NCBI RefSeq assembly: GCF_030297595.1
Contig: NZ_AP028138.1
Coordinates: forward strand, 1,054,001-1,118,000
Origin: Polynucleobacter sp. HIN7
GTDB taxonomy: Bacteria; Pseudomonadota; Gammaproteobacteria; Burkholderiales; Burkholderiaceae
Length of the DNA stretch: 64,000 nt
Reading direction: 5' to 3'
The notes under the pieces were generated by a model that saw only the letters and a list, made by a program, of their open reading frames with translations, was not told where the DNA came from and ran no database searches. This document shows, piece after piece, positions 1 through 64,000 of the stretch; positions within the stretch are counted from its first letter, which is position 1, and the number at the start of each line of letters is the position of its first letter. The translations under genes were made by a program, and so were the position numbers.

Positions 1-501
1 AACTGGATTAAGTTGGAACTGATTGGAGATGATTACACCCTGCAACCGGATACCTTGCGCCTGGTGCAAACCGCCGAGCATCTGATCAAAGATGGGTTTA
101 AGGTTCTGCCCTATTGCACCGAGGATCTCATTTTGTGTCAGCGCTTAGTCGATGTTGGTTGCCAAGCGGTCATGCCCTGGGCTGCACCGATTGGCACCGG
201 TCAAGGGCCTCTTAATCCTTATGCGATGCGCTTACTACGCGAGCGTTTGTCGGTTCCCTTACTCGTCGATGCGGGCTTAGGTCTACCGTCCCATGCCTGT
301 ACCGTGATGGAATGGGGCTTTGATGGTGTGCTACTGAATACGGCCGTGGCACTCGCCCAAGATCCTGTTGCCATGGCTCAAGCCTTTGCCAGCGCGGTTC
401 ATGCAGGTCGTCAAGCGTTTTTGTCAGGAGCGATGCAACCACAGGATTCAGCGCAGGCAAGTACCCCCTTGGTCGGTACGCCATTTTGGCATCACGAATA
501 G
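1..501 (+). CDS. thiG: Thiazole synthase ThiG, C-terminal part (5' end outside window)
   Basis: The reading frame is open from base 1, so the gene starts before the window. The 166 visible residues match the C-terminal two thirds of ThiG, the TIM-barrel enzyme that builds the thiamin thiazole ring from deoxyxylulose phosphate, ThiS thiocarboxylate and an imine from glycine. Visible family segments are KLELIGDD near the start, the phosphate-binding stretch [11 protein letters not shown] and GVLLNTAVA followed by an ALAQDP-type helix. The catalytic lysine that forms the Schiff base with the sugar lies upstream of the cut. thiE follows after 9 bases, so the two are almost certainly co-transcribed. 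Confidence 0.93.
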
Positions 502-510
502 GAATCTAGT

Positions 511-1440
511 GTGAGTCATATTCGGGAGATGGCGAAGCAAATTGTGGCAGCGCATTGCCATCATGAGTTGTGCTTACCCTTGCCAAGCTTTAGTCCTGAT
601 CAACCACCGCCAACCATTAAGACCGAGGCCAGCCAAGATCAATACGAACTTGCTGGTACGATTGCGGCGATTGAGATGGGTTTTATTGAGAGTGATGCAC
701 GCGTGTTAGGCAAAGCATGGTCACGTATGATCAAAGACGTAGGTGACTTTAATCCCAAGCTCTGGCCCTCACGGCCAGAGTATTTTGAGATGTTGCCCTA
801 CTCGCGCAATTCGAATCCAAAAGCCTTTAAAGAGTGTCCGAAGCGCTTGGGTCTTTATGGGGTGTTCCCCGATGCGGATTGGATTAAGCGCATGGTCGAT
901 GCTGAGCTACCTACCGCACAGTTGCGATTTAAATCCGATGATGTAACCCAAATACGTTCACAAATCCGTGAGGCGGTTGCGGCAGTTAAAGGTAGCAAGA
1001 CCCTCTTATTTATCAATGACCATTGGGAAGAAGCGATTGCAGCTGGCGCCTATGGAGTGCACTTAGGTCAGGAAGATTTAGTAAGCGCCAATTTGGATGC
1101 GATTCGTGAGGCAGGCCTGCGTTTGGGGCTGAGTACCCATGGCTACGCTGAGTTGGTGATTGCGGATCGCTATTGCCCAAGCTACATTGCCATGGGTGCG
1201 GTGTTCCCGACCAATCTAAAGAAGATGCCCACCGCACCTCAAGGCTTAGGACGCTTATACGCCTATGCCAAGCTGATGCAGCACTATCCACTCGTCGCGA
1301 TTGGTGGCATTGATGAGGGAAGTATTCATGCGGTGGCACAAAGTGGTGTGGGATCGGTCGCAGTAGTACGCGCGATTGTGGCCAGCGATGATCCCAAAGC
1401 GGCGGTCAAGCGCTTACAAGAGCTCATGAAAACCAACTAA
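511..1440 (+). CDS. thiE: Thiamine-phosphate synthase ThiE with N-terminal extension
   Basis: Joins hydroxymethylpyrimidine diphosphate to thiazole phosphate to give thiamin phosphate. The start is GTG, 9 bases after thiG. The protein has 309 residues against about 210 for the usual enzyme. The ThiE barrel occupies roughly residues 113-309, with QLRFK at 137-141, HLGQEDL at 184-190, GLSTH at 206-210, the phosphate loop GAVFPTNLKK at 229-238 and AIGGI at 263-267. Residues 1-112 are an additional segment rich in Cys, His and Trp that I do not recognise. Long ThiE proteins of this layout are, as I recall, common in Burkholderiales. The catalytic part is convincing; the role of the extension is unknown. 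Confidence 0.9.
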   Translation: MSHIREMAKQIVAAHCHHELCLPLPSFSPDQPPPTIKTEASQDQYELAGTIAAIEMGFIESDARVLGKAWSRMIKDVGDFNPKLWPSRPEYFEMLPYSRNSNPKAFKECPKRLGLYGVFPDADWIKRMVDAELPTAQLRFKSDDVTQIRSQIREAVAAVKGSKTLLFINDHWEEAIAAGAYGVHLGQEDLVSANLDAIREAGLRLGLSTHGYAELVIADRYCPSYIAMGAVFPTNLKKMPTAPQGLGRLYAYAKLMQHYPLVAIGGIDEGSIHAVAQSGVGSVAVVRAIVASDDPKAAVKRLQELMKTN

Positions 1441-1445
1441 GCAAG

Positions 1446-2321
1446 CTATTGTTGATCTGGTAGTTGAGTAGGATAGAAGTCGTGCATATGCCACAGCGGC
1501 CCGGGACCCTTACCAATTTCTAAACGCTGCCCTGCTTCAATTGCTGCACTCACAAATGAGATTGCTTTCGCTACCGAGTGACTGAGATCATGCTTGTCAG
1601 CCAAGTAGGTTGCAATAGCACTTGAGAGTGAGCAGCCTGTGCCATGGGTGTTCACCGTCGGTATGCGTGGATGCTTAAACTCTTTATGAAACACCACTGG
1701 TACATCGTCTTTGCGATCATGCCAGATTAAATAGTCGACTAGCTCATTGGGCTCACCTTCCAGGTGTCCACCTTTGATCAAGACCGCGCGTGGGCCAAGG
1801 GCTAATAGTTCTTCAGCAGCTGCCTTAAATTGATCAACCGCCACAATCGGACGTCCCAATAAGATCGAAGCTTCATGTAAATTGGGGGTGATGATGGTCG
1901 CAAGGGGAAAGAGTTCGGTCACCATGGTGCGCGCTGTATCGTCACCACCCAAACTGGCTCCTGAGGTAGCCCGCAAGACTGGATCCAATACGATTTTACG
2001 AATACCGTGTTTCTTGAGTGTAGCGGCCACTGTTTTTACAATGGCGGGGCTCGCCAGCATGCCGATCTTGACCACATCCACACCAATATCCGTCACTACT
2101 GCATCAATTTGCGCTTCAATCACATCAAGGTCAATATCTTGGATACGGGTTACACCCATCGTGTTTTGTGCAGTAATTGCCGTAATGGCGGTCATCCCAA
2201 AACCACCCAAAGCAGTAATCACCTTCAGATCGGCCTGAATGCCTGCGCCACCACCACTATCAGATCCGGCAATGCTTAATACCTTGGGGATCAGGATGGG
2301 GTTGGGTTTGGAGGTTTTCAT
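1446..2321 (-). CDS. thiD: Hydroxymethylpyrimidine/phosphomethylpyrimidine kinase ThiD
   Basis: Phosphorylates hydroxymethylpyrimidine twice to supply the pyrimidine half of thiamin. The 291-residue protein shows the ribokinase-like fold signature SIAGSDSGGGAGIQAD near residues 16-31, the nucleotide-site motif LIKGGH and the anion-hole motif HGTGCSLSSAIA near the C-terminus. I start at the ATG at 2321 because SIAGSDS then lies at the usual distance; an earlier in-frame start at 2375 would add 18 residues unlike the family. It is convergent with thiE (5 bases between the stops), so thiamin genes sit on both strands here. Confidence 0.92.
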   Translation of the reverse strand: MKTSKPNPILIPKVLSIAGSDSGGGAGIQADLKVITALGGFGMTAITAITAQNTMGVTRIQDIDLDVIEAQIDAVVTDIGVDVVKIGMLASPAIVKTVAATLKKHGIRKIVLDPVLRATSGASLGGDDTARTMVTELFPLATIITPNLHEASILLGRPIVAVDQFKAAAEELLALGPRAVLIKGGHLEGEPNELVDYLIWHDRKDDVPVVFHKEFKHPRIPTVNTHGTGCSLSSAIATYLADKHDLSHSVAKAISFVSAAIEAGQRLEIGKGPGPLWHMHDFYPTQLPDQQ

Positions 2322-2403
2322 GTTGATATAATTTAATCTAAGTGCACTTAGTCTATTTTCCTCTTTCACTGGCATTCCATCAACACTTCTAATGAATAAT
2401 TAA

Positions 2404-2922
2404 TTGCCGAAAATACTAATACTCGCGGGTCCAAATGGTGCTGGCAAAACAACTTTTGCAAGAGAATTTATCCTCAAAGAGCTGAAATTTAAACGCTTTG
2501 TAAATGCTGATTTAATCGCAACTGGTTTGTCACCCTTTAATCCAAATCTTGCAGCATTTAGTGCCGGCAAAATCATGCTTCATGAAATATCTAATTTAGT
2601 AAGAAATAGAGAGAGTTTTGTGTTTGAAACTACCTTATCGGGTAAAAGTTATGCCGCCAAACTAAAGCGCTGGAAAAAAGCAGGTTATGAAATATCACTC
2701 ATTTTTTTAAAGTTACCTACCCCTGAATTAGCTGTGGAAAGAGTTAAAAATAGAGTCAAGCAAGGCGGGCATGATGTTCCTAGCAATATAATAAAGAGAA
2801 GATACCTATCAGGACTTCAGAATCTAAATACTATTTATAAGCATTTAGTTGATCATTGGGCAGTATTTGATAATACAAATGAAGCACCTATCCTTTTGGA
2901 GTGCAAAAGTGAAATTAGTTAA
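2404..2922 (+). CDS. Zeta-toxin-like P-loop kinase (COG4185 family)
   Basis: A 172-residue predicted P-loop phosphotransferase. The Walker A loop GPNGAGKTT lies at residues 9-17, followed by VNADLIA and VFETTLSG, the pattern of the COG4185/zeta-toxin group. Zeta toxins phosphorylate UDP-N-acetylglucosamine, but many COG4185 members are untested. The start is TTG at 2404, because a TAA stop precedes it directly; no good ribosome site is visible. The gene overlaps the next small gene by 14 bases. Its base composition is clearly more AT-rich than thiD, which suggests transfer. A role as toxin is inferred from the family and the small partner. Confidence 0.75.
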   Translation: MPKILILAGPNGAGKTTFAREFILKELKFKRFVNADLIATGLSPFNPNLAAFSAGKIMLHEISNLVRNRESFVFETTLSGKSYAAKLKRWKKAGYEISLIFLKLPTPELAVERVKNRVKQGGHDVPSNIIKRRYLSGLQNLNTIYKHLVDHWAVFDNTNEAPILLECKSEIS

Positions 2923-3076
2923 AAATCAAAGAATCCCTCAAGAGACTCTAGACGCCCTCAAAGCACTTAGGCGGTCTGCGAAGTTAGCAAAAAAAATATC
3001 TTTTCTAACGGGCACCTTTTTTGTCCATATGAAAGATGGAAAAATTGTTAAGGAAAAAGTTACCCAAATGCCCTAA
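2909..3076 (+). CDS. Small partner protein of the zeta-like kinase (possible antitoxin)
   Basis: A 55-residue basic protein starting at GTG 2909, with GGAG eight bases upstream and a 14-base overlap with the kinase gene. It has a central helix rich in Ala, Lys and Leu and ends with a short strand pattern (FFVHMKDGKIVKE). Small proteins with a C-terminal DGKIV-like strand commonly accompany COG4185 kinases, so I infer a paired function, perhaps neutralisation. In this case the small gene follows the kinase, whereas classical epsilon antitoxins precede zeta. No database-defined domain is recognised; the function is unproven. Confidence 0.6.
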   Translation: MKLVKNQRIPQETLDALKALRRSAKLAKKISFLTGTFFVHMKDGKIVKEKVTQMP

Positions 3077-3109
3077 TGGGGATATCTGAGGGCAAATCAA
3101 AATCTTCGC

Positions 3110-3115
3110 TATAAT
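3110..3115 (+). promoter_or_regulatory. -10 element for tRNA-Asn
   Basis: A perfect TATAAT lies 10 bases before the mature tRNA-Asn start, the expected spacing for a stable-RNA promoter. The -35 region (around 3086-3092) is poor, with CTGAGG at best. Confidence 0.55.
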
Positions 3116-3125
3116 CAAAATCTAT

Positions 3126-3201
3126 TCCCTGATAGCTCAGTCGGTAGAGCGACGGACTGTTAATCCGCAGGTCCCTGGTTCGAGTCCAGGTCGGGGAGCC
3201 A
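3126..3201 (+). tRNA. tRNA-Asn (anticodon GTT)
   Basis: A 76-base cloverleaf: acceptor stem TCCCTGA paired with TCGGGGA, D-loop with AGCTCAGTCGGTAGA, anticodon GTT at 3159-3161 within CTGTTAA, T-arm GGTTCGAGTCC, discriminator G and an encoded CCA. A strong -10 element precedes it and a long hairpin terminator follows it. Confidence 0.97.
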
Positions 3202-3209
3202 AATTCAAT

Positions 3210-3246
3210 AAGGCTTGCAGCTTAATTGGCTTGTAAGCCTTTTTCT
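3210..3246 (+). terminator. Rho-independent terminator after tRNA-Asn
   Basis: Arms AAGGCTTGCA (3210-3219) and TGTAAGCCTT (3232-3241) form a 10-pair stem with one G-U pair around a 12-base loop, followed by TTTCT. It lies 8 bases after the tRNA CCA end. Confidence 0.8.
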
Positions 3247-3255
3247 TTACTCTGA

Positions 3256-4026
3256 CTACTTATAAAACTGTTGGTTAGCACTCTCAATCAGTTGATCGAC
3301 CGTGCCACTGGCAACTGCTTTTTTGATCCCCTCAGTAAAGCCCTTTTCTAATTGGGAGTAACACTTCGATTTTTTAGAGAAGGCAATATACATATCTGCT
3401 GTTAACACGCTCTTGGGCAAGAAAACCACCTTGGAGTCCAGATTTAACTTCTTGGCTTCTAATTTGCCTGGGTAGCTTCCAATAATTAAATAGTCAGCCT
3501 GTTTATTGAGTAACTGAGCAAACGCCTGATCAACGCCATTGGATCGAACAACATTCAATTCGGTTTTGATATAGGCATCAAATTGACTGCCATAACTCTC
3601 TCCTTGGTTGGTCACGCCACGATGCCCTTTTAGATCAGACCATTGAGTGAACTTAAAATTGTCACCCTTACGAATCACGATCGATACTGGATCGAGCATG
3701 TATGGTGGCTCTATGTAATGCATATACTCGGCTCGGGCCGGATTTTTATAGATACCAAAGATGATGTCTGCGCGACCATCACGTATGGCTTGTTGCGCCT
3801 TCTCCCATGAACCAAAATCCATCGAGGTAACTTTCTCAACCCCAAGACCTTTGGCAATATTGCTGACTAAAGTAACCGATGACCCTTGCAGTTTTCCGTC
3901 GGCTGCCCAAGCAACTGGCGGATATGCTGGATGGCCAGTGATAACCAATGCCTTACATTGCTGCGCTTGAGCGATATGAGTTAGAGATAAAGTAATTAGG
4001 ATTGTTAGTAAATAACGGCGCATCAT
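3256..4026 (-). CDS. Periplasmic solute-binding protein, family 3 type
   Basis: A 256-residue protein with a classical signal peptide (RRYLLTILITLSLTHIAQA, cleavage before QQCKAL). The mature part resembles bacterial extracellular solute-binding proteins family 3: a GHPAYPPVAW-like first strand, DIIFGIYKNPARAEYM and a C-terminal region rich in helices. Such proteins bind amino acids or related small molecules for ABC import, but no permease or ATPase gene is adjacent, so it may be an orphan sensor or binding protein. I start at 4026, where AAAGG stands six bases upstream; an in-frame ATG at 4056 is possible. Confidence 0.8.
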   Translation of the reverse strand: MMRRYLLTILITLSLTHIAQAQQCKALVITGHPAYPPVAWAADGKLQGSSVTLVSNIAKGLGVEKVTSMDFGSWEKAQQAIRDGRADIIFGIYKNPARAEYMHYIEPPYMLDPVSIVIRKGDNFKFTQWSDLKGHRGVTNQGESYGSQFDAYIKTELNVVRSNGVDQAFAQLLNKQADYLIIGSYPGKLEAKKLNLDSKVVFLPKSVLTADMYIAFSKKSKCYSQLEKGFTEGIKKAVASGTVDQLIESANQQFYK

Positions 4027-4064
4027 CAAGAGCCTTTCGTTTAGAAGCTTCATCATACTTGACC

Positions 4065-4874
4065 TTATTGGGCTGATTTAATACTAACCCCAAGGTAGGC
4101 TCCAAAGCCTTTAGCACTGGTTGGTGTTGTGGTCACCATATAGGTTGGTCCCAACTGAAATGAGACGTGATAGTCCAGCAATTTGACCGTTTTGCCACCA
4201 CTCAAGGTGAGCTGATTAGTAGCATTACGCGCGGTATAATTGAAGTTCATTTGACTCGATAAGTTGTAAGTCCACGCATGATCACTCGTATAGGACAGTG
4301 TTGGTTGTACATTCAGAATATTGGCTGAGCTACCTGATAGGTCATTGCCAATCCCCCAAGAATTAAACATGGTCGCGCCAATGGTCCAATTATCTGGTGC
4401 ATATAGAGCCCCAGCCGATATACCAATACCCGTTTGCCTTGACCCATTATTGGCATTACTGGCTGGGGTCTGAACGTAGGGACCGATTCCGGCAAACCAT
4501 CGTTTATCGAGAATGACAGTGAAATAACTTGGGAACTGAATTGGTTGTTGCTGATTAGTGACCTGCTGATTGCTGATATTGCGGTTGTAGGTTAATGTCG
4601 GGTTCAGAATCAAATGAATGTTTGATCCAAGATGCAGTGGAATGACTGGAGCAACCATATACTCATCTTGCTTAATATTACTGTTGGCACCTAACTTTTG
4701 ATTAGCGTTATAGGTGACTAAGACATGCGATTTAGGGTACAGCGGATTTTGCATTTGCTGCCCTGATTTGGCAGTATGGCTCATAGTACTCGTTGGGGAT
4801 TGGGCCAGTGTCACACCTGAAAGCAAGGGAATGGTCAAGCAAATGAATTTAATTAAATTAATCAGCAGTAGCAT
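4065..4874 (-). CDS. Outer-membrane beta-barrel protein, MetA-like
   Basis: About 269 residues: a signal peptide (LLLINLIKFICLTIPLL... cleaved after LAQ) and then alternating hydrophobic/polar strands typical of a small porin-like barrel. It shares a layout with the protein at 33098-33943 (RWFAGIGPYV, SRQTGIG, a central W-T-x-G strand and a near C-terminal LGPTY strand), so the two are paralogues. The family resembles outer-membrane proteins grouped with the phenol-degradation MetA barrel; the substrate is unknown. The start is uncertain: 4874 gives a normal signal peptide, whereas 4961 would overlap the divergent gene. Confidence 0.6.
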   Translation of the reverse strand: MLLLINLIKFICLTIPLLSGVTLAQSPTSTMSHTAKSGQQMQNPLYPKSHVLVTYNANQKLGANSNIKQDEYMVAPVIPLHLGSNIHLILNPTLTYNRNISNQQVTNQQQPIQFPSYFTVILDKRWFAGIGPYVQTPASNANNGSRQTGIGISAGALYAPDNWTIGATMFNSWGIGNDLSGSSANILNVQPTLSYTSDHAWTYNLSSQMNFNYTARNATNQLTLSGGKTVKLLDYHVSFQLGPTYMVTTTPTSAKGFGAYLGVSIKSAQ

Positions 4875-4944
4875 GTCATTCGTAGTACGATCAATCAATT
4901 GGCTTAATGTACAGCATCCTTCCAACTTATCTACGGAGAATGAA

Positions 4945-5217
4945 ATGATTCGATTACGCATGAGTCAACCTATATTAACAATTAGTACTGTTCTAATGAT
5001 CTGGGTGAGCCCTGGAATGGCTCAAGATACCAGCAATGAACAACGCATGATTGATCATTGCCGCCAACGCCATCCTGAGATGAGTGTTGACCAGTGTCGC
5101 TCGATGTATCAAAACATGAAGAACATGACCCCTGAACAACGAGTTGAGCGTTGTAAGCGCAATCATCCCGAGCTATCCGCCGAGGCCTGCCAGAAAAAAT
5201 ACGGTAGCTCGACCTAG
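4945..5217 (+). CDS. Small exported Cys-containing protein
   Basis: A 90-residue protein with a signal peptide ending near SPGMAQ and a mature part carrying two similar units: HCRQRHPEMSVDQCRSMY and RCKRNHPELSAEACQKKY. Each unit has a Cys-x3-HPE-[ML]S-x3-Cys pattern, so it is an internal duplication that probably forms two disulfides or binds metal in the periplasm. The start at 4945 is supported by GGAG seven bases upstream. It faces the barrel gene and probably shares its intergenic control region. I do not recognise a named family. Confidence 0.7.
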   Translation: MIRLRMSQPILTISTVLMIWVSPGMAQDTSNEQRMIDHCRQRHPEMSVDQCRSMYQNMKNMTPEQRVERCKRNHPELSAEACQKKYGSST

Positions 5218-6908
5218 CGCTGCGCCAGGATTTGCTTGGCAATAGTTTCTGCGATGAGCATCACTGGCGCATTGGTGTTACCGGAGGTAATACAGGGCAT
5301 CGCTGAGGCATCGATGACTCGTAAGCGTGCTACTCCGCGCACCCGACACTCAGAATCCAATACGGTATTTGGATTATCAGTTTGACCTTGGGCGTCGACC
5401 TTCCCCATAGCGCAGGTACTCACTGGATGAAAAATCGTTGTTCCTAAATCACGTGCCGCGTGCTCAAGGTCTTGCTCGCTTTGTAATTGAGTACCAGGTA
5501 ACACCTCTTTGGGGGCGTAAGGCTTTAGGGCATCGCTTCCCATAATTTGGCGTGTGATTCGAAGGCTATCGACTGCCACCTTTAGATCGTCTGGGGTCGA
5601 TAAATAATTGCACCGGATTTCTGGATGCATCTGGGTATCGGCTGATTTAGCCCTCACCCAGCCGCGTGAGCTGGGTCGCAAATTGCATACACTGGGTGTA
5701 ATCGCATTAAAGGGATGTAGCGGTTCCCCAAATTTAGGTAAGGAGAGTGGCTGTACATGCCATTCAATATTCGCTGTGGGCTGCGATGGATCGCTTTTGG
5801 TAAATGCACCCAAGGTCGATGGTGGCATCGTTAGTGGTCCAGTACGTTTGATGAGATATTCAAGGCCCATTCCCATTCGGGTCAACCAGTTTTTATAGAG
5901 TGTATTGACGGTCTTGCAGTTCTCAACCTGATACACCGTGCGGATCTGTAAGTGATCTTGCAAGTTCTCGCCTACGCCCGGAAGGTCTACCCTAGTTTCG
6001 ACCCCGATGGAATTGAGGTGATGGTGCGCACCGATTCCTGAGACTTGCAATAGTTGGGGGGATCCAATCGAACCGGCTGACAGAATCACTTGGTCCTTGG
6101 CATGGGCAGTGACGCGTGATCCCGCATGGATTAGATCCAAGCTAGTGACCTCCCAGGCTGCGCCATACCAGGCATTCATCTGTTGTTTTGGATTATTTTG
6201 GGTTTGGGGTTGCGTCGGTATTAAATTGAGTTGCAATACCTGTGCTTTAGTCAGAATCGTTAAGTTCTTTCGATGACGAATTGGGTGGAGATACGCATCG
6301 GCCATCGACCAACGCACTCCCTTCTTTTGGGTCATCTGAAAATATGCACAACCCTCGTTATCGCCTCGGTTGAACTCCTCGATCGAGGGAATGCCCCGCT
6401 CCTGTGCAGCTTTGCGCCAAGCATCTAAGATCTCCCACTGCACCCGAGGCTGCTCGACTCGCATCTCCCCTTGATCTCCGTGCCAGGCATTGGCTCCAGC
6501 AAAGTAGTTTTCTAGGGATTTATATGTCTCTAGGGAGTGATCCCACCTCCAGATGGGATCACCGGTTAACTCGGCCCAGCGTGCATAGTCACTCGCCTGA
6601 CCACGCATATAGATCATGGCATTAATCGATGAGGATCCGCCAATCACACGCCCTCGCGCATAATGAATCGAGCGCTGATTGAGGCCAGGATCGGACTCAG
6701 TTTTAAAGCACCAATCGGTTCTTGGATTAGCAATCGTGTAGAGGTAGCCGACGGGGATTTTGATCCAAAACCAATCATCTTCTCCTCCGGCTTCGAGTAA
6801 TAAGACTCGATGGTTTGGGTCTGCGGAGAGACGGTTTGCTAAGAGGCAACCCGCACTACCAGCGCCCACAATAATGGTGTCAAACTCAAGCGCTGCTGGG
6901 GTGCTCAC
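5214..6908 (-). CDS. GMC-family FAD-dependent oxidoreductase (choline dehydrogenase-like)
   Basis: A 564-residue alcohol oxidoreductase of the glucose-methanol-choline family. The FAD-binding motif GAGSAG is at residues 15-20, with the E of LLLEAGG binding ribose; GGSSSINAMIYMRG is the first GMC signature. Near the end are HPVSTCAMG, carrying the catalytic His, and DASAMPCITSGNTNAP, the C-terminal flavin contact. It oxidises a primary alcohol, but the substrate cannot be read from the sequence; no betaine aldehyde dehydrogenase or choline transporter is adjacent. The stop overlaps the end of the small exported protein gene by four bases, convergently. Confidence 0.9.
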   Translation of the reverse strand: MSTPAALEFDTIIVGAGSAGCLLANRLSADPNHRVLLLEAGGEDDWFWIKIPVGYLYTIANPRTDWCFKTESDPGLNQRSIHYARGRVIGGSSSINAMIYMRGQASDYARWAELTGDPIWRWDHSLETYKSLENYFAGANAWHGDQGEMRVEQPRVQWEILDAWRKAAQERGIPSIEEFNRGDNEGCAYFQMTQKKGVRWSMADAYLHPIRHRKNLTILTKAQVLQLNLIPTQPQTQNNPKQQMNAWYGAAWEVTSLDLIHAGSRVTAHAKDQVILSAGSIGSPQLLQVSGIGAHHHLNSIGVETRVDLPGVGENLQDHLQIRTVYQVENCKTVNTLYKNWLTRMGMGLEYLIKRTGPLTMPPSTLGAFTKSDPSQPTANIEWHVQPLSLPKFGEPLHPFNAITPSVCNLRPSSRGWVRAKSADTQMHPEIRCNYLSTPDDLKVAVDSLRITRQIMGSDALKPYAPKEVLPGTQLQSEQDLEHAARDLGTTIFHPVSTCAMGKVDAQGQTDNPNTVLDSECRVRGVARLRVIDASAMPCITSGNTNAPVMLIAETIAKQILAQR

Positions 6909-6932
6909 TTCTGTGTCTCACCAAACTAGAAA

Positions 6933-7577
6933 TTATTTCTTCTGACGGCGCTCTTGAATGGCTTTTAAGACCGCTGGGGTATTAAGCTGCTGATCAACCA
7001 TGTATAAAGCGCCGCCATAATTGGCTTGCAAATCGTAGCCCGAGATGCCCACGGTATAGAAGGTCACATTCGGATTAAACGAGCGGATCGTACTGCTTGA
7101 GCCAGCAGAGAAATTTGCTTCAACATCGAGACCCAACTGCTGACCATCAACGGTAGTCAGAATAAATTGTTCGATGGCATCTTGGGTCTTAAAGATAATA
7201 ATTTGATATTGCTCTTGGTATCCAGCGCCGAGACCCTCGCCGGTTTTCATATCACGCATGAAGACCGGTTGGTCTTTATAGCGCTTATCGTATAAAACCC
7301 CCTCGCCGCGCGCCACCACCACCAAGATGACGTTCACATTCGTGGTATTGAATATGGCATAACCTGCCGCGCTTTCAATATCTTTGCGAACCTTGGGGTC
7401 TTGCTTCAATAGAAGATTTAAGCCCGTCTCTGCCATTTTGATGGTTGCTTGGCGCTTTTCCGTAATCTCGGCTGGGGTCAATGGTTTGCCATCTTTGCCC
7501 GTCGATTGACATGCGATCAAAAGCAGTGGGCAAAGAAGAGTTAAAAAGATGGCAGTCCAGCGATTGGAAATACGCAT
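6933..7577 (-). CDS. SYLF-domain (Ysc84-like) lipoprotein
   Basis: A 214-residue lipoprotein: signal peptide with lipobox LIAC, Cys23 being the acylated residue. The mature part matches the SYLF/Ysc84 lipid-binding domain, with AAGYAIF, GVLYD, GAGYQEQYQIIIFKT and a C-terminal LQANYGGALYMVD. Bacterial SYLF lipoproteins are abundant and mostly uncharacterised; binding of membrane lipid is inferred from the family. The start at 7577 has AGGA about eight bases upstream; the 19 residues available upstream would spoil the lipoprotein signal. Confidence 0.85.
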   Translation of the reverse strand: MRISNRWTAIFLTLLCPLLLIACQSTGKDGKPLTPAEITEKRQATIKMAETGLNLLLKQDPKVRKDIESAAGYAIFNTTNVNVILVVVARGEGVLYDKRYKDQPVFMRDMKTGEGLGAGYQEQYQIIIFKTQDAIEQFILTTVDGQQLGLDVEANFSAGSSSTIRSFNPNVTFYTVGISGYDLQANYGGALYMVDQQLNTPAVLKAIQERRQKK

Positions 7578-7721
7578 TGATGGGTCCTGTGGATAAAGAT
7601 CGATTACAAAAACGTCATAAATGACTAAGCCCACATATTTTATAGACCATTCATGAAATGGGATTAATTTCTAGGTAGTATGCTAGGTTGATCAATAGTT
7701 ATTTCCTTTAAAGAGCCAGCG

Positions 7722-8231
7722 ATGATCATTATTCCTTTTTTATTAATTGGGGCTTTATCCCTCACAAGCGGACATGCTCTGGCTCAGGCGAAGCATGGCC
7801 ATGCGCATGAGCATGGTAAGGGCAAACTTGAGCTCACAATTGAGTCTGGTAGGGCAATTGGCAACATGAAGCTTCCGCTGGAGGCGCTCGTTGGGTTTGA
7901 GCGCGCCCCCAAGACAGAGGCGGAGACTAATGCCATTAATACTATGAACCAGAAACTGCAAAATCCAGGCGCATTCTTTGTGGCAAATAATGATGCAGAG
8001 TGCTCCCCCAAATTAATTAGTAGCACCATCGTGCGCGATCAAGCAGGTAAGCATGCCGATCTGGACTATCAGTTTGATCTGAACTGTGCCAAAATCGGTT
8101 CACTCAAACAACTTCGCATTGGCCTCTTTTCGGAATACAAACGTCTCAAAGAGATTCGGGTAGAGTCAGTTGGTCCTTGGGGTCAAAAATCAGCGACCGC
8201 CGAACGCGATTCCAGTACGGTTAACTTTTAA
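7722..8231 (+). CDS. DUF2796/ZrgA-type periplasmic metal-binding protein
   Basis: A 169-residue exported protein with a signal peptide ending near ALAQA and His at 25, 27, 29 and 31 (HGHAHEHGKG), followed by a DUF2796-like domain. The family includes ZrgA, described in Vibrio as the periplasmic component of a zinc uptake ABC system. It is the first gene of a tight four-gene run with an ATPase, an FtsX-type permease and a DUF3299 protein, the typical neighbourhood of this family. Zinc as the ligand is inferred from family and the His cluster; no Zur box could be identified upstream. Confidence 0.82.
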   Translation: MIIIPFLLIGALSLTSGHALAQAKHGHAHEHGKGKLELTIESGRAIGNMKLPLEALVGFERAPKTEAETNAINTMNQKLQNPGAFFVANNDAECSPKLISSTIVRDQAGKHADLDYQFDLNCAKIGSLKQLRIGLFSEYKRLKEIRVESVGPWGQKSATAERDSSTVNF

Positions 8232-8933
8232 GTGAGCCGCTCGCCCCACTCCCTCGCGATTGAGGTTAAGCATTTGGAGTTTGCTTGGCCAGCTCAGGCG
8301 CCACTCTTTACCAATCTATCGTTCTCGGTGGCCCCTGGAAAGAGTCTCTTCATCTCAGGGCCATCGGGGTGTGGCAAAAGTACTTTATTAAACCTGCTCG
8401 CCGGGGTGATGCCACCCAAGCGTGGTGAGATTTGGATCCATGGCGAACGTTTACAGGACTTAAGTCGGAGTGCGATAGATCGCTTACGCGGCGAAGAAAT
8501 GGGTTTTATCTTTCAACAATTTAACTTGATCTCTTACCTTAGTGTTGCCGATAACATCCTGTTGCCTACCCATCTGTATCCCAAGCGGCGTCAAGCTGCC
8601 ATTGCGGAGTTTGGTTCCCTAGACTCCGCACTGTCGCATTTAATAGAACGCCTAGGTCTCGCTCCAGCTCTCCTCACCCAACCCGCACATCGGCTCTCGA
8701 TTGGTCAACAGCAACGCGTTGCGGCGGCACGTGCCTTTATTGGTCGGCCATCGATTGTGATCGCAGATGAACCTACCTCAGCCTTGGATTGGCAGAATCA
8801 GACCCAACTGATGGATTTATTTTTGAGTCTTGCACAAGAGCAACGCACTGCCTTAGTGATGGTCAGCCATGATGAGCGTCTGAGTGAGCAATTTGATGAG
8901 CGCATCAGCTTTGCTCGGAAGGTGACCGTCTAA
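8232..8933 (+). CDS. ABC transporter ATP-binding protein of the ZrgA-type system
   Basis: A 233-residue ATPase of the LolD/MacB group. Walker A GPSGCGKST is at residues 43-51, followed by a Q-loop FIFQQFNL, signature LSIGQQQRV and Walker [12 protein letters not shown]. The GTG start directly follows the stop of the DUF2796 gene and the stop overlaps the permease start (TAATG), so the genes are translationally coupled. It powers the FtsX-type permease encoded next; by gene context the system moves metal or a metal-carrying protein across the cytoplasmic membrane. Confidence 0.9.
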   Translation: MSRSPHSLAIEVKHLEFAWPAQAPLFTNLSFSVAPGKSLFISGPSGCGKSTLLNLLAGVMPPKRGEIWIHGERLQDLSRSAIDRLRGEEMGFIFQQFNLISYLSVADNILLPTHLYPKRRQAAIAEFGSLDSALSHLIERLGLAPALLTQPAHRLSIGQQQRVAAARAFIGRPSIVIADEPTSALDWQNQTQLMDLFLSLAQEQRTALVMVSHDERLSEQFDERISFARKVTV

Positions 8934-10165
8934 TGGTTTGGTTACGCATTGCACTTTTGAGCGCCTTAGCTCGCAAAGGCGGCTTATTGATTATGGTCTT
9001 ATCGACCGCTATCTCGGTGGCGATACTGCTTGGGGTCTTTAAGATCCGGGATGACACCAAGACCAGTTTCTCGAATGCCATCAGTGGTGTCGATTTGGTG
9101 GTAGGCGCCAAGGGAAGCCCAACTGAGCTGATTTTATATAGTGTGTTTCATATTGGTCGAGCGACCAACACCATTACCGCTTCTTATGAAAAATCCCTCA
9201 TGGCCATTAAGCCTGTTGCCTGGGTGGTACCTGTCCAATTGGGCGATAGCTTCCGGGGCTATCCAGTGGTGGGTACGAGCATTGAGTTCTTTACTCGTAT
9301 CAAGGCACAAGGTCGTCATCTGGAATTATCCGAAGGCAAGGCACTGACCGATCCCACACTCTTTGAGGTCGTGCTGGGTGCTAACGTGGCTAAGAACACC
9401 CAACTGAAACTAGGTGAACAAATTGCCATTACCCATGGCTCAGGTACCGGCCCCAAGCAAGACCACAGTAACTCGCCCTTTCGGGTGGTAGGCATCCTAA
9501 AGCCTAATGGCACCCCCATCGATAACGCGGTGTTCATTTCCACCAATGCCTTTGATGCGCTCCATGACATTGAGGAAGGCGGAATTCAGTTTGCCAAGCT
9601 CAATCCGGATTCTCAGGTGAGTGCGTTCTATGTCGGGCTCAAGGATCGCGGCAGCGTGTTCTCAGCACGGCGCCAAATCGACGCCCTGCCCAATGCAGGG
9701 CTTATGGGTGTGATGCCCGGGGTTGCCTTAGATGACTTATGGTCCACCATGGAGGTGGCTGAGAACGCGCTCTTAATTATTTCTTTAGGGGTGTTGATCA
9801 CCACCATCCTAGGAATCACGGCCACCCTATTGGTCTCACTGGAGAACCGGCGTCGTGAGTTAGCGATCTTTCGGGCGATTGGAGCCAAGCCCTATCAACT
9901 GTTACGCCTTGTACTTTTTGAAGCGCTCTTGATTAGTCTAATTGGTATTGCACTAGGCTGGCTGATGTTACAGATCGCGATCCTCTTATCAGCCGATTAC
10001 TTCCGCACCTCCTGGGGCGTGGTCACCAGCATTGGGCTTCCGACTACCCATGATCTACTCTCCTTACTCGCCTTGGTGATTGTTGTGCTCCTCTGTGCCT
10101 GCATTCCGGCCATCAAAGCCTATAGAATGGCACTCAACGAAGAGTTAAATCCCCCATCCACATGA
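8933..10165 (+). CDS. FtsX-type ABC permease of the ZrgA-type system
   Basis: A 410-residue permease with one N-terminal membrane helix (about residues 15-40), a long periplasmic MacB-like domain (VGAKGSPTELILYSVFHIG and following), and three C-terminal helices (about 280-310, 330-355 and 375-395) around the FtsX signature RRRELAIFRAIGA. This is MacB/LolE architecture rather than that of ordinary importers such as ZnuB, so its mechanism may be mechanotransmission instead of solute channelling. Its start overlaps the ATPase stop by one base, and its own stop overlaps the next gene by four bases. Confidence 0.88.
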   Translation: MVWLRIALLSALARKGGLLIMVLSTAISVAILLGVFKIRDDTKTSFSNAISGVDLVVGAKGSPTELILYSVFHIGRATNTITASYEKSLMAIKPVAWVVPVQLGDSFRGYPVVGTSIEFFTRIKAQGRHLELSEGKALTDPTLFEVVLGANVAKNTQLKLGEQIAITHGSGTGPKQDHSNSPFRVVGILKPNGTPIDNAVFISTNAFDALHDIEEGGIQFAKLNPDSQVSAFYVGLKDRGSVFSARRQIDALPNAGLMGVMPGVALDDLWSTMEVAENALLIISLGVLITTILGITATLLVSLENRRRELAIFRAIGAKPYQLLRLVLFEALLISLIGIALGWLMLQIAILLSADYFRTSWGVVTSIGLPTTHDLLSLLALVIVVLLCACIPAIKAYRMALNEELNPPST

Positions 10166-10701
10166 GACGATCCTTTTTACGCTTATCGAGTGTCAGCTTA
10201 CTGGGCCTCATGCTTGGGGCGCATCCACTTCGCAGTGAGGCTACGACCTATAAAGAGATCGAGTGGGATGATCTGATGCCTGAGGGTTGGCGCAAGAAAA
10301 TGATCTTGGAGGTCACTCGCATGCGCCGCTACGGCAGCTTAATGGATGGCGACCCCAAGGCCGATGAGGCCTATGCTCGACTAAAGAAAGCTTGGGACAC
10401 CGCGCCGCCGTCCAAGGTTTATATCGGTAAAGCAATACGTATTCCTGGTTATGTGGTGCCACTTGACGCGGAACGCATGCAAAGTAGTGAGTTTTTATTA
10501 GTCCCCTACTTTGGTGCCTGCATTCATTCGCCACCACCTCCGGCCAATCAAATTATTTTGGTCAAGCCTCCCAAGGGCTCGAAGGTGCGCACCATGGATG
10601 CCATCTGGGTGGAAGGCATTCTGAGCGAGGGTCGAACTTATTCTGAGATTGGCAGTAGCGCCTACGTTCTCAACGCCGACAAGATTACGCCCTATCGTTG
10701 A
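10162..10701 (+). CDS. DUF3299 exported protein
   Basis: A 179-residue protein with an N-terminal signal sequence (about residues 5-24). The DUF3299 hallmark CIHSPPPPANQIILV is in the middle, after IPGYVVPLD, and the C-terminal half is an OB-like strand-rich fold. Family members recurrently accompany DUF2796/ABC systems, and the four-base overlap with the permease gene supports membership of the same complex. The Cys-x-His in CIHSP could bind metal; that is inference. It is convergent with the aquaporin gene and the two coding ends overlap by 10 bases. Confidence 0.85.
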   Translation: MRRSFLRLSSVSLLGLMLGAHPLRSEATTYKEIEWDDLMPEGWRKKMILEVTRMRRYGSLMDGDPKADEAYARLKKAWDTAPPSKVYIGKAIRIPGYVVPLDAERMQSSEFLLVPYFGACIHSPPPPANQIILVKPPKGSKVRTMDAIWVEGILSEGRTYSEIGSSAYVLNADKITPYR

Positions 10702-11348
10702 TGGATCGACTTACTCGCCTTACAAAACAGCATCACCATCACGAGGGCAGCAATCAGTTCAGCGCTGACAAAGCCCAACACATCGGCAGGCGCAATGCCC
10801 ACAAAGGTATTGGTGAGGCTTCTCGCCACAGCGACCGCAGGATTGGCAAAAAAAGTGGATGAGGTAAACCAGTAACCCGCAGTGACAGTAAGCGCCACCA
10901 ACATTGGCACCTTATCTTTTGCCGCCTGATCCCCAATCCGAATCACCGAGAGAAGCACGAGTGTTGAGATCAACTCACTAACCCAAATACCAACACCAGT
11001 GCGCACCTTGGTTGACTCTTGCAAGATTGCTAGACCAAACATTAGATGCGTTACCCATATTCCAGCAATCGCACCACTAAACTGACATGCCCAATAGGCA
11101 AGTAGCTTGTTGAGATTAAGCTGCCCCAGCTTCCAAAACATCAGGCTCACTGCTGGATTGAAATGCGCACCTGAGATGGGGCCCAAGAGGACGATTAAGA
11201 CATAGAGCCCTGCCCCGGTGGCGATGCTATTACCGAGCAAGGCCACGGCTGCATTACCATTCGAGAGGGTCTCACCCATGATGCCGCTACCCGCCACAAT
11301 CGTAAGCAGTAATGCGGTGCCGAAGAACTCGGCCGCGTAGGACTTCAT
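10692..11348 (-). CDS. Aquaporin-family channel of the arsenic operon (AqpS-like)
   Basis: A 218-residue six-helix MIP channel with both pore motifs: HFNPAVS (NPA at 64-66) and ANPAVAVAR (NPA at 169-171, selectivity Arg 176). It overlaps arsC by four bases and lies downstream of arsR, the context of AqpS of Sinorhizobium, which lets arsenite leave the cell down its gradient after arsenate reduction. The sequence ...NPAVAVARSLTN... is typical of the arsenic-linked group. No active arsenite pump (ArsB/Acr3) is nearby, so detoxification seems to rely on this channel. Confidence 0.88.
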   Translation of the reverse strand: MKSYAAEFFGTALLLTIVAGSGIMGETLSNGNAAVALLGNSIATGAGLYVLIVLLGPISGAHFNPAVSLMFWKLGQLNLNKLLAYWACQFSGAIAGIWVTHLMFGLAILQESTKVRTGVGIWVSELISTLVLLSVIRIGDQAAKDKVPMLVALTVTAGYWFTSSTFFANPAVAVARSLTNTFVGIAPADVLGFVSAELIAALVMVMLFCKASKSIHQR

Positions 11349-11833
11349 GAGGCTTTGTGGTGAATATCTTTCAGAGCCATCGAGTCGAGTTTATCGAGCG
11401 GCATGCTGGCTAACAAATCAATGCGTTTTTTGAGACCGTTCATCACCTCAATGAATGCAAGGCGCTTTTCTACATCCGAACCCGTAACCTGCGATGGATC
11501 TGGAAATCCCCAGTGTGCGGTGGCAGGATTGCCTGGCCAGACGGGGCAAACCTCACCGGCGGCGTTATCGCAGACCGTAATAATGAAATCCATCTTAGGG
11601 GCATTGGGTAAACCAAACTCATCCCAGCTCTTACTGCGTAATTTGGATTCGTCATAGCCTATCTCTAAGGCTAACTCCTTGGCAAAAGGATTGACTTGAG
11701 TACCTGGTGTCGAGCCTGCAGAGTAACCGATGAATAGACCGCTGGGATGGGTGGAGGCCAGTGCCTCCCCCAGAACAGACCGGGCGGAGTTATGGGTACA
11801 CAAGAAGAGTACGTTGTATTTTTTCATGGGCAT
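11345..11833 (-). CDS. arsC: Arsenate reductase ArsC, thioredoxin-coupled type
   Basis: A 162-residue protein of the low-molecular-weight phosphatase fold. The catalytic loop CTHNSARS starts at Cys12, with Arg18 binding the oxyanion; Cys88 (ITVCDNA) and Cys96 (GEVCPVWPG) complete the three-cysteine relay known from plasmid pI258 ArsC, which ends in a disulfide reduced by thioredoxin. It reduces arsenate to arsenite in the cytoplasm. I keep the first ATG (11833), which has AAGG about five bases upstream. The gene overlaps arsR at its start and the aquaporin gene at its end, so it is one operon. Confidence 0.93.
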   Translation of the reverse strand: MPMKKYNVLFLCTHNSARSVLGEALASTHPSGLFIGYSAGSTPGTQVNPFAKELALEIGYDESKLRSKSWDEFGLPNAPKMDFIITVCDNAAGEVCPVWPGNPATAHWGFPDPSQVTGSDVEKRLAFIEVMNGLKKRIDLLASMPLDKLDSMALKDIHHKAS

Positions 11834-12153
11834 GCGACCTTTTTCTTAGACTTATGAGTTCCGCACGATTGACCTTGGCAACAGTTATCCAATAAAAATT
11901 CACTGAGATCCTCAATCACATTGGGATTAGGGCGATAGATCAAGTTGCGGCTTTGGCGCTCTACCAATAACAGCTTGGCATTGACTAGCTCTTTCAGATG
12001 AAAGCTCAAGGTTGCATTGGGAATGCCTAACTTCTCAATCAACTGGCTGGGGGTCAGGCCAATATCGCCGCGTTGCACGATTAGACGGAAGATATTGAGG
12101 CGGGTCTCCTGGCCAAGGGCTAAAAGAACTTGGATGGCGTCGGTATTTTTCAT
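11824..12153 (-). CDS. arsR: ArsR-family arsenic-responsive repressor
   Basis: A 109-residue winged-helix repressor of the ArsR/SmtB family, first gene of arsR-arsC-aquaporin. The helix-turn-helix covers about residues 33-56 (TPSQLIEKLGIPNATLSFHLKEL). The classical ELCVCDL arsenic site is missing; instead the C-terminus has NCCQGQSC (Cys91, Cys92, Cys97), like the C-terminal three-cysteine site described for Acidithiobacillus ferrooxidans ArsR. Arsenite binding there would release DNA and induce the operon. A -10 sequence lies directly upstream. Confidence 0.88.
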   Translation of the reverse strand: MKNTDAIQVLLALGQETRLNIFRLIVQRGDIGLTPSQLIEKLGIPNATLSFHLKELVNAKLLLVERQSRNLIYRPNPNVIEDLSEFLLDNCCQGQSCGTHKSKKKVACP

Positions 12154-12173
12154 ATTTCCAATTATATAGAAAT
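12154..12173 (-). promoter_or_regulatory. ars operon promoter/operator region
   Basis: On the minus strand a perfect TATAAT (12161-12166 on the plus strand as ATTATA) lies just before arsR and is bracketed by the inverted repeat ATTTC (12154-12158) and GAAAT (12169-12173). A repressor bound here would cover the -10 element. No well-spaced -35 is seen. Confidence 0.45.
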
Positions 12174-12222
12174 GTTTGTGTCAAATTAATGACAACTAGG
12201 ATTGGCTGGGATATGAAAAAAT

Positions 12223-12243
12223 TTGTGCTACAATGTAGCACAA
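12223..12243. promoter_or_regulatory. Palindromic operator of the dinJ/yafQ-like pair
   Basis: A perfect inverted repeat with 10-base arms TTGTGCTACA and TGTAGCACAA around a single A. It contains a -10-like TACAAT (12229-12234) and ends next to the AGGAG ribosome site of the antitoxin gene. This fits autoregulation by the antitoxin or complex. Confidence 0.75.
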
Positions 12244-12252
12244 GGAGTTAAA

Positions 12253-12516
12253 ATGGTCGCAAATGCAGTGGTCCGAGCCAGGATTGATGAAACGATTAAA
12301 GAGGAAGCCACAGCAGTACTTGCTGCTATGGGTCTCACTCCATCTTCAGCATTTAGGATCATGATGACCAAAATCGCTAAGGAGAAGGCTCTTCCCTTTG
12401 AGCCGTTGATTCCAAATCCTGAAACTATTTCAGCAATGAAAGAGGCTAGGAAAGGAAGATTAAAGTCCTTTCGTTCAATTGACGATTTAATGAATGATTT
12501 AAATGCGGACGATTGA
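12253..12516 (+). CDS. RelB/DinJ-family antitoxin
   Basis: An 87-residue antitoxin. Residues 1-50 carry the ribbon-helix-helix fold of DinJ/RelB (VRARIDETIKEEA, then AAMGLTPSSAFRIMM), which binds DNA as a dimer; the C-terminal half, with IPNPETISAMKEAR, would wrap the toxin. The start at 12253 has AGGAG seven bases upstream and follows a palindromic operator. It overlaps the toxin gene by 14 bases. The toxin partner is truncated, so the antitoxin may now be the only functional part. Confidence 0.9.
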   Translation: MVANAVVRARIDETIKEEATAVLAAMGLTPSSAFRIMMTKIAKEKALPFEPLIPNPETISAMKEARKGRLKSFRSIDDLMNDLNADD

Positions 12517-12760
12517 GCGGACCAGTAAATTCAAGCGCGACTTTAAAAGAGAACTCAAAGGAAACCACAAACAATCACTAACAAGTGATTTAACTCTGAT
12601 TCTTAAATTATTGATTGCAGATAAAAAGCTGCCCAGTCGGTATCGGGATCATTCGCTGATTGGCGATTGGAGAGATCATCGAGACTGTCACATCAAGCCT
12701 GATTTAGTACTCATATACCGCAAGCCAGATGATTTCAGGCTTCAGCTTGTTCGACTTTGA
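12503..12760 (+). pseudogene. YafQ-family mRNA interferase, truncated by a nonsense codon
   Basis: An 85-residue RelE/YafQ-type toxin; family members cleave mRNA on the ribosome. His50, His63 and Asp67 (RDHSLIG, RDCHIKPD) align with the E. coli YafQ catalytic residues at the same numbers. The frame stops at TGA 12758-12760 right after LVRL, where family members continue with Gly-x-His. Reading past the TGA gives SHSELGL and then TAA at 12782-12784, so the missing piece, including the last catalytic His, is still present downstream. Leu replaces the Trp after Asp67. A Gly codon GGA changed to TGA would explain it; the protein is probably weak or inactive. Confidence 0.75.
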
Positions 12761-12806
12761 TCCCATAGTGAGCTGGGTTTATAAGTGCTGAAATAACCTG
12801 TTGCAG

Positions 12807-13460
12807 CTATGTAGCTTTATAGGTCTTCATAAACTGCGGCGATGTAACACCCATCGATACGTAGATGCTGGTAAGTTCTTCCATGCCAATCTCGGCAGGA
12901 CTTACCCAATCAACTGGCACATAGAGTAAGCCGCCCCCAATGGGCACTGGCGCGGTTGGCACAATTACTGCATAGCAGGCCTGCTCTTTGACCATTACCG
13001 CTTGGGGGGATGAGAGCAAAGCCAGAGCAGATACACCGCCTGCCCCACCAAAATGTACCCATACCGGGCGCATCGTTTTGAGCTCCTCATCATCCCGCTT
13101 GGCAACCAAACTCACAAAGCTATGAATGGTGTCATAGACAGTTCGTACCACGGGTATCTTCCGAACCAAGCCATTAATGATGGCTGTAAATCCCTTCTGC
13201 AAACCCTTCTCAACCAACAGGCCAAGAATGAGCAAGGCTAGGATCACGATCGCCAAGCCAATGACATAACCAACCCACTCGAAACCTGCAATGCCTAAGC
13301 CCATCTTTGCCATCACACTGCCGACTGCGCTCGATGGTCCAAGCCAACGAATCACGATCCCCACTACAAAGGCAATCAGCAGAGCCGTTGCTATCAGAGG
13401 AAACGCCGCTAAGAGTCCGGCTAGGAATAGGCGAACAAGTTTGGATGAGCTTGGTGACAT
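12807..13460 (-). CDS. DUF502 inner-membrane protein
   Basis: A 217-residue membrane protein of the DUF502 family. Two N-terminal helices (about residues 10-32 and 58-86) are followed by a soluble domain with KIPVVRTVYDTIHSFV and a conserved TAPVPIGGGLLYVP stretch. Function is unknown in bacteria. It is a single gene, convergent with the truncated toxin gene, and starts at ATG 13460. Confidence 0.88.
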   Translation of the reverse strand: MSPSSSKLVRLFLAGLLAAFPLIATALLIAFVVGIVIRWLGPSSAVGSVMAKMGLGIAGFEWVGYVIGLAIVILALLILGLLVEKGLQKGFTAIINGLVRKIPVVRTVYDTIHSFVSLVAKRDDEELKTMRPVWVHFGGAGGVSALALLSSPQAVMVKEQACYAVIVPTAPVPIGGGLLYVPVDWVSPAEIGMEELTSIYVSMGVTSPQFMKTYKAT

Positions 13461-13496
13461 AAGATCAAATAAGTTCTATTAATGCTTGAGTGTAAT

Positions 13497-14198
13497 TCAC
13501 ACAAGATCAAAGACCAACACCTCCGCCTCTTCACCTTGGCTGATCTCAATCCTTGACTCATCTGCAATCATGGCAGCGTCGCCACCACTTAAGCGCTGAC
13601 CATTCACCGTCAGGGTGCCTTTGATGAGATGCACATATCCTTTGCGACTTGGGTCCAGTTTGAGGATCGCTGATTGATCACCATTAAAGGTACCGGCATA
13701 GAGCTTCGCATCCGCGTTCATGGTGATCGAGCCCTCTGCTCCATCGATGGAGGCTAAGAGGCGTAATTTGCCATCTTTATCTTGGGCTGGAATCGTTTTT
13801 TGCTCATAGCCTGGTTTGACTCCCGTAAATTTGGGCTGGATCCAAATTTGCAGAAAATGGGTGGTCTGATCCTTGGCATAGTTGAACTCGCTATGGGTGA
13901 CGCCCGTACCGGCACTCATGCGTTGGATGTCTCCAGGCGGGATGGATTTGACGTTACCCATACTGTCTTTGTGTGCCAACTCACCTGAGAGAACATAGCT
14001 AATGATTTCCATATCCCGATGGCTGTGTTCACCAAAGCCGGTGCCAGGATCAATCCGATCCTCATTAATCACCCGCAAATTACCCCAGCACATAAATTTA
14101 GGGTCATAGTAATTAGCAAAGGAAAATGAGTGAAAACTCTTAAGCCAACCATGATTGGCATAGCCCCGCTCCTGCGATTTACGAATCTGCATCATCAT
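13497..14198 (-). CDS. Pirin-family protein
   Basis: A 233-residue bicupin. The metal-site residues of pirin/YhhW are in place: His58 and His60 (GEHSHRDME), His102 and Glu104 (VTHSEFN). YhhW-type proteins show quercetinase activity and bind Fe or another metal. Three ATG codons in a row follow the stop of the flavodoxin gene without any gap, so translation is coupled. Its place in a MarR-controlled operon with a quinone-type oxidoreductase suggests a role in electrophile or aromatic stress. Confidence 0.9.
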   Translation of the reverse strand: MMMQIRKSQERGYANHGWLKSFHSFSFANYYDPKFMCWGNLRVINEDRIDPGTGFGEHSHRDMEIISYVLSGELAHKDSMGNVKSIPPGDIQRMSAGTGVTHSEFNYAKDQTTHFLQIWIQPKFTGVKPGYEQKTIPAQDKDGKLRLLASIDGAEGSITMNADAKLYAGTFNGDQSAILKLDPSRKGYVHLIKGTLTVNGQRLSGGDAAMIADESRIEISQGEEAEVLVFDLV

Positions 14199-14753
14199 TT
14201 AAGCGTGAAACTGGCTAGCAATTTTGGCAATCCGCTCACCATACAAACGGGCGGTCTCGAGGTCCCCGGGGTTAACTTCATCGGCGCTGGCATCGGATGG
14301 GGTTTGCATCATCGCGCCAGCAAAAGAGCCGACATAGTTCACATCATCACGCTTTGCGGACTTGGCATTCGATGGCATGAGACCAGTGCCGACCCAGATA
14401 CCTGAGTGTTGCATCGCCAAAGTAAAGAAATAATGCAAGGTAGAGTGTTTGTCACCATTCATGGTTGCTGAGTTAGTAAAGCCACCGAAGATCTTATCTT
14501 TCCACTGTTGACCAAACCATGGTTTTGAGCTGGCATCAGCAAATTTCTTGAACTGCCAACTCACACTGCCCATATAGGTGGGTGAGCCAAAGATAATCGC
14601 TTTGGCATTCTTTAATACTTCCCATTGGGCTTCGGTAATATTGCCGTCGGCATCAATAGCGATCAATGTTGCGTTTGCGCCTTTGGCAACGGCCTCAGCT
14701 TGCTTTTGAGTATGGCCATAGCCACTATGAAATACCACTGCAATGTTTGACAT
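14199..14753 (-). CDS. WrbA/flavodoxin-like NAD(P)H:quinone-type oxidoreductase
   Basis: A 184-residue flavodoxin-fold protein. FHSGYGHTQKQAEAVAKG at the N-terminus is the FMN phosphate loop, SPTYMGSVSWQFKKF the second FMN contact and FTNSATMNGDKHSTL the third. WrbA-like proteins reduce quinones by two electrons and so prevent redox cycling. It lies between marR (31 bases upstream) and the pirin gene (no gap), so the three form an operon probably induced by quinones or similar compounds. Confidence 0.87.
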   Translation of the reverse strand: MSNIAVVFHSGYGHTQKQAEAVAKGANATLIAIDADGNITEAQWEVLKNAKAIIFGSPTYMGSVSWQFKKFADASSKPWFGQQWKDKIFGGFTNSATMNGDKHSTLHYFFTLAMQHSGIWVGTGLMPSNAKSAKRDDVNYVGSFAGAMMQTPSDASADEVNPGDLETARLYGERIAKIASQFHA

Positions 14754-14784
14754 GTTCTCTCCTGATAATTTAGGTTAATTGGAA

Positions 14785-15201
14785 TTAAATAAACTGACTA
14801 CGAATTCGGTCTAAGGCTTCGATGGTTTGATTGAGCTCTTTCGTGCTGCACTTGGCAAAGCCCTGCTCTAAATACTGCACATGTTCAGGGAAGGCTTTCT
14901 TAAAAAGGCGCTCGCCCGCTTTGGTCAATCCAATTCGGTAACTGCGGCCATCCTCCGCATTGGGTATTTTTGTAATCAAGCCCTTTTGCTCTAAGCGCTC
15001 GAGTACGCCCGTCATCGTGCCCTTCAAGATCAAGGTCTTCTCACCCAACTCCTTGCAGGTCATCGGCGGCTGATTACCCAAAGTAGCAATCACATCAAAC
15101 TGGGTCATAGTGAGCCCCATTCCCTTAATGTGCTTGGTCGAGTAGGCCTCAAAGGCTTGGTAGGTACTGGCGAGGCTGCGGATAAAACGAAGGTAACTCA
15201 T
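14785..15201 (-). CDS. MarR-family repressor of the flavodoxin-pirin operon
   Basis: A 138-residue winged-helix protein. The DNA-binding part covers about residues 35-100 (MTCKELGEKTLILKGTMTGVLERLEQKGLI, then a DGRSYRIGLT wing), flanked by dimerisation helices. It heads the operon and has a 35-base near-perfect palindrome 15-49 bases upstream of its start, so autoregulation is likely. No Cys corresponding to a thiol switch is obvious in the core; the inducer is unknown. Confidence 0.9.
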   Translation of the reverse strand: MSYLRFIRSLASTYQAFEAYSTKHIKGMGLTMTQFDVIATLGNQPPMTCKELGEKTLILKGTMTGVLERLEQKGLITKIPNAEDGRSYRIGLTKAGERLFKKAFPEHVQYLEQGFAKCSTKELNQTIEALDRIRSQFI

Positions 15202-15215
15202 GGTATTTCCAATTA

Positions 15216-15250
15216 GTCTGTATGCGTACTATTTTAGTACGAGTACAGAC
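15216..15250. promoter_or_regulatory. MarR operator palindrome
   Basis: Arms GTCTGTATGCGTACTA (15216-15231) and TAGTACGAGTACAGAC (15235-15250) pair at 14 of 16 positions around TTT. It lies directly upstream of marR, the usual site of MarR autoregulation. Confidence 0.8.
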
Positions 15251-15305
15251 TATTTGAATACCACCAGTTTTTCTGGGGAAATTGATTACTTTTGATGAAA
15301 TGTGA

Positions 15306-15329
15306 TGGTTGGCGGTAAACCGCCAACCA
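15306..15329 (-). terminator. Hairpin after htpX
   Basis: Perfect 10-base arms (TGGTTGGCGG and CCGCCAACCA) around TAAA, 7 bases beyond the htpX stop. The base run after it on the minus strand is TCACATTTC, not a clean T tract, so it may be a weak terminator or an mRNA 3'-end stabiliser. Confidence 0.6.
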
Positions 15330-15336
15330 CCCAGGA

Positions 15337-16224
15337 TTAATCGGCCATATTGCGCAAGGCGGCAATACGCTCATCCAATGGCGGATGACTCATGAAAAGA
15401 CGCTTAAGGCCAGTGCCCATACCACCTGAAATTCCAAAGGCTTCTAACTGCTCAGGCAAATGAGGCTCGTTAATCGACTTCTGCAGGCGTTCCAATGCCC
15501 GAATCATCTTCTGTTTACCTTCTAGATAGGCTGCGCCGGCATCGGCACGGTACTCCCGCTGACGGCTAAACCACATCACAATCGCACTGGCCAAGATACC
15601 CAAGACCAACTGCGCAATGATGGTAGTGATCCAGTAAGCAGGACCATGCCCACGCTCGGTCTTAAAGACCGCCCGATCAATAATGTGACCGATTACGCGA
15701 GACAGGAAGAAGACAAAGGTATTGATCACCCCTTGAATCAGCGCCAAGGTCACCATATCGCCATTGGCCACATGGCTTACCTCGTGGGCCAGTACTGCTT
15801 CTGCCTCATCGCGGGTCATGCCGCGTAATAAGCCAGTGCTGACCGCCACCAAGGAACTGTCGCGCATCATCCCGGTTGCAAAGGCATTGATATCTGGTGA
15901 GTCGTAGATTGCCACCTCGGGCATGCCAATACCTGCTTCCTTGGCTTGCCGAGCTACTGTATTTACGAGCCACTGCTCCTGCTCGTTACGGGGTTGCTCA
16001 ATCACATAGGCACCGGTGGAGTGCTTGGCCATCGTTTTAGATAGAGCTAAGGAAATAAATGATCCCGTAAAGCCCACCACTCCCGAGAGCATCAGCAAGG
16101 AGGTCAGATCGAGCCCAACACCCTGCTCATCCAAGATCTGGCCTAAGCCAAAGATATTGATGATGATCGTGATCACCAACATGATGGCAATGTTGGTGAT
16201 TAGGAACAGAAAAATACGTTTCAT
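15337..16224 (-). CDS. htpX: Membrane zinc metalloprotease HtpX
   Basis: A 295-residue M48B protease that degrades misfolded inner-membrane proteins. It has two N-terminal helices (about residues 4-30 and 40-62), the zinc motif HEVSH at 147-151 within [14 protein letters not shown], two further hydrophobic stretches (about 155-180 and 195-220), and [12 protein letters not shown], which carries the third zinc ligand Glu. The C-terminal [12 protein letters not shown] is the family signature. Length and order are standard. It stands as a single gene with its own 3' hairpin. Confidence 0.96.
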
Positions 16225-16324
16225 GCGTAATACTCCTTATGACAATAGGGCTACGCTATCAGGAATTTCTTAAATGTGCTGAAAACAAATTGGTTGACTA
16301 TTTTTAGGGGAATTATCGGTTGTA

Positions 16325-16702
16325 TCACCAAACTAGATAAACAAAGCTCCCGAGCTGGATAAAGTTGATCACTATGCTCAAGCCGTGCAAGATCCCAAAT
16401 TTCTTCTTCTGCCCTTGATCCGATGCGCGGTTAATGGCGGGCGTAAGAACCCATAGGGAGATAAAGAATAAGGCGGCACATATTACTAATAAACCCATGC
16501 TAAGCGTGTCGTTCGCCAAGAAGGAGGCAATGATCGAGACTGCTCCTAGGAAGGCGTAGTACTTAGGAAAGAAATTGCGTACATATTTACTCGCCCACTC
16601 TTGAGGCAGCACCTTAAATACCGTCGGTGCCACGGCGATGGTGAAGAACACCATGATGCCGATCATGGCGGAAACGAGATAAAGACTGAAATTAGGATTC
16701 AT
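16325..16702 (-). CDS. DUF4149-like integral membrane protein
   Basis: A 125-residue protein of four predicted membrane helices (about residues 5-25, 45-65, 70-92 and 105-125). FFTIAVAPTVFKVLP near the N-terminus is typical of DUF4149. Function unknown. I start at ATG 16702, five bases beyond the stop of the upstream DUF2805 gene, so they are probably co-transcribed; an in-frame ATG at 16750 would lie inside that gene. Confidence 0.75.
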   Translation of the reverse strand: MNPNFSLYLVSAMIGIMVFFTIAVAPTVFKVLPQEWASKYVRNFFPKYYAFLGAVSIIASFLANDTLSMGLLVICAALFFISLWVLTPAINRASDQGQKKKFGILHGLSIVINFIQLGSFVYLVW

Positions 16703-16706
16703 CGAT

Positions 16707-16961
16707 TTATTTGTGTTTGTATTGGGTTGGACAATAAGCACGCTGCACATCAGGGTCGCGCAATTGCCGATGCTTGGTTTGTCGTCCGGTGACTCGCGCG
16801 CGCCATAGACGATAGGAGCTCGGCTTTAAGACACTGCGCATAAGTGCCTTGACCTCGGGTTCGCTCAACTGAAATTGCGCATGGATTGCCTCAAAGGGAG
16901 TGCGGTCTTCCCAGGCCATTTCGACGATACGCGATAGCTCAGATGGATTAAGTGTGTGCAT
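16707..16961 (-). CDS. DUF2805/TIGR03643-type small protein
   Basis: An 84-residue basic protein, mostly helical: SELSRIVEMAWEDRTPFEAI, then a helix-turn-helix-like QLSEPEVKALMRSVL, and a C-terminal RLWRARVTGRQTKHRQL. This matches the DUF2805 (TIGR03643) family, often found beside photolyase-related genes. DNA or RNA binding is suggested by charge and fold but not proven. The start at 16961 is 45 bases from the divergent SDR gene, so both may share a promoter region. Confidence 0.8.
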   Translation of the reverse strand: MHTLNPSELSRIVEMAWEDRTPFEAIHAQFQLSEPEVKALMRSVLKPSSYRLWRARVTGRQTKHRQLRDPDVQRAYCPTQYKHK

Positions 16962-17006
16962 GCATTGGATTAAACACGAATTTACAAAATCAGGTACAGT
17001 CGCCGC

Positions 17007-17702
17007 ATGTCCTTGCTCCAAAAACCGTTTCGGGCCCTTGTAATTGGCTCCTCCGGAACCATTGGCTCTGCCTTGGTATCGGCCCTCCAAATGCACTCTA
17101 ACTGCGCCGAGGTGGTCGGGATCCATCGTGGATCTGAGCCATCCATCGATTACGCTCACCCGAACTCGATTACTTTGGCAGCAGAGCAATTAGTAGTTCA
17201 TGCGCCCTTTGATCTGATCATTAACACCATTGGGGTTTTGCATAATCAAAACGTTTCTCCCGAAAAGCGCTTGGCAGATCTACGAGCCGCACAACTCCAA
17301 GAGCAGTTCTTGGTAAACGCTATTGGGCCAGCGCTGACCATCAGCCAGTTCACGAAGCTCTTAAATCCAGCGGGTGCTATTTATGCCACCCTATCAGCTA
17401 AGGTGGGCAGCATCAGCGATAACCGTTTAGGAGGTTGGTATAGCTACCGATCCTCGAAAGCAGCTCTCAATATGTTGATTAAGACTGCGGCGATTGAGCT
17501 CAAACGCACCATGCCAAAGGTTGCCTTGATTGCGATCCATCCTGGTACCGTGAACTCCAATTTATCCAAACCGTTTCGGGGTGAAGAAATTGGTCGCGAC
17601 CCTCAACAAGCCGCCAATGAAATCCTAACCGTTCTATTAAAAGTGAGTGCCGAGAACTCTGGAAGCTTTGTGTCCTACAGTGGCGAAGTGATTCCCTGGT
17701 AA
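17007..17702 (+). CDS. Short-chain dehydrogenase/reductase (SDR)
   Basis: A 231-residue Rossmann-fold oxidoreductase. The cofactor loop VIGSSGTIGSALV is at about residues 12-24, NTIGV follows, and the active-site Tyr-x3-Lys is YRSSK with an upstream Ser in TLSAKVGS. It resembles the CsgA/C-factor-like SDR subgroup found with photolyase genes; the substrate is not identifiable. It is convergent with the FAD oxidoreductase gene, whose stop is directly adjacent. Confidence 0.85.
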   Translation: MSLLQKPFRALVIGSSGTIGSALVSALQMHSNCAEVVGIHRGSEPSIDYAHPNSITLAAEQLVVHAPFDLIINTIGVLHNQNVSPEKRLADLRAAQLQEQFLVNAIGPALTISQFTKLLNPAGAIYATLSAKVGSISDNRLGGWYSYRSSKAALNMLIKTAAIELKRTMPKVALIAIHPGTVNSNLSKPFRGEEIGRDPQQAANEILTVLLKVSAENSGSFVSYSGEVIPW

Positions 17703-18689
17703 TTAGAGAATCTGCTTTAGTTGCTCCGCAAGGCGATAGCCACTCAACCAAGCTCCTTCCACGGTGGAGTTCTTTAACCAGTCACCACAGAGGCCCACTG
17801 CAATCGATGGATCAAGGGCAAACTCTCGTTTATTGGCTTCCTCAAGTTTGGCATAGCGCCATAAATGACTTTGGTGCAAATCGGGCTCCACCCCAGTCAG
17901 CTCCTGAAATGCTTTAATCAAAATGGGCTCGATCTCAAACTGAGTGCGATCTACATGCTCTGATGACCAAGCATGACTCGCTTGTGCAACCCAGGCCTCA
18001 TATATGGGACGATCGGGCTTGGAGTTATCACGCGCCAACCAGGAAAACAAACTGTCCTCCACAAAAGCACCATCAAAAGAAAGATTGAGCGGCTCTTTTA
18101 AATAGGCCAAGAGAGTCCAACAGGGCAGCATCACCACTTCCTGGCAAATCGCTTTTAAGGATGCTGAGTATTGACCAATCAGGCGTTCAGCCTGCACCGA
18201 CGGAATCGCTAGTACGAGATACTCAAATGCCCCAGCGAGTTGGCCATGCTCTTTGGTGGTGATTTTCCAGAGATCATTAATCCGATGCAGATCCACTACC
18301 GTATGTTGGGTCAGCACATTCAAATTCTGTGCTAAGTGTTTGGCTGGCGAGGTCATCGCCGGAATACCTACATAGCGCGTCGCATCCGAGGGTTTATCGA
18401 TGGCATTGCCATGATGGAGGGTCACGATCCGACCTGACCACGGTTTTGCAACCTCAGCTTCTACCCACTGAGTGACTTCACTCTGGAACAGAGGATCACG
18501 CGCTGTGAAGTACTGGGCACCATGGTCGGCTTCCCAATCACCAAAATAGCGATGGCTCATGCGACCGCCTACCCCTTTGCTCTTGTCAAAGAGGGTGACT
18601 GCAAAGCCATGAGCTTGCAATTCTTGGGCACAGGATAGACCAGCAATCCCCGCACCGATGATGGCAACCCGTTTTTTAATAGTAGTCAT
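17703..18689 (-). CDS. FAD/NAD(P)-dependent oxidoreductase, renalase-like
   Basis: A 328-residue flavoprotein. The Rossmann loop GAGIAGLSCAQEL is at about residues 12-24, SKGVGGRMSHR matches the GG-x-R-M flavin motif of amine oxidases and renalase, and GDWEADHGAQYFTARDP is the renalase-type hallmark. The C-terminal GLCGDWL...VEGAWLSG closes the FAD site. It abuts the cryptochrome gene without a gap, pointing to co-expression with the light-related genes. Renalase-like bacterial enzymes oxidise isomers of dihydronicotinamide nucleotides; whether this one does is unknown. Confidence 0.85.
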   Translation of the reverse strand: MTTIKKRVAIIGAGIAGLSCAQELQAHGFAVTLFDKSKGVGGRMSHRYFGDWEADHGAQYFTARDPLFQSEVTQWVEAEVAKPWSGRIVTLHHGNAIDKPSDATRYVGIPAMTSPAKHLAQNLNVLTQHTVVDLHRINDLWKITTKEHGQLAGAFEYLVLAIPSVQAERLIGQYSASLKAICQEVVMLPCWTLLAYLKEPLNLSFDGAFVEDSLFSWLARDNSKPDRPIYEAWVAQASHAWSSEHVDRTQFEIEPILIKAFQELTGVEPDLHQSHLWRYAKLEEANKREFALDPSIAVGLCGDWLKNSTVEGAWLSGYRLAEQLKQIL

Positions 18690-19928
18690 TTAACTCAACC
18701 AGCGTTTTCGATAAGAACCATCTGCATCATATTGCGCAATCTGTTTGGCGACATTAAACGCTCGACCACCCCTTGGGTCGGTACCATGACCCGCGATATA
18801 CAACCAGTTGCCTTGATTGCTATAGACATCATAGTCAATCAAGCAGGACTCAAACCAGGCTGCCCCCGCCTGCCAATTACCGTTCATGGCATAGATCCAG
18901 TGACTCGCCACAATTTGGCGCATGCGATTCGATAGAAAACCCATCTCAGCCAGCTCCCGCATACCCGCATCGATGAGATCAACACCGGTAGTAGCGGTAG
19001 ACCACTGATAAAAGCATTCGGGGTCAAAGGTGTTGGGTGCACGCTGACTTAATCCCTTTGGACTAAACAAGCGTTTACCGTATTTAAGCATCAGAAAGCG
19101 AAAGTAATCACGCCAGAGCAGCTCAAACCAAAGCCAATAAGTGCCATCATTAGCCCCGTATTGTTCTTCATATTGATGAATCCGCCCAGCAATCGTGCGC
19201 GCAGAGATCGATCCGACCGCCAACCAAGGTGAGAACTTACTCGATGCATCAAATTGACTTAAGGCATTTCGGGTCTCTTTATAGGTATCAGGTAAGCGTC
19301 GCTCGCAATATTGTTCGAGATGTCTTAAAGCATGGGACTCACCACCATTCACAAAGAGCGTGACGGCACTCTCTTGAATTTGATCCTGGGGTGGCAACCT
19401 GGATGGCAGTGGTGGAATCGCTTGAGGGATCGTTACTGGCTCGGCAAACTTGAGGCGACGCTTTTCAACCCACTGTCGAAAGTTAGTGAAGACATCCGGT
19501 AGCTCGCCAATATCCATGCCCAGGGTTTGAGGATCGAGCATCGTCGATTGCCATTGGGTGTGTATATTTAGTCCTGCTCTTTGTAATTCCAAAATATCCT
19601 GCCCTTCTTCAGGAGCGGCGATCACTTCGCAATAAAGTGCATCAGCACCAATCTCTTTGTAAAGTGCTGGCAAGACATTCTTTGAGTCACCCTCCAGAAC
19701 GAATAGGGTTGAGCCCTTCTCTTCTAGTGAGTTTCTTAAGTCACGAAGGTTCTGGTGCAGCCATGCAAGGCGTCCTTTACTGATTCGATCAAACCCCCAA
19801 GGTGTTTGCTCTTGCGGGGGGAGTATAAAAATCGGTAAGAGGTTTTGAGAGTTCTGGCAGGCGTTTACAAACTGGGGGTTATCAAGAAGACGCAGGTCTG
19901 CTCTAAACCAATAGATTGAACAACCCAC
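18690..19928 (-). CDS. Cryptochrome/photolyase, DASH type
   Basis: A 412-residue flavoprotein. The N-terminal Rossmann-like photolyase domain starts with IYWFRADLRLLDNP; the section LPDVFTNFRQWVE near residue 150 is typical of CRY-DASH. The helical FAD domain includes ARTIAGRIHQYE, WLWFELLWRDYFRFLM, TGVDLIDAGMRELAEMGFLSNRMRQ and DYDVYSNQGNW. CRY-DASH proteins repair cyclobutane dimers mainly in single-stranded DNA or act in light signalling. Start is GTG at 19928. It abuts the FAD oxidoreductase gene, and a second photolyase-family gene lies 450 bases upstream. Confidence 0.92.
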   Translation of the reverse strand: MGCSIYWFRADLRLLDNPQFVNACQNSQNLLPIFILPPQEQTPWGFDRISKGRLAWLHQNLRDLRNSLEEKGSTLFVLEGDSKNVLPALYKEIGADALYCEVIAAPEEGQDILELQRAGLNIHTQWQSTMLDPQTLGMDIGELPDVFTNFRQWVEKRRLKFAEPVTIPQAIPPLPSRLPPQDQIQESAVTLFVNGGESHALRHLEQYCERRLPDTYKETRNALSQFDASSKFSPWLAVGSISARTIAGRIHQYEEQYGANDGTYWLWFELLWRDYFRFLMLKYGKRLFSPKGLSQRAPNTFDPECFYQWSTATTGVDLIDAGMRELAEMGFLSNRMRQIVASHWIYAMNGNWQAGAAWFESCLIDYDVYSNQGNWLYIAGHGTDPRGGRAFNVAKQIAQYDADGSYRKRWLS

Positions 19929-19939
19929 GATGAAATGCT

Positions 19940-20281
19940 TTAAGTTGACTGTAGCTTAGCGCTGGGATCTACCATGCACTGTTTTTGAGCGTTGCGCTCG
20001 ATCGCTTTGAGCCACTCGGGCTTGGCTTGATTGGTCAATGAATTAAGCTCACTCAATTGTTGATCATTGGCTAAATTACGCACTACCCGCGCGACACAGG
20101 TACAGTAATTACTAAAGTCACTGGCCTCAAGGCTTCGATTCTTGACGTTTTGATGATTACGTAGCTGCTGATTAATACAGCTTTTAGCGATCGGGTCGCT
20201 GCTAACCGTAGCTAGACTCGGGCTAGACGTGACAAGCAACAAGCTACTCAAGACAGTGGCGAGGATTGGGATCAATTTCAT
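19940..20281 (-). CDS. Small exported protein of unknown function
   Basis: A 113-residue protein with a signal peptide (MKLIPILATVLSSLLLVTSS, cleavage probably after SLA). The mature part is helical with four Cys, two of them as CTC, suggesting disulfides in the periplasm. It lies between the two photolyase-family genes on the same strand, 11 bases from the cryptochrome start, so it may be co-transcribed. I do not recognise the family. Confidence 0.65.
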   Translation of the reverse strand: MKLIPILATVLSSLLLVTSSPSLATVSSDPIAKSCINQQLRNHQNVKNRSLEASDFSNYCTCVARVVRNLANDQQLSELNSLTNQAKPEWLKAIERNAQKQCMVDPSAKLQST

Positions 20282-20381
20282 GGATGGCTTTCAAAAAGAT
20301 GAGTCCAGCATACCAAAATCCACTTTTTTATGCAGAGGGTTCATCGCCCTCACTTTCAACCATACTATTTAGAACAGATCA

Positions 20382-21896
20382 TTAAAAGTCAAAGCCCAGT
20401 TGTGCCTTTGCGGGAGCGGTCTTTGCCCTGGTCCGATGCATCGTTTTGCGAGAGCCGTGCTTTTCTAGTACTGCTTGCTTGGCAATTCTGACTTCAGCCT
20501 GCTGGCGGCGCCGATACAGGCGTGACTTGGCTTCTTTGGTAGCAATCGCCAAATCCACAATCGGTAGCGGAATCTCAACCCCCACCCGAATGCCAAGTTG
20601 CTCTTGCAGAGCTTGGGGCATATTCCAGGGCTCAAAGAGATAGGTATCGGGCACTTTGCGCATCGCTGGTAACCAAGTGCGCACAAACTCCCCAGTAGGA
20701 TCATGATCCATCGCTTGCTTAATCGGGTTATAGACTCGGGTGGTATTGATACCAGTAGTGCCGGATTGCATTTGCAATTGACTCCAATGAATCCCAGGTT
20801 CGTAATCCAAAAACTGGGTAGCCAACCATTCGCCTACGGGGCGCCAATGTAGCCATAGCGGGTAAGCCGCGACCGAGACTAACATCGCGCGCATCCGAAA
20901 GTTGAGCCAACCGGTCTCGCGCAACATTACCACGCATGCATCGACCATCGGCCAACCGGTTCGTGCCATCTTCAATGCCTCAAAGTGCTCGTGATGAAAG
21001 TCATTCTCACGCAAACCATCGTAGCCGCGGTGCATATTGCGCCACTCAATCTCGGGCTCACTCTCGAGCTTTTGAATGAAATGGCAGTGCCAATACAGTC
21101 GACTCAGAAACGCTCGTAAGCCCGCTTTTTGCCTTGCTGCAATCCCCTCTTCCGTGATTCTGGCGCGGGTGCGACTCACCACCTCACGCATACTCAGACA
21201 ACCATAGGTAAGATAGGTCGAGATACGAGAGCATGCTTGCGGGGACGTTAAAGGCGATGAGATTCCACCTCGATAGCCTTGACTGCGATTGGTCAAAAAA
21301 TCATCTAAGGTCTTGAGTGCAAGACGACGCCCTCCTCGCTGACGCCGTGGTGGGTCGTGCCGAAGATGTGCTGGAGCTTTGATTGCTGACAAAGATGGTA
21401 TCGCGGGATTCCAGAATGAAAGTGTTGGAGTTTTTTCTGGCGGGCTAGCCATATGACGCTCCCAAGCCGACTGCCAGGCATTAAGGCTCTTTAGGCGTCG
21501 CACCACTCCAAACTGCGGATACTCATGCCACGCAATCTGATGATCTGCGCACCAATGCGACACGAATCGATCTCGATCATACGTCCATTGATTACCGGTC
21601 TCCTCATGCGAATGGATTGCAGCAAAAGGCTGGGATTTCCACAAGCGCTCCAAAACCTCAAGCATCTCTCCCGTAAACACCTCCAAGCCACCACCATGTT
21701 TACGGAGTTCTGCATCGAGATCCCTTAGCGACTCGGCAATAAACCCAAAATGCCCTAAAGCCATATCGGGCTGCTGCCAGAGGCTCGGCTCAATCACATA
21801 AATACAGCGTATCGGTCCGCGCTTTGCCGCATGTGCTAAGGCGGCATGATCCTCCCAACGCAGATCACGCTTAAACCAAACGAGCTGATAACTCAT
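20382..21896 (-). CDS. Deoxyribodipyrimidine photolyase/cryptochrome-family protein
   Basis: A 504-residue photolyase-fold protein. The N-terminal antenna domain begins LVWFKRDLRWEDHAAL; the FAD domain contains SPQACSRISTYLTYGCLSMREV, FLSRLYWHCHFIQKLE, TGWPMVDACVVMLRETGWLNFRMRAMLVS and an MQSGTTGINTTRVYNPIKQA stretch that replaces the usual IAGTGxDxxPYFRIFNP. The C-terminal 60 residues are a basic tail. The replaced flavin-site segment marks a separate branch from classical CPD photolyases, so repair versus sensory activity is open. Confidence 0.85.
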   Translation of the reverse strand: MSYQLVWFKRDLRWEDHAALAHAAKRGPIRCIYVIEPSLWQQPDMALGHFGFIAESLRDLDAELRKHGGGLEVFTGEMLEVLERLWKSQPFAAIHSHEETGNQWTYDRDRFVSHWCADHQIAWHEYPQFGVVRRLKSLNAWQSAWERHMASPPEKTPTLSFWNPAIPSLSAIKAPAHLRHDPPRRQRGGRRLALKTLDDFLTNRSQGYRGGISSPLTSPQACSRISTYLTYGCLSMREVVSRTRARITEEGIAARQKAGLRAFLSRLYWHCHFIQKLESEPEIEWRNMHRGYDGLRENDFHHEHFEALKMARTGWPMVDACVVMLRETGWLNFRMRAMLVSVAAYPLWLHWRPVGEWLATQFLDYEPGIHWSQLQMQSGTTGINTTRVYNPIKQAMDHDPTGEFVRTWLPAMRKVPDTYLFEPWNMPQALQEQLGIRVGVEIPLPIVDLAIATKEAKSRLYRRRQQAEVRIAKQAVLEKHGSRKTMHRTRAKTAPAKAQLGFDF

Positions 21897-22006
21897 GACA
21901 AATCACTCTTATAGACAGAGTGATAACAATAGCATTGAAGTAAAAATTGTGTTGGTTACCAAACCATCGATACTGGGGTTGATCCTTCAATTATCTCAAT
22001 GGATTA

Positions 22007-23392
22007 TTAGTTAGATAAACAGCGTTGACGATTGCGGATTCGATTGAGATACAGAGGAATAAAACCAAGAGCAAGACCACCTAAGCCAATGAGATTAGTC
22101 AGAAAATCAAAAGTTTGGGCACTGTAGATCGCAATAAAGACCATGAATAATGCTGATAGAAATGGCCAGATGACATAGCCAATTGCACGACTTGGCCCAT
22201 TGACTAATTGAGAGCGGTAGTACCAAGCACATGCAAAACCCGCAAGACTCATATAGAAACAAATTTGAAATCCAATCGCCATGATGGAGCTTGAGAGGAT
22301 CGATTTCACGGTCGGCATATACGATGAAGTAAATAACAGCAAAAGTCCTAAAACCCAGATTGCCAGGGTTGCAATCCATGGCGTTTGCCACTCTGGATGA
22401 ATTTTTGAATAGGAAGGATGCATCATGCCATCCCGTGACATCGAGAATAAACTCCGACTAAATTGCAGAATTTGGGTTTCGATTGTTCCAACTGTACTCA
22501 AAATCGTACAAAAGACAGCAAGATAGTTCCATGGTTCCGGAAATAGCTTGCTTGCAACTGCGAATAAGACATTAGTATTGGCACTTGAAATCTCATCGTC
22601 CGTCAATACAATCAAGACCACTACCATCATGATCGAGAAAAAGAGAATCATGTTGATCACAGACCAAAAGGCACCGGTACTTGCCGCACCAGATGCATGA
22701 CCCTGACTCGATTTACTCTCCTCACTTAGGTTCATCGTGACATCCCATCCCCAGAAGAAGAAAATTGCGATTAAGGCGCCTGTCGCGAATAGTCCTGGAG
22801 AGAATGACAATGGCGAAATCCACTGCAACGTTGGCATGCGCACCGGGGCATCCCAGTATTGAATAAATGCGCCAACAATAATGGCAATCAAAATAGTTGC
22901 CTCAATGATTGTGAAGCTAATTTGTACATAGCTGGAGTGCTTGATTCCCCTAGCCACCAAAAGTGTAATTAGTGTCAGCCAAATCGCTGCAACAGCTGCA
23001 ATGGCATGGGTATTCTCAACATAGCTTGGCGCAATTAATAACAGTGTGGAGCTAGCGGCTGGAATCGTTGCCGACACCATAAAGCATACCGAAGCCACCA
23101 AAAGACCCCAACCAGTAAAAAATCCCCAATTGGGTCCAAATACGTGGCCCACCCATGCATAAGCAGCACCCGCATTAGCAGTAATTTTGCTTAGGTTCAT
23201 GAAGGCTAAGACAATGCCAAACATAATGAGCCCGCAAAATAGCACGCTACCAACCGAAAGCTCCCCTACCGAAGAAACAATCGCTGCAGTGGTTACCGCC
23301 ACACTAAATGCGGGGGCAGTTCCTGCAATACCCATAATGATGGATTCAGAACTACCTAGGGTATTTTTAGATAGTTCATCGGGTACAGACAT
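22007..23392 (-). CDS. APC-family amino-acid permease
   Basis: A 461-residue transporter with about 12 membrane helices. The N-terminal GIAGTAPAFSVAVTTAA and NAGAAYAWVGHVFGPNWGFFTGW match the first helices of the amino acid-polyamine-organocation superfamily. The substrate is not apparent; no metabolic partner is adjacent. I use ATG 23392; a TTG two codons earlier is possible. Confidence 0.85.
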   Translation of the reverse strand: MSVPDELSKNTLGSSESIIMGIAGTAPAFSVAVTTAAIVSSVGELSVGSVLFCGLIMFGIVLAFMNLSKITANAGAAYAWVGHVFGPNWGFFTGWGLLVASVCFMVSATIPAASSTLLLIAPSYVENTHAIAAVAAIWLTLITLLVARGIKHSSYVQISFTIIEATILIAIIVGAFIQYWDAPVRMPTLQWISPLSFSPGLFATGALIAIFFFWGWDVTMNLSEESKSSQGHASGAASTGAFWSVINMILFFSIMMVVVLIVLTDDEISSANTNVLFAVASKLFPEPWNYLAVFCTILSTVGTIETQILQFSRSLFSMSRDGMMHPSYSKIHPEWQTPWIATLAIWVLGLLLLFTSSYMPTVKSILSSSIMAIGFQICFYMSLAGFACAWYYRSQLVNGPSRAIGYVIWPFLSALFMVFIAIYSAQTFDFLTNLIGLGGLALGFIPLYLNRIRNRQRCLSN

Positions 23393-23511
23393 GCTCAACT
23401 TTCAAGGCTTAATGAAAAGCCAATATTGTAGAGCTACCCACCAGGGTGCCTCAGTTAGCTGGCTAATTGCACTGAAGAATCAAAAAAGATGTTGGCTACT
23501 CACCCAAAAAA

Positions 23512-23757
23512 TTAACGATCAGCCATTGCCTTAATTTCTGCGGCGGTTACATAGCCCTTCTTCTGGGTATCAATACGTTGGAAGTTAGCTGCCACTCTTG
23601 GCATGCCGGCTTTTGCTTCCTCTAAGGTCAACTTGCCATCCTTATTTTTATCAGCGGCTGCAAAGCGCTCATCAATCTCACGATCAGTTCTTGATTCTTG
23701 AGCGTATGCCGTACCAATGGCTGCAAGCATGATTAAAGAGAATGCGGCTTTCTTCAT
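23512..23757 (-). CDS. Exported EF-hand protein
   Basis: An 81-residue periplasmic protein: signal peptide to about residue 19 (GTAYAQ), then one complete EF-hand loop from Asp36 to Glu47 (DKNKDGKLTLEE) and a second degenerate one at 63-74 (DTQKKGYVTAAE) in which several ligands are Lys or Gln. Calcium binding by the first loop is likely. It lies 19 bases downstream of the amidohydrolase gene and may be co-transcribed with it. Confidence 0.85.
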   Translation of the reverse strand: MKKAAFSLIMLAAIGTAYAQESRTDREIDERFAAADKNKDGKLTLEEAKAGMPRVAANFQRIDTQKKGYVTAAEIKAMADR

Positions 23758-23776
23758 GAACTCGATCCTTCAGTAA

Positions 23777-25483
23777 TTACTTCAAACTGACCTGCTTGCC
23801 ATCGATCCAGGTCGACATGACCTTAATATTACGAATCTCTTCAGGCTTGGTTTTGCGTGGGTTCTTTTCCAGAATTACCAAATCGGCTTGCTTACCAACT
23901 TCTAGGCTACCAACCAATTGATCAGCAAAGATCTGGTAGGCAGCGTCAATGGTGATTGCTCGAATTGCATCATCAACTGAAATAGCTTGATCAGGACCCA
24001 ATGCTTTACTCGGTGGTAATTGCCACATACGGGTAACCGATTCAGTAATGTAGTTCAGTGGTCCCACATTGGAGACTGGGGTATCACTATGCAAGGTGAA
24101 CTTGCCGCCAGCCCGCTTGATCTCACCGGCCGGGTCAATACGTTTGGCTCGATCTGCACCAATAAGCTGGTTATAAAAAGCCGAACCCCAATAATCCACA
24201 TGACCAATCGTAAAGCTTGGAATCACCCCAAGTTTCACGGTTTGCTTGACCTGTTCAGGATGGTTTACCGTAAAGTGCTCGATGCGTAAGCGTCGATCTT
24301 GTGGCTTAGAATTACCAGAGAGCAGTTTGGTATAGCTTTTGAGCGTTTGATCGATTGCTTTATCACCATTGGAATGGGTTGAGATTTGCCAACCTTGATC
24401 AAAGTAAGACTTCATCGATTGGTAGATTTCGTCATCCTTAAAGTTCAGTGCCCCACTCCAAGAACTTCCCTTCGGATAGGTATAGGGCTCGCGCAGCGCG
24501 GCGGTTAAACCTTGGGTTGAGCCATCCGAGATGTATTTGATACCGATAAAGCGCAAACGATCATCACCATCATTCGGCTTAATGGTTTTGTATCCAGGTG
24601 GCATTGCCTCACTAAACAAATAACCCCGGACTCGAATCGGTGACAGATTCTTGGCAAAAAGACCTTTATAAATGGCGATTTCTTGATCAACCCCAAAATT
24701 ACCGCCCACGCTCATCTCCGAGGCGGTGGTCACGCCAACCGAAGCTATCTTGCGCATCGTTGCCAAGATTGCCGCTGTCAACTCGGCCTCCGAAGGGTTA
24801 GGCATTTTGGCCATGAATGGCAAGTACGATGGTGGCTCAACTAACTTACCAGTCAGCTTGCCATTCGCATCTTTCACATAAATACCGCCACCCTTCGGGT
24901 TTGGGGTTTTATCAGTAATGCCAGCAAGTTCAAAGGCCTTGCGGTTTACGTAGCCAATATGACCTGATTGATTGACGATAAAGATGGGTACATCTTTGGA
25001 GACCTTGTCGAGATCATCTGCGGTGAGCTCGGCCATGAATGGAGAAGTTCGCGATGGATCGACACCAAAACCAAATAGCCAACCACCCTTGGGCACATTT
25101 TTCAGATGCGCCTTCATTTTGGCGATTAAGGTCTCTTTGGTGTCATATGGTAAGTTGAAATTACTGAGATTTAGTCCCAAGCCCTCAAAGACCGAGGTCA
25201 CAATGATGTGCACATGAGGCTCCACAAACCCGGGCATTAAGGTTTGGCCTTTGAGATCCACCAACTGCGTCGTTTTGGATTGCCAATCTTTCATGACCGC
25301 ATCTTTGTTGCCCACCGCCACAATCTTGCCACCCTGAACTGCCAAGGCTTGAACTTCTTCATTTTTCTGATTGACGGTCACAATCGGGCCACCATAAAAA
25401 ATGGTGTCGGCATTACCTTTCGCAAAGGATAAAGAGGCAAAGCTTATTAGAGCAATGGTGAGTATTTTTCGAAATAAGGTCAT
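23777..25483 (-). CDS. Exported YtcJ-type amidohydrolase
   Basis: A 568-residue metal-dependent hydrolase with a signal peptide (to about residue 21, SLSFA). The metal motif His-x-His is at 90-92 (EPHVHI), a further ligand His370 is in THSNGD, followed by RIEHFTVNHPEQ and the catalytic Asp in LHSDTPVSN. The C-terminal part returns to the small beta domain (GKQADLVILEKNP). YtcJ-type enzymes cleave C-N bonds of mostly unknown substrates. A paralogue with altered ligands is at 41144-42826. A perfect palindrome lies 31 bases upstream. Confidence 0.9.
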   Translation of the reverse strand: MTLFRKILTIALISFASLSFAKGNADTIFYGGPIVTVNQKNEEVQALAVQGGKIVAVGNKDAVMKDWQSKTTQLVDLKGQTLMPGFVEPHVHIIVTSVFEGLGLNLSNFNLPYDTKETLIAKMKAHLKNVPKGGWLFGFGVDPSRTSPFMAELTADDLDKVSKDVPIFIVNQSGHIGYVNRKAFELAGITDKTPNPKGGGIYVKDANGKLTGKLVEPPSYLPFMAKMPNPSEAELTAAILATMRKIASVGVTTASEMSVGGNFGVDQEIAIYKGLFAKNLSPIRVRGYLFSEAMPPGYKTIKPNDGDDRLRFIGIKYISDGSTQGLTAALREPYTYPKGSSWSGALNFKDDEIYQSMKSYFDQGWQISTHSNGDKAIDQTLKSYTKLLSGNSKPQDRRLRIEHFTVNHPEQVKQTVKLGVIPSFTIGHVDYWGSAFYNQLIGADRAKRIDPAGEIKRAGGKFTLHSDTPVSNVGPLNYITESVTRMWQLPPSKALGPDQAISVDDAIRAITIDAAYQIFADQLVGSLEVGKQADLVILEKNPRKTKPEEIRNIKVMSTWIDGKQVSLK

Positions 25484-25513
25484 TGATTCTTCCTAGTATG
25501 ATTTTTCTGAAAT

Positions 25514-25530
25514 AATTTCACGGTGAAATT
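25514..25530. promoter_or_regulatory. 17-base palindrome upstream of the amidohydrolase gene
   Basis: Perfect 8-base arms AATTTCAC and GTGAAATT around a G, starting 31 bases upstream of the amidohydrolase start. This size and place suit a repressor or activator dimer site; the regulator is not encoded next to it. Confidence 0.6.
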
Positions 25531-25593
25531 AGCGATATTTTTATCACAATGTAAGATTATTTAAAGTAGTAATATCACTTATTTGCTATAAAA

Positions 25594-26436
25594 CTAGGCG
25601 CTTTCAGAGTCCGACCAAACTACGCTTTGGTTTCGCCCTCTCTGCTTAGCCCGATACATTGCTAAATCAGCTTGCTGAAAATATTTATTTGCTAAGTCCT
25701 TGTGGATTAAATCCAGCTCTTGTTCAGGATCGAAAATAGAAATTCCACTACTAATTGTGATTTTTATTGGCTCATGATTGACGCGTGCTATAACGTGATC
25801 CTGTAATGCTTTACGAAGACGCTCAGCAATTTCAAGAGCATCAGCTTCATTGGTAGCTGGCAGGATTACCAAAAACTCCTCACCGCCAACCCGGCCTAAG
25901 ATATCAATATCACGCAATCCCTCTTGATAGAAAGCGACTAAATTTTTTAGCACAACATCTCCTACCAAATGCCCATAGCGATCATTCACAAACTTGAAGT
26001 GATCAATATCCATCATGACGAGCGCTAATGGCTGGTGATTACGAAAACTACGACTGATCTCTTGCTCCAAGCGATGAAAGGTTTCTTGGCGTCTTAAGGC
26101 ACCTGTCATAGCATCTGTTTTGGCATCGAGCTCGAAAATATGACCTTGATCTTCCAGTGATGTATAGATCCGAATCATGTAATACATGCCGATCATAATG
26201 AGCCCTGAAATTACTACTGCCTTTATCGCATCAATCTCATTAAAAATCTTACCTTCCAAAGGCGACACCAAAGGATGTATTCGTGTTAACGCCATCATCA
26301 AAAATCCCAACATTAAAAATAAACAGGGGATTCGGTAAATGGTTGCTTTGCGAAAAAGCTGAAAAGAAAAATAAACCGCTATTATCTGAAACAATAAAGA
26401 TATGACATACAAACTTACGACGATGTTATGTGTCAT
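25594..26436 (-). CDS. Membrane-bound diguanylate cyclase (GGDEF)
   Basis: A 280-residue protein with about three N-terminal membrane helices (residues 5-28, 36-54 and 70-92), a short coiled linker, and a GGDEF domain from about 105. The active site is GGEEF at 184-188, and the inhibitory I-site RDID at 175-178 lies exactly five residues before it, so it should make c-di-GMP from two GTP with product feedback. No extracellular sensor domain is present. Its start overlaps the stop of the upstream HD-GYP gene by four bases: synthesis and breakdown are encoded in one operon. Confidence 0.93.
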   Translation of the reverse strand: MTHNIVVSLYVISLLFQIIAVYFSFQLFRKATIYRIPCLFLMLGFLMMALTRIHPLVSPLEGKIFNEIDAIKAVVISGLIMIGMYYMIRIYTSLEDQGHIFELDAKTDAMTGALRRQETFHRLEQEISRSFRNHQPLALVMMDIDHFKFVNDRYGHLVGDVVLKNLVAFYQEGLRDIDILGRVGGEEFLVILPATNEADALEIAERLRKALQDHVIARVNHEPIKITISSGISIFDPEQELDLIHKDLANKYFQQADLAMYRAKQRGRNQSVVWSDSESA

Positions 26437-27608
26437 TCGGTTGGTGCCATTATTTTTTGAAATTCATCTTGTTCAAGCAGTTGGCATGCCACCTCACAGA
26501 TAGCCGGATCTAAAGTTTTACCCGCCTCAGCCTTAACTTGAAGGATTGCTTTTTCCAATCCTAAACCAGGACGATATGGTCGATGAGAGGATATCGCCTC
26601 AATCGTGTCAGCAACAGCTAATATTTTCGCCTCCGGGATAATTGAGTCTCCAGATAATTTATTAGGGTAGCCACTTCCGTCAAGGCGCTCATGGTGCTGA
26701 TAAACCGCTTGTGCAATCGGCCATGTAAATGGAATATCTTTGAGTATGTTGTATCCGGTCTTTGGATGCTCTTTGATTAAAGTCATCTCTATCTCAGTGA
26801 GCATTGAGGGCTTTGTTAAAATTTCGGCAGGCGTAGCAATCTTCCCGATATCATGAACTAGTGCAGCAAGATATAGTCCTTTTATTCTCTTTTCCCCCCA
26901 ACCCAATTTTCTTGCAATTGCTTGGGATAGTAAGGCGACCTTTTTTTGATGTCCTGCTGTATAGGGGTCTCGCCATTCCATTGTTTTTGAGATTGCCTCA
27001 ATGGTTGCCTTTAAGGAATCAACTAATTGAGTATTTAATTGTTCGCGCTTGGTGATTTCTTCATCAAGCAGGCGTTGCTTTTCAATAGCCGCGAGTCCAA
27101 AGCCAATCTCTTTAGCCAAACTCTCAAATAATTGAACCTCAATCTCACTAAACGCATTTGGCAGATTGGCATAGACCGTAAGCGCACCAATTGCTTGGGG
27201 TTCATGGTTTTTAATTGGAACAGCAATCACTGAGCGAATGCCATATAGTTTAGAGCGCTCTCGCCAAGGTAAAAAGCGAGGGTCATTCTCAGAATCCGCA
27301 ATCAAAACAGGCAAACTGGTTTGAATACAAAGACCGGTGGGTCCTGATGTGTCAGGCGACCATTTCACATCAATTCCCTTGGCGTAATCTGCTGCTGCGC
27401 CATGCGTACCGATTAACTGAACGGTTTTTAGATCGTCATGCATAGCCAGACCAACCCAAGCCAGTATATAAGGTGATTGATTAACGATTGCGTTACAAAC
27501 ACCTTCGATGAGCTCATCCCGGTTGTTCGAGTGAACTAAAGCAGAGGATGCCTTCGCGTACGCAAGTAGCGCCCAGTTTTGCTTCTGCAGATCATTAAGA
27601 CTTTCCAA
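26433..27608 (-). CDS. GAF/HD-GYP cyclic-di-GMP phosphodiesterase
   Basis: A 391-residue cytoplasmic protein: a GAF domain at about 20-175, a coiled linker (176-205) and an HD-GYP domain at about 206-385. The metal-site HD is His252-Asp253 (LVHDIGKIATPAEIL), and HHERLDGSGYP at 305-315 carries the GYP signature, so hydrolysis of c-di-GMP is likely. The GAF ligand is unknown. It is the first gene of a two-gene operon with the diguanylate cyclase and is divergent from the glycan synthase, whose start is 147 bases away. Confidence 0.93.
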   Translation of the reverse strand: MESLNDLQKQNWALLAYAKASSALVHSNNRDELIEGVCNAIVNQSPYILAWVGLAMHDDLKTVQLIGTHGAAADYAKGIDVKWSPDTSGPTGLCIQTSLPVLIADSENDPRFLPWRERSKLYGIRSVIAVPIKNHEPQAIGALTVYANLPNAFSEIEVQLFESLAKEIGFGLAAIEKQRLLDEEITKREQLNTQLVDSLKATIEAISKTMEWRDPYTAGHQKKVALLSQAIARKLGWGEKRIKGLYLAALVHDIGKIATPAEILTKPSMLTEIEMTLIKEHPKTGYNILKDIPFTWPIAQAVYQHHERLDGSGYPNKLSGDSIIPEAKILAVADTIEAISSHRPYRPGLGLEKAILQVKAEAGKTLDPAICEVACQLLEQDEFQKIMAPTE

Positions 27609-27720
27609 CGCTTGACTACCTATTCATTGGATTAAAGTTCAATGATACGCTGGAAACTACTAATTTCGATGGATAAGTCAATCAAAATCGCCATACATGC
27701 GTAATTAAGTCAGGCTCTTG

Positions 27721-27726
27721 TATAAT
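27721..27726 (+). promoter_or_regulatory. -10 element of the GT2 synthase operon
   Basis: A perfect TATAAT 29 bases before the synthase ATG. The -35 region is weak at any normal spacing, which suggests an activator. No clear ribosome site precedes the ATG. Confidence 0.5.
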
Positions 27727-27755
27727 GATCCAGAGCAGCGTGTTAACCTGAATTC

Positions 27756-29060
27756 ATGGCTTATCAAACAATCAAAGCCAAATACGTGATCTGCCTCATG
27801 GCGGCACTTGCCTGGATGGTAATCTCGATTTGGTTATCACTACCGTGGTACCAAGATCTTTCTCAGGTTATTGGCTGGCCACTCGCTATTTTCTTTATCT
27901 CATTTATTGCCATTATTCCGGGCTACATGAATGCGTTTGTGGTTAGCTCCTTGCTGTTTGATAAGCGCCCACCTATCTTACAGGAACAGCACTACCCTCC
28001 CATTACGATTTTGATTGCAGCCTATAACGAGGCTTCTGACATTGCAACGACACTGAATAGTATTTTTCAAGAGGACTATCCCAATGCGGTCCATGTCATT
28101 GTGATTAATGATGGCTCCCGAGATGATACGGCTACTATCGTGAGTCGGTTTATGCCCGATCATCCCCAGCTCCAGTTGATTGATTTACAAAAAAATGGGG
28201 GGAAAGCCAATGCGCTCAATCGTGGGCTAAAGGAATGCACGACAGATATTGTGATCACAATTGATGCAGACTCCTACTTATTAAAAGATGCATTGCGTCA
28301 CCTCGTGGGACGCTACTTGTCGGATCCTAGCAACACTCGCGCAGTTGCTGGCGAAATCTTGATTCGGAATTCACGGGAGAACTGGATTACTAAAGCACAG
28401 GAATGGGATTACTTTTTAGGGATCGCTTCGATAAAGCGGGTTCAGTCACTATTTCAGGGAACCTTAGTCGCACAGGGCGCTTTTTCACTCTATGACCGCA
28501 AGACTGTTGAGACCCTTGGGGGCTGGCCAAATAAGGTGGGTGAAGATATTGTGCTGACCTGGAAAATACTGCTAGCGGGCTATCGAGTAGGTCACGCTGA
28601 GAATGCCTGCGCATTCACAACCTGCCCAAATACGTTAATGAAATTTGTAAATCAACGTCGACGCTGGTCGCGAGGTTTGATTGAGTCCTTTAAAGAAAAT
28701 TGGCCCATTCTTTTTAAGGCTCAAAAAAGCACCCTTTACATTTGGTGGAACACCCTCTTCCCAATCATTGATGTGGCCTACACCTTTGGCTTTATTCCCG
28801 GACTAATCCTTGCTGGCTTCGGTATTTACTGGATCGTGGGCCCAATGACCATTGCCCTAATTCCGATGGCATTTCTACTCAATATTGTGATGTATAACCG
28901 TAGTAAAGCCATGTTTGTTCAAGAAAATCTTCATATCCGAAAAAACTATCTTGGTTTCATTTTCTATGTTTTGGCCTATGGCATGGTGTTGCAACCGGCC
29001 TGTGTTTGGGGATATGTCAGCGAGATTTTTAATCTTCGTAAGCACTGGGGCACCAAATGA
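27756..29060 (+). CDS. Processive family-2 glycosyltransferase (PgaC/BcsA-like synthase)
   Basis: A 434-residue membrane polysaccharide synthase. Two N-terminal helices (about 10-30, 40-66) precede a GT2 domain with DGS at 119-121, DADS at 170-173, GED at 262-264 and QRRRW at 300-304, the D,D,D,QxxRW set of processive synthases; at least three C-terminal helices (about 328-352, 358-382, 402-424) form the channel. It most resembles poly-N-acetylglucosamine synthase PgaC, but no pgaB or pgaD is present, and it has no PilZ domain. Its stop overlaps the start of the barrel gene by four bases. Confidence 0.88.
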   Translation: MAYQTIKAKYVICLMAALAWMVISIWLSLPWYQDLSQVIGWPLAIFFISFIAIIPGYMNAFVVSSLLFDKRPPILQEQHYPPITILIAAYNEASDIATTLNSIFQEDYPNAVHVIVINDGSRDDTATIVSRFMPDHPQLQLIDLQKNGGKANALNRGLKECTTDIVITIDADSYLLKDALRHLVGRYLSDPSNTRAVAGEILIRNSRENWITKAQEWDYFLGIASIKRVQSLFQGTLVAQGAFSLYDRKTVETLGGWPNKVGEDIVLTWKILLAGYRVGHAENACAFTTCPNTLMKFVNQRRRWSRGLIESFKENWPILFKAQKSTLYIWWNTLFPIIDVAYTFGFIPGLILAGFGIYWIVGPMTIALIPMAFLLNIVMYNRSKAMFVQENLHIRKNYLGFIFYVLAYGMVLQPACVWGYVSEIFNLRKHWGTK

Positions 29061-29995
29061 TCAGACTGCTTGGCGGATTCATCCTATTGCTCCTAACAAC
29101 GCAGGTTGGCGCTCAAGATGCAACTCTCAAGCCAAAACATGCCATATCAATTCCAGAAGTGTATGTATCGTCCGATAGTGAGGGCTTTTTAACTCATAAG
29201 TACAAAGCTAGCATCTATCCTCTATATCAGAATGCCGATAACTACACTGGACTGCAATACCAACACAATTACTTTAGTCAAAGTAATTGGAACTCCACCG
29301 CTGAGCAATATACGTTAGTAACCAAGAAAATTAATCCACGCAACGGCCTCGGTTATAACCTTAACCTTGGCTACAACTTGGAGGGCGGCTATAAATTGCT
29401 GACGACTGACAGTAATTACTCCACCATGCTGACTGACACTACGCGGGCAGAGATTATGGTGTTTCGGGATCGAGTAGAAACCCAAAACTCTCTGATTAAT
29501 GGTATTTACTACACCATGGGCGGAATTAGCATTGAACAGCAAGTCATGGAGCGGCTAAGCATTGTATTGTTCGGGGGCAATCTCTACTTCTCAGACACCA
29601 ATACCCGCCCCACCCTGCGTGCCAGAATCATTTACGATCTGATTCCCGATTACGGCATTACAGCGCAGTTGCGATACCGCCAGTATCGCGATACCAATAC
29701 CAATGTCGCGAACAACTACTTCAACCCAGATAGTTATAACGAATCCATGGTAGCCTTGGGGATGCGTCAGCGTATCCAAGGCTGGATGATCAATGGCACT
29801 GCTGGTGTAGGGCAGCAAAGCATTGATCAAGGCCCCAGTACAACTACACAACTCTATGAGTTAGCGCTCACGAGCCCTGTCAATGCGAATGATGTATTCT
29901 TACGAACAAAAGCAGGATATGGCAAATCAGCGGGCTTTTTGGGCCCCAATTATTTTTACCGCTACTTTATGGCTGAACTGATTTTCCCTTTTTAA
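29057..29995 (+). CDS. Outer-membrane beta-barrel coupled to the synthase
   Basis: A 312-residue exported protein with a signal peptide to about residue 19 (QVGAQ), then alternating strands rich in Tyr, Asn and Gly, and a terminal Phe (MAELIFPF), the outer-membrane insertion signal. It lacks the TPR half of PgaA, leaving about enough length for a 12-16 strand barrel. The four-base overlap with the synthase suggests it is the export pore of the polymer. I know no named family for it; the role is inferred from context. Confidence 0.72.
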   Translation: MIRLLGGFILLLLTTQVGAQDATLKPKHAISIPEVYVSSDSEGFLTHKYKASIYPLYQNADNYTGLQYQHNYFSQSNWNSTAEQYTLVTKKINPRNGLGYNLNLGYNLEGGYKLLTTDSNYSTMLTDTTRAEIMVFRDRVETQNSLINGIYYTMGGISIEQQVMERLSIVLFGGNLYFSDTNTRPTLRARIIYDLIPDYGITAQLRYRQYRDTNTNVANNYFNPDSYNESMVALGMRQRIQGWMINGTAGVGQQSIDQGPSTTTQLYELALTSPVNANDVFLRTKAGYGKSAGFLGPNYFYRYFMAELIFPF

Positions 29996-30011
29996 GAATG
30001 GTAGCGAGACA

Positions 30012-30497
30012 ATGAACGACGATATTGAAAAAATCTATGCCAAATTAGTGGCACATGAGACTGAGATCATTAACCTGCGCAAAGGCTACATGATCGTTAA
30101 TGAGCGCTATACCAAAGCACTTGCCTCTCTGAAAGAACTAACCAGCAGTGCTGCTGAAGCTGCCAAGAAAGCTTGCTTAGCAGCCGAACATGCCAAAGGC
30201 GCGACCGAGCGCTGTGCCAATGCCGCTAGAGAGGCAGCCAGTCAATCGGTCATTGCTGCGGCTGAAGCGGCGGCCGAGGCTGCCAAGTTCTCAGCGGAGG
30301 CGGCTATTCAAGCAGCCGCTGCAGCATCCTCGGCAGCAGCAGCGGCGGCGGCTGCAGTTGCCCATCAAGCAGAGGCTTCATCGCTTCAGGCATCGGCTGA
30401 GGCAGCATCGGCAACAAAGCGTGCAGCTGAAGCGGCAGCTGAAGCAGTCAAGCTGGCTAACTTGGCATCTGACTCTGCAAAATCCCTTCGCCCCTAA
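30012..30497 (+). CDS. Alanine-rich coiled-coil protein
   Basis: A 161-residue soluble protein. Residues 1-40 form a mixed helix; from about 45 it is almost all Ala with Glu and Lys at heptad-like spacing, roughly two residues in five being Ala overall, which predicts a long helix or coiled coil. No signal peptide or membrane segment is visible. It is the third gene of the synthase-barrel operon, 16 bases after the barrel, and could be a scaffold. The family is unrecognised and low complexity limits homology claims. Confidence 0.65.
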   Translation: MNDDIEKIYAKLVAHETEIINLRKGYMIVNERYTKALASLKELTSSAAEAAKKACLAAEHAKGATERCANAAREAASQSVIAAAEAAAEAAKFSAEAAIQAAAAASSAAAAAAAAVAHQAEASSLQASAEAASATKRAAEAAAEAVKLANLASDSAKSLRP

Positions 30498-30527
30498 AGC
30501 AATTCTTAGGTACATTTTTTGATTACC

Positions 30528-31601
30528 TCAGGCCCAAAAGGCCTTAATTTGAGCAGCCTCTCTCTTGGACCGCTCATAGCCAGCTCGCAGAGCGGGTTGA
30601 ATTTGACGAGGATCCGTTAGGTTTATCCCATCTGGCGCTCCCGCCACAATCCATTTCACTATGGTGCCAACACTCTCAATATCTTTGATATTTTGTGCCA
30701 TCGGATGCGGAATCTTTGTCAGAATGGGGCCTGTTACACCATCGGTAAGAGTAATCACTAGAGCACGTTTTGATCCGGCCACTACATCAACATGGGCTGG
30801 ATTGGAGCACATTCCACCATCCATACCGTAACGCTGGCCAAGTAAAGTGGGTCCCACGATTCCGGGGAGCGAGCTACTCGCTGCCACGGCATGAGCCAAT
30901 GCAATCTTATTCTTTCGAGCACTAGCTTGACCAACAATTAGCCGTTCACCGGTATAGCAATCAATCGATGATGTGAACATTTTGGGTGTTGGCCAATCTG
31001 TTTTACTATCCCCCGTGAGTAATGCCGCTAGGGCTTCAACTCGGGATCCATTCAAACGGTTATCGGCTGCCAGTGCAGCTCGTCCAATGACTTGCCTTGT
31101 TTCAATGCTGCCATCGGTTGCACTCATATTGATTTCCATCGCTCTGAGCTGACTTGCGTTGGGGTTAGTCGTTGGCGCAAGTTTGGCAAAAATCTTCGGA
31201 AATTCACCAAAGAAATCCATTTCAGAGCGTAAGCGTTTGAAGTGCCCTGACAACAGCGATGAGCCCATGTAGGAACCAGCCGAGGTTCCCACCACCATTT
31301 GAGGTAAGCCGGCCATATCAAGGCCGGCTTCCATTAGGCCGTGAAAGAATCCGCAGTACCAGGCAATGTAATACTCCCCACCACCACCCAATACCATCGT
31401 ACGATCCAAGCCTTTGGCAAGTAGTGAAACCTTAGGTGTCGTAGCAATTGGAATTGACAAACCATCGTTACCAAAGATCTTCTCTGAGATCTGTTCAGCT
31501 CTTTTTGCTAAGCCCTGTGCATGAGCAGTAGATAAATAGGAAGCACTCGCAAGTGCAGGGGCCGCTAGGGAAGAAATTTTTAGGAAGGTTCGACGTTGCA
31601 T
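30528..31601 (-). CDS. Exported patatin-like phospholipase (paralogue 1)
   Basis: A 357-residue protein with a Tat-type signal (RRTFLK at residues 3-8). The patatin fold is shown by the oxyanion loop LGGGGEYY at 71-78, the nucleophile Ser107 in GTSAG and the dyad Asp261 in MDGGM. It probably hydrolyses lipid esters in the periplasm or outside. A paralogue, with the same order of motifs, is at 36051-37148; in neither is the usual Arg of the GGGxRG loop present (Glu instead). It faces the alanine-rich gene convergently. Confidence 0.82.
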   Translation of the reverse strand: MQRRTFLKISSLAAPALASASYLSTAHAQGLAKRAEQISEKIFGNDGLSIPIATTPKVSLLAKGLDRTMVLGGGGEYYIAWYCGFFHGLMEAGLDMAGLPQMVVGTSAGSYMGSSLLSGHFKRLRSEMDFFGEFPKIFAKLAPTTNPNASQLRAMEINMSATDGSIETRQVIGRAALAADNRLNGSRVEALAALLTGDSKTDWPTPKMFTSSIDCYTGERLIVGQASARKNKIALAHAVAASSSLPGIVGPTLLGQRYGMDGGMCSNPAHVDVVAGSKRALVITLTDGVTGPILTKIPHPMAQNIKDIESVGTIVKWIVAGAPDGINLTDPRQIQPALRAGYERSKREAAQIKAFWA

Positions 31602-31703
31602 AGTGTAGTTAATTGAACGGTGAGTTTAAGGATTGAATTAGTCAATAGAATGATAGCAACCCAAGAGACCGCACCCTATAAAAACTACAAGCGCAACGAA
31701 AAG

Positions 31704-31735
31704 AAAAACCCCCGTCATTACTGATGAGGGTTTGG
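31704..31735 (-). terminator. Terminator after the secretory lipase gene
   Basis: On the minus strand AAACCC-TCAT pairs with ATGA-GGGTTT, with three bases (CGG) bulged, around a five-base loop, followed by TTTTTC. It begins about 20 bases after the lipase stop. Confidence 0.65.
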
Positions 31736-31754
31736 TTGCAATCCTCGCGATTGG

Positions 31755-33053
31755 TTAACTTTTGGGACAGCCATTGCCCAAAGACTTGCCTGCGACCCGG
31801 TCCTTCACCCATTGCAAATACATAGGAGCAGATACTCCGGGAGTTGAGAAATGGGTTTGTTGCCCTGGTAATTGAATCCGCTCGATATTGGCACCCATGG
31901 CACACATTTGTTTCTGATAGAGCTCATGCATGATCGGTGGCACCGCGGTATCTTTTGTTCCCCAATAAATGACAACCGGTGCAACCGGCTTTACCGGGGG
32001 AACGCTACCGTCGATCAAGGCTTTTACCCATGCGATCGAATTAATGGGCTTATCTCGAAGAAGCGATTTGAAATCGGCGCCGTAGGCGTAATTAAACGTA
32101 TCCGCAACCACATGCATGCACTTATTCAACAGCACTTGATCAATTACTTTTGCACCCTGATCAGTAAATAAGTCGGTCAGCTTGAGATTGGGGTATGCCG
32201 CTTGGGTACCCCACATCGTCATCGCAAAATGCGAGAAATTGAATACATTGTCAGAGAAGAGCTTAATTAGTCCGTTTAAAGCTTTATCAGCGGTTGCTTG
32301 ATCTTTGTTTGCATTTTGGATCATCACCCCAGCATCCTCGGGTGCCATCGCAACAAAACCAAGCACTTGCAAATCATCAGCAACACTACCCTTCTGGCTT
32401 AAATAATTCCCCAAGCTTGCGGCTGCAATCGTAGCGCCTCCACCTTGAGACCAGCCGTAGAAAATAGTGCGCTTACTTGCGCCTGTATCTTTCATGGAAA
32501 TGGCAGCGCGCGCTGAGTTAATTAAATCACGACCATTAGTGCCAGCCACTGCGTATTGATGTTTACCACCTCCGCCAAGACCCTGATAATCAGTCGCTAC
32601 AACCACATAACCCTCTTTAATAAATTCTTCAAGGTTGGGAATGCCATAGTCTGTCCATGAATTACCGCCAACCAAAAAATACTGATTCAGCGGGGCTGCG
32701 GGGTTGATTACCTGTGAGGGCCCACAATTTTGCGCAGTACCAGTCGTACCATGCGCCCAGGCTAATACGGGACGACCTTCTTTGGGAGCAGCAGCGACCG
32801 GAGCTACCACCAAACCGGTGGAGATAGTAGTACGTCCACCCACGTCCGATGAAATATAAGCAATCTTCCAGGCCTGTGCACCCTTAACCGAAGTCTCAAT
32901 CTTTTCTTGTTTGATGACCTGACCCAACTTACCTTCGGGTTTCATTTTGATGACATCGGCATAAAACGGTAGCATCGGTGGATTAGCGTGCGCCACGGAT
33001 ACAGAAATACTCAATAAGGCACTGACTGCCAGAACTGAAACTAGTTTATTCAT
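31755..33053 (-). CDS. Secretory lipase-family alpha/beta hydrolase
   Basis: A 432-residue exported hydrolase with a signal peptide to about residue 23 (VAHA). The nucleophile elbow GWSQGG places Ser202; WGTKDTAVPP holds the acid Asp and QQTHFSTPG the catalytic His, the order of the fungal-type secretory lipase family (LIP). HGTTGTAQNC is the oxyanion region. It acts on esters outside the cytoplasm. It sits between two patatin-like genes and outer-membrane barrels, consistent with use of external lipids or polyesters; the substrate is inference. Confidence 0.85.
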   Translation of the reverse strand: MNKLVSVLAVSALLSISVSVAHANPPMLPFYADVIKMKPEGKLGQVIKQEKIETSVKGAQAWKIAYISSDVGGRTTISTGLVVAPVAAAPKEGRPVLAWAHGTTGTAQNCGPSQVINPAAPLNQYFLVGGNSWTDYGIPNLEEFIKEGYVVVATDYQGLGGGGKHQYAVAGTNGRDLINSARAAISMKDTGASKRTIFYGWSQGGGATIAAASLGNYLSQKGSVADDLQVLGFVAMAPEDAGVMIQNANKDQATADKALNGLIKLFSDNVFNFSHFAMTMWGTQAAYPNLKLTDLFTDQGAKVIDQVLLNKCMHVVADTFNYAYGADFKSLLRDKPINSIAWVKALIDGSVPPVKPVAPVVIYWGTKDTAVPPIMHELYQKQMCAMGANIERIQLPGQQTHFSTPGVSAPMYLQWVKDRVAGKSLGNGCPKS

Positions 33054-33097
33054 ACAAAACCCTAAGAAATAATTGCGCTAGGTTTGGGTGAAAAGAA

Positions 33098-33943
33098 TCA
33101 CTTCAGAATAATCAGTGTCACCGTTGCTCTAGCACCCCAACCGGATGGACCGCCTGGGGTATTACTGACGTAATACATGGGGCCTGCACCGAAAGAGAAT
33201 GGTAGGCCGCCGATGACTGCCACTTTCGATACTCCAGCATAGAGCGGGTTAGATGTGCGACGGGTGTCATAGTTATAGAGCGCTTCCATATTGGTAGTGA
33301 AGGTCCAAGCTTCTTTGTTGGTATAGGCAATAAATGGCTGACCATATAAATTGTTTTGGGTACCAAAAGCTGGATTACCTCCGACCTCCCATGACTGATA
33401 AGCAAGTAAGCCATAGGTCCATGGACCCTTGCGATTCAGCACTACCCCAGTAACACCCGCACCCGTTTGCTGAGAGCCAAACTTACCGCTATTACCCGAT
33501 GGCGAGACTAGGTAAGGACCAACGCCCCAAATCCATGAAGAGTTTGTGTTTGGTGCATAAAAGGATTCCACGGTGACACTCGCAATACCATATCCTGAGA
33601 ATGGCGACCCCGTTGGACCTTGAACACTCACCTCACGTACACCGGCGACGATGGGTCGCACAATGAAGGTATCTCCACCACCCAAATCAAATGGAATAAC
33701 TGGCTGAAATAGCAAGCTTTGTTCCGAACCAGCTTGATTAACACCGACTCCGCGGCTGTACTGATACTGGGTTTGTACTGAGATCATATTGGCAATCGGA
33801 TTGGCTAATTTCTTGGCAATCGCTACTGTATCAATACCACCTGTTGAAGCTGAGGAAGCGCTTGGTACAGCCTGCTGTGCAATGACAGCACTAGACATTG
33901 CACTCATGATGAGTGCAATACCAATGGTTCTCATGATTGTCAT
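33098..33943 (-). CDS. Outer-membrane beta-barrel, paralogue of 4065-4874
   Basis: A 281-residue exported barrel with a signal peptide to about residue 22. Strands include GVGPYLVSPSG, GSQQTGAGVTG and a W-T-Y-G-L strand, matching the order of the protein at 4065-4874. The ATG at 33943 has AGGA about seven bases upstream. It is followed 44 bases later by the lipase gene on the same strand and preceded by another barrel gene, so the three may form a transcription unit that takes up lipase products; that role is inference. Confidence 0.68.
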   Translation of the reverse strand: MTIMRTIGIALIMSAMSSAVIAQQAVPSASSASTGGIDTVAIAKKLANPIANMISVQTQYQYSRGVGVNQAGSEQSLLFQPVIPFDLGGGDTFIVRPIVAGVREVSVQGPTGSPFSGYGIASVTVESFYAPNTNSSWIWGVGPYLVSPSGNSGKFGSQQTGAGVTGVVLNRKGPWTYGLLAYQSWEVGGNPAFGTQNNLYGQPFIAYTNKEAWTFTTNMEALYNYDTRRTSNPLYAGVSKVAVIGGLPFSFGAGPMYYVSNTPGGPSGWGARATVTLIILK

Positions 33944-33959
33944 AGAAAAGTCCTAGGAA

Positions 33960-34778
33960 TCAGAATTTAAAGGTGATTGCAAGCTGTGGACCTTGCATCG
34001 TAGTCTTTTGCAAGACGCCGCCGGCTTTCATGTCGTAGTACAAAGCACGATAGCTCAATGAGGCATCAATTAACTTACCAAAGGATTTGCCCACACCGAC
34101 CATTGCCTGCCAAGTAATATTCGTCGTACCTCCGCCACTACCGATATCACCATAGAACGGGACATACCAACTCGAATTAGCGATGCGGTAACGCCCTTTG
34201 GCACCAATAATCGGGTCAACCGTCGATGTCGTCTTCGAAATCGTCTCTTTTTCGGGGGTGCCAACTAGATTGCCACTTAATGTCGCAGTAACATCAATGG
34301 CACGAACGCCCAATAAAGCATCTACATAAGCATCTTTGGAGTTGGCTAAGGTGTATGTGGCAGCCCCAGTCAAGATGGTTTGCTGCAAGGTTATTTTGTC
34401 AGCCACAGTCGCAGCGCCCCCTGCAACCGGAATCGAGCCAGAGTTTTGAAGAGTGGCTGATACTAGATCACCCATAATTCCCCACCTGCCATAGTGCGCT
34501 TCGGCAGCAATCATACCGCCAGACTTTAAATTACTTAGAACATTACTCGAGTTGAAGTCTGCTGATCGGGCTAGACCATTATCAAAACCCATCGTGCCTT
34601 TGATTCCTGGCGCCCATAGGTAAGGGGTTATCTCAAAGCGCCATTGATCAGCAACGGGAGGAATCGGATTATCGGTATTGGCAGATGCTGTACCGAACCC
34701 CAGGAGGCAGGCGGTTGCCAACATTGCATGTAAGGGGCTACGAAAAAGATTGAAAGAGGTTGATTTCATAAAGATCAT
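33960..34778 (-). CDS. Outer-membrane beta-barrel protein
   Basis: A 272-residue exported protein with a signal peptide ending near TASA. The mature part starts WRFEITPYLWAPGIKGTMG, a pattern seen in uncharacterised outer-membrane proteins of proteobacteria, and it ends in LAITFKF with terminal Phe. It lies 16 bases upstream of the next barrel gene, in the same direction. The start could also be ATG 34769; neither has a convincing ribosome site. Function unknown. Confidence 0.68.
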   Translation of the reverse strand: MIFMKSTSFNLFRSPLHAMLATACLLGFGTASANTDNPIPPVADQWRFEITPYLWAPGIKGTMGFDNGLARSADFNSSNVLSNLKSGGMIAAEAHYGRWGIMGDLVSATLQNSGSIPVAGGAATVADKITLQQTILTGAATYTLANSKDAYVDALLGVRAIDVTATLSGNLVGTPEKETISKTTSTVDPIIGAKGRYRIANSSWYVPFYGDIGSGGGTTNITWQAMVGVGKSFGKLIDASLSYRALYYDMKAGGVLQKTTMQGPQLAITFKF

Positions 34779-34918
34779 GTTTTTTTAGGATGGATTTAGG
34801 ATATAAATTATATTAAGCATAAATGCCTTATTTTATTACTTTAGTTGCACTGTTTAATCTGTTCTAGAATGAGTTGTTAAACCCATGCTGGTATGCAATT
34901 GATATGGAATAGAGAGAC

Positions 34919-36034
34919 ATGGCACCCTGGAAAGCAGCACGCGTTGGTGATCACATTGATCAGATTGATACTCCTGCTTTAGTTCTAGAACTTGATGCCT
35001 TTGAGCGCAATATGAGTCGCTTACAAGATGCAGTCTCGAGTGCTGGGGTGCGCTTACGCCCTCACGCCAAGAGCCATAAATGCCCGGAAATTGCATTACG
35101 TCAGATTCAGATGGGTGCAGTGGGCATCTGTTGCCAGAAAGTCAGTGAGGCGGCGGTCTTTGTGGATGCGGGTATATCGGATATCTTGATTACCAATCAA
35201 GTGGTGGGTGAGAAAAAAGTAGCACATGCGCTTGACTTAGCTGCACGCGCACGCATTGGTGTGCTGGTTGATCATGAAGATCAAATCAGTGCTTTTGCAC
35301 GTGCTAGCGCAGAGCGCCAAATCCCGATTGATATCTATCTTGAGATTGATGTAGGTATGGGTCGTTGCGGTGTGGTTTCGATTGAGCGTGCGGTCGCAAT
35401 GGCTCAACAAATTGATGCTGCGCCCTACTTAAACTTTATGGGTCTGCAGTGTTATCACGGTAGTGCCCAGCACTACCGACTACCTGAGGAGCGCCAACAA
35501 GCCATTACAGCAGTCTGTGCCAAAGCAGCCGCTGCCAAAGCGGCGATTGAGGGAGTGGGAATTCAGGTGGAGCGTATCTCGGGCGCAGGTACTGGCTCGG
35601 TCATGCTCGAGAGTCACTCCAAACTGTTTAATGAAGTACAAGCGGGTTCTTACATCTTGATGGATCGTGATTACGCAACCAATCAACGCGATCCTAACGA
35701 TCTACCCTTTGAGCATGCCTTGTTTGTGAAGACTGCTGTTCTCAGTCATCCAAGCGCTAATCGCGCAGTGGTCGATGCTGGCTTGAAAGCGTCGAGTGTG
35801 GACTCTGGGATGCCAGTGGTGTGGAAGCGCACCGATGCGAAATATTTGAAGGCCTCTGATGAGCATGGAGTTCTGGAACTTGCACCAGATTCAACCTTGG
35901 GCCTTGGCGACTATCTACTTTTGGTTCCCGGGCATTGCGACCCGACCGTCAATCTCTATGATGAGTTAATTGCGATTCGTGGAGATCGGGTCGAAGCCAT
36001 CTGGCCTGTAGCGGCACGCGGCGCACTCCTTTAA
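34919..36034 (+). CDS. DSD1-family PLP enzyme (D-threonine aldolase/D-serine dehydratase-like)
   Basis: A 371-residue fold-type III PLP enzyme. RPHAKSHK near residue 50 has the Schiff-base Lys, LEIDVGMGRCGV is the barrel strand region, RISGAGTGS binds phosphate, and the C-terminal VPGHCDPTVN carries the His and Cys metal ligands of the D-threonine aldolase/D-serine dehydratase group. It would degrade D-3-hydroxy amino acids. It is divergent from the barrel genes and convergent with patatin paralogue 2, 16 bases away. Confidence 0.88.
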   Translation: MAPWKAARVGDHIDQIDTPALVLELDAFERNMSRLQDAVSSAGVRLRPHAKSHKCPEIALRQIQMGAVGICCQKVSEAAVFVDAGISDILITNQVVGEKKVAHALDLAARARIGVLVDHEDQISAFARASAERQIPIDIYLEIDVGMGRCGVVSIERAVAMAQQIDAAPYLNFMGLQCYHGSAQHYRLPEERQQAITAVCAKAAAAKAAIEGVGIQVERISGAGTGSVMLESHSKLFNEVQAGSYILMDRDYATNQRDPNDLPFEHALFVKTAVLSHPSANRAVVDAGLKASSVDSGMPVVWKRTDAKYLKASDEHGVLELAPDSTLGLGDYLLLVPGHCDPTVNLYDELIAIRGDRVEAIWPVAARGALL

Positions 36035-36050
36035 TACTAATAATCCTTAA

Positions 36051-37148
36051 TTACGCCCAGAACTTTTTCATTTCTGGGAGATCTTGCATGCCACGATCGT
36101 AGCCGTACTTAATCGCGGGTGCCATGATGCCAGGATCCACTACGCTTAATGTCTTACGACCAGGCAACATGCCAACCACAACCAATTTAGTCTTGGTACC
36201 ACCAGCTTCCAAGTCTTTCACCTCTTGCAAAATGGTATTGGGTAGGTGATTGAGGCGCAAACCAGCCTTCTCTTGCGCAATCGTATCGGCCAAGGCAAAT
36301 ACCAAGGCGCGCTTCGAACCAGCGACGATATCGCAATGGGTTTCAGTGGGGCCAATCGTGCCATCCATGCAGACGCGATCTTTTACCCAAGTCGGGCCGG
36401 TCACCCCAGGGGCAGATGCGCTAGCAGCAACCGCGGTTGCAACTGATACACCAGAATCCGGAGCAATCACTAAACGCTCGGCGGTGTAGCAATCAATCGT
36501 GGTGATGTACATCTTAGGCGGAATCTTTTTGAGATCGCCCAAAAATACTTTGATATTGGTCTCGAACTTATCCTGGGGAATTGATTTAGCTGCCATCGCT
36601 GCATGTCCAATCGCCTGGATGGTGGCGGGATTACCATCTTTGGCCTCAATACCCATCTTCATGACGCGCTCTTGACTGGGTGAGAACTTATTCGTTGGCA
36701 CAAACTTGGCCATGATTTTGGGGTAATCAGCTAAGAGATTAAATTCAGCAGAGAACAGATCAAGACGCCCTCCTAATAAGGCACTACCCAGCAATGCGCC
36801 TGCTGAAGAGCCCACCACAATATCGGCTAAGCGCAAGTTGACACCATTCGTTAGCATGGCGTGGAAGTATCCTACTAAGAATGAGCTCATGTACTCCGAG
36901 CCACCACCCAATACGAGTGCGCGATCTTTACCTTTGCCCGGGGGGTTCTTGTATGGAATGGGATGTGCTAGTCCATCATTCCAGTTCGCAGTCGATGCCT
37001 GAATATTTTTAGCATCCTGCGCCTTCGCCTCCGCTACAGCTTTGCTACATGCATTACTGGTCTGCGCTAACGCAGATGTCCCAGTAACAGATGCGGCCAT
37101 CCCGAGTGCAGAGCTTTGTAGAAATTGGCGACGGTTCGATGATGTCAT
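36051..37148 (-). CDS. Exported patatin-like phospholipase (paralogue 2)
   Basis: A 365-residue protein with a Tat-like signal (NRRQFLQ near residue 5, cleavage near ALAQ). Motifs are LGGGSEYM at 80-87, Ser115 in GSSAG and Asp262 in MDGTIG, as in the paralogue at 30528-31601, with which it also shares IDCYTAERL/IDCYTGERL and the SKRALV strand. The start overlaps the stop of the TPP-dependent decarboxylase gene by four bases, so it is translated after it in one transcript. Why a lipase-type protein is coupled to a decarboxylase is unclear. Confidence 0.82.
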   Translation of the reverse strand: MTSSNRRQFLQSSALGMAASVTGTSALAQTSNACSKAVAEAKAQDAKNIQASTANWNDGLAHPIPYKNPPGKGKDRALVLGGGSEYMSSFLVGYFHAMLTNGVNLRLADIVVGSSAGALLGSALLGGRLDLFSAEFNLLADYPKIMAKFVPTNKFSPSQERVMKMGIEAKDGNPATIQAIGHAAMAAKSIPQDKFETNIKVFLGDLKKIPPKMYITTIDCYTAERLVIAPDSGVSVATAVAASASAPGVTGPTWVKDRVCMDGTIGPTETHCDIVAGSKRALVFALADTIAQEKAGLRLNHLPNTILQEVKDLEAGGTKTKLVVVGMLPGRKTLSVVDPGIMAPAIKYGYDRGMQDLPEMKKFWA

Positions 37149-38830
37149 GCTGATCTTCCTGGAATATTAGTTTTGTAGATTTGGTTTTGAACTGCCTCTG
37201 GGAGTGGCTGACTCTCAGCAGCAGGAATCATGACCTCGATATACGAGGCGCAATCGCTGGTATTGACTTTCTCAATCGCGGCATCGAGCTCTGCCACGGT
37301 GCTCACGCGGGCGGTGAACCAAGTGTTGCATCCCATCGCCCCGGGAATTTGTGCGTAGTTCCATTGGGCCAGATTGTCATATGATGGGCCAATCTCACTT
37401 AATACGTTCTCAACCCCATAGATGCCATTGTTCAATACAAAAATGATGGGCTTGATGCCATAGCGTCCCATCACCCCGATTTCATTGGCAGTGAGTTGAT
37501 GGGAGCCATCACCCGTTACCAAGATGGTTCGGCCTTTGGTATTGGCCATGCAAATCCCTTCGGCGGCGGGGGTAGCCCATCCAATCGAGCCCCACAAGGT
37601 CTGGGTCTGGAAACCAACTCCGTCAGGTAAGCGCATCGGCGTGGTGTCAAGAACGCAGGTTCCGGTTTCAACTACTAAGACATCACCGCTCTTTAGCAAA
37701 GCGTGCAGACGGGGATAAAAATTAGCAGACGTCGTTGGATCGGATGGTTTGGTAATGGCCGGGGTTGCAGGTGGATTTAAGGGATTAGATCGGGCACGGG
37801 CTTGGATCCTCTTGGTCACGCCTTGTAAGACATCCTCCATGGCAACGCCTGTAAATATAGTACTACCCATACGCACAAACTGATCGCCAATGGTAAGTTG
37901 CTTAGCTGATGCGATGGTATCGGACCAGAAGGTGGTATTGAAGTCTTCAAAAATGATCCCGCCGATATCGAGGACCAGATCAGCCCCCTCCACCATCTCT
38001 TTCACTTGGCTGGGGCTGGACCCCGCGCCATTGTAGATACCCAAATAGCTGGGATGCGCCTCTGAAAGAGTGCCCTTATCCATAGGTGAGGTTGCAAACG
38101 GTATCTTGCTTTTATTTAAAAACTCGACTGCACTTGAGATGGTTCCATAGCGTGCCAGCAGTTGAGTGGGTAATGCCACAATGGTCTTGCTGGCCGCGAT
38201 CTTGGTGATGATGAAATCAACTGCGGCCTCTAGTGAGGCAGGGTCGCTACTGGCCCGCTCAATATTGGCTAATAGTGTTCCCTTGACAGGCTTACCAATT
38301 ACCGGCATCTTGGCGAGATCCATCGGTACTGTGATGTATGCAGGTGCACTCAGACGCAATGCTTCCCGAATCACGCGCTCCATCTCGGCAATCGCATTAT
38401 CTGGTGTGAGATAAGCGGATACACAACAGGCTGCCTCTGAAAGATAGCGAAAGTTGTTATACACCCCATCCCCCAAGGTGTGGTGGGTAATCAATCCTTG
38501 ACGCTGGATTTGCGTACTAGGCGCCCCAACAATATGAAAGATTGGCAAGCGCTGAGCCTTGGCGCCCATCACACCATTAATGGCGCTCAACTCTCCTACC
38601 CCATAGGTGGTTGATAAGATGGCAGCCCCCTGAATTCGGGCATAGCCATCGGCGGCATAGGCGGCATTAAGCTCATTGGCACAGACGATCCACTCAACCC
38701 GATCGCAAGATTCAATCGCATCATCGAATGGAAAGGAATAGTCGCCTGGCACGCCAAAGACTCGGTCAATTCCTAAATCTGCTAAGCGATTAACTACATA
38801 CTCTGCGACAGTTGGTGCATTTGAAGCCAT
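37145..38830 (-). CDS. Thiamin-diphosphate-dependent decarboxylase (pyruvate/indolepyruvate type)
   Basis: A 561-residue cytoplasmic TPP enzyme. GVPGDYSFPFDDAI opens the PYR domain, followed by the cofactor-activating Glu in CANELNAAYAADGYAR. The C-terminal PP domain has VTGDGSHQLTANEIG and ending VLNNGIYGVEN, the GDG-x-NN diphosphate motif. The layout fits pyruvate, indolepyruvate or phenylpyruvate decarboxylases, with no acetolactate-specific neighbour. GGGAG-type site at 38835-38839 supports ATG 38830. Coupled to the patatin gene by a four-base overlap. Confidence 0.88.
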   Translation of the reverse strand: MASNAPTVAEYVVNRLADLGIDRVFGVPGDYSFPFDDAIESCDRVEWIVCANELNAAYAADGYARIQGAAILSTTYGVGELSAINGVMGAKAQRLPIFHIVGAPSTQIQRQGLITHHTLGDGVYNNFRYLSEAACCVSAYLTPDNAIAEMERVIREALRLSAPAYITVPMDLAKMPVIGKPVKGTLLANIERASSDPASLEAAVDFIITKIAASKTIVALPTQLLARYGTISSAVEFLNKSKIPFATSPMDKGTLSEAHPSYLGIYNGAGSSPSQVKEMVEGADLVLDIGGIIFEDFNTTFWSDTIASAKQLTIGDQFVRMGSTIFTGVAMEDVLQGVTKRIQARARSNPLNPPATPAITKPSDPTTSANFYPRLHALLKSGDVLVVETGTCVLDTTPMRLPDGVGFQTQTLWGSIGWATPAAEGICMANTKGRTILVTGDGSHQLTANEIGVMGRYGIKPIIFVLNNGIYGVENVLSEIGPSYDNLAQWNYAQIPGAMGCNTWFTARVSTVAELDAAIEKVNTSDCASYIEVMIPAAESQPLPEAVQNQIYKTNIPGRSA

Positions 38831-38927
38831 AACCACTCCCAGTGCTTGATCTGAATTTGGCTATTGTAAGCAGACTCTTAATATGCCCCTTACCCATTTA
38901 GATAAGTTGGCATTGATCGTGTTCTTT

Positions 38928-38954
38928 CTAAACCCCGCCATTCAATTGACGGGG
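38928..38954 (-). terminator. Terminator after the lysR gene
   Basis: Minus-strand arms CCCCGTC and GGCGGGG pair fully (one T-G pair) around an eight-base loop and are followed by TTTAG. On the plus strand the same stem has a C-A mismatch, so it acts better for the minus strand. The 249-base gap 38831-39079 holds this and nothing else I can identify. Confidence 0.6.
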
Positions 38955-39079
38955 ATTTTGATAAGTTAATTAAGTAACAGCGACTTTGCCCAGAGGTGGC
39001 TTTGGATAAAAACGAGGCTTTTGTTTCACCTGTTGAAATATAGGTAGCTTAGATAATAAACATCCTTGAACGATGAATA

Positions 39080-39988
39080 CTAAGATTTTCCATTGTTTAC
39101 ATTGGTGGTTAGACGTTCAAGTAAATGAGCCTTAAAGCTGACTGCCAGCGGCGATAACTTTTTTCCCTGAAGACTCACAATATGCCAGTTCGATGACAAT
39201 GGAAAATCTTGAACGTTTAAGACCTTAATATCCCGACTTAGGCTATCCCCCAAGGAATGCATCGACAGCGCAGCAATGCCAAGATTCGCCGCAACCGAAT
39301 TTCGTACTGCCTCATTCGTTCCAAGTTCAAGACGAATGTTAGGACTAAAGTGCTTCTTACGAAAATAAGCATCAACCGCCATGCGTGTTCCAGAACCCCG
39401 TTCTCTCATGATAAATTTTTCTTGCTTTAGATCCTTAAGCTCTACATTTTTTTTCTTGCTTAATGGATGATTTTTGGCAGCAATGATGGCAATTGGATTT
39501 GACATGAAGATTTCATCGTCAATGTCTAGGTGCGATGGCGGCATGGACATGATGTAAAGATCGTCTTGATTGTTTTCAAGGCGCTGAACTACGCCATCGC
39601 GATTGAGCACCTCAAAGGCAATCTCAATATCCGGATGAGTTTTACAAAAATCGCCCAACATCTGGGGAATAAAGTATTTCGCGGTACTGACGGCAGCTAC
39701 CTTTAAGCGCCCCTTGGTGAGACCCTTCATGAGCGCAATCTCTTGCTCAAAACTTTGCCATTCATCAAACATGGCACGAGCTGATTTAGCTAATTGCTCG
39801 CCAGCGTATGTCAAATGAACTTTTCTAGAGATCACTTCGAATAGCGGTTCTCCAATGTTCTCACCGAGCTCTTTGAGTTGCATCGAGGCAGTAGGCTGGG
39901 TGACATGCATCCGTCTAGCCGCCCCGCTGACACTTCCAGTCTCGACAAGGGCAAGAAATAAACGCAGTTGACGAAAGCTTGCATGCAT
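39080..39988 (-). CDS. LysR-family regulator divergent from sbtA (CbbR/CmpR-like)
   Basis: A 302-residue LysR regulator. The helix-turn-helix is at about 18-45 (SVSGAARRMHVTQPTASMQLKEL) and the effector domain starts near 90 with GRLKVAAVSTAKYFIPQ, the wording of CbbR/CmpR-type regulators that sense metabolites of carbon fixation or low bicarbonate. It faces sbtA with 86 bases between starts, the classical arrangement for a LysR regulator and its target. Two short palindromes lie in the gap, one of which overlaps its own start codon, suggesting autoregulation. Confidence 0.87.
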   Translation of the reverse strand: MHASFRQLRLFLALVETGSVSGAARRMHVTQPTASMQLKELGENIGEPLFEVISRKVHLTYAGEQLAKSARAMFDEWQSFEQEIALMKGLTKGRLKVAAVSTAKYFIPQMLGDFCKTHPDIEIAFEVLNRDGVVQRLENNQDDLYIMSMPPSHLDIDDEIFMSNPIAIIAAKNHPLSKKKNVELKDLKQEKFIMRERGSGTRMAVDAYFRKKHFSPNIRLELGTNEAVRNSVAANLGIAALSMHSLGDSLSRDIKVLNVQDFPLSSNWHIVSLQGKKLSPLAVSFKAHLLERLTTNVNNGKS

Positions 39989-40050
39989 AGATATTTATCT
40001 ATATATAAGTATTTAATTATCGATTTTACTTTATAAATAGGTCTGCCTAT
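39987..40050. promoter_or_regulatory. Candidate LysR-type operators between lysR and sbtA
   Basis: Two inverted repeats with the same ends: ATAGATA-TT-TATCTAT at 39987-40002, overlapping the lysR start codon, and ATAGG-TCTG-CCTAT at 40037-40050, just upstream of sbtA. The shared ATAG...CTAT ends suggest one regulator; assignment to the LysR protein is inference. Confidence 0.5.
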
Positions 40051-40074
40051 GATTTCTCAACTTTAGGAGATTTC

Positions 40075-41043
40075 ATGCAAAACCTACTCGACCCCGCGAT
40101 CCTGTTCTTTGTCTTTGGCTGCTTTGCCGGACTAATTCGCTCAAATCTTGAAATCCCCCGCTCGATCGCCAAGTTCTTATCGCTCTATTTATTAATGGCC
40201 CTTGGACTTAAAGGGGGCTTCGCTCTGGCAAAAACTGGACTAAACCCAGAGATCGCATTGAGCCTTGCGATTGCCCTAGCCATGGCTTTCATTGTTCCAA
40301 CGATTGGCTACTGGTTCTTAAAGGACCGGATTGCTAAGTTTGACGCCGCCGCAGTGGCCGCATCGTATGGCTCAGTCAGCGCAGTCACTTTTGTAACTGC
40401 CATTCAGTTTATGGAGCAGAGCCAACTGAATCCAAATGGCTATATGGCCATTGCTCTAGTGATCATGGAATCTCCTGCCATCATCATGGCAGTGTTATTG
40501 GCTAACATGTTGCGTCATGAAAACAATACTGCAGCAACCAGCAAAGGGCCCTCGCTAAAGAACATCTTGCACGAATCCTTTACCGATGGCGCCCATTTGC
40601 TCCTACTCGGATCGATGGCCGTCGGGTACTTCAGTGGTGAAGCAGGAAAAACCGTGATGCAACCTTTCTCTGGGGATTTGTTCAAGGGGATGCTGGCCTT
40701 CTTCTTACTTGATATGGGACTCATGGTTGCCAAAAACTTTAAGGAAGCCAAAAATAACTCATTGACATTAATCGCTTACGCATCAGTTAGTCCACTAGTT
40801 CATGCGAGCTTAGCATTAGGGCTTTGCTTGCTATGTGGCATCTCACTCGCTGACACCATACTACTCATGGTGCTATCCGCAAGCGCCTCCTACATTGTGG
40901 TGCCTGCGGTATTGCGGTACGCTATTCCGGAGGCAAATCCATCCATTTACTTTGGTCTCTCAATCGGTATCACCTTCCCTATCAATATCTTAGTTGGAAT
41001 ACCGCTATATGCTTGGCTGGCACAAACACTAGTCCGGGCATGA
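40075..41043 (+). CDS. sbtA: Sodium-dependent bicarbonate transporter SbtA
   Basis: A 322-residue membrane protein with about 10 helices in two inverted halves. ...LMALGLKGGFAL, ...ASYGSVSAVTFVTA and ...LSASASYIVVPAVLRYAIPEANPSIYFGLSIG match SbtA, the high-affinity Na+/bicarbonate symporter of cyanobacteria; the two Ser-rich segments bind bicarbonate. AGGAG seven bases upstream supports the start. In a heterotroph it likely feeds carboxylases. A 25-codon frame resembling the start of SbtB overlaps its stop. Confidence 0.9.
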   Translation: MQNLLDPAILFFVFGCFAGLIRSNLEIPRSIAKFLSLYLLMALGLKGGFALAKTGLNPEIALSLAIALAMAFIVPTIGYWFLKDRIAKFDAAAVAASYGSVSAVTFVTAIQFMEQSQLNPNGYMAIALVIMESPAIIMAVLLANMLRHENNTAATSKGPSLKNILHESFTDGAHLLLLGSMAVGYFSGEAGKTVMQPFSGDLFKGMLAFFLLDMGLMVAKNFKEAKNNSLTLIAYASVSPLVHASLALGLCLLCGISLADTILLMVLSASASYIVVPAVLRYAIPEANPSIYFGLSIGITFPINILVGIPLYAWLAQTLVRA

Positions 41044-41117
41044 TCATTAAGGTTGCGATAGTTAGTGGCGGCACAAAACTTAAGATCGTCGCCGAGAAGA
41101 TGAACAAGGCCTTATGA
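41040..41117 (+). pseudogene. Possible remnant of the PII-like regulator sbtB
   Basis: A 25-codon frame starting with ATG that overlaps the sbtA stop (ATGA). Its product begins IIKVAIVSGGTKLKIVAEKM, which resembles the first strand and helix of SbtB (KVxIVT...LLKKIxK), the PII-like inhibitor encoded after sbtA in cyanobacteria. A TGA ends it at 41115-41117 and no continuation of the PII fold is found in any frame before the next gene at 41144. Either a decayed gene or a chance similarity. Confidence 0.4.
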
Positions 41118-41143
41118 TCCCAATAGAGGCCTACTCAGACTAA

Positions 41144-42826
41144 TTAAATCGGTCTTTTAAAGAGAGATTTACCCTGCTTAATTGTTTCTAGAACCTGAAT
41201 GTCTTTAATTTCATCGGGATTAACCTTTAATGGGTTTTTATTGAGAATGACTAAATCGGCAAACATTCCCTGAGCAATTATTCCCTTAGTCCCCTCTTCT
41301 TTGTACTGATAAGCAGCATTACTTGTAAAACCCTGCAACGCTTGGTACGGCGTGATTCTCTGATCGGGGCCAAGAAGTGTGCCCTTCACTGTCTTACGAT
41401 TGACTGCTGTCCACATGGAAAAAAGAGCGCTAGGTCCTGAGGATGGCGTGTCATTATGGATACCAATCCGCAAACCAGCGTTTTGAACCCACTTGAGAGG
41501 GTTATGATTGGCGGCTCGCTCAGGCCCAACAATTTGTTGATAAACATCGCCATACAGCCATAAATGATTAATCAGCATGATGGGCAATATCTGTTTTTCT
41601 TTAAATTGCTTGAGCTGATCTTGACGGGCAAACATGGCATGAGAAACCACGGTTCTGCGATTTTCAGTAATACCAGTCTCCTTGATTGCCTTATCTAAGG
41701 CAGCCAGGGTCATATCGATACCAGCGTCCCCATTACTATAGGCAAAATATTGAATATTTTTCTCGTAAGCAAGCTTTGCGTAATGGTCGATGAGGCTTTG
41801 TGGGTTGTATGGGAAACCACGCCAATCTTTATCAAAGCCGGTGGTTACCAAATACGGCTTAGTCATGTATGCCAAACGGAGTTGTGGTGCGCCATCGGTA
41901 GGCACCATCATGCCGGCCACCTTAAATCCTTGCTTTCCTTTGTTATACCTGCCAAAAGGATATTGTGGATTTGCTTTGAGTAGTTGATCCACCACATCGT
42001 AGGTTGGCAAGGCAATCAGATCAATTGATACGACTCCCTTTTCAATGGCTGTCTGCATTGACTGAATATCACTCACCTCAGCTTGATAGCTCTGGGCGGT
42101 CGTAAAACCATTCTCTAGATAGATCTTCTCTGCCTTTTGGTAAGTTTGGAAGGTCAAATCCTGCGAGTACTTGCCTACGGCTTGGGCAATAGCACTTAGG
42201 TAGGGCATACCAATCAATTCGCCGGTTAATTCACCAGTTTTGGGATTAATTGGAATAAAGCCTGAGACTGCTTTGGTAGCTTTAGTTATTCCAAGTTTTT
42301 TAAGCCCCGCTGAGTTCGCAATCCCCGTTAGAGTCGAGATGTTCGCAATTAGTACTGGTTGACTCGGAAATGCCCGGTCCAAATCTGCTAGCGTCAATGG
42401 GCCATCGCTTAAGAGTGGATCAGCATAACCAGTTCCAATGAGCCAGCCGTTTAATGGCTTACCCTCAGTCTTTAATCGCTGAATTAGTTGGGCTTTAGTC
42501 TTGGGAGGATTATCTGAAAAGTAGGCCAGATTAACACCCAAGGTATTTTGAGCGATCAAGGTAAAGTGTCCCCAGGAGTCAATAAAGGCAGGCAACATCG
42601 TGCGCCCATTTAAATCAACTAGTTTTGGACCCTTACCCGCGACTGTCATTGCCTTGGCTTTATTTCCCACATAGGTAATTTCATTACCTTGCACCACGAC
42701 TGCTTCAACGTATTGAGGAGTGTCTCCCCTCATTGTGAGAATGTCACCGTTAAAGTACACCGTTGAGTTTTGAGCTGTTGCAATGGTTGAAAAGAATGTG
42801 ATTGCAAGATAGATGATTTTTTTCAT
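41144..42826 (-). CDS. Exported YtcJ-type amidohydrolase with altered metal ligands
   Basis: A 560-residue protein with a signal peptide to about residue 19 (ATAQ). It aligns along its full length with the amidohydrolase at 23777-25483, but the first metal motif His-x-His is Trp85-Gly-His87 (DSWGHF) and the later ligand His is Tyr363 (AYSNGD). The downstream His (VVSHAMFA) and Asp (IHNDTPSSG) remain. It could bind one metal only, use another chemistry, or be a binding protein. It is a single gene convergent with sbtA. Confidence 0.87.
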   Translation of the reverse strand: MKKIIYLAITFFSTIATAQNSTVYFNGDILTMRGDTPQYVEAVVVQGNEITYVGNKAKAMTVAGKGPKLVDLNGRTMLPAFIDSWGHFTLIAQNTLGVNLAYFSDNPPKTKAQLIQRLKTEGKPLNGWLIGTGYADPLLSDGPLTLADLDRAFPSQPVLIANISTLTGIANSAGLKKLGITKATKAVSGFIPINPKTGELTGELIGMPYLSAIAQAVGKYSQDLTFQTYQKAEKIYLENGFTTAQSYQAEVSDIQSMQTAIEKGVVSIDLIALPTYDVVDQLLKANPQYPFGRYNKGKQGFKVAGMMVPTDGAPQLRLAYMTKPYLVTTGFDKDWRGFPYNPQSLIDHYAKLAYEKNIQYFAYSNGDAGIDMTLAALDKAIKETGITENRRTVVSHAMFARQDQLKQFKEKQILPIMLINHLWLYGDVYQQIVGPERAANHNPLKWVQNAGLRIGIHNDTPSSGPSALFSMWTAVNRKTVKGTLLGPDQRITPYQALQGFTSNAAYQYKEEGTKGIIAQGMFADLVILNKNPLKVNPDEIKDIQVLETIKQGKSLFKRPI

Positions 42827-42993
42827 AAAAGAGAAATATGGGTTGAGGCTGTATGAATTAAAAGTATTTAACTGAGTTCATTGTACGTAGGCGCTATTAC
42901 CGGCAGAGAAATATTGCATCGGGGGCTGAGTCGGGCCAAGCTGTGAAAAGGCAGGCTACCCGCTAGTACACTGCCGACCAAACAGACCCAATC

Positions 42994-44772
42994 TTAACGC
43001 TGACTTTCTGGTGGAAAATACCACTTACCATTACGAATGGGTAAAAAATGTCCATCATCAATTCCAACCTCTTGCGAAATCAATAAATTGAGATTTTGAT
43101 TCAATGCGAATAACAAGTCCCCGCTTAATTTTGGATTAACAGCAAGATTATTTAACTCGTCAGGGTCATTCACCAAGTCATACAACTCCACATCATTATT
43201 GGCAAGTAGCTGCTCAATGGATGTTGGTGTATTAAATTTTAACGGTGAAAAATAGCGTGTAAATCGATAACGGCCGTCATATAAGCTACGGATTGCCACT
43301 CGAGTATGAAAATTAGGTTGATTTTTTAATAAGTACTGAACTTTATCTTTATTCGAAACATTCCCAGCAAACATATAGTCAAAAGTGACCTCTGCCCACA
43401 CTGGGCTTTGATAAGACAACATATCAAAATTAAACAAGCTGCCAATTCGGATGGAATCAGGTTTAGCCACCTCGGGGTTCGCAACTAATGAAGAAAAGTC
43501 TTTTCCCTTAAGCCCCTGAGAAGCTTTGGTTCGTGATGCAGAATCCTTACCCGTAAAACCAATAATCGTTGGTGTTAAATCAAGTTGAGACGTCACTGCA
43601 TTACAGCTCTTGCCCCCAGCAAAAGCAGGATGCACAACGATGAGTGGTAAATGATTTTGCTCGCGATAGGCGTTGGTTCCCTTACCGCGCATTTGGTGAG
43701 CACCGCCAAGCTCCCCATGATCTGAAGTAAAAATTACAATCGTATTGTTCTCGAGACCTGAGTCTTTTAATGATTTAAGCACAAGCTCAACTTGTCTATC
43801 ACAATCACGGATGCAATTAAAGTAGTAATCCAATAAAAGTCGCCAGCGACGATCCTCGTTGGGCCATTGCCCTAACATAACATCCTGAATGGTTTGATAA
43901 ATGGAATGCGCGCGGGGGCGCCCCGGAGCGTTCAATGCTTGATTTCGAGACCGTGGCAAGGGATAGTTGGTCCAACTCGCCTTATAGATCTCACTATTTG
44001 GGGGCGGCAAGATTGGTACGGCATGTTTTTTTCCTTGCACTACCTGATTTGGCAAATCAGAATTAATCCACATTGCATCATGCGGATTAACAAAATTGAC
44101 CGCTAGATACCAGGGTTGTTTTTTAGTACGCAAATCTTGCGCTGTGGTCCGAAACCAGCGATCCACAGTGCTAGCAGTTGATTGATCAAAAGTGTACCCA
44201 CCCTGTGGCCCATCGGTAATATCGCCCACACCAAAGTAATCAGCAAATCCATAGCTGGCGATGATCTTTTGGTACTGCTCAACCGGCGCTTTTGCGGGAT
44301 CGGCCTGCTGATTTAAGTTATACGATAGATGCCATTTCCCTTGATAAGCAGCATGGTAACCAAGCTCGGCCAGACGACTGCCAATGGTTTTAACTTTGGT
44401 TGACATATCAGGCTGCCACAAATAATTCAAATTATCAAACACACCCGTTTCTTGAATATGCTGTCCGGTATAAATCACCGAGCGGGCTGATGAGCAAACA
44501 CATGACGCTGCTTGATGGTTAACAAAACTAATTCCTCGCTTTTTTAAGGATTCTCTTGCGGGGACTGGAAATGGCCATTGAGGAAAAAAATGCTCCTGAT
44601 CAACCAGGATGAAAAGAATGTTATAGCCAGCCGGTAATTGTTGTTGCTGGGAATTTTGAGATTGCAAAGTACTCGCTGCTGCTTTATTGGTAGTGGGCAA
44701 TAATGAAGTGCCAAGTATCCCGGCACCAGCGGCTAAAGCATTACGGCGTGATGGATTTTCAATTGAACTCAT
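42994..44772 (-). CDS. Exported sulfatase-family hydrolase
   Basis: A 592-residue alkaline-phosphatase-superfamily enzyme with a Tat-like signal (SRRNALAAG). LVDQEHF near 57-63 and FTSDHGELGG hold metal ligands. The residue converted to formylglycine should be Cys93 in CSSAR (93-97), where the consensus is C-x-P-x-R; Ser stands at the Pro position. The long C-terminal region with DLVNDPDELNNLA is typical of choline-sulfatase and related enzymes. No formylglycine-generating enzyme gene is in the window. Substrate unknown. Confidence 0.87.
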   Translation of the reverse strand: MSSIENPSRRNALAAGAGILGTSLLPTTNKAAASTLQSQNSQQQQLPAGYNILFILVDQEHFFPQWPFPVPARESLKKRGISFVNHQAASCVCSSARSVIYTGQHIQETGVFDNLNYLWQPDMSTKVKTIGSRLAELGYHAAYQGKWHLSYNLNQQADPAKAPVEQYQKIIASYGFADYFGVGDITDGPQGGYTFDQSTASTVDRWFRTTAQDLRTKKQPWYLAVNFVNPHDAMWINSDLPNQVVQGKKHAVPILPPPNSEIYKASWTNYPLPRSRNQALNAPGRPRAHSIYQTIQDVMLGQWPNEDRRWRLLLDYYFNCIRDCDRQVELVLKSLKDSGLENNTIVIFTSDHGELGGAHQMRGKGTNAYREQNHLPLIVVHPAFAGGKSCNAVTSQLDLTPTIIGFTGKDSASRTKASQGLKGKDFSSLVANPEVAKPDSIRIGSLFNFDMLSYQSPVWAEVTFDYMFAGNVSNKDKVQYLLKNQPNFHTRVAIRSLYDGRYRFTRYFSPLKFNTPTSIEQLLANNDVELYDLVNDPDELNNLAVNPKLSGDLLFALNQNLNLLISQEVGIDDGHFLPIRNGKWYFPPESQR

Positions 44773-44919
44773 TAGAGTAAATGTCTACTAATAAATAGAA
44801 GATTTGTGAATAGCGCAAGATTAACCTTTTTCCTCTGAAATGCAAAATTAAGATTCCAGCCTAATTTACCCTTTTTGTCTTTTGGATAATTTTTCATATG
44901 CTAATCTGTATTAAATAAT

Positions 44920-45525
44920 ATGAAAATCTCAACTCCCCTAACCCTACAAGGCAAATATGCGGCTTTGGTTCCGTTAGAGATGGCTCATCACGATGCCCTG
45001 TGCGATGCCGTCAGGGATGGCGAGCTTTGGAAACTTTGGTACACAACTATTCCAACGCCTGAGGGCATGGCAAAAGAAATAGAAAGACGCTTAGGGTTAC
45101 AAAAAATAGGTTCGATGAATCCATTCTGCGTTTTGGATTCCAAAGGCAGTCCTATTGGCATGACAACGTATATGAATATTGACGAACATAATCGAAGAGT
45201 GGAAATCGGCTCTACTTGGTATCGCAAATCTGTCCAAAGAACTGCAATTAATACCGAATGTAAATTAATGTTGTTGACGTATGCTTTTGAGACGTTGAAC
45301 TGTATTGCCGTTGAATTTCGGACCCATTGGTTTAACCACCAAAGTCGAAGTGGCATTGAAAGACTAGGCGCAAAATTAGATGGCGTCCTGAGAAGTCATC
45401 AACTAAATCGCCATCCTGATGCTATGAACAGCATCAGAGATACCTGTGTGTACAGCATTATTGCCAGCGAATTCCCTGCAATAAAAGCAAATCTTTCCTA
45501 TAAATTAGCCAATACTTTCGAATAA
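44920..45525 (+). CDS. GNAT acetyltransferase, RimJ/RimL-like
   Basis: A 201-residue protein. LTLQGKYAALVPLEMAHHDAL and the body TTYMNIDEHNRRVEIGSTWYRKSVQRTAINTECKLML...AVEFRTHWFNHQSRSGIERLGAKLDGVLR follow the RimJ/RimL ribosomal-protein-type N-acetyltransferase pattern, with the usual N-x-x-S-x-x-x-I-E-x-L-G segment. Substrate unknown; many such proteins acetylate small molecules or toxins. The sequence around it is AT-rich and the flanking genes are accessory in character. Confidence 0.85.
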   Translation: MKISTPLTLQGKYAALVPLEMAHHDALCDAVRDGELWKLWYTTIPTPEGMAKEIERRLGLQKIGSMNPFCVLDSKGSPIGMTTYMNIDEHNRRVEIGSTWYRKSVQRTAINTECKLMLLTYAFETLNCIAVEFRTHWFNHQSRSGIERLGAKLDGVLRSHQLNRHPDAMNSIRDTCVYSIIASEFPAIKANLSYKLANTFE

Positions 45526-45536
45526 TTTCAACGAAA

Positions 45537-46550
45537 TTACCGTGTTCTACGCCATTCTGATAAAACGTAATCTCGAATAAATTCACTTTCTTTTCTTGCG
45601 CAAACAATGCTTGTTTCATTTACAGATGGATCTAACAAACACTGAAGTCTAAGTACATCACCATTTTGGTCATAATTTGGTAACCAAGCACCCCAAAAGA
45701 ATCCTAGAGACTCTACATCACTTATTGATTGGCTCGCTAAGGGATCGCTCAATGGAATATCGATGTAAATTACTGGATGATTTTCAGTTCGCAGTACATC
45801 CATAAGGCTTTCAATTCTTCTCAAAAAATCCTGGCCAATTTCCCTTACTTTGATAAATGATGGCTTTCCTTCTGGGGAGTGATGGATACTTAAGTTTGAT
45901 AGATCAACGGATTTATTCAAGGTGGCTTGACTAATCAGTTTTCTTTTAATTCCCGTATGCCTCAGTAAGTCCTCAAAAAAGGATGTGTGATGTGGGGAAA
46001 CATATGCCAAAAAATTACCTTTATCTTGAATATTTACGTAGCATGGAATAAGGGAATGTCGTGCATCATCAACATTTTGCAATCCATCCATATGAACAGA
46101 CTTAGGTTGTCCGTTTATTAATAATCCAGTTTCTATACCTCCCAGGGAGATAATTTCTAATTGACTATAGGGGTGATTAGTAACGCAGGCCGCCCAAAAG
46201 CCCTGTAAACCAATTAATTGGGCATGTTTTTTTCGCTCCTTTGCCAACATATCAGAAAGATGTTTTCCTCGATAATCAGGATCAACAAATAGCTTTCCAG
46301 CCTCCGGAACTTGATCTAAGGGATGTTCATAACTAAGGGCGCAATGTCCGGCAACCGACCCCTGGGGAGAGATTGCTATGACTGAGTGCATTAGCTGAGA
46401 TTGGATCAAATTTTTTACCTCATCGACCTGATACATCTGCGGATTAGGATAACTATTACCGTAGCAACGAGTTAGTGCCTCGATAATTGCTTTTGCATCA
46501 CTTGGTTCTGCAGGTCTGATTAAAAAACCATCGGTTGAATTTGAATTCAT
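45537..46550 (-). CDS. GNAT-family N-acetyltransferase
   Basis: A 337-residue protein whose N-terminal 170 residues hold a GNAT domain: IRPAEPSDAKAIIEALTRC, VAGHCALSY, and the acetyl-CoA loop VDPDYRGKHLSDMLAKE. The C-terminal half is a second, less conserved domain ending in FWGAWLPNYDQNGDVLRLQ, which occurs with GNAT in proteins of unknown substrate. AT-rich like its neighbour at 44920-45525, with which it is convergent. Confidence 0.8.
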   Translation of the reverse strand: MNSNSTDGFLIRPAEPSDAKAIIEALTRCYGNSYPNPQMYQVDEVKNLIQSQLMHSVIAISPQGSVAGHCALSYEHPLDQVPEAGKLFVDPDYRGKHLSDMLAKERKKHAQLIGLQGFWAACVTNHPYSQLEIISLGGIETGLLINGQPKSVHMDGLQNVDDARHSLIPCYVNIQDKGNFLAYVSPHHTSFFEDLLRHTGIKRKLISQATLNKSVDLSNLSIHHSPEGKPSFIKVREIGQDFLRRIESLMDVLRTENHPVIYIDIPLSDPLASQSISDVESLGFFWGAWLPNYDQNGDVLRLQCLLDPSVNETSIVCARKESEFIRDYVLSEWRRTR

Positions 46551-46580
46551 TTGGATCTCTAATTAAACAGAATGAATACC

Positions 46581-46943
46581 CTACTTGCTACGACAAGGCC
46601 ATTTTTGAGCCATCGCATCAAAAGTTAATGAAGCAAAAGCCTCGCCTGCCCTATTTGATTGAGTGGCAATATAGTTATTTACTACTCGAATGCGTTCTTT
46701 AATATCTATATCCTTAGGAACACAAATTTTTTTATCGTAATGGGCATTATCTTCAACCCCCAAAATAATACCGACACACAGGCCTTGGTTAAAGCCAACG
46801 GCCTGTTGCTTATCATCTAATAATTGATTACAAATTGGAGTTAATCTGCCTGTTGTGAGATTGGGTATCGGCATGGTCGAAGATTGAGCTAGTACGCTCA
46901 CGGGTAGCAAAACTGTGATTAGAAATAGAGTAAGAGTATTCAT
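46581..46943 (-). CDS. Rap1a/Tai-like exported protein (T6SS immunity family)
   Basis: A 120-residue periplasmic protein: signal peptide ending near VLAQ, then a small helical fold with Cys in ICNQLL, GLCVGI, KICVP and KWPC. The spacing and the QGLCVGIILGV helix match the Rap1a/Tai family, which includes immunity proteins against type VI amidase effectors. No effector or secretion gene is in the window, so it is an orphan. I start at ATG 46943; a TTG at 46955 is possible. Confidence 0.7.
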   Translation of the reverse strand: MNTLTLFLITVLLPVSVLAQSSTMPIPNLTTGRLTPICNQLLDDKQQAVGFNQGLCVGIILGVEDNAHYDKKICVPKDIDIKERIRVVNNYIATQSNRAGEAFASLTFDAMAQKWPCRSK

Positions 46944-46969
46944 ATACCTGTTCAATTCTTTAGATTAAC

Positions 46970-46988
46970 AAAAAATCTATAAACAGAT
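46970..46988 (-). terminator. Weak terminator after tRNA-Arg
   Basis: On the minus strand ATCT pairs with AGAT around a six-base loop and is followed by TTTTTTG, 5 bases beyond the tRNA end. Short stem, so support is modest. Confidence 0.4.
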
Positions 46989-46992
46989 GAAT

Positions 46993-47069
46993 TGGCCTGC
47001 CCAGCAGGAGTCGAACCTGCGACCTACGGCTTAGAAGGCCGTTGCTCTATCCAGCTGAGCTATGGGCAG
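46993..47069 (-). tRNA. tRNA-Arg (anticodon TCT)
   Basis: A 77-base cloverleaf on the minus strand: acceptor CTGCCCA with TGGGCAG, D-arm AGCTCAGCTGGATAGAGCA, anticodon TCT in CTTCTAA, T-arm GGTTCGACTCC, discriminator G and encoded CCA. Confidence 0.97.
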
Positions 47070-47179
47070 TTGGATAGCTGATTTTAATGGACTATCCCCT
47101 GCCTTGGGCTCTTTTGGGCAATTTATTAAACTCCTGTTATAAATAGTGTTTTCATAACAAAAACTGTGTTGGAGATTTC

Positions 47180-48022
47180 ATGAAATTCCTCAAATCCTGG
47201 CTTTTATTGGTTGGTTTAAGCCTGTCCGTTTCCTCATTTGCTCAGTTCCCCGCTGATGTGGGCGACGACAAGTATCAGCCCCGCCTGGGTCAAGAAGGCA
47301 AGGATGTCATCTGGATGCCAACTGGCAACGAACTCGTTACTCAAATGCTCAAGACCGCCAAAGTAGGTCCCAATGATTTGGTCTACGACCTCGGTGCTGG
47401 TGACGGCAAGATCGCAATTGCTGCAGCCAAAGAGTTTGGTGCCCGTGCTGTGGGTATTGAGTTCAATCCCGATATGGCAGCCTTTGCCCAACGTAATGCC
47501 AATCGTGCAGGCGTTGGTGATCGTGTGAAGATCATTAATGGCGATATCTTCAAAGAAGATTTCAGTAAAGCAACTGTAGTGACTCTTTATTTGTTGCCTG
47601 ACCTCAATTTGCGTCTGCGCCCCACCATCTTAGCTATGAAGCCCGGTACTCGCGTGGTCTCGCACGCATTCACGATGGGTGATTGGGAAGCGGATAAAGA
47701 AATTGATGTAGGCTCCAAGGGTTACTTCTGGGTGGTTCCTGCCAATGTGGCTGGCGAATGGCAGCTCGATGGTGTCGATGTAAACGGCAAAGGCACCCTG
47801 AGTTTGTCGCAACGTTATCAACGCATTGGTGGCAATCTCACCATCAATGGCAAATCACAACCGATTCTGAATCCAACTCTTGAGGGTGACAAACTGAGTT
47901 TTGGCTATCTCGATCGTAAGAACAATCTACATACAGTCAAAGTGACAGTCAATGGCTCTCAGCTAAAAGGCGAAGACAAAGGTGGCACGACGTTTGCTGA
48001 AGTAACTGGTAAGCGTCGCTAA
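47180..48022 (+). CDS. Exported class I SAM-dependent methyltransferase-like protein
   Basis: A 280-residue protein with a clear signal peptide (KFLKSWLLLVGLSLSVSSFA, cleavage before QFPAD). The mature part has the Rossmann methyltransferase motifs VYDLGAGDGKIAIAAA (motif I) and VGIEFNPDM (acidic end of strand 2), NGDIF (motif for adenine) and LYLLPDLNLRLRP. The last 80 residues form a strand-rich domain. S-adenosylmethionine is not expected in the periplasm, so either the protein works differently or the signal directs an unusual substrate. The start has GGAG 6 bases upstream. Confidence 0.85.
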   Translation: MKFLKSWLLLVGLSLSVSSFAQFPADVGDDKYQPRLGQEGKDVIWMPTGNELVTQMLKTAKVGPNDLVYDLGAGDGKIAIAAAKEFGARAVGIEFNPDMAAFAQRNANRAGVGDRVKIINGDIFKEDFSKATVVTLYLLPDLNLRLRPTILAMKPGTRVVSHAFTMGDWEADKEIDVGSKGYFWVVPANVAGEWQLDGVDVNGKGTLSLSQRYQRIGGNLTINGKSQPILNPTLEGDKLSFGYLDRKNNLHTVKVTVNGSQLKGEDKGGTTFAEVTGKRR

Positions 48023-48032
48023 ATCTTTATAG

Positions 48033-49388
48033 ATGGGAAGCTCTTTGGGCGCTAACGCTAGCGCCTCTCCTCAACGTTTGCTCAGCCCCCTTGGGGCTGT
48101 TGCCATTATTGTGGGCATCGTCATTGGTGCCGGCATCTTCAAAACCCCATCGATGGTTGCCGGTATCACTGGTGATGTTGGTTGGGCAATTACGATTTGG
48201 ATCGCTGGCGCACTCATCTCATTGATGGGCGCCCTTTGCTACGCTGAGCTTGCTACCCTCTATCCTCATGCAGGCGGTGATTACCATTTCTTGACCCGTG
48301 CGTATGGCAAGAGCGTCTCGTTCTTGTATGGCTGGGCCAAAGCGATGGTTATTAATACTGGCTCGATTGCATTGCTAGCCTTCGTCTTTGGTGACTATAT
48401 GACCAAAGTATTGCCTTTGGGAGCTCACTCCTCCCTCTATTGGGCATTCTTGATTGTGATTGCACTTACGCTCATTAATTTGATTGGTATTCATGCGTCG
48501 GCTAATGTGCAAACAGTACTGACTATTTTAGAGGTGACTGGTTTAGTCGCCATCATCATCGCTGGCTTTGGTTTATTCGGTAATACTCCACCCCCCGTTG
48601 ATAACCCACCCTTATTTAGCAATACCCCGCAACTCGGCATGCTTGGCCTGGGGATGGTCTTTGTCTTACTCACCTTTGGCGGTTGGAACGAATCCGCCTA
48701 CATTTCCGCTGAACTCAAGGGCACTAGCAAAACGATCGTGAGCGTGATTGTGATTAGCCTGGTGGTGATTACCATCATCTACTTACTGGTCAATATTGCT
48801 CTTATTAATGGACTAGGCCTGAAAGCGTTAGCCGGTAGTAAGGCGGCTCCTGCTGACTTATTAGGTTTGGTCTTTGGCCCCGTCGGTGAAAAATTACTCG
48901 GTTTGTTTGTGGCAGTTGCAGCGCTAACTAGTATTAATGCCACCATGATTGTGGGAGCCCGTACCAACTACGCAATGGGTGAAGACTGGGATGGCTTAAG
49001 CAAAATGGGCAAATGGGAATCCGCCCGTGGCACCCCCACATTTGCATATCTAGTTCAGGGTGTCATCAGCCTGGCTTTAGTTGGCTTTGGTGCTTTGCAA
49101 AGTGATGGCTTTGAAGCCATGGTGGAATTTACTGCCCCAGTGTTTTGGACCTTCTTGTTACTGGTTGGCCTTGGCTTATTTGTATTGCGGTTTAAAGACC
49201 GCTCTCCGCGCCCCTTTAGTGTACCTCTCTACCCCATCACACCACTGATCTTCTGTGCCTCATGTGCCTACTTAGCCTATTCGAGCATTATGTATGCCCA
49301 CAGCAAAGGAGCAGTCGAGATCTCCTTCTATGTGATGCTGGCAGGCTTAGTTGCTCTTCTTATTCTGCGGTTACGGAAGATCTCTTAG
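48033..49388 (+). CDS. APC-family amino-acid permease
   Basis: A 451-residue transporter with about 12 membrane helices. IIVGIVIGAGIFKTPSMVAG is the first helix unwound around substrate in the APC superfamily, followed by GALCYAELATLYPHAGGDYHFLTRAYG. It differs from the permease at 22007-23392 and is closer to the serine/threonine or cationic amino-acid exchanger group. It starts 10 bases after the methyltransferase gene, so co-transcription is likely. Confidence 0.87.
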   Translation: MGSSLGANASASPQRLLSPLGAVAIIVGIVIGAGIFKTPSMVAGITGDVGWAITIWIAGALISLMGALCYAELATLYPHAGGDYHFLTRAYGKSVSFLYGWAKAMVINTGSIALLAFVFGDYMTKVLPLGAHSSLYWAFLIVIALTLINLIGIHASANVQTVLTILEVTGLVAIIIAGFGLFGNTPPPVDNPPLFSNTPQLGMLGLGMVFVLLTFGGWNESAYISAELKGTSKTIVSVIVISLVVITIIYLLVNIALINGLGLKALAGSKAAPADLLGLVFGPVGEKLLGLFVAVAALTSINATMIVGARTNYAMGEDWDGLSKMGKWESARGTPTFAYLVQGVISLALVGFGALQSDGFEAMVEFTAPVFWTFLLLVGLGLFVLRFKDRSPRPFSVPLYPITPLIFCASCAYLAYSSIMYAHSKGAVEISFYVMLAGLVALLILRLRKIS

Positions 49389-49441
49389 GTCATTGAACTG
49401 ACATCTTGCTCTGTAAACTAGAGCTTTTGTGGATGTGGTTC

Positions 49442-50296
49442 ATGCGTTTGTCCTGGTTCATTCATTGCGCTTTGCTGATACTGGTCTTGGCTGGATTGCC
49501 AAGACTTGGTCATGCATTTGAGCCCTTGAACACCGATGATGCAGGCACGATTGGCAAGAGGGTCAATCAGATCGAGCAGTACTTTTATGTTCTGCACAAC
49601 AACACGCCAGGTAATCCTGGTAGCGTCGCCACTCCTGGCGAGGAGTTCCGGGGGCTTGGTAATGCGAAGGCATTTCCATTTACCTATACGCACGGCATCT
49701 CCGATACGACCGAGATCGCATTTTCAACAACCTACTATGCAACCCCGCGCGGATCGTATTCACCATTCTCAAACAACATTGTTTCCTTGAAATGGCGCTT
49801 CTGGGGCGATGGTCAAACGGGTCTTGGAATGGCAATTAAGCCTGCGATTACTCTGCCAGCTAGTACTTCGCAACAAGTGCAAGGTTTGGGTCTGGCAAAA
49901 ACCAACTATGAGATCAATTACATCATCTCCTACTATTGGGAACGCATTCAGGTACATACCAATATTAGTTATGCCCGCAATCCCTACAACACCAACTATC
50001 CCATAAGCGGCACATACAGTCCGTATCAAATCAATTTAGTATCGGGTTCTATTGCGCCTGTTTGGATTGTGAACTCATGGCTTAAGCTTGCTTTAGATAT
50101 TGGTAGCTCGATTGATACGTCCCCAAATGCAGCCGCTGTCAATGACTACGGAATGGTGGCAGCAATATTCTCGATGAATAAGAATGTGGATATTGGCCTG
50201 TCTTATCTGCAGAGCAGCACCACACCCAACAATGCTTGGACTAGCAAGGGCATTACATCCGACCGGACCGAGGTTGGGGTAACGTGGCGTTTTTGA
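49442..50296 (+). CDS. Outer-membrane beta-barrel, MetA_deg-like
   Basis: A 284-residue exported barrel: signal peptide to about residue 26 (GHA), then EPLNTDDAGTIGKRVNQIEQ, the usual N-terminal segment of proteins grouped with the phenol MetA barrel family, repeated amphipathic strands, and terminal Phe (GVTWRF). It follows the permease gene by about 50 bases. I use ATG 49442, which gives a proper signal peptide; other in-frame starts at 49406 or 49433 are possible. Confidence 0.72.
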   Translation: MRLSWFIHCALLILVLAGLPRLGHAFEPLNTDDAGTIGKRVNQIEQYFYVLHNNTPGNPGSVATPGEEFRGLGNAKAFPFTYTHGISDTTEIAFSTTYYATPRGSYSPFSNNIVSLKWRFWGDGQTGLGMAIKPAITLPASTSQQVQGLGLAKTNYEINYIISYYWERIQVHTNISYARNPYNTNYPISGTYSPYQINLVSGSIAPVWIVNSWLKLALDIGSSIDTSPNAAAVNDYGMVAAIFSMNKNVDIGLSYLQSSTTPNNAWTSKGITSDRTEVGVTWRF

Positions 50297-50324
50297 GGAG
50301 GTTACGAGCGTAACAAGAGAAAAG

Positions 50325-50401
50325 TGGTCGGAGTACAAGGATTCGAACCTTGGACCCCCTGCTCCCAAAGCAGGTGCGCTACCAGGCTGCGCTACACTCC
50401 G
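50325..50401 (-). tRNA. tRNA-Pro (anticodon TGG)
   Basis: A 77-base cloverleaf on the minus strand: acceptor CGGAGTG with TACTCCG, D-arm AGCGCAGCCTGGTAGCGCA, anticodon TGG in TTTGGGA, T-arm GGTTCGAATCC, discriminator A and encoded CCA. Confidence 0.97.
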
Positions 50402-50483
50402 ACAGACCTCTATTATAGCCTGACTGGGCTCTGAACACCTTCCTACATTAGGGGGGCTTGACAGCTCAGGTAGTATTGACGAT

Positions 50484-50897
50484 ATGCCTTCTTTATTGCA
50501 CCATCGCCTCTTTGCCCAAGATACCCCGCCCATCAAGCGCTGGGGCATGCTTGGCTTGGTGCTGCTGAGTCTCTTAAGCACCCAATGGCTTGGGTTGGTT
50601 CACCAGATAGAACACCAAGAACTTAAACCCTCAGTAACTCTACAGACCCATGAGTCCCATGCCAGTTGCGAGAGCCATGATCACTCAATTTTTGCATTCC
50701 TGGGTCATGAAGAACATTCGGTCGAGTGCCAACTCTTTGATGCAATCACACTCGCAGGTCTTATTACTAGTAGTCCAACTCAGTTGGTTGTTCCAAATGG
50801 TTTTAGCCAATCTCTCTTTGGCTTTGTTAAACAAGTTAGTGCAACCCGCACTCACGAGCCCTATCAATCGCGGGCACCTCCACTCCTCATCCTCTAA
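50484..50897 (+). CDS. His-containing small membrane/exported protein before the TonB receptor
   Basis: A 137-residue protein with one membrane or signal segment (about 22-42), then a His/Cys-rich portion with HESHASCESHDHSIF and GHEEHSVECQLFD, and a C-terminal SRAPPLLIL, a tail seen in DUF2946-like proteins encoded before metal-related TonB receptors. Metal binding or shuttling at the membrane is inferred. The stop is about 100 bases from the receptor gene; the gap holds two hairpins. Confidence 0.65.
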   Translation: MPSLLHHRLFAQDTPPIKRWGMLGLVLLSLLSTQWLGLVHQIEHQELKPSVTLQTHESHASCESHDHSIFAFLGHEEHSVECQLFDAITLAGLITSSPTQLVVPNGFSQSLFGFVKQVSATRTHEPYQSRAPPLLIL

Positions 50898-50909
50898 TCC
50901 CCCTTCGTA

Positions 50910-50935
50910 AATCGGTCTTCGCTTGAAGACTGATT
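50910..50935 (+). promoter_or_regulatory. Intergenic hairpin 1 before the TonB receptor
   Basis: Arms AATCGGTCTTC and GAAGACTGATT pair over 11 bases with one G-T pair around GCTT. It has no following T run, so it is not a normal terminator; with the second hairpin it could affect mRNA stability or expression of the receptor. Confidence 0.55.
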
Positions 50936-50953
50936 TGGATGATTAAACGGTTT

Positions 50954-50972
50954 GACCTGGCGTGGCCGGGTC
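50954..50972 (+). promoter_or_regulatory. Intergenic hairpin 2 before the TonB receptor
   Basis: Arms GACCTGG and CCGGGTC pair over seven bases (one T-G) around CGTGG, 25 bases before the receptor start. Together with hairpin 1 it makes a structured leader. Confidence 0.45.
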
Positions 50973-50997
50973 ATCCCCCCATTTGGATGAATCAATC

Positions 50998-53088
50998 ATG
51001 AACCTGACATATTCAGTGATCGCAACACGGCGATCAGCCCTTTGGCTTGTGGCAACAGCTGCATTTAGTAGTGCAGCCATCGCACAACAAAATCCCATGC
51101 AAATTGATGTCACGGGCTCCCGTGAGTCTGCAAGCAGTATTTTGACTCCCACCAAGATCTTGCAAGGTAATGAGCTGCAAGATAAATTAGGCACCACCTT
51201 AGGTGCCACCATTGGAAATGAACTTGGTGTATCGCAAACGGGTTACGGTCTTGGTGCCTCGCGTCCTGTGATGCGCGGTCTCGAAGGAGCACGCGTACAG
51301 ATCTTACAAAACGGTCTATCGGTTGGCGATGTCTCAGCAATCTCTGCCGATCATGCGGTAGCCAGCCCAGTAGCGAACGCCAGACAGATTGAGATTTTGA
51401 GAGGGGCTGCCGCCCTGCTCTATGGCTCAGGATCGAGCGGTGGTTTGGTGAATATCGTCAATGATCGGATTCTGACAACGCTACCTGGTAAAGCTACGGG
51501 TGCTGTGAACACTAGCTATGACACGGTGAGCAATGGTCGTGCCGCATCGGGTGTCATTGAAGGCTCCGTAGGATCTGTGGCAGTTCATGTGGATACAGCA
51601 ATCAATAACAACCAGAACTATCGGATTCCGGGGAATTCAACCTTAGCTCCAGGGGGATGGCCAATCGGCCCCTATGAGGGAGAGACCGCTCCCAACTACA
51701 CCGGGAAGCTTCCCAACTCTTTTAACAACCAAAATAACTTGGGTGTAGGTGCGTCGTACATCGGTAAATCAGGGTACACAGGAATCTCAGTTGAGCGTTT
51801 GAACAATAACTACGGTATTCCAACGCCTGAGGGTGGATTTATTAATCAATCTCAAAATCGATACGACTTCCAGCACCAAACCCGTGAGCCATTTGCGGGG
51901 TTCTCTTCGATTAAGTTCAGCGCAGCGAATGGCAACTACAACCATACTGAATTTAAAACTTCTGGCGAAGCAGCTGCGGTTTGGAAAAACATAGCTAATG
52001 AATTTCGTTTAGAGCTTGCGCATAAACAGTTCATGGGCTGGAAAGGAACGTTTGGCGCACAAGTAACTAACAGTTCGATGGAGGCCACAGAGGTTGAAAG
52101 CGGAAGTTATGCCATCTTGCCATCCACCAAAACAAACTCGAATGCGCTCTTCTGGATTGAGGAAGGAAGATGGGGGGCATTGCAAGGAAATCTAGGCTTG
52201 CGTTACGACAACGTTGGGCAAAAACCGAATCTTGCAACAGAGTTTGAGGCTCCTTATTATGCAGGTCCAGGTGCCGCCCCTCTAGCGCCAGGCTTACAAA
52301 ACCGAAATTTCAATCTTCTATCGTATTCAGCAGGAGGTCTCTGGAACTTTGCAAACGGTTATGGAACTGGGTTGTCTTACACCGTTTCACAAAGAGCTCC
52401 TTCGGCTCCTGAACTTTACTCCTATGGGGTTCATGAAGCTACAGCGACTTTTGTTGTTGGAAACTCAAACCTCAATAAAGAAACCTCTCATAACCTCGAG
52501 TTGAATATCCAAAAAACATTAGGCAAAGTCAAAGGTAAGGTGAATGTATATCTCAACAAATTTAATAACTACATTTATGGTTACTACCTTCCGAATGAGT
52601 ATGCTGGGGCAGAAGATGATGAGCTATTCAACGTAGTCCAATATCAACAAGCCGCTGCCACCATTAAGGGGGCTGAGGGTGAGCTGACCTACAACTGGGG
52701 TAATGTCGGCAGTGGTGCACGCTTGTTTGCCGATGCGTCTCAAGGCACCTTTGATGCGGGTGGTAACCTGCCCTTGCAGCCTGCTCCTCGCGTTGGTGTG
52801 CAGGTGGCGCATCAGAAGAATGGTTGGTTGGCGAACGCCAGTTATACCTATAGCTTTCAGCAAAATCGTCTTGCTGACTGGGAGGTTGGCCCAACTCCAA
52901 GCTATAACCTCTTAAATGCCGGTTTGTCCTATACCGAAAAGATCAATAAGGTGAGTTGGACGGGCTATATGATGCTCAGAAATATTCTGAACGATGATAT
53001 TCGCTATGCCACCACACCGATGGCAGTTCGTTTGTATGCACCCCAACCGGGTCGCAGTTTGATGGTGGGTGTTCGAGCTAACTTCTAG
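50998..53088 (+). CDS. TonB-dependent outer-membrane receptor, ZnuD-like
   Basis: A 696-residue receptor. After a signal peptide (AAIAQQ) comes the plug: TLGATIGNELGVSQTGYGLG, RPVMRGLEGARVQILQNGLSVGD, SADHAVASPVANARQIEILRGAAALLYGSGSSGGLVNIV. The phrases ATLGATxGNELGV and DHAV...IEVLRGPAALLYG are those of ZnuD zinc receptors. A 22-strand barrel ends in RSLMVGVRANF with terminal Phe. It would take zinc or a zinc complex across the outer membrane, energised by TonB. I start at ATG 50998. Its end overlaps the convergent acyltransferase gene by 11 bases. Confidence 0.87.
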   Translation: MNLTYSVIATRRSALWLVATAAFSSAAIAQQNPMQIDVTGSRESASSILTPTKILQGNELQDKLGTTLGATIGNELGVSQTGYGLGASRPVMRGLEGARVQILQNGLSVGDVSAISADHAVASPVANARQIEILRGAAALLYGSGSSGGLVNIVNDRILTTLPGKATGAVNTSYDTVSNGRAASGVIEGSVGSVAVHVDTAINNNQNYRIPGNSTLAPGGWPIGPYEGETAPNYTGKLPNSFNNQNNLGVGASYIGKSGYTGISVERLNNNYGIPTPEGGFINQSQNRYDFQHQTREPFAGFSSIKFSAANGNYNHTEFKTSGEAAAVWKNIANEFRLELAHKQFMGWKGTFGAQVTNSSMEATEVESGSYAILPSTKTNSNALFWIEEGRWGALQGNLGLRYDNVGQKPNLATEFEAPYYAGPGAAPLAPGLQNRNFNLLSYSAGGLWNFANGYGTGLSYTVSQRAPSAPELYSYGVHEATATFVVGNSNLNKETSHNLELNIQKTLGKVKGKVNVYLNKFNNYIYGYYLPNEYAGAEDDELFNVVQYQQAAATIKGAEGELTYNWGNVGSGARLFADASQGTFDAGGNLPLQPAPRVGVQVAHQKNGWLANASYTYSFQQNRLADWEVGPTPSYNLLNAGLSYTEKINKVSWTGYMMLRNILNDDIRYATTPMAVRLYAPQPGRSLMVGVRANF

Positions 53089-53827
53089 AAGTCTCAATCA
53101 TGGATCGCACCTGGTTCTCGCAATACAGCGCGAGATCCTTGCGATCCAGTTCGACTGCAGGGCTTGGTGCAAAGATCAGCTCGACGGTAATAGCTTTGGC
53201 TCTCAGCATCTTGGCAATGGAATCAATCAAGGTCATGTCGCCAATGAAGGCGGTGGCATCGCTATATTCCTGATGCGCATTGCGATACCGAATGGCCATT
53301 GGGAAGGTTTGAACCTGGGTTTGGGCGGCTGACTCAAAGAGATTCGTCTTGAAGGGTAAAACCCGATCTCCTGCCGTCGAGGTGCCCTCTGGGAAGATGC
53401 ATATTGGCTCTTTAGGCAGAAGGTCTTCTAATTGTTTAGCAATCTCTTTGCCGTGTCGTTTGTTATCTCGACGAATAAAGAGCGTACCGGTTTGCCTTGC
53501 CATCCAGCCAAAGATGGGCCAGCTTGCTACCTCGGATTTGGCGACAAAGCGGCAAGGCAAGAAGGAATGAATACTGGCAATATCAATCCAAGAAATATGG
53601 TTAGCCGAAATCAGATAGCCCCCGCTCTTGGGTAAATACTCGGCATTGATGACCTTGAGTTTGAGCTTAAAGATCTTAAGAAGTTGTCTTGACCAAGTCT
53701 GAATATGATGTTTTTTGGTCGATTCCTGCGCAAAGGGGAAAATCACAATCAGAATCAATGCGCCTTTGATCACATGGAAAATGATTTGCAAGGCGGGCCA
53801 GAATAAGAGTCGGGATGAATCTGCCAT
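53078..53827 (-). CDS. 1-acylglycerol-3-phosphate acyltransferase-like protein (PlsC/OlsA family)
   Basis: A 249-residue membrane-associated acyltransferase: hydrophobic N-terminus (about 8-32), the catalytic NHISWID with His77 and Asp82, and FPEGT at 145-149. PlsC makes phosphatidic acid; the related OlsA finishes ornithine lipid from lyso-ornithine lipid, and the family cannot be split on motif alone. Divergent from plcP and only 96 bases away, with the three-repeat Pho box between them, it could share phosphate control. An olsB-type gene is nearby. Confidence 0.87.
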   Translation of the reverse strand: MADSSRLLFWPALQIIFHVIKGALILIVIFPFAQESTKKHHIQTWSRQLLKIFKLKLKVINAEYLPKSGGYLISANHISWIDIASIHSFLPCRFVAKSEVASWPIFGWMARQTGTLFIRRDNKRHGKEIAKQLEDLLPKEPICIFPEGTSTAGDRVLPFKTNLFESAAQTQVQTFPMAIRYRNAHQEYSDATAFIGDMTLIDSIAKMLRAKAITVELIFAPSPAVELDRKDLALYCENQVRSMIETSRS

Positions 53828-53860
53828 AGTTGAGATAATAAAGGGGGTTGCCCCGGAGCT

Positions 53861-53893
53861 TGTCATCAAACTGACACCAAAGTGTCATGATGA
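53861..53893. promoter_or_regulatory. Pho box: three 11-base PhoB repeats
   Basis: Three successive 11-base units, TGTCATCAAAC, TGACACCAAAG and TGTCATGATGA, give TGTCA/TGACA/TGTCA at exact 11-base spacing, matching the PhoB consensus (TGTCA, six bases, TGTCA). The last unit ends 30 bases before the plcP start, the right place to replace the -35 element (a weak -10, CATTGT, is at 53910). The divergent plsC gene may also be served, since the reverse strand reads TGACA/TGTCA/TGACA at the same spacing. Confidence 0.82.
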
Positions 53894-53923
53894 TTTCATG
53901 ATGCGGTGGCATTGTAGAGGTCC

Positions 53924-54790
53924 ATGGAGCACTATCGAGCCATTTGGATCTCAGACGTGCATCTCGGGACACCTGGATGCCAGGCAAAGTTCCTCCTCGA
54001 TTTCTTAAAGCATAACGAATCCGATACTCTTTATTTGGTTGGCGACATCATTGATGGCTGGCGCTTAAAGAAGAGTATTTACTGGCCTCAGTCGCATAAC
54101 GATGTCGTGCAAAAGATCTTACGCAAGGCTCGCAAAGGTACTGAGGTCGTCTATGTGCCCGGTAATCATGATGAGTCTGTGCGTCAGTTCTTGGGCCTCT
54201 CCTTTGGTGAAATCAAAGTCGTTCCGGAGGCTATTCATACGACGGCCGATGGTCGCAAGCTCTGGATTACCCATGGTGATTTATTTGATGGCGTGATGCA
54301 ATACGCCAAGTGGCTTGCCTATGTGGGCGACAATCTCTACTCCCTCATTTTGTACTTCAATCGCTATCTCAATCTACTGCGTATTCGGATGGGCATGCAG
54401 TATTGGTCGCTCTCACAATACTTAAAGCACCAGGTCAAGAATGCGGTGAGCTACATTGCCGACTTTGAAATGATCATGGCCCGCGAGGCCCGTTTACGGG
54501 GCTGCCAAGGCGTGGTCTGTGGGCATATTCATAAAGCCGAGATCCGTATGATCGATAACCTCCTCTATTGCAATGATGGCGATTGGGTCGAGAGTTTGAC
54601 CGCCTTAGTTGAGACCCATGAGGGTGAGCTCAAGATTGTGCATTGGCCACGCATCTTAGATGACAAACCGGTTATCGAAGAGGTGATGGTTGAGCAAATG
54701 AGTCTATCGATTTCTTTTCCGAGCCGAGCCGCATCGCCTGCGTTGATGGCGCAATCCACTACCACTCATTCAATGGAGACTATTTCATGA
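53924..54790 (+). CDS. plcP: PlcP-type metallophosphoesterase (phosphate-starvation phospholipase C family)
   Basis: A 288-residue cytoplasmic metallophosphoesterase of the COG2908 group. Metal motifs are DVHLG at 11-15, GDIID at 40-44, GNHDE at 80-84, THGD at 116-119 and GHIH at 200-203. The family also contains LpxH (UDP-diacylglucosamine pyrophosphatase) but QSHNDVVQKILRKARKG and WSLSQYLKHQVKNAV are typical of PlcP of Sinorhizobium and marine bacteria, which splits phospholipids to diacylglycerol and a phospho-alcohol under phosphate stress. Directly next are an Agt-type transferase and dgkA (ATGA overlaps), and a Pho box lies upstream. An LpxH-like role cannot be excluded from sequence alone. 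Confidence 0.83.
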   Translation: MEHYRAIWISDVHLGTPGCQAKFLLDFLKHNESDTLYLVGDIIDGWRLKKSIYWPQSHNDVVQKILRKARKGTEVVYVPGNHDESVRQFLGLSFGEIKVVPEAIHTTADGRKLWITHGDLFDGVMQYAKWLAYVGDNLYSLILYFNRYLNLLRIRMGMQYWSLSQYLKHQVKNAVSYIADFEMIMAREARLRGCQGVVCGHIHKAEIRMIDNLLYCNDGDWVESLTALVETHEGELKIVHWPRILDDKPVIEEVMVEQMSLSISFPSRAASPALMAQSTTTHSMETIS

Positions 54791-55815
54791 GAATCATGAT
54801 CGTAACTGACGCTTGGGAACCCCAAGTCAATGGGGTTGTCAGAACCCTCAAGCAAACCACCTATGAGCTCCAAAAGATGGGGCATCAGGTCGAGATGATT
54901 ACGCCCACAGAATTTAAGACCATTCCCTGCCCCACCTATCCAGACATTTCTTTATCGATCTTGCCTGGCAAAGGTGTCACTAAACGCATGAAGGCCTTCT
55001 CGCCCGATGCAATTCATATTGCGACCGAGGGTCCACTGGGCCTGGCCGCACGCTCCTACGCACTGCGCCACAACTTACCATTCTCCACCGCTTATCACAC
55101 CCGTTTTCCGGAATACGTCTACGCACGCACCCGCATTCCACTGGCGTGGACTTATCGGTTTCTGAAGTGGTTTCATGGTCCCTCGATGGCAGTGATGGCG
55201 CCCACTCAAGTGGTGAAAGACGATCTCGAGAAATACGGTTTTGACAATGTCGTGATCTGGTCGCGCGGCGTTGATCTAGAGATATTTAAAGTCCAACCCT
55301 CCAAAGTATTAAATTCAGCTCATCCTATCTTTTTATATGTGGGTCGGGTTGCGGTTGAGAAAAACATCAATGCGTTTTTGGAAATTGATCTCCCGGGATC
55401 AAAGTGGGTAGTCGGAGATGGTCCGGCCTTAAAGGAAATTAAAGAGAAATACCCACTCGTCAACTATCTTGGTGTCTTAAATCAATATCAATTGGCTGAG
55501 GTCTATGCAGCCGCTGATGTCTTTGTGTTCCCGAGCAAGACTGACACCTTTGGTCTCGTTTTACTTGAAGCCATGGCTTGCGGTTTGCCTGTAGCAGCCT
55601 ATCCTGTCACTGGTCCAATTGATGTACTGGGTGATTCCAAAGCTGGAGTCATGCATGCGGATTTAAAGACCGCGTGTATGGAAGCCCTAAGGATTCCGCG
55701 TGAGGTGGCCCGCGCCCATGCCGAGAAGTTCTCATGGAAAGCGGCGAGTGAGCAGTTTGCCAATCATCTAAAGCCAGTGCGTGTGCATGTGAGCACGCAA
55801 ACGGTTCCCGCTTGA
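54787..55815 (+). CDS. Agt-type glycosyltransferase (diacylglycerol glycosylation)
   Basis: A 342-residue GT-B family 4 glycosyltransferase. VTDAWEPQVNGVVRTL at the N-terminus, HIATEGPLGLAAR, FSTAYHTRFPEYVYARTRIPLAWTYRFLKWFH, and the donor region ADVFVFPSKTDTFGLVLLEAMACGLPVAA are shared with Agt of rhizobia, which makes glycosyl-diacylglycerol or glucuronosyl lipid from the product of PlcP. It is coupled to plcP and dgkA by four-base overlaps on both sides. The donor sugar is not readable from the sequence. Confidence 0.85.
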   Translation: MRIMIVTDAWEPQVNGVVRTLKQTTYELQKMGHQVEMITPTEFKTIPCPTYPDISLSILPGKGVTKRMKAFSPDAIHIATEGPLGLAARSYALRHNLPFSTAYHTRFPEYVYARTRIPLAWTYRFLKWFHGPSMAVMAPTQVVKDDLEKYGFDNVVIWSRGVDLEIFKVQPSKVLNSAHPIFLYVGRVAVEKNINAFLEIDLPGSKWVVGDGPALKEIKEKYPLVNYLGVLNQYQLAEVYAAADVFVFPSKTDTFGLVLLEAMACGLPVAAYPVTGPIDVLGDSKAGVMHADLKTACMEALRIPREVARAHAEKFSWKAASEQFANHLKPVRVHVSTQTVPA

Positions 55816-56216
55816 TGAGCCAACCATACGACATTAAACAAAATCCCCATAAGGGGAATCGCGGTCTGACCCGAGCGATTCATGCGGCCAAGAACTCCTG
55901 GCATGGTTTGGTCTTTGCATTTAAAGAGGAAAGTGCTTTCCGGCAGGAACTGGTCTTATTAGTAGTCTTAAGTCCCGTTGCTGCTCTCTTGCCGATCGGC
56001 CTTCTTGCGAAGGCTCTCATGATCTGCTCCTTAATCATGGTGCTGGTGATTGAACTGCTGAACTCGAGCGTAGAAGCCGCTATCGACCGAATCTCCTTTG
56101 AGCACCATGACCTCTCCAAGCGGGCCAAGGATTTTGGCTCTGCCGCTGTGATGCTAGCCCTACTCATTGCCTTTGTGATCTGGGCTACCGTCCTCTATCA
56201 AGAATTTATTCAATAA
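55812..56216 (+). CDS. dgkA: Diacylglycerol kinase DgkA
   Basis: A 134-residue integral membrane kinase with three helices. NSWHGLVFAFKEESAFRQELVLL is the N-terminal amphipathic part and VIELLNSSVEAAIDRIS carries the catalytic Glu and Asn motif of the family. It phosphorylates diacylglycerol to phosphatidic acid. Placed after plcP and agt in one overlapping run, it provides a return path for diacylglycerol that PlcP releases and Agt does not use. Confidence 0.93.
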   Translation: MMSQPYDIKQNPHKGNRGLTRAIHAAKNSWHGLVFAFKEESAFRQELVLLVVLSPVAALLPIGLLAKALMICSLIMVLVIELLNSSVEAAIDRISFEHHDLSKRAKDFGSAAVMLALLIAFVIWATVLYQEFIQ

Positions 56217-56234
56217 AAACAATTACTTATGATT

Positions 56235-56263
56235 TTGTCACCCCTGCCTTATTCCTGTAATAT
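56235..56263 (+). promoter_or_regulatory. Sigma-70-type promoter for the olsB-like gene
   Basis: -35 TTGTCA (56235-56240), a 17-base spacer and -10 TAATAT (56258-56263), 39 bases before the start. The -35 contains TGTCA, the core of a PhoB repeat, but no second repeat at 11-base spacing is seen. Confidence 0.5.
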
Positions 56264-56301
56264 ATGCCCTATAGGATCAGGCTATCAACTAAGGAATCAC
56301 A

Positions 56302-57249
56302 ATGCCTGATATCCCAAATCCTTTTTCGCCTTTAGACAACCTATTTATTACAACGAAACGTCATGCGAACGCATCAATTTCCACTAAACCCTGGGCGGAT
56401 AAATTGAATCCTCTCAAAAAGCTCTTTGGCAAAAAGCCAGAGACTCCTGAGGGCGATATCAAGTCCGACACGCCCACGTCTAAGACTGGATTAGAAAACG
56501 TTCCTCAGCTCTTAGGTAAAGCCAAGCGTGCTCCCTTTAAGATCTCGTGGGCCATCAATGCCGAGGAGATTAAAGAGGCGCAGCGCCTGCGTTACAAGGT
56601 ATTTGCCGAAGAGATGGGTGCGCATCTGCCAGTCAATGAAGAGGGTCTTGATATCGATGAGTTTGATGCCTATTGCGATCATTTATTGATTCGTGACCCA
56701 GAGACCTTACGCGTCATTGGTACTTACCGGGTCCTGCCACCTCATAAAGCCAGTCAACTTGGCCGCCTTTACTCAGATTCGGAGTTTGATCTCTCCCGCA
56801 TTAATCACTTGCGACCCAAAATGGTTGAGGTGGGTCGCTCGTGTGTGCATGAAGACTATCGCTCGGGTGCAGTGATCATGGCGCTATGGAGTGGTCTTGG
56901 CCAGTATATGAAGCAGCACCAATACGAGATCATGCTTGGTTGCGCCAGCATCCCAATGGCCGATGGCGGTCACTATGCAGCCAGCCTCTACAACTCGCTC
57001 GGACCAGAGCAAATGGCACCCGTTGAGAACCATGCGTTTCCGAAGCTACCTCTCCCCTTAGATCGCTTAAATGGCGGTCTGCATGTGGAAGCACCACCGC
57101 TCATTAAGGGCTACCTGAAACTCGGGGCTAAGATTTGCAGTGCTCCTGCTTGGGATCCCGACTTCAACACCGCCGACCTACTCACGATGCTGCGCCTCTC
57201 AGAAATGAATCCGCGCTACGCGAAGCATTTTCTGGAAAAGGCGGACTAA
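56302..57249 (+). CDS. OlsB-type GNAT acyltransferase (ornithine lipid synthesis)
   Basis: A 315-residue protein. After about 75 residues of low conservation comes the acyl-ACP N-acyltransferase domain: AQRLRYKVFAEEMGAHL, DEFDAYCDHLLIRDP, VIGTYRVLPP, VEVGRSCVHEDYRSG and IMLGCASIPM. These match OlsB, which joins a 3-hydroxyacyl chain to ornithine, or related hemolysin-like acyltransferases. AAGGA 6 bases upstream supports ATG 56302. It lies 85 bases after dgkA with its own promoter. Ornithine lipid, a phosphorus-free membrane lipid, fits the neighbourhood; substrate is inferred. Confidence 0.8.
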   Translation: MPDIPNPFSPLDNLFITTKRHANASISTKPWADKLNPLKKLFGKKPETPEGDIKSDTPTSKTGLENVPQLLGKAKRAPFKISWAINAEEIKEAQRLRYKVFAEEMGAHLPVNEEGLDIDEFDAYCDHLLIRDPETLRVIGTYRVLPPHKASQLGRLYSDSEFDLSRINHLRPKMVEVGRSCVHEDYRSGAVIMALWSGLGQYMKQHQYEIMLGCASIPMADGGHYAASLYNSLGPEQMAPVENHAFPKLPLPLDRLNGGLHVEAPPLIKGYLKLGAKICSAPAWDPDFNTADLLTMLRLSEMNPRYAKHFLEKAD

Positions 57250-58814
57250 TCCGTTAGCTTTAGGGTGTAGCGGTACCCGATTCGTTCCCACTCCGCCGCT
57301 TCTTTACGTAGACTGAACTCGGTTAAGGGGTGGGCATTGGCCCACTGCCGATCAATCGCAACCTCAAAGGTCTCGCTATTAGGATTCTTTATCTTCACCT
57401 TTGGTAGGTGCTCATCCATGCGTGAGCGGCACAAGACATGCGCTAGACGAATGCAGAATAACATACGCCAGTCGGTGAAGTTGGCATTGTTTGAGAGCTT
57501 GCCCAGTTTGCCTGTATGTCCTAATAAGAGCGCTGCCAGTCGGGCTTGATCATTCTTGGAGAACCCTGGCATATCCGCATTTGCGGCGATATAGGCTGAA
57601 TGTTTGTGATAGCCGTTATGCGAGATTGATAATCCGACTTCATGTAGGTTTGCTGACCAACCAAGTAAGGCAAGGTTATCGGTACGGCTCTCGTGATTAG
57701 GCTTTGGTAATTGGGCTAAGAACTCCGCTGCCAAAGTGCCTAAACGATGCGCCTGCTCACGATCAACTGCATAACGTTGCATAAACTGCTCAACGGTCAC
57801 AAAGCGCATGTCGTCGTGCTGCGTCCGTCCTAATAAATCGTAGAGCACGCCAACTCGGAGGGCTGCATCACTAACTTCCATACGCTCAATACCTAACTCA
57901 TCAAAGATGGCGAGCATGATGGATAGTCCACCCGGCAAGACGGGGCGACGATCATCCTTGAGGTTGATGAGATTGACTCGATCGATGTGATCAAAATCTA
58001 GAAGGCGTTTCTTCAGGCCCTTGAGACCCTGCAAGGTAATTACTCCGGCACCACTATTGTCTAGCGGGTCCAGGGTTGACTTCTCCCCTGAACCATTCAA
58101 TTTGTTATCCGCTATCAAGTCAGCCAAAGCGCGTGCCGTTCCCGATGAGCCAATCACTTGATTCCAGCCCGATTTACTAAATCGGCCCTTAATTACCTGC
58201 ACCTCACGACGCGCAGCCAGCTCAGCCTCTTTGAATGCGTGGGGATCAATCACTCCATTGGGGAAAAAACGAATACTATGCGATACACAACCAATATAAA
58301 GGCTCTCCAGGAGCTTCGGCTCGTAACCCTTACCGATGATGAACTCACTCGAGCCACCACCCACATCGATTACCAAGCGATTGCCTGAAACAGCTGGAGC
58401 CTCATGCGAGGTACCGATATAAATGAGACGGGCTTCTTCCACTCCAGCGATTACCTCAATCGGAAATCCCAAAGCAACCTGAGCCTCTTGCACAAACTTT
58501 TGCGCATTGCGCGCTACCCGTAAGGTGTTGGTGGCAACGGCTCTCACCTGTTCAGGTCGAAAGCCCCGCAAGCGCTCGCCAAAGCGTCGAATCGCCCCTA
58601 AACCCCGCTCCATCGCCTCGTCATCCAAGACCTTGCCAGGGGTTAGGCCGGCTGCCAAACGAACTGGCTCGCGCAAGGTGTCGATGGTACGTAACTGCAT
58701 CCCGGAGGGAGTAATGTAGGCCTGGCAGATGAGCAATCGAAAGCTATTGGAGCCAAGGTCTACAGCGGCCACTAGGTCTAGTCCGGGCTTATTAGGGGTG
58801 CTGGTCTTAGACAC
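57246..58814 (-). CDS. ppx: Exopolyphosphatase Ppx/GppA
   Basis: A 522-residue ASKHA-fold phosphatase. VAAVDLGSNSFRLLI is the first phosphate motif, LVIDVGGGSSEFII the second, and IGSSGTARALADL and SIMLAIFDELGIERM follow; the C-terminal third is the HD-like domain with HEVGLSISHNGYHKHSAYI. It releases phosphate from polyphosphate ends or acts on pppGpp. Divergent from ppk with 77 bases between starts, and convergent (four-base overlap) with the olsB-type gene. Confidence 0.94.
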   Translation of the reverse strand: MSKTSTPNKPGLDLVAAVDLGSNSFRLLICQAYITPSGMQLRTIDTLREPVRLAAGLTPGKVLDDEAMERGLGAIRRFGERLRGFRPEQVRAVATNTLRVARNAQKFVQEAQVALGFPIEVIAGVEEARLIYIGTSHEAPAVSGNRLVIDVGGGSSEFIIGKGYEPKLLESLYIGCVSHSIRFFPNGVIDPHAFKEAELAARREVQVIKGRFSKSGWNQVIGSSGTARALADLIADNKLNGSGEKSTLDPLDNSGAGVITLQGLKGLKKRLLDFDHIDRVNLINLKDDRRPVLPGGLSIMLAIFDELGIERMEVSDAALRVGVLYDLLGRTQHDDMRFVTVEQFMQRYAVDREQAHRLGTLAAEFLAQLPKPNHESRTDNLALLGWSANLHEVGLSISHNGYHKHSAYIAANADMPGFSKNDQARLAALLLGHTGKLGKLSNNANFTDWRMLFCIRLAHVLCRSRMDEHLPKVKIKNPNSETFEVAIDRQWANAHPLTEFSLRKEAAEWERIGYRYTLKLTD

Positions 58815-58891
58815 GGTATTTAGGATTTATTAAAGTCAAAGACTATTATCGTATGAAATAAAAGTGACACATTTGTGAAATATAAAGAGAT

Positions 58892-60985
58892 ATGTCACTT
58901 CTATTACTCAACCGTGAAATCGGTATCCTCGAGTTTAATTCACGGGTTCTGGCGCAAGCGGAGGATCCGAAGATCCCCCTACTGGAGCGCATTCGCTTTC
59001 TGAGCATTGTCTCGAGTAATCTCGATGAGTTTTTTGAGATTCGGATGTCAGGTATCAAGGAACAGCTCATCGATAACCCCTTAAAGGTAGGCTCTGATGG
59101 GCGGACCATTGCAGAGAGTTATGAACTGGTCTCTCAACATGCCCACACCTTGGTTGAGCGCCAGTATCATCTTTATCAACAGGTGCTGATCCCGCAGTTA
59201 CGCAAAGCGGGTATTGAATTTTTACTACCCGATTACTGGAATGATGAACAGCGAGTTTGGGCTGAAGACTTCTTTAAAGAAGAACTCTTTCCCTTACTCA
59301 CACCCATCGCCCTCGATCCGGTTCACCCTTTCCCACGCGTCATCAATAAAAGCCTGAACTTTATCGTTCAACTTGATGGGAAGGATGCTTTTGGACGCAA
59401 GGCTAATCTTGCTGTGGTGCAAGCACCGCGCGCACTGCCTCGTTTGGTCAAAATGCCTCACCGCTTATCAGGCAATACGAACACCTTTGTATTTTTATCC
59501 TCCTTTATTCAAGCGTATGTGGGTCAGCTATTTCCGGGGATGAAAGTGCTTGGTTGCTATCCATTTCGGGTGACGCGTAATTCTGATCTGTTCGTTTCCG
59601 ATGATGAGATCACCGATCTTCGTCAAGCCTTGCAAGGCGAGCTACCTACCCGTCACTTGGGTGATGCAGTGCGCCTAGAGGCGAATATCAATATTCCAGA
59701 TGCTCTCTTACAGCGCTTATGCAAGGAAAATAATCTTGATATGCGCGATTGTTACCGTGTCAATGGCCCGGTCAATTTGGTCCGCCTTGCTCAACTCCCA
59801 GACTTGGTTGATGAGCCTAAGCTGGTCTTTAAACCATACACTCCTGCCATACCATTTAAGCACGGCTCAGGTAATGGAGCTGTCTCATTCTTTGAGCGCA
59901 TTAAGCAGGCCGATATTCTTTTGCATCATCCCTATGAGAGCTTTGAGCCCGTCTTAGATCTATTGCGCGAAGCAAGTCGCGATCCTCACGTATTGGCAAT
60001 TAAGCAAACGGTGTATCGGACTGGTGATAAATCGCCAGTCATGGAGGCTTTAATTGAGGCTGCCCAAAATGGCAAAGAGGTTACGGTGGTCCTTGAGCTC
60101 CTTGCCCGTTTTGATGAGCAAACCAATATCAACTGGGCAGCTCGCTTAGAGGAAGTGGGTGCACATGTGGTCTATGGAGTGGTCGGACATAAATGCCATG
60201 CCAAACTATTGCTGATCGTTCGTAAAGAGAAAATCCATAAGTCCGGAAAATCCTCATTGGTGCGCTATGCCCACCTTGGAACCGGCAACTATCACCCCCG
60301 TACCGCTAAGCTCTACACCGACTTTGGTTTGATGACCTGCGATCCACTCATCACCAAGGATGTGCATCAAGTTTTTCAGCAACTCACTGGCACTGGGATG
60401 CAGCTCGAGACCCGCGAACTGTGGGAAGCGCCCTTCACTATGCTCGAGCAACTCGTACATCACATCCGCGCCGAGACCAAGGCCGCAAAACAAGGTAAGA
60501 AAGCGCGCATTATCGGCAAGATGAATGCTCTTTTAGAAAAGACCATTATCGAAGAGCTCTATAAAGCCTCGCAGGCCGGAGTGAAGATCGATCTGATTGT
60601 GCGCGGGGTCTGCGCTCTGCGCCCTGGGGTGAAAGGTCTGTCCGAGAACATCAAGGTACGCTCGATTGTGGGTCGCTTTTTAGAGCATCACCGGATTTAT
60701 TACTTCTATCATGGCGGCTCTGAACAGGTCTATCTGTCGAGCGCAGATTGGATGGAGCGTAATCTCCTGCGCCGCGTGGAGGTTGCCTTCCCGGTAAAGG
60801 ATCCCAAACTCAAGCAACGGGTGATTAACGAGGGCTTAATGATTTTTCTCAAAGACAATGCCTCAGCATGGCTAATGAAGCCCGATGGTGGTTACGTGAA
60901 GAGTAAGCCACGCAGCAACCAAACCCCGATCGTGGGTCAGCTCGAACTGCTTAAGAAATTCGCTCGGGGGGAAAGCGCAGGGTAA
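58892..60985 (+). CDS. ppk: Polyphosphate kinase 1
   Basis: A 697-residue enzyme of standard length that makes polyphosphate from ATP. MSLLLLNREIGILEFNSRVLAQAED and RIRFLSIVSSNLDEFFEIR open the N-terminal domain; the phosphorylated His is His436 (GHKCHAKLLL), as in E. coli His435, and HLGTGNYHPRTAKLYTDFG, RSIVGRFLEHHRIYYFYHGG and NLLRRVEVAFPV complete the kinase half. It is divergent from ppx and its last 35 bases overlap the phoR gene convergently. Confidence 0.97.
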   Translation: MSLLLLNREIGILEFNSRVLAQAEDPKIPLLERIRFLSIVSSNLDEFFEIRMSGIKEQLIDNPLKVGSDGRTIAESYELVSQHAHTLVERQYHLYQQVLIPQLRKAGIEFLLPDYWNDEQRVWAEDFFKEELFPLLTPIALDPVHPFPRVINKSLNFIVQLDGKDAFGRKANLAVVQAPRALPRLVKMPHRLSGNTNTFVFLSSFIQAYVGQLFPGMKVLGCYPFRVTRNSDLFVSDDEITDLRQALQGELPTRHLGDAVRLEANINIPDALLQRLCKENNLDMRDCYRVNGPVNLVRLAQLPDLVDEPKLVFKPYTPAIPFKHGSGNGAVSFFERIKQADILLHHPYESFEPVLDLLREASRDPHVLAIKQTVYRTGDKSPVMEALIEAAQNGKEVTVVLELLARFDEQTNINWAARLEEVGAHVVYGVVGHKCHAKLLLIVRKEKIHKSGKSSLVRYAHLGTGNYHPRTAKLYTDFGLMTCDPLITKDVHQVFQQLTGTGMQLETRELWEAPFTMLEQLVHHIRAETKAAKQGKKARIIGKMNALLEKTIIEELYKASQAGVKIDLIVRGVCALRPGVKGLSENIKVRSIVGRFLEHHRIYYFYHGGSEQVYLSSADWMERNLLRRVEVAFPVKDPKLKQRVINEGLMIFLKDNASAWLMKPDGGYVKSKPRSNQTPIVGQLELLKKFARGESAG

Positions 60986-62243
60986 AGGTACTACCCTTGC
61001 CAAGCGTACTCTCAACCACTAACTGGGCTTGATGACGGCTCGCCACATGCTTCACAATCGCTAGCCCAAGACCGGTACCACCGGTCTCGCGCGAGCGACT
61101 CCGATCCACTCGATAGAAGCGCTCCGTTAAGCGTGGAATGTGTTCCGCTGAAATCCCAGGTCCCGTATCGGTTACCGAGAACTCGCCCTCACCCGCAGGA
61201 TTGATACCCCACGAGACCGTAACTGATCCCACTTCAGGTGTGTACCGTATGGCATTTGATACTAAATTACTAAAAGCCGATAACACCTCGCGCTCTTCAC
61301 CCAATAAATTACAGGTTGTATTGAGATTAAAGTTCAGAGCATGTTTACCCTGCGATAAGGCGTAGGCATCATTCTTAATGAGCGACATCAGATAGCTCAT
61401 GGAAACGCTGTTCAGAGGTGCTGGCTGCGTATTGGCCTCAAGGTTTGCCAGAGTTAAGAGGTCCTCAACTAAATTCTTCATGCGCTTACCTTGATCCATC
61501 ATCATCTCGAGGTATTGGGCCTTTTGCTCGGGTGGTAGATCCAAGGTTTGCATGGTCTCCAAAAAGCCCATCATGACGGTGAGCGGTGTGCGCATCTCAT
61601 GCGAAACATTGGCCACGAAATCACGCCGCATGGCCTCAGCCTTACTCAAATCCGTGATGTCCTGAATCAAGACTAAGCGGCGGTTCTCAGAGAACGGAAA
61701 TGCTTGCAGACGAAGTATCAGGCTTGAACCACTCATCTTCTCCAACACAATCGGCTCTTCATAATTGCGCTCAGTGATGTATTGCACAAACTCTGGTTTG
61801 CGGACGATGTAATGAATCCGTTGTAACACATCACGTTTGAGCTCAATCCCCAAAAAGCGTTCCGCAATCGCATTGCACCACTCGATTTGATCTTGATCAT
61901 CAAGCATCACAATACCATTCGGGGATGCCTGAAACGCCTCAATAAAGCGTTTATGCTGGCGCTCTGCCTGCTCAATGTCTTTACGCAAGCCAGTAATAAT
62001 GCGTTGGAGCTTGAAGAAGATTTCTGCCCAAGCGCCGCCAAATCCCGATAAATGAGAGATTCCTGCTCCCTTTACAAAGGCGTCTAGGCGGGATTGATTG
62101 ACATAGGCAATGAATAGGCTAAACACAATGATGAATACCGCAAGAAGCCAACCAAGCTCATCCCGTAGAAACCACTCACCAATCAAGCCAGCAACGCCGG
62201 CAAGCAGAAGGATTGGGATAAGGCGGAGAAATCCAGAAAGCAT
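60951..62243 (-). CDS. phoR: Phosphate-sensing histidine kinase PhoR
   Basis: A 430-residue inner-membrane kinase: two N-terminal helices (about 5-22 and 30-48), a PAS domain (about 96-200), a dimerisation domain with His215 in FVANVSHEMRTPLT, and an ATPase domain with FSNLVSNAIRYTPE (N box), DTGPGIS (G1) and GTGLGLAIVKH (G2). Architecture equals PhoR. It phosphorylates PhoB when phosphate is scarce. It lies 51 bases downstream of phoB, last in pst-phoU-phoB-phoR. Confidence 0.95.
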   Translation of the reverse strand: MLSGFLRLIPILLLAGVAGLIGEWFLRDELGWLLAVFIIVFSLFIAYVNQSRLDAFVKGAGISHLSGFGGAWAEIFFKLQRIITGLRKDIEQAERQHKRFIEAFQASPNGIVMLDDQDQIEWCNAIAERFLGIELKRDVLQRIHYIVRKPEFVQYITERNYEEPIVLEKMSGSSLILRLQAFPFSENRRLVLIQDITDLSKAEAMRRDFVANVSHEMRTPLTVMMGFLETMQTLDLPPEQKAQYLEMMMDQGKRMKNLVEDLLTLANLEANTQPAPLNSVSMSYLMSLIKNDAYALSQGKHALNFNLNTTCNLLGEEREVLSAFSNLVSNAIRYTPEVGSVTVSWGINPAGEGEFSVTDTGPGISAEHIPRLTERFYRVDRSRSRETGGTGLGLAIVKHVASRHQAQLVVESTLGKGSTFTLRFPPERIS

Positions 62244-62294
62244 GGCGACATCTTAGAGCATCTTCCGGAGATGCTCAAAAATTAAGCATAACGC

Positions 62295-63005
62295 CTAAGC
62301 TGGGGTTTTAGTGATCCGGTAGCCGCTACCGCGCACGGTCTCGATATATTGATCACAATTGGCTTCCGATAGGGCCGCGCGTAAGCGCTTAATATGGACA
62401 TCAACGGTCCGCTCCTCGATGTAGACCTGATCGCCCCAAACCCGATCCAGAAGATGCGAGCGGCTATGAACCCGCTCAGGATTGCCCATGAAGAACTGCA
62501 GAAGGCGGAATTCGGTTGGGCCCAAGTTGAGCGATTGCTCTTTTTCTCCAAGATGGGTTACTGTGATGCGATGAGTAACTGGGTCTAATAGAATGGGTCC
62601 GAGTTTTAATACATCGTCACTCATCCCTAAGACCGTATTACGTCGTAATAGTGCCCTCACCCGAGCAATGAGTTCATTTGGCGAAAATGGCTTGGTCACA
62701 TAATCGTCTGCCCCAGAGTCTAGCCCCTGGATCTTATCGGCTTCTGCGCCTTTGGCGGTCAGCATCAGAATGGGTATATTTTGTAACTCAGGACTAGCGC
62801 GAAGTTCTTTGGTGAATTGCACCCCCGATTTACCGGGCATCATCCAATCCAAGATCAATAAATCGGGTTTTTGAGATTTAATCTTTTGCAGCCCCTCCTC
62901 CGATTGCAGGGCACGCTCCACAGTAAAACCTGAATGAGTTAGATTAATCGCAATCAGTTCTGCAATCGAAGGTTCATCTTCAATAATCAGAATGCGGTGT
63001 GACAT
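62295..63005 (-). CDS. phoB: Phosphate response regulator PhoB
   Basis: A 236-residue OmpR-type regulator. Receiver with acidic pocket IIEDEPSIAE, phospho-acceptor Asp53 (LLILDWMMPG) and the switch Lys in DYVTKPFSPNEL; the C-terminal winged helix contains RVHSRSHLLDRVWGDQVYIEERTVDVHIKRLR, the DNA-recognition helix that reads TGTCA repeats. It would bind the three-repeat box at 53861-53893. The gene starts 3 bases after phoU's stop. Confidence 0.97.
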   Translation of the reverse strand: MSHRILIIEDEPSIAELIAINLTHSGFTVERALQSEEGLQKIKSQKPDLLILDWMMPGKSGVQFTKELRASPELQNIPILMLTAKGAEADKIQGLDSGADDYVTKPFSPNELIARVRALLRRNTVLGMSDDVLKLGPILLDPVTHRITVTHLGEKEQSLNLGPTEFRLLQFFMGNPERVHSRSHLLDRVWGDQVYIEERTVDVHIKRLRAALSEANCDQYIETVRGSGYRITKTPA

Positions 63006-63008
63006 GGG

Positions 63009-63713
63009 CTACTTAGTCGCCTCGCGAACTAGGTCATCATGTGGCACATGACGAACGTCGGCGCCTTTCACAATATAGATCACAAACTCTGCAATATTTT
63101 TTGAGTGATCTCCAATCCGCTCGATTGCTTTTGCAATCGATAAAAGATCCAGTCCGGTTGAGATCATCTTGGGATCTTCTGCCATGTAAGTAATGAGTTT
63201 ACGCACAAAACCCCTAAACTCTTCATCGATTTGTTTATCATCCTCAACCACTTTGGCAGCCGAGGCGGCATCAAGACGTGCAAAACAGTCAAGGGAACGG
63301 CGCAATAGCTCAATGGCCATTTGCCCGGAGAGCTTAATCTCCGCAGCATTAATTTTATAGTTCGGCGCCTGCTCAATCACGCGCTTGGCACGCTTCGCAA
63401 CAATTTCTGCTTCATCGCCGGCTCGTTCAAGATTGGTAATCGCCTTAGAAATCGCCATGACCAATCGCAAGTCACGGGCTGTTGGTTGACGACGCGCAAT
63501 TAACTCAGTGCATGCAGAATCAATTTCAACCTCTAAGGTATTAATTGATTTTTCTCGTTCAATGACTTGATTGCATAAATCAATATTAGTTTCTGAGAAT
63601 CCACGCATGGCAACCTCGACCTGGGACTCTACTAGGCCACCCATTTTAAGCAGCTTGCTACATAAAGAATTTAAGTCCTCGTCAAATTGAGATGATAGAT
63701 GGCGATCGTTCAT
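63009..63713 (-). CDS. phoU: Phosphate-system regulator PhoU
   Basis: A 234-residue all-helical protein made of two PhoU repeats (about 18-105 and 122-215). Family sequences visible are the E-x3-D-type metal motifs around NLERAGDEAEIVAKRA and ERIGDHSKNIAEFV. PhoU links the Pst transporter to PhoR and damps Pho signalling when phosphate is plentiful. It lies 12 bases after pstB and 3 before phoB. Confidence 0.96.
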   Translation of the reverse strand: MNDRHLSSQFDEDLNSLCSKLLKMGGLVESQVEVAMRGFSETNIDLCNQVIEREKSINTLEVEIDSACTELIARRQPTARDLRLVMAISKAITNLERAGDEAEIVAKRAKRVIEQAPNYKINAAEIKLSGQMAIELLRRSLDCFARLDAASAAKVVEDDKQIDEEFRGFVRKLITYMAEDPKMISTGLDLLSIAKAIERIGDHSKNIAEFVIYIVKGADVRHVPHDDLVREATK

Positions 63714-63725
63714 TGCTTCTCCTCA

Positions 63726-64000
63726 CTAACCAAAGCGACCAGTGATGTAATCCTCGGTTTCTTTACGCTTTGGCTTAATAAAAATTTCATCGGTTTTGCC
63801 GTATTCAATCAGTTCACCCAAATACATATAGGCGGTGAAATCAGAAACACGCGCAGCTTGTTGCATATTATGAGTCACAATCGCAATCGTGTAATCCTTT
63901 TTGAGCTCATTGATTAGCTCTTCGACCTTAGCCGTTGAAATGGGGTCTAGAGCTGAGGTTGGCTCATCCAATAACAGAACCGATGGCTTCACTGCGACAC
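63726..64000 (-). CDS. pstB: Phosphate ABC transporter ATPase PstB, C-terminal part (5' end outside window)
   Basis: The open frame runs off the right edge, so only the last 91 codons are seen. They contain Walker [15 protein letters not shown], the switch His of [15 protein letters not shown], and the C-terminal [12 protein letters not shown], the standard end of PstB. It energises high-affinity phosphate import with PstCA (outside). The Walker A and signature motifs are not in the window. Confidence 0.95.

What the first reader, a model, noticed from the sequence alone, without database searches (positions are those of the whole stretch)
53078..57249. Phosphate-linked membrane-lipid remodelling cluster: PlsC, PlcP, Agt, DgkA and OlsB-type genes beside the Pho regulon
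Seen: plcP-agt-dgkA overlap by ATGA at both joints; a plsC/olsA-type gene is divergent and an olsB-type gene follows; ppx, ppk and pstB-phoU-phoB-phoR come next; a triple PhoB repeat precedes plcP. Known: PlcP with Agt replaces phospholipids by glycolipids under phosphate starvation in Sinorhizobium and marine bacteria, and OlsB/OlsA make phosphorus-free ornithine lipid. Inference: one compact freshwater-betaproteobacterial module covers phospholipid breakdown, glycolipid synthesis, diacylglycerol recycling and ornithine lipid. The inclusion of dgkA inside the plcP-agt run is the part I have not seen described.
Basis: partly seen in the sequence, partly recalled or inferred. Interest (0 to 1): 0.8.

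Follow-up and report, generated by a model that had tools for sequence, protein, structure and literature searches.

The report
Phosphate-starvation lipid-swap operon with diacylglycerol kinase
A freshwater bacterium carries, beside a phosphate-starvation switch, genes predicted to strip phosphorus-containing membrane lipids and replace them with sugar and ornithine lipids; the unusual member, a diacylglycerol kinase, turns out to be a recurrent partner that is even fused to the glycolipid enzyme in some marine bacteria.

Summary
The cluster is real and the gene calls hold: plsC/olsA-type (divergent), plcP, agt, dgkA and olsB, beside ppx-ppk and the Pho genes, in a single-contig Polynucleobacter-type genome. 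A four-unit, 11-bp PhoB-type array lies 64 bases before plcP; its triple form is the only perfect match in the 1.8-Mb genome, and an array is kept in 33 of 33 testable congener loci. The best reading is a PhoB-controlled phospholipid-replacement module, known in kind. The part called undescribed, dgkA inside the run, is not local: 28 of 37 congener genomes have the full order; plcP-agt-dgkA recurs in Burkholderia, Paraburkholderia, Caballeronia and Cupriavidus; plcP-dgkA linkage occurs in 8 of 25 families of the order. In three SAR116 (marine) loci Agt and DgkA are one fused protein, closest to Burkholderiaceae among the genomes compared, so probably acquired across classes. Published proteomics already lists a diacylglycerol kinase with PlcP/OlsAB under phosphate starvation in Pseudomonas putida. 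I infer that DgkA returns surplus diacylglycerol to phosphatidic acid. No enzyme, lipid or transcript was measured.

The parts
53078..53869 (-). plsC/olsA-type acyltransferase (263 aa), probably the second (O-acyl) step of ornithine-lipid synthesis
   Evidence: PF01553; best NCBIfam hits are OlsA models but under their cut-offs (140 and 137 of 300), while the general TIGR00530 is passed (104.6/102.95). Scores 124-147 bits (tblastn) against the plsC-type genes of L079, L159, L169 and L211, which lie next to olsB homologues, but 41.6 bits (blastp) against the genome's other PlsC at C1:1608525.
53860..53899 (+). Four-unit, 11-bp PhoB-type direct repeat (Pho box array), 64 bases before plcP and between the divergent genes
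53924..54790 (+). plcP: calcineurin-type phospholipase C-like phosphoesterase (288 aa)
   Evidence: PF00149/PF12850; below both LpxH cut-offs (43.8/134, 37.3/190); GNHDE motif, not GNRDF; PlcP rows apart from LpxH rows in the tree.
54787..55815 (+). agt: GT4 glycosyltransferase (342 aa), predicted diacylglycerol glycosyltransferase
   Evidence: PF13439/PF00534; the two best NCBIfam hits are glycolipid synthases, all hits under cut-off; follows plcP in 33 of the 34 congener loci read.
55815..56216 (+). dgkA: diacylglycerol kinase (133 aa), the only PF01219 gene found in the genome
   Evidence: PF01219 106.8 bits; aligns over 117 residues without gaps with solved diacylglycerol kinases, E=4.9e-29; single match in G000.
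56302..57249 (+). olsB-type ornithine N-acyltransferase (315 aa)
   Evidence: PF13444 130.6 bits; best NCBIfam hits are OlsB models, 173 and 168 bits, under cut-offs 350 and 320.
57246..58814 (-). ppx-type exopolyphosphatase/GppA-family gene next to the module
58853..58881 (.). Second PhoB-type triple repeat (2 mismatches), between divergent ppx and ppk
   Evidence: G000:C1:1112853-1112881.
58892..60985 (+). ppk1
60951..63998 (-). phoR, phoB, phoU and the 3' part of pstB

Best explanation
This is a PhoB-controlled membrane phospholipid-replacement operon. When phosphate runs out, PhoB binds the four-unit array and drives plcP-agt-dgkA-olsB, and probably the divergent olsA-type gene. PlcP cuts the phosphorylated head group from phospholipids and leaves diacylglycerol (DAG); Agt caps DAG with glucose or glucuronate to give phosphorus-free glycolipid; OlsB and the OlsA-type enzyme make ornithine lipid. 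DgkA is the return valve: it phosphorylates DAG that Agt does not use back to phosphatidic acid, keeping free DAG low and saving the acyl glycerol skeleton. Shown here: gene identities by profile, order, conservation, array, co-loss, linkage and fusion. Inferred from characterised relatives: every enzymatic step, PhoB binding and co-transcription. The valve role of DgkA is the least certain step (about 0.6).
For: Separate LpxH in the genome (266/134 and 221.6/190 bits) while PlcP fails both models. PhoB-type array unique in the genome at 0 mismatches and kept in 33 of 33 testable congener loci. Order plsC-plcP-agt-dgkA-olsB in 28 of 37 congener genomes, own included. In the 5 congeners where dgkA is not between agt and olsB, olsB has its own PhoB-type array (5 of 5; 19-23 of 28 matches, 0 of 500 shuffles as good). 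In those 5 genomes a dgkA is found elsewhere, in three of them only one outside the cluster-type DgkA group. All 34 congeners with a plcP (G023's frameshifted copy counted) have a PF01219 gene; the 3 with none or a remnant (G017, G027 and the poor assembly G022) have no PF01219 match. None of the 37 has PF04349 of the periplasmic-glucan pathway, and the own genome's one PF00884 gene resembles sulfatases rather than MdoB or EptA (that MdoB and EptA belong to PF00884 is recalled), so PlcP is the only DAG source I found. plcP and dgkA within about 4 kb in 14 of the 54 genomes of an order draw that have both, 8 of 25 families, against about 0.16 genomes expected. Agt-DgkA fusion in SAR116, 3 of 3 loci. 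P. putida BIRD-1 proteomics: PlcP, DagK, OlsA, OlsB enriched at low phosphate (PMC5082522, passages).
Against: No lipid, transcript or enzyme was measured. Agt, OlsA- and OlsB-type proteins all stay below NCBIfam equivalog cut-offs, so product specificity is open. Order-wide, dgkA is only weakly associated with plcP (54 of 64 with plcP, 46 of 66 without; Fisher p 0.061), so DgkA has other uses elsewhere. G023 has frameshifts in plcP and plsC but an open agt, dgkA and olsB. Co-loss in G017 and G027 could be one linked deletion. The olsB array contrast is not clean: of the 27 other congener loci tested, six also reach p<=0.02 with 16-19 of 28 matches (L064: 0 of 500), and the window's own olsB upstream has 16 of 28, p 0.036. 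Of 14 named loci outside the genus tested for a three-unit array before plcP, 8 have one at p<=0.05 and 6 do not (both Cupriavidus, Caballeronia L139, L146, L160, L162), and none was seen before SAR116 plcP (best 13 of 21). In PMC5082522 the results passage on proteins lost in the phoBR mutant names PlcP and OlsAB but not DagK; the discussion calls all four Pho-dependent. DgkA spends an ATP phosphate and returns DAG to a phosphorus-bearing lipid, which on its face opposes phosphate saving.
Confidence: 0.78

Rival explanations
1. The module is as described but dgkA is a passenger: a short housekeeping gene parked in a handy operon in compact genomes, handling DAG from any source.
For: dgkA is widespread in the order without plcP (46 of 66 genomes without plcP have it); in 5 congeners it sits elsewhere.
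Against: Linkage recurs in 8 of 25 families, with about 0.16 of 54 genomes expected by chance; plcP is followed by dgkA without agt in L204; an Agt-DgkA fusion exists; the genus shows no periplasmic-glucan gene PF04349 (0 of 37).
Confidence: 0.25
2. The phosphoesterase is LpxH or an LpxH-like lipid A enzyme and the cluster is an envelope cluster.
For: Same superfamily; LpxH is the best PDB hit by sequence, at E=1.4e-4 over 116 residues.
Against: An LpxH that passes both models lies elsewhere in the genome; the window protein scores under a third of those cut-offs; GNHDE in 134 of 138 PlcP rows against GNRDF in 3 of 3 LpxH rows; separate sides of the tree (3 LpxH rows only, on long branches).
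Confidence: 0.03
3. The DgkA-family protein phosphorylates another lipid alcohol (such as undecaprenol) to supply a lipid carrier rather than recycling DAG.
For: The family includes undecaprenol kinases in Gram-positive bacteria (recalled, not tested).
Against: All 5 solved sequences matched are named diacylglycerol kinase, E 1e-26 to 1e-29; its genomic partners are predicted to make or use DAG.
Confidence: 0.06

Closest known systems
plcP-agt lipid-remodelling operons of Pelagibacter HTCC7211 and Erythrobacter NAP1 (PMC4796936, section 13 read whole, other passages), Methylosinus OB3b (PMC9239053, passages) and P. aeruginosa PA3219-PA3218 (PMC8528852, passages)
   Same: plcP followed by agt; Pho boxes reported in marine plcP clusters and before the P. 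aeruginosa operon; DAG as intermediate; MGDG and/or GADG glycolipids shown there.
   Different: Here dgkA follows agt, and olsB and an olsA-type gene are in the same cluster beside ppx-ppk-phoRB. The words kinase and (for the first) dgk do not occur in the main texts of PMC4796936 and PMC8528852, and neither dgk nor diacylglycerol kinase in PMC9239053.
Pi-starvation lipid set of Pseudomonas putida BIRD-1: PlcP, DagK, OlsA, OlsB (PMC5082522, passages)
   Same: The same functions enriched together at low phosphate; the discussion calls them Pho-dependent.
   Different: A proteome set; the passages I read give no single-operon arrangement with agt, and do not say which kinase family DagK belongs to.
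olsB regulation in Burkholderia sensu lato (PMC7814305, passages)
   Same: olsB with predicted Pho boxes in 21 of 43 genomes.
   Different: plcP does not occur in that text; here olsB is at the end of the plcP run or has its own array.
Solved diacylglycerol kinases, 3ze3 and relatives (that they are the E. coli enzyme is recalled)
   Same: Align over 117 of 133 residues without gaps.
   Different: Genomic setting; in SAR116 the homologue is the C-terminal domain of Agt.

Membership tests
PlcP phospholipase C | Calcineurin-type metallophosphoesterase with metal-site motifs | tested here: met
   PF00149/PF12850; H13, D41, N81, H82, H117, H201, H203 invariant in 17 homologues (their role as metal ligands is recalled).
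PlcP phospholipase C | Distinct from LpxH, with LpxH present elsewhere | tested here: met
PlcP phospholipase C | Next to a non-phosphorus-lipid synthesis gene and a Pho box | tested here: met
PlcP phospholipase C | Hydrolyses phospholipid to DAG | not testable with these tools
   No assay; no characterised PlcP sequence was at hand for direct comparison.
LpxH | Passes LpxH equivalog cut-offs; GNRDF motif | tested here: not met
   43.8/134 and 37.3/190 bits; GNHDE.
Agt DAG glycosyltransferase | GT4 family directly after plcP | tested here: met
Agt DAG glycosyltransferase | Passes a curated equivalog model for a DAG/glycolipid glycosyltransferase | tested here: not met
   Best 84.1/480 and 63.3/400 bits; no Agt-specific model appeared among the 25 hits shown of 28, so this lowers certainty of the product.
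DgkA | PF01219 above cut-off and near full-length alignment to solved DAG kinases | tested here: met
   106.8/22.3 bits.
OlsB | PF13444 domain and OlsB equivalog cut-off | tested here: inconclusive
   PF13444 130.6/22.4 met; OlsB models are the best hits, 173/350 and 168/320, not passed.
OlsA | OlsA equivalog cut-off; second to a housekeeping PlsC | tested here: inconclusive
   140/300 not passed, TIGR00530 104.6/102.95 passed; a second PF01553 gene exists; akin to plsC-type genes next to olsB elsewhere.
PhoB regulon | Tandem 11-bp Pho-box half-sites, conserved in relatives | tested here: met
   binding itself not tested.

The most novel reading that the evidence does not exclude
Agt and DgkA form a dedicated DAG-partitioning pair behind PlcP: one caps DAG with sugar, the other returns it to phospholipid, and their balance sets how far a cell replaces its membrane. 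In Polynucleobacter the two genes follow each other, in the same frame in 19 of 27 congener loci measured; in SAR116 they have become a single two-headed enzyme that crossed from a Burkholderiaceae-like donor to marine alphaproteobacteria.
Probability: 0.33. Interest if true: 0.65.

Novelty: new variant of a known kind. Interest (0 to 1): 0.5.

Why it matters
In the papers I read in part, phosphate-saving lipid replacement is drawn as a path from phospholipid to DAG to glycolipid. Recurrent linkage of dgkA to plcP and a natural Agt-DgkA fusion point to a built-in return branch, testable with one gene deletion. The module also predicts that freshwater Polynucleobacter remodel their membranes under phosphorus limitation; my two searches that paired Polynucleobacter with lipid or phosphate terms listed no paper on it (of which only the top 20 and 15 titles were shown).

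Tried and rejected
LpxH identity: rejected. dgkA in the run as a private trait of this genome or of freshwater species: rejected. Strict dependence of dgkA on plcP across the order: not supported (Fisher p 0.061). A MdoB/EptA-like DAG source in the genome: one PF00884 gene, best hits choline-sulfatase and arylsulfatase models, all far under their cut-offs. SAR116 nested inside Polynucleobacter: suggested by the separate PlcP and DgkA trees (SH-aLRT 90 and 88, quick trees), not by the Agt tree, where SAR116 stands outside Burkholderiaceae with next to no support (0 and 14); in the joint PlcP+Agt tree Polynucleobacter without SAR116 is a clade (87/90) and SAR116 plus Polynucleobacter has only 76/69. 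So the donor is left as Burkholderiaceae-like. SAR116 with the two other alphaproteobacteria is rejected, p-AU 0.0164, with long branches and odd composition as caveats. More fusions: in 398 genomes drawn from the phylum, 117 have an Agt match at E<=1e-70 and no listed match runs uninterrupted through both domains.

Row notes: 34 congener loci were taken and L058 dropped as too short. One search kept PlcP rows of 200-360 aa. One search left out six loci by its filter, the three SAR116 loci among them; one search put SAR116 back after cutting its fused protein at the domain border. One search kept 81 rows (window included) after dropping identical and out-of-length ones of 102 found. In one search dgkA was sought by tblastn with queries mainly from this genus, so a divergent dgkA could be missed; 74 of the 80 loci have at least 1,900 bases after plcP. 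The genome lists were cut; the counts 54/64 and 46/66 come from the listed positives and the tallies, matched by hand, and the chance figure uses the sizes of the 14 linked genomes.


Full report
What is there. The window lies at C1:1054001-1118000 of a single-contig 1,795,157-base genome. Of the 80 named PlcP loci fetched, the two closest are Polynucleobacter (L120, L121); the genus of the window is inferred from this. Between a TonB receptor and ppx lie a divergent plsC/olsA-type gene and plcP, agt, dgkA and olsB. The plcP/agt overlap is ATGA; the agt/dgkA joint is TGATG. ppk, phoR, phoB, phoU and a cut pstB follow.

PlcP, not LpxH. The own genome holds three PF00149 matches: this one, an ApaH-like protein and an LpxH beside a cyclophilin-type gene and near a cysteinyl-tRNA synthetase-type gene (ApaH and the neighbours are named by eye). 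Of the window protein and the LpxH, only the latter passes the LpxH models (266/134 and 221.6/190); the window protein reaches 43.8 of 134 and 37.3 of 190 bits. PlcP rows carry GNHDE (134 of 138), LpxH rows GNRDF (3 of 3).

Control. A four-unit 11-bp array stands at -64. In 33 testable congener loci an array is present, at -64 in 29, -75 in 3 and -48 in 1 (the remnant in G017). A triple pattern with up to 2 mismatches finds eight matches in the genome: four are this array in overlapping registers or on the other strand, two are the ppx-ppk gap, two lie elsewhere; the backward control finds none.

The module within the genus. Of 37 congener genomes (own included), 28 have plsC-plcP-agt-dgkA-olsB (in G025 the olsB frame is shorter than in the rest), one (G023) has the same order with frameshifts in plcP and plsC, five lack dgkA between agt and olsB (in one of them, G029, the contig ends before plsC), one (G017) has a plcP remnant next to an olsB remnant with agt and dgkA not found, and two (G022, a fragmented 83%-complete assembly, and G027) have no plcP. 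Two further named Polynucleobacter loci have the full order. In the five, dgkA lies elsewhere: in G006 one copy sits between phoR and phoB; G005 and G006 have a copy that groups with the cluster type plus a second one, while G009, G029 and G032 have only copies outside that group. In the same five, olsB has its own PhoB-type array (19-23 of 28, 0 of 500 shuffles); of 27 other congener loci six reach p<=0.02 with 16-19 of 28. PF01219 has no match exactly where plcP is absent or a remnant (G017, G022, G027); olsB's family PF13444 is absent in G017 and G022 and only a weak partial match in G027.

Beyond the genus. Among the 80 named PlcP loci, 46 have agt next and 22 have plcP-agt-dgkA in a row: Polynucleobacter 2, Cupriavidus 2, Burkholderia 5, Paraburkholderia 7, Caballeronia 1, SAR116 3 (there agt and dgkA are one gene) and two MAGs, one of them (L146) continuing with olsB, ppx and ppk. 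In an even draw of 130 genomes of the order, 64 have plcP (E<=1e-40), 100 have PF01219 (E<=1e-10) and 54 have both; in 14 of the 54 the two lie within about 4 kb, in 8 of 25 families, against about 0.16 genomes expected. The layouts differ: plcP-agt-dgkA, plcP-dgkA without agt (L204), dgkA before plcP (L207), divergent (L205), and in a genome without plcP an agt-like gene, dgkA, olsB and plsC in a row (L211). The chance figure assumes random placement and ignores relatedness; the family count is the fairer one. Co-occurrence alone is weak (p 0.061).

The fusion. In three SAR116 loci (L187, L191, L192; titles name single-cell-type identifiers) plcP overlaps one ORF of 464-465 aa; in L187 Pfam finds GT4 domains and PF01219 at 359-459. 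The DgkA part begins like Polynucleobacter DgkA just after its start codon. Against the window it is 63% (PlcP), 60% (Agt) and 57% (DgkA) identical; its PlcP and Agt are 65% and 58-59% identical to Burkholderia L126 and Cupriavidus L125, and 51-57% to the two other alphaproteobacteria at hand. In the phylum survey its ten best matches are ten genomes of family code f1, the window's family (57-61%); an eleventh f1 genome, G418, has none. G035 and G527, both of the window's genus, align across both domains with a single TAA between. Holding SAR116 with the other two alphaproteobacteria is rejected at p 0.0164. A transfer from a Burkholderiaceae-like source is therefore likely; the exact donor is unresolved and only two other alphaproteobacteria were in the tree. 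L191 carries two integrase-family genes upstream and PhnM-, PhnN- and PhnL-type genes downstream.

How it most likely works. PlcP makes DAG, Agt makes glycolipid and OlsB/OlsA-type enzymes make ornithine lipid, by analogy with characterised systems (PMC4796936, PMC8528852, PMC9239053; parts read as stated under Closest known systems). DgkA is inferred to take back surplus DAG. The genus shows no PF04349 (0 of 37) and the own genome no MdoB/EptA-type protein, so PlcP is the only DAG source I identified; that MdoB makes DAG in E. coli is stated in PMC4796936 (passage), that EptA-type enzymes do is recalled.

Novelty. The system is a known kind. A search for plcP with dgkA as whole words found one paper, where dgkA stands in a gene list; wider searches with diacylglycerol kinase added PMC5082522; plcP with SAR116 found two papers, and the passages I read describe no fusion; plcP with 'auxiliary metabolic gene' found none. 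A DAG kinase among the Pi-starvation lipid proteins is in print (PMC5082522).

Noticed in passing
L187:2995-4389, L191:8780-10177, L192: Agt and DgkA are one fused protein in three marine SAR116 loci; plcP overlaps it by ATGA in L187 and L191. L191 has two integrase-family ORFs (1205-2383, 2726-3946) upstream and PhnM/PhnN/PhnL-type genes downstream, suggesting a phosphorus-related island.
   Followed up: partly
L224, L225, L231, L234-L243 (IMG/VR contigs, up to 265,892 bp): 13 of 24 fetched viral-collection loci carry adjacent plcP and agt homologues (some look like near-duplicates). In L235 plcP directly follows a DNA primase matching phage families, and a ribonucleotide reductase lies about 1.3 kb after agt, so large phages seem to carry lipid-replacement genes.
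   Followed up: partly
L058-L062, upstream of olsB: olsB has its own four-unit PhoB-type array in the five congeners where dgkA is not between agt and olsB; weaker arrays occur in six of 27 others.
   Followed up: yes
window 53900-53926 and congener loci: In most congeners a conserved GGCTTAATAC-like element lies a few bases before the plcP start; if it is the -10 box the mRNA would be nearly leaderless. The window's own sequence departs from it.
   Followed up: no
L082 (G017), L083 (G023): Decay of the module in congeners: in G017 a plcP remnant is followed by an olsB remnant with agt and dgkA not found; in G023 plcP and plsC are frameshifted (or mis-sequenced).
   Followed up: partly
L211 (G060), L205 (G132): Other lipid layouts: agt-like, dgkA, olsB and plsC in a row in a genome without plcP (L211); plcP-agt-olsB with divergent dgkA near phoR/phoB-like genes (L205).
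   Followed up: no
L143: A record titled Klebsiella pneumoniae MAG carries a PlcP identical to that of G037, a genome of the window's order, so the organism label is probably wrong.
   Followed up: no
window 42994-44772: A sulfatase-family protein (592 aa) with a twin-arginine-like start (by eye), the only PF00884 match of the genome.
   Followed up: no
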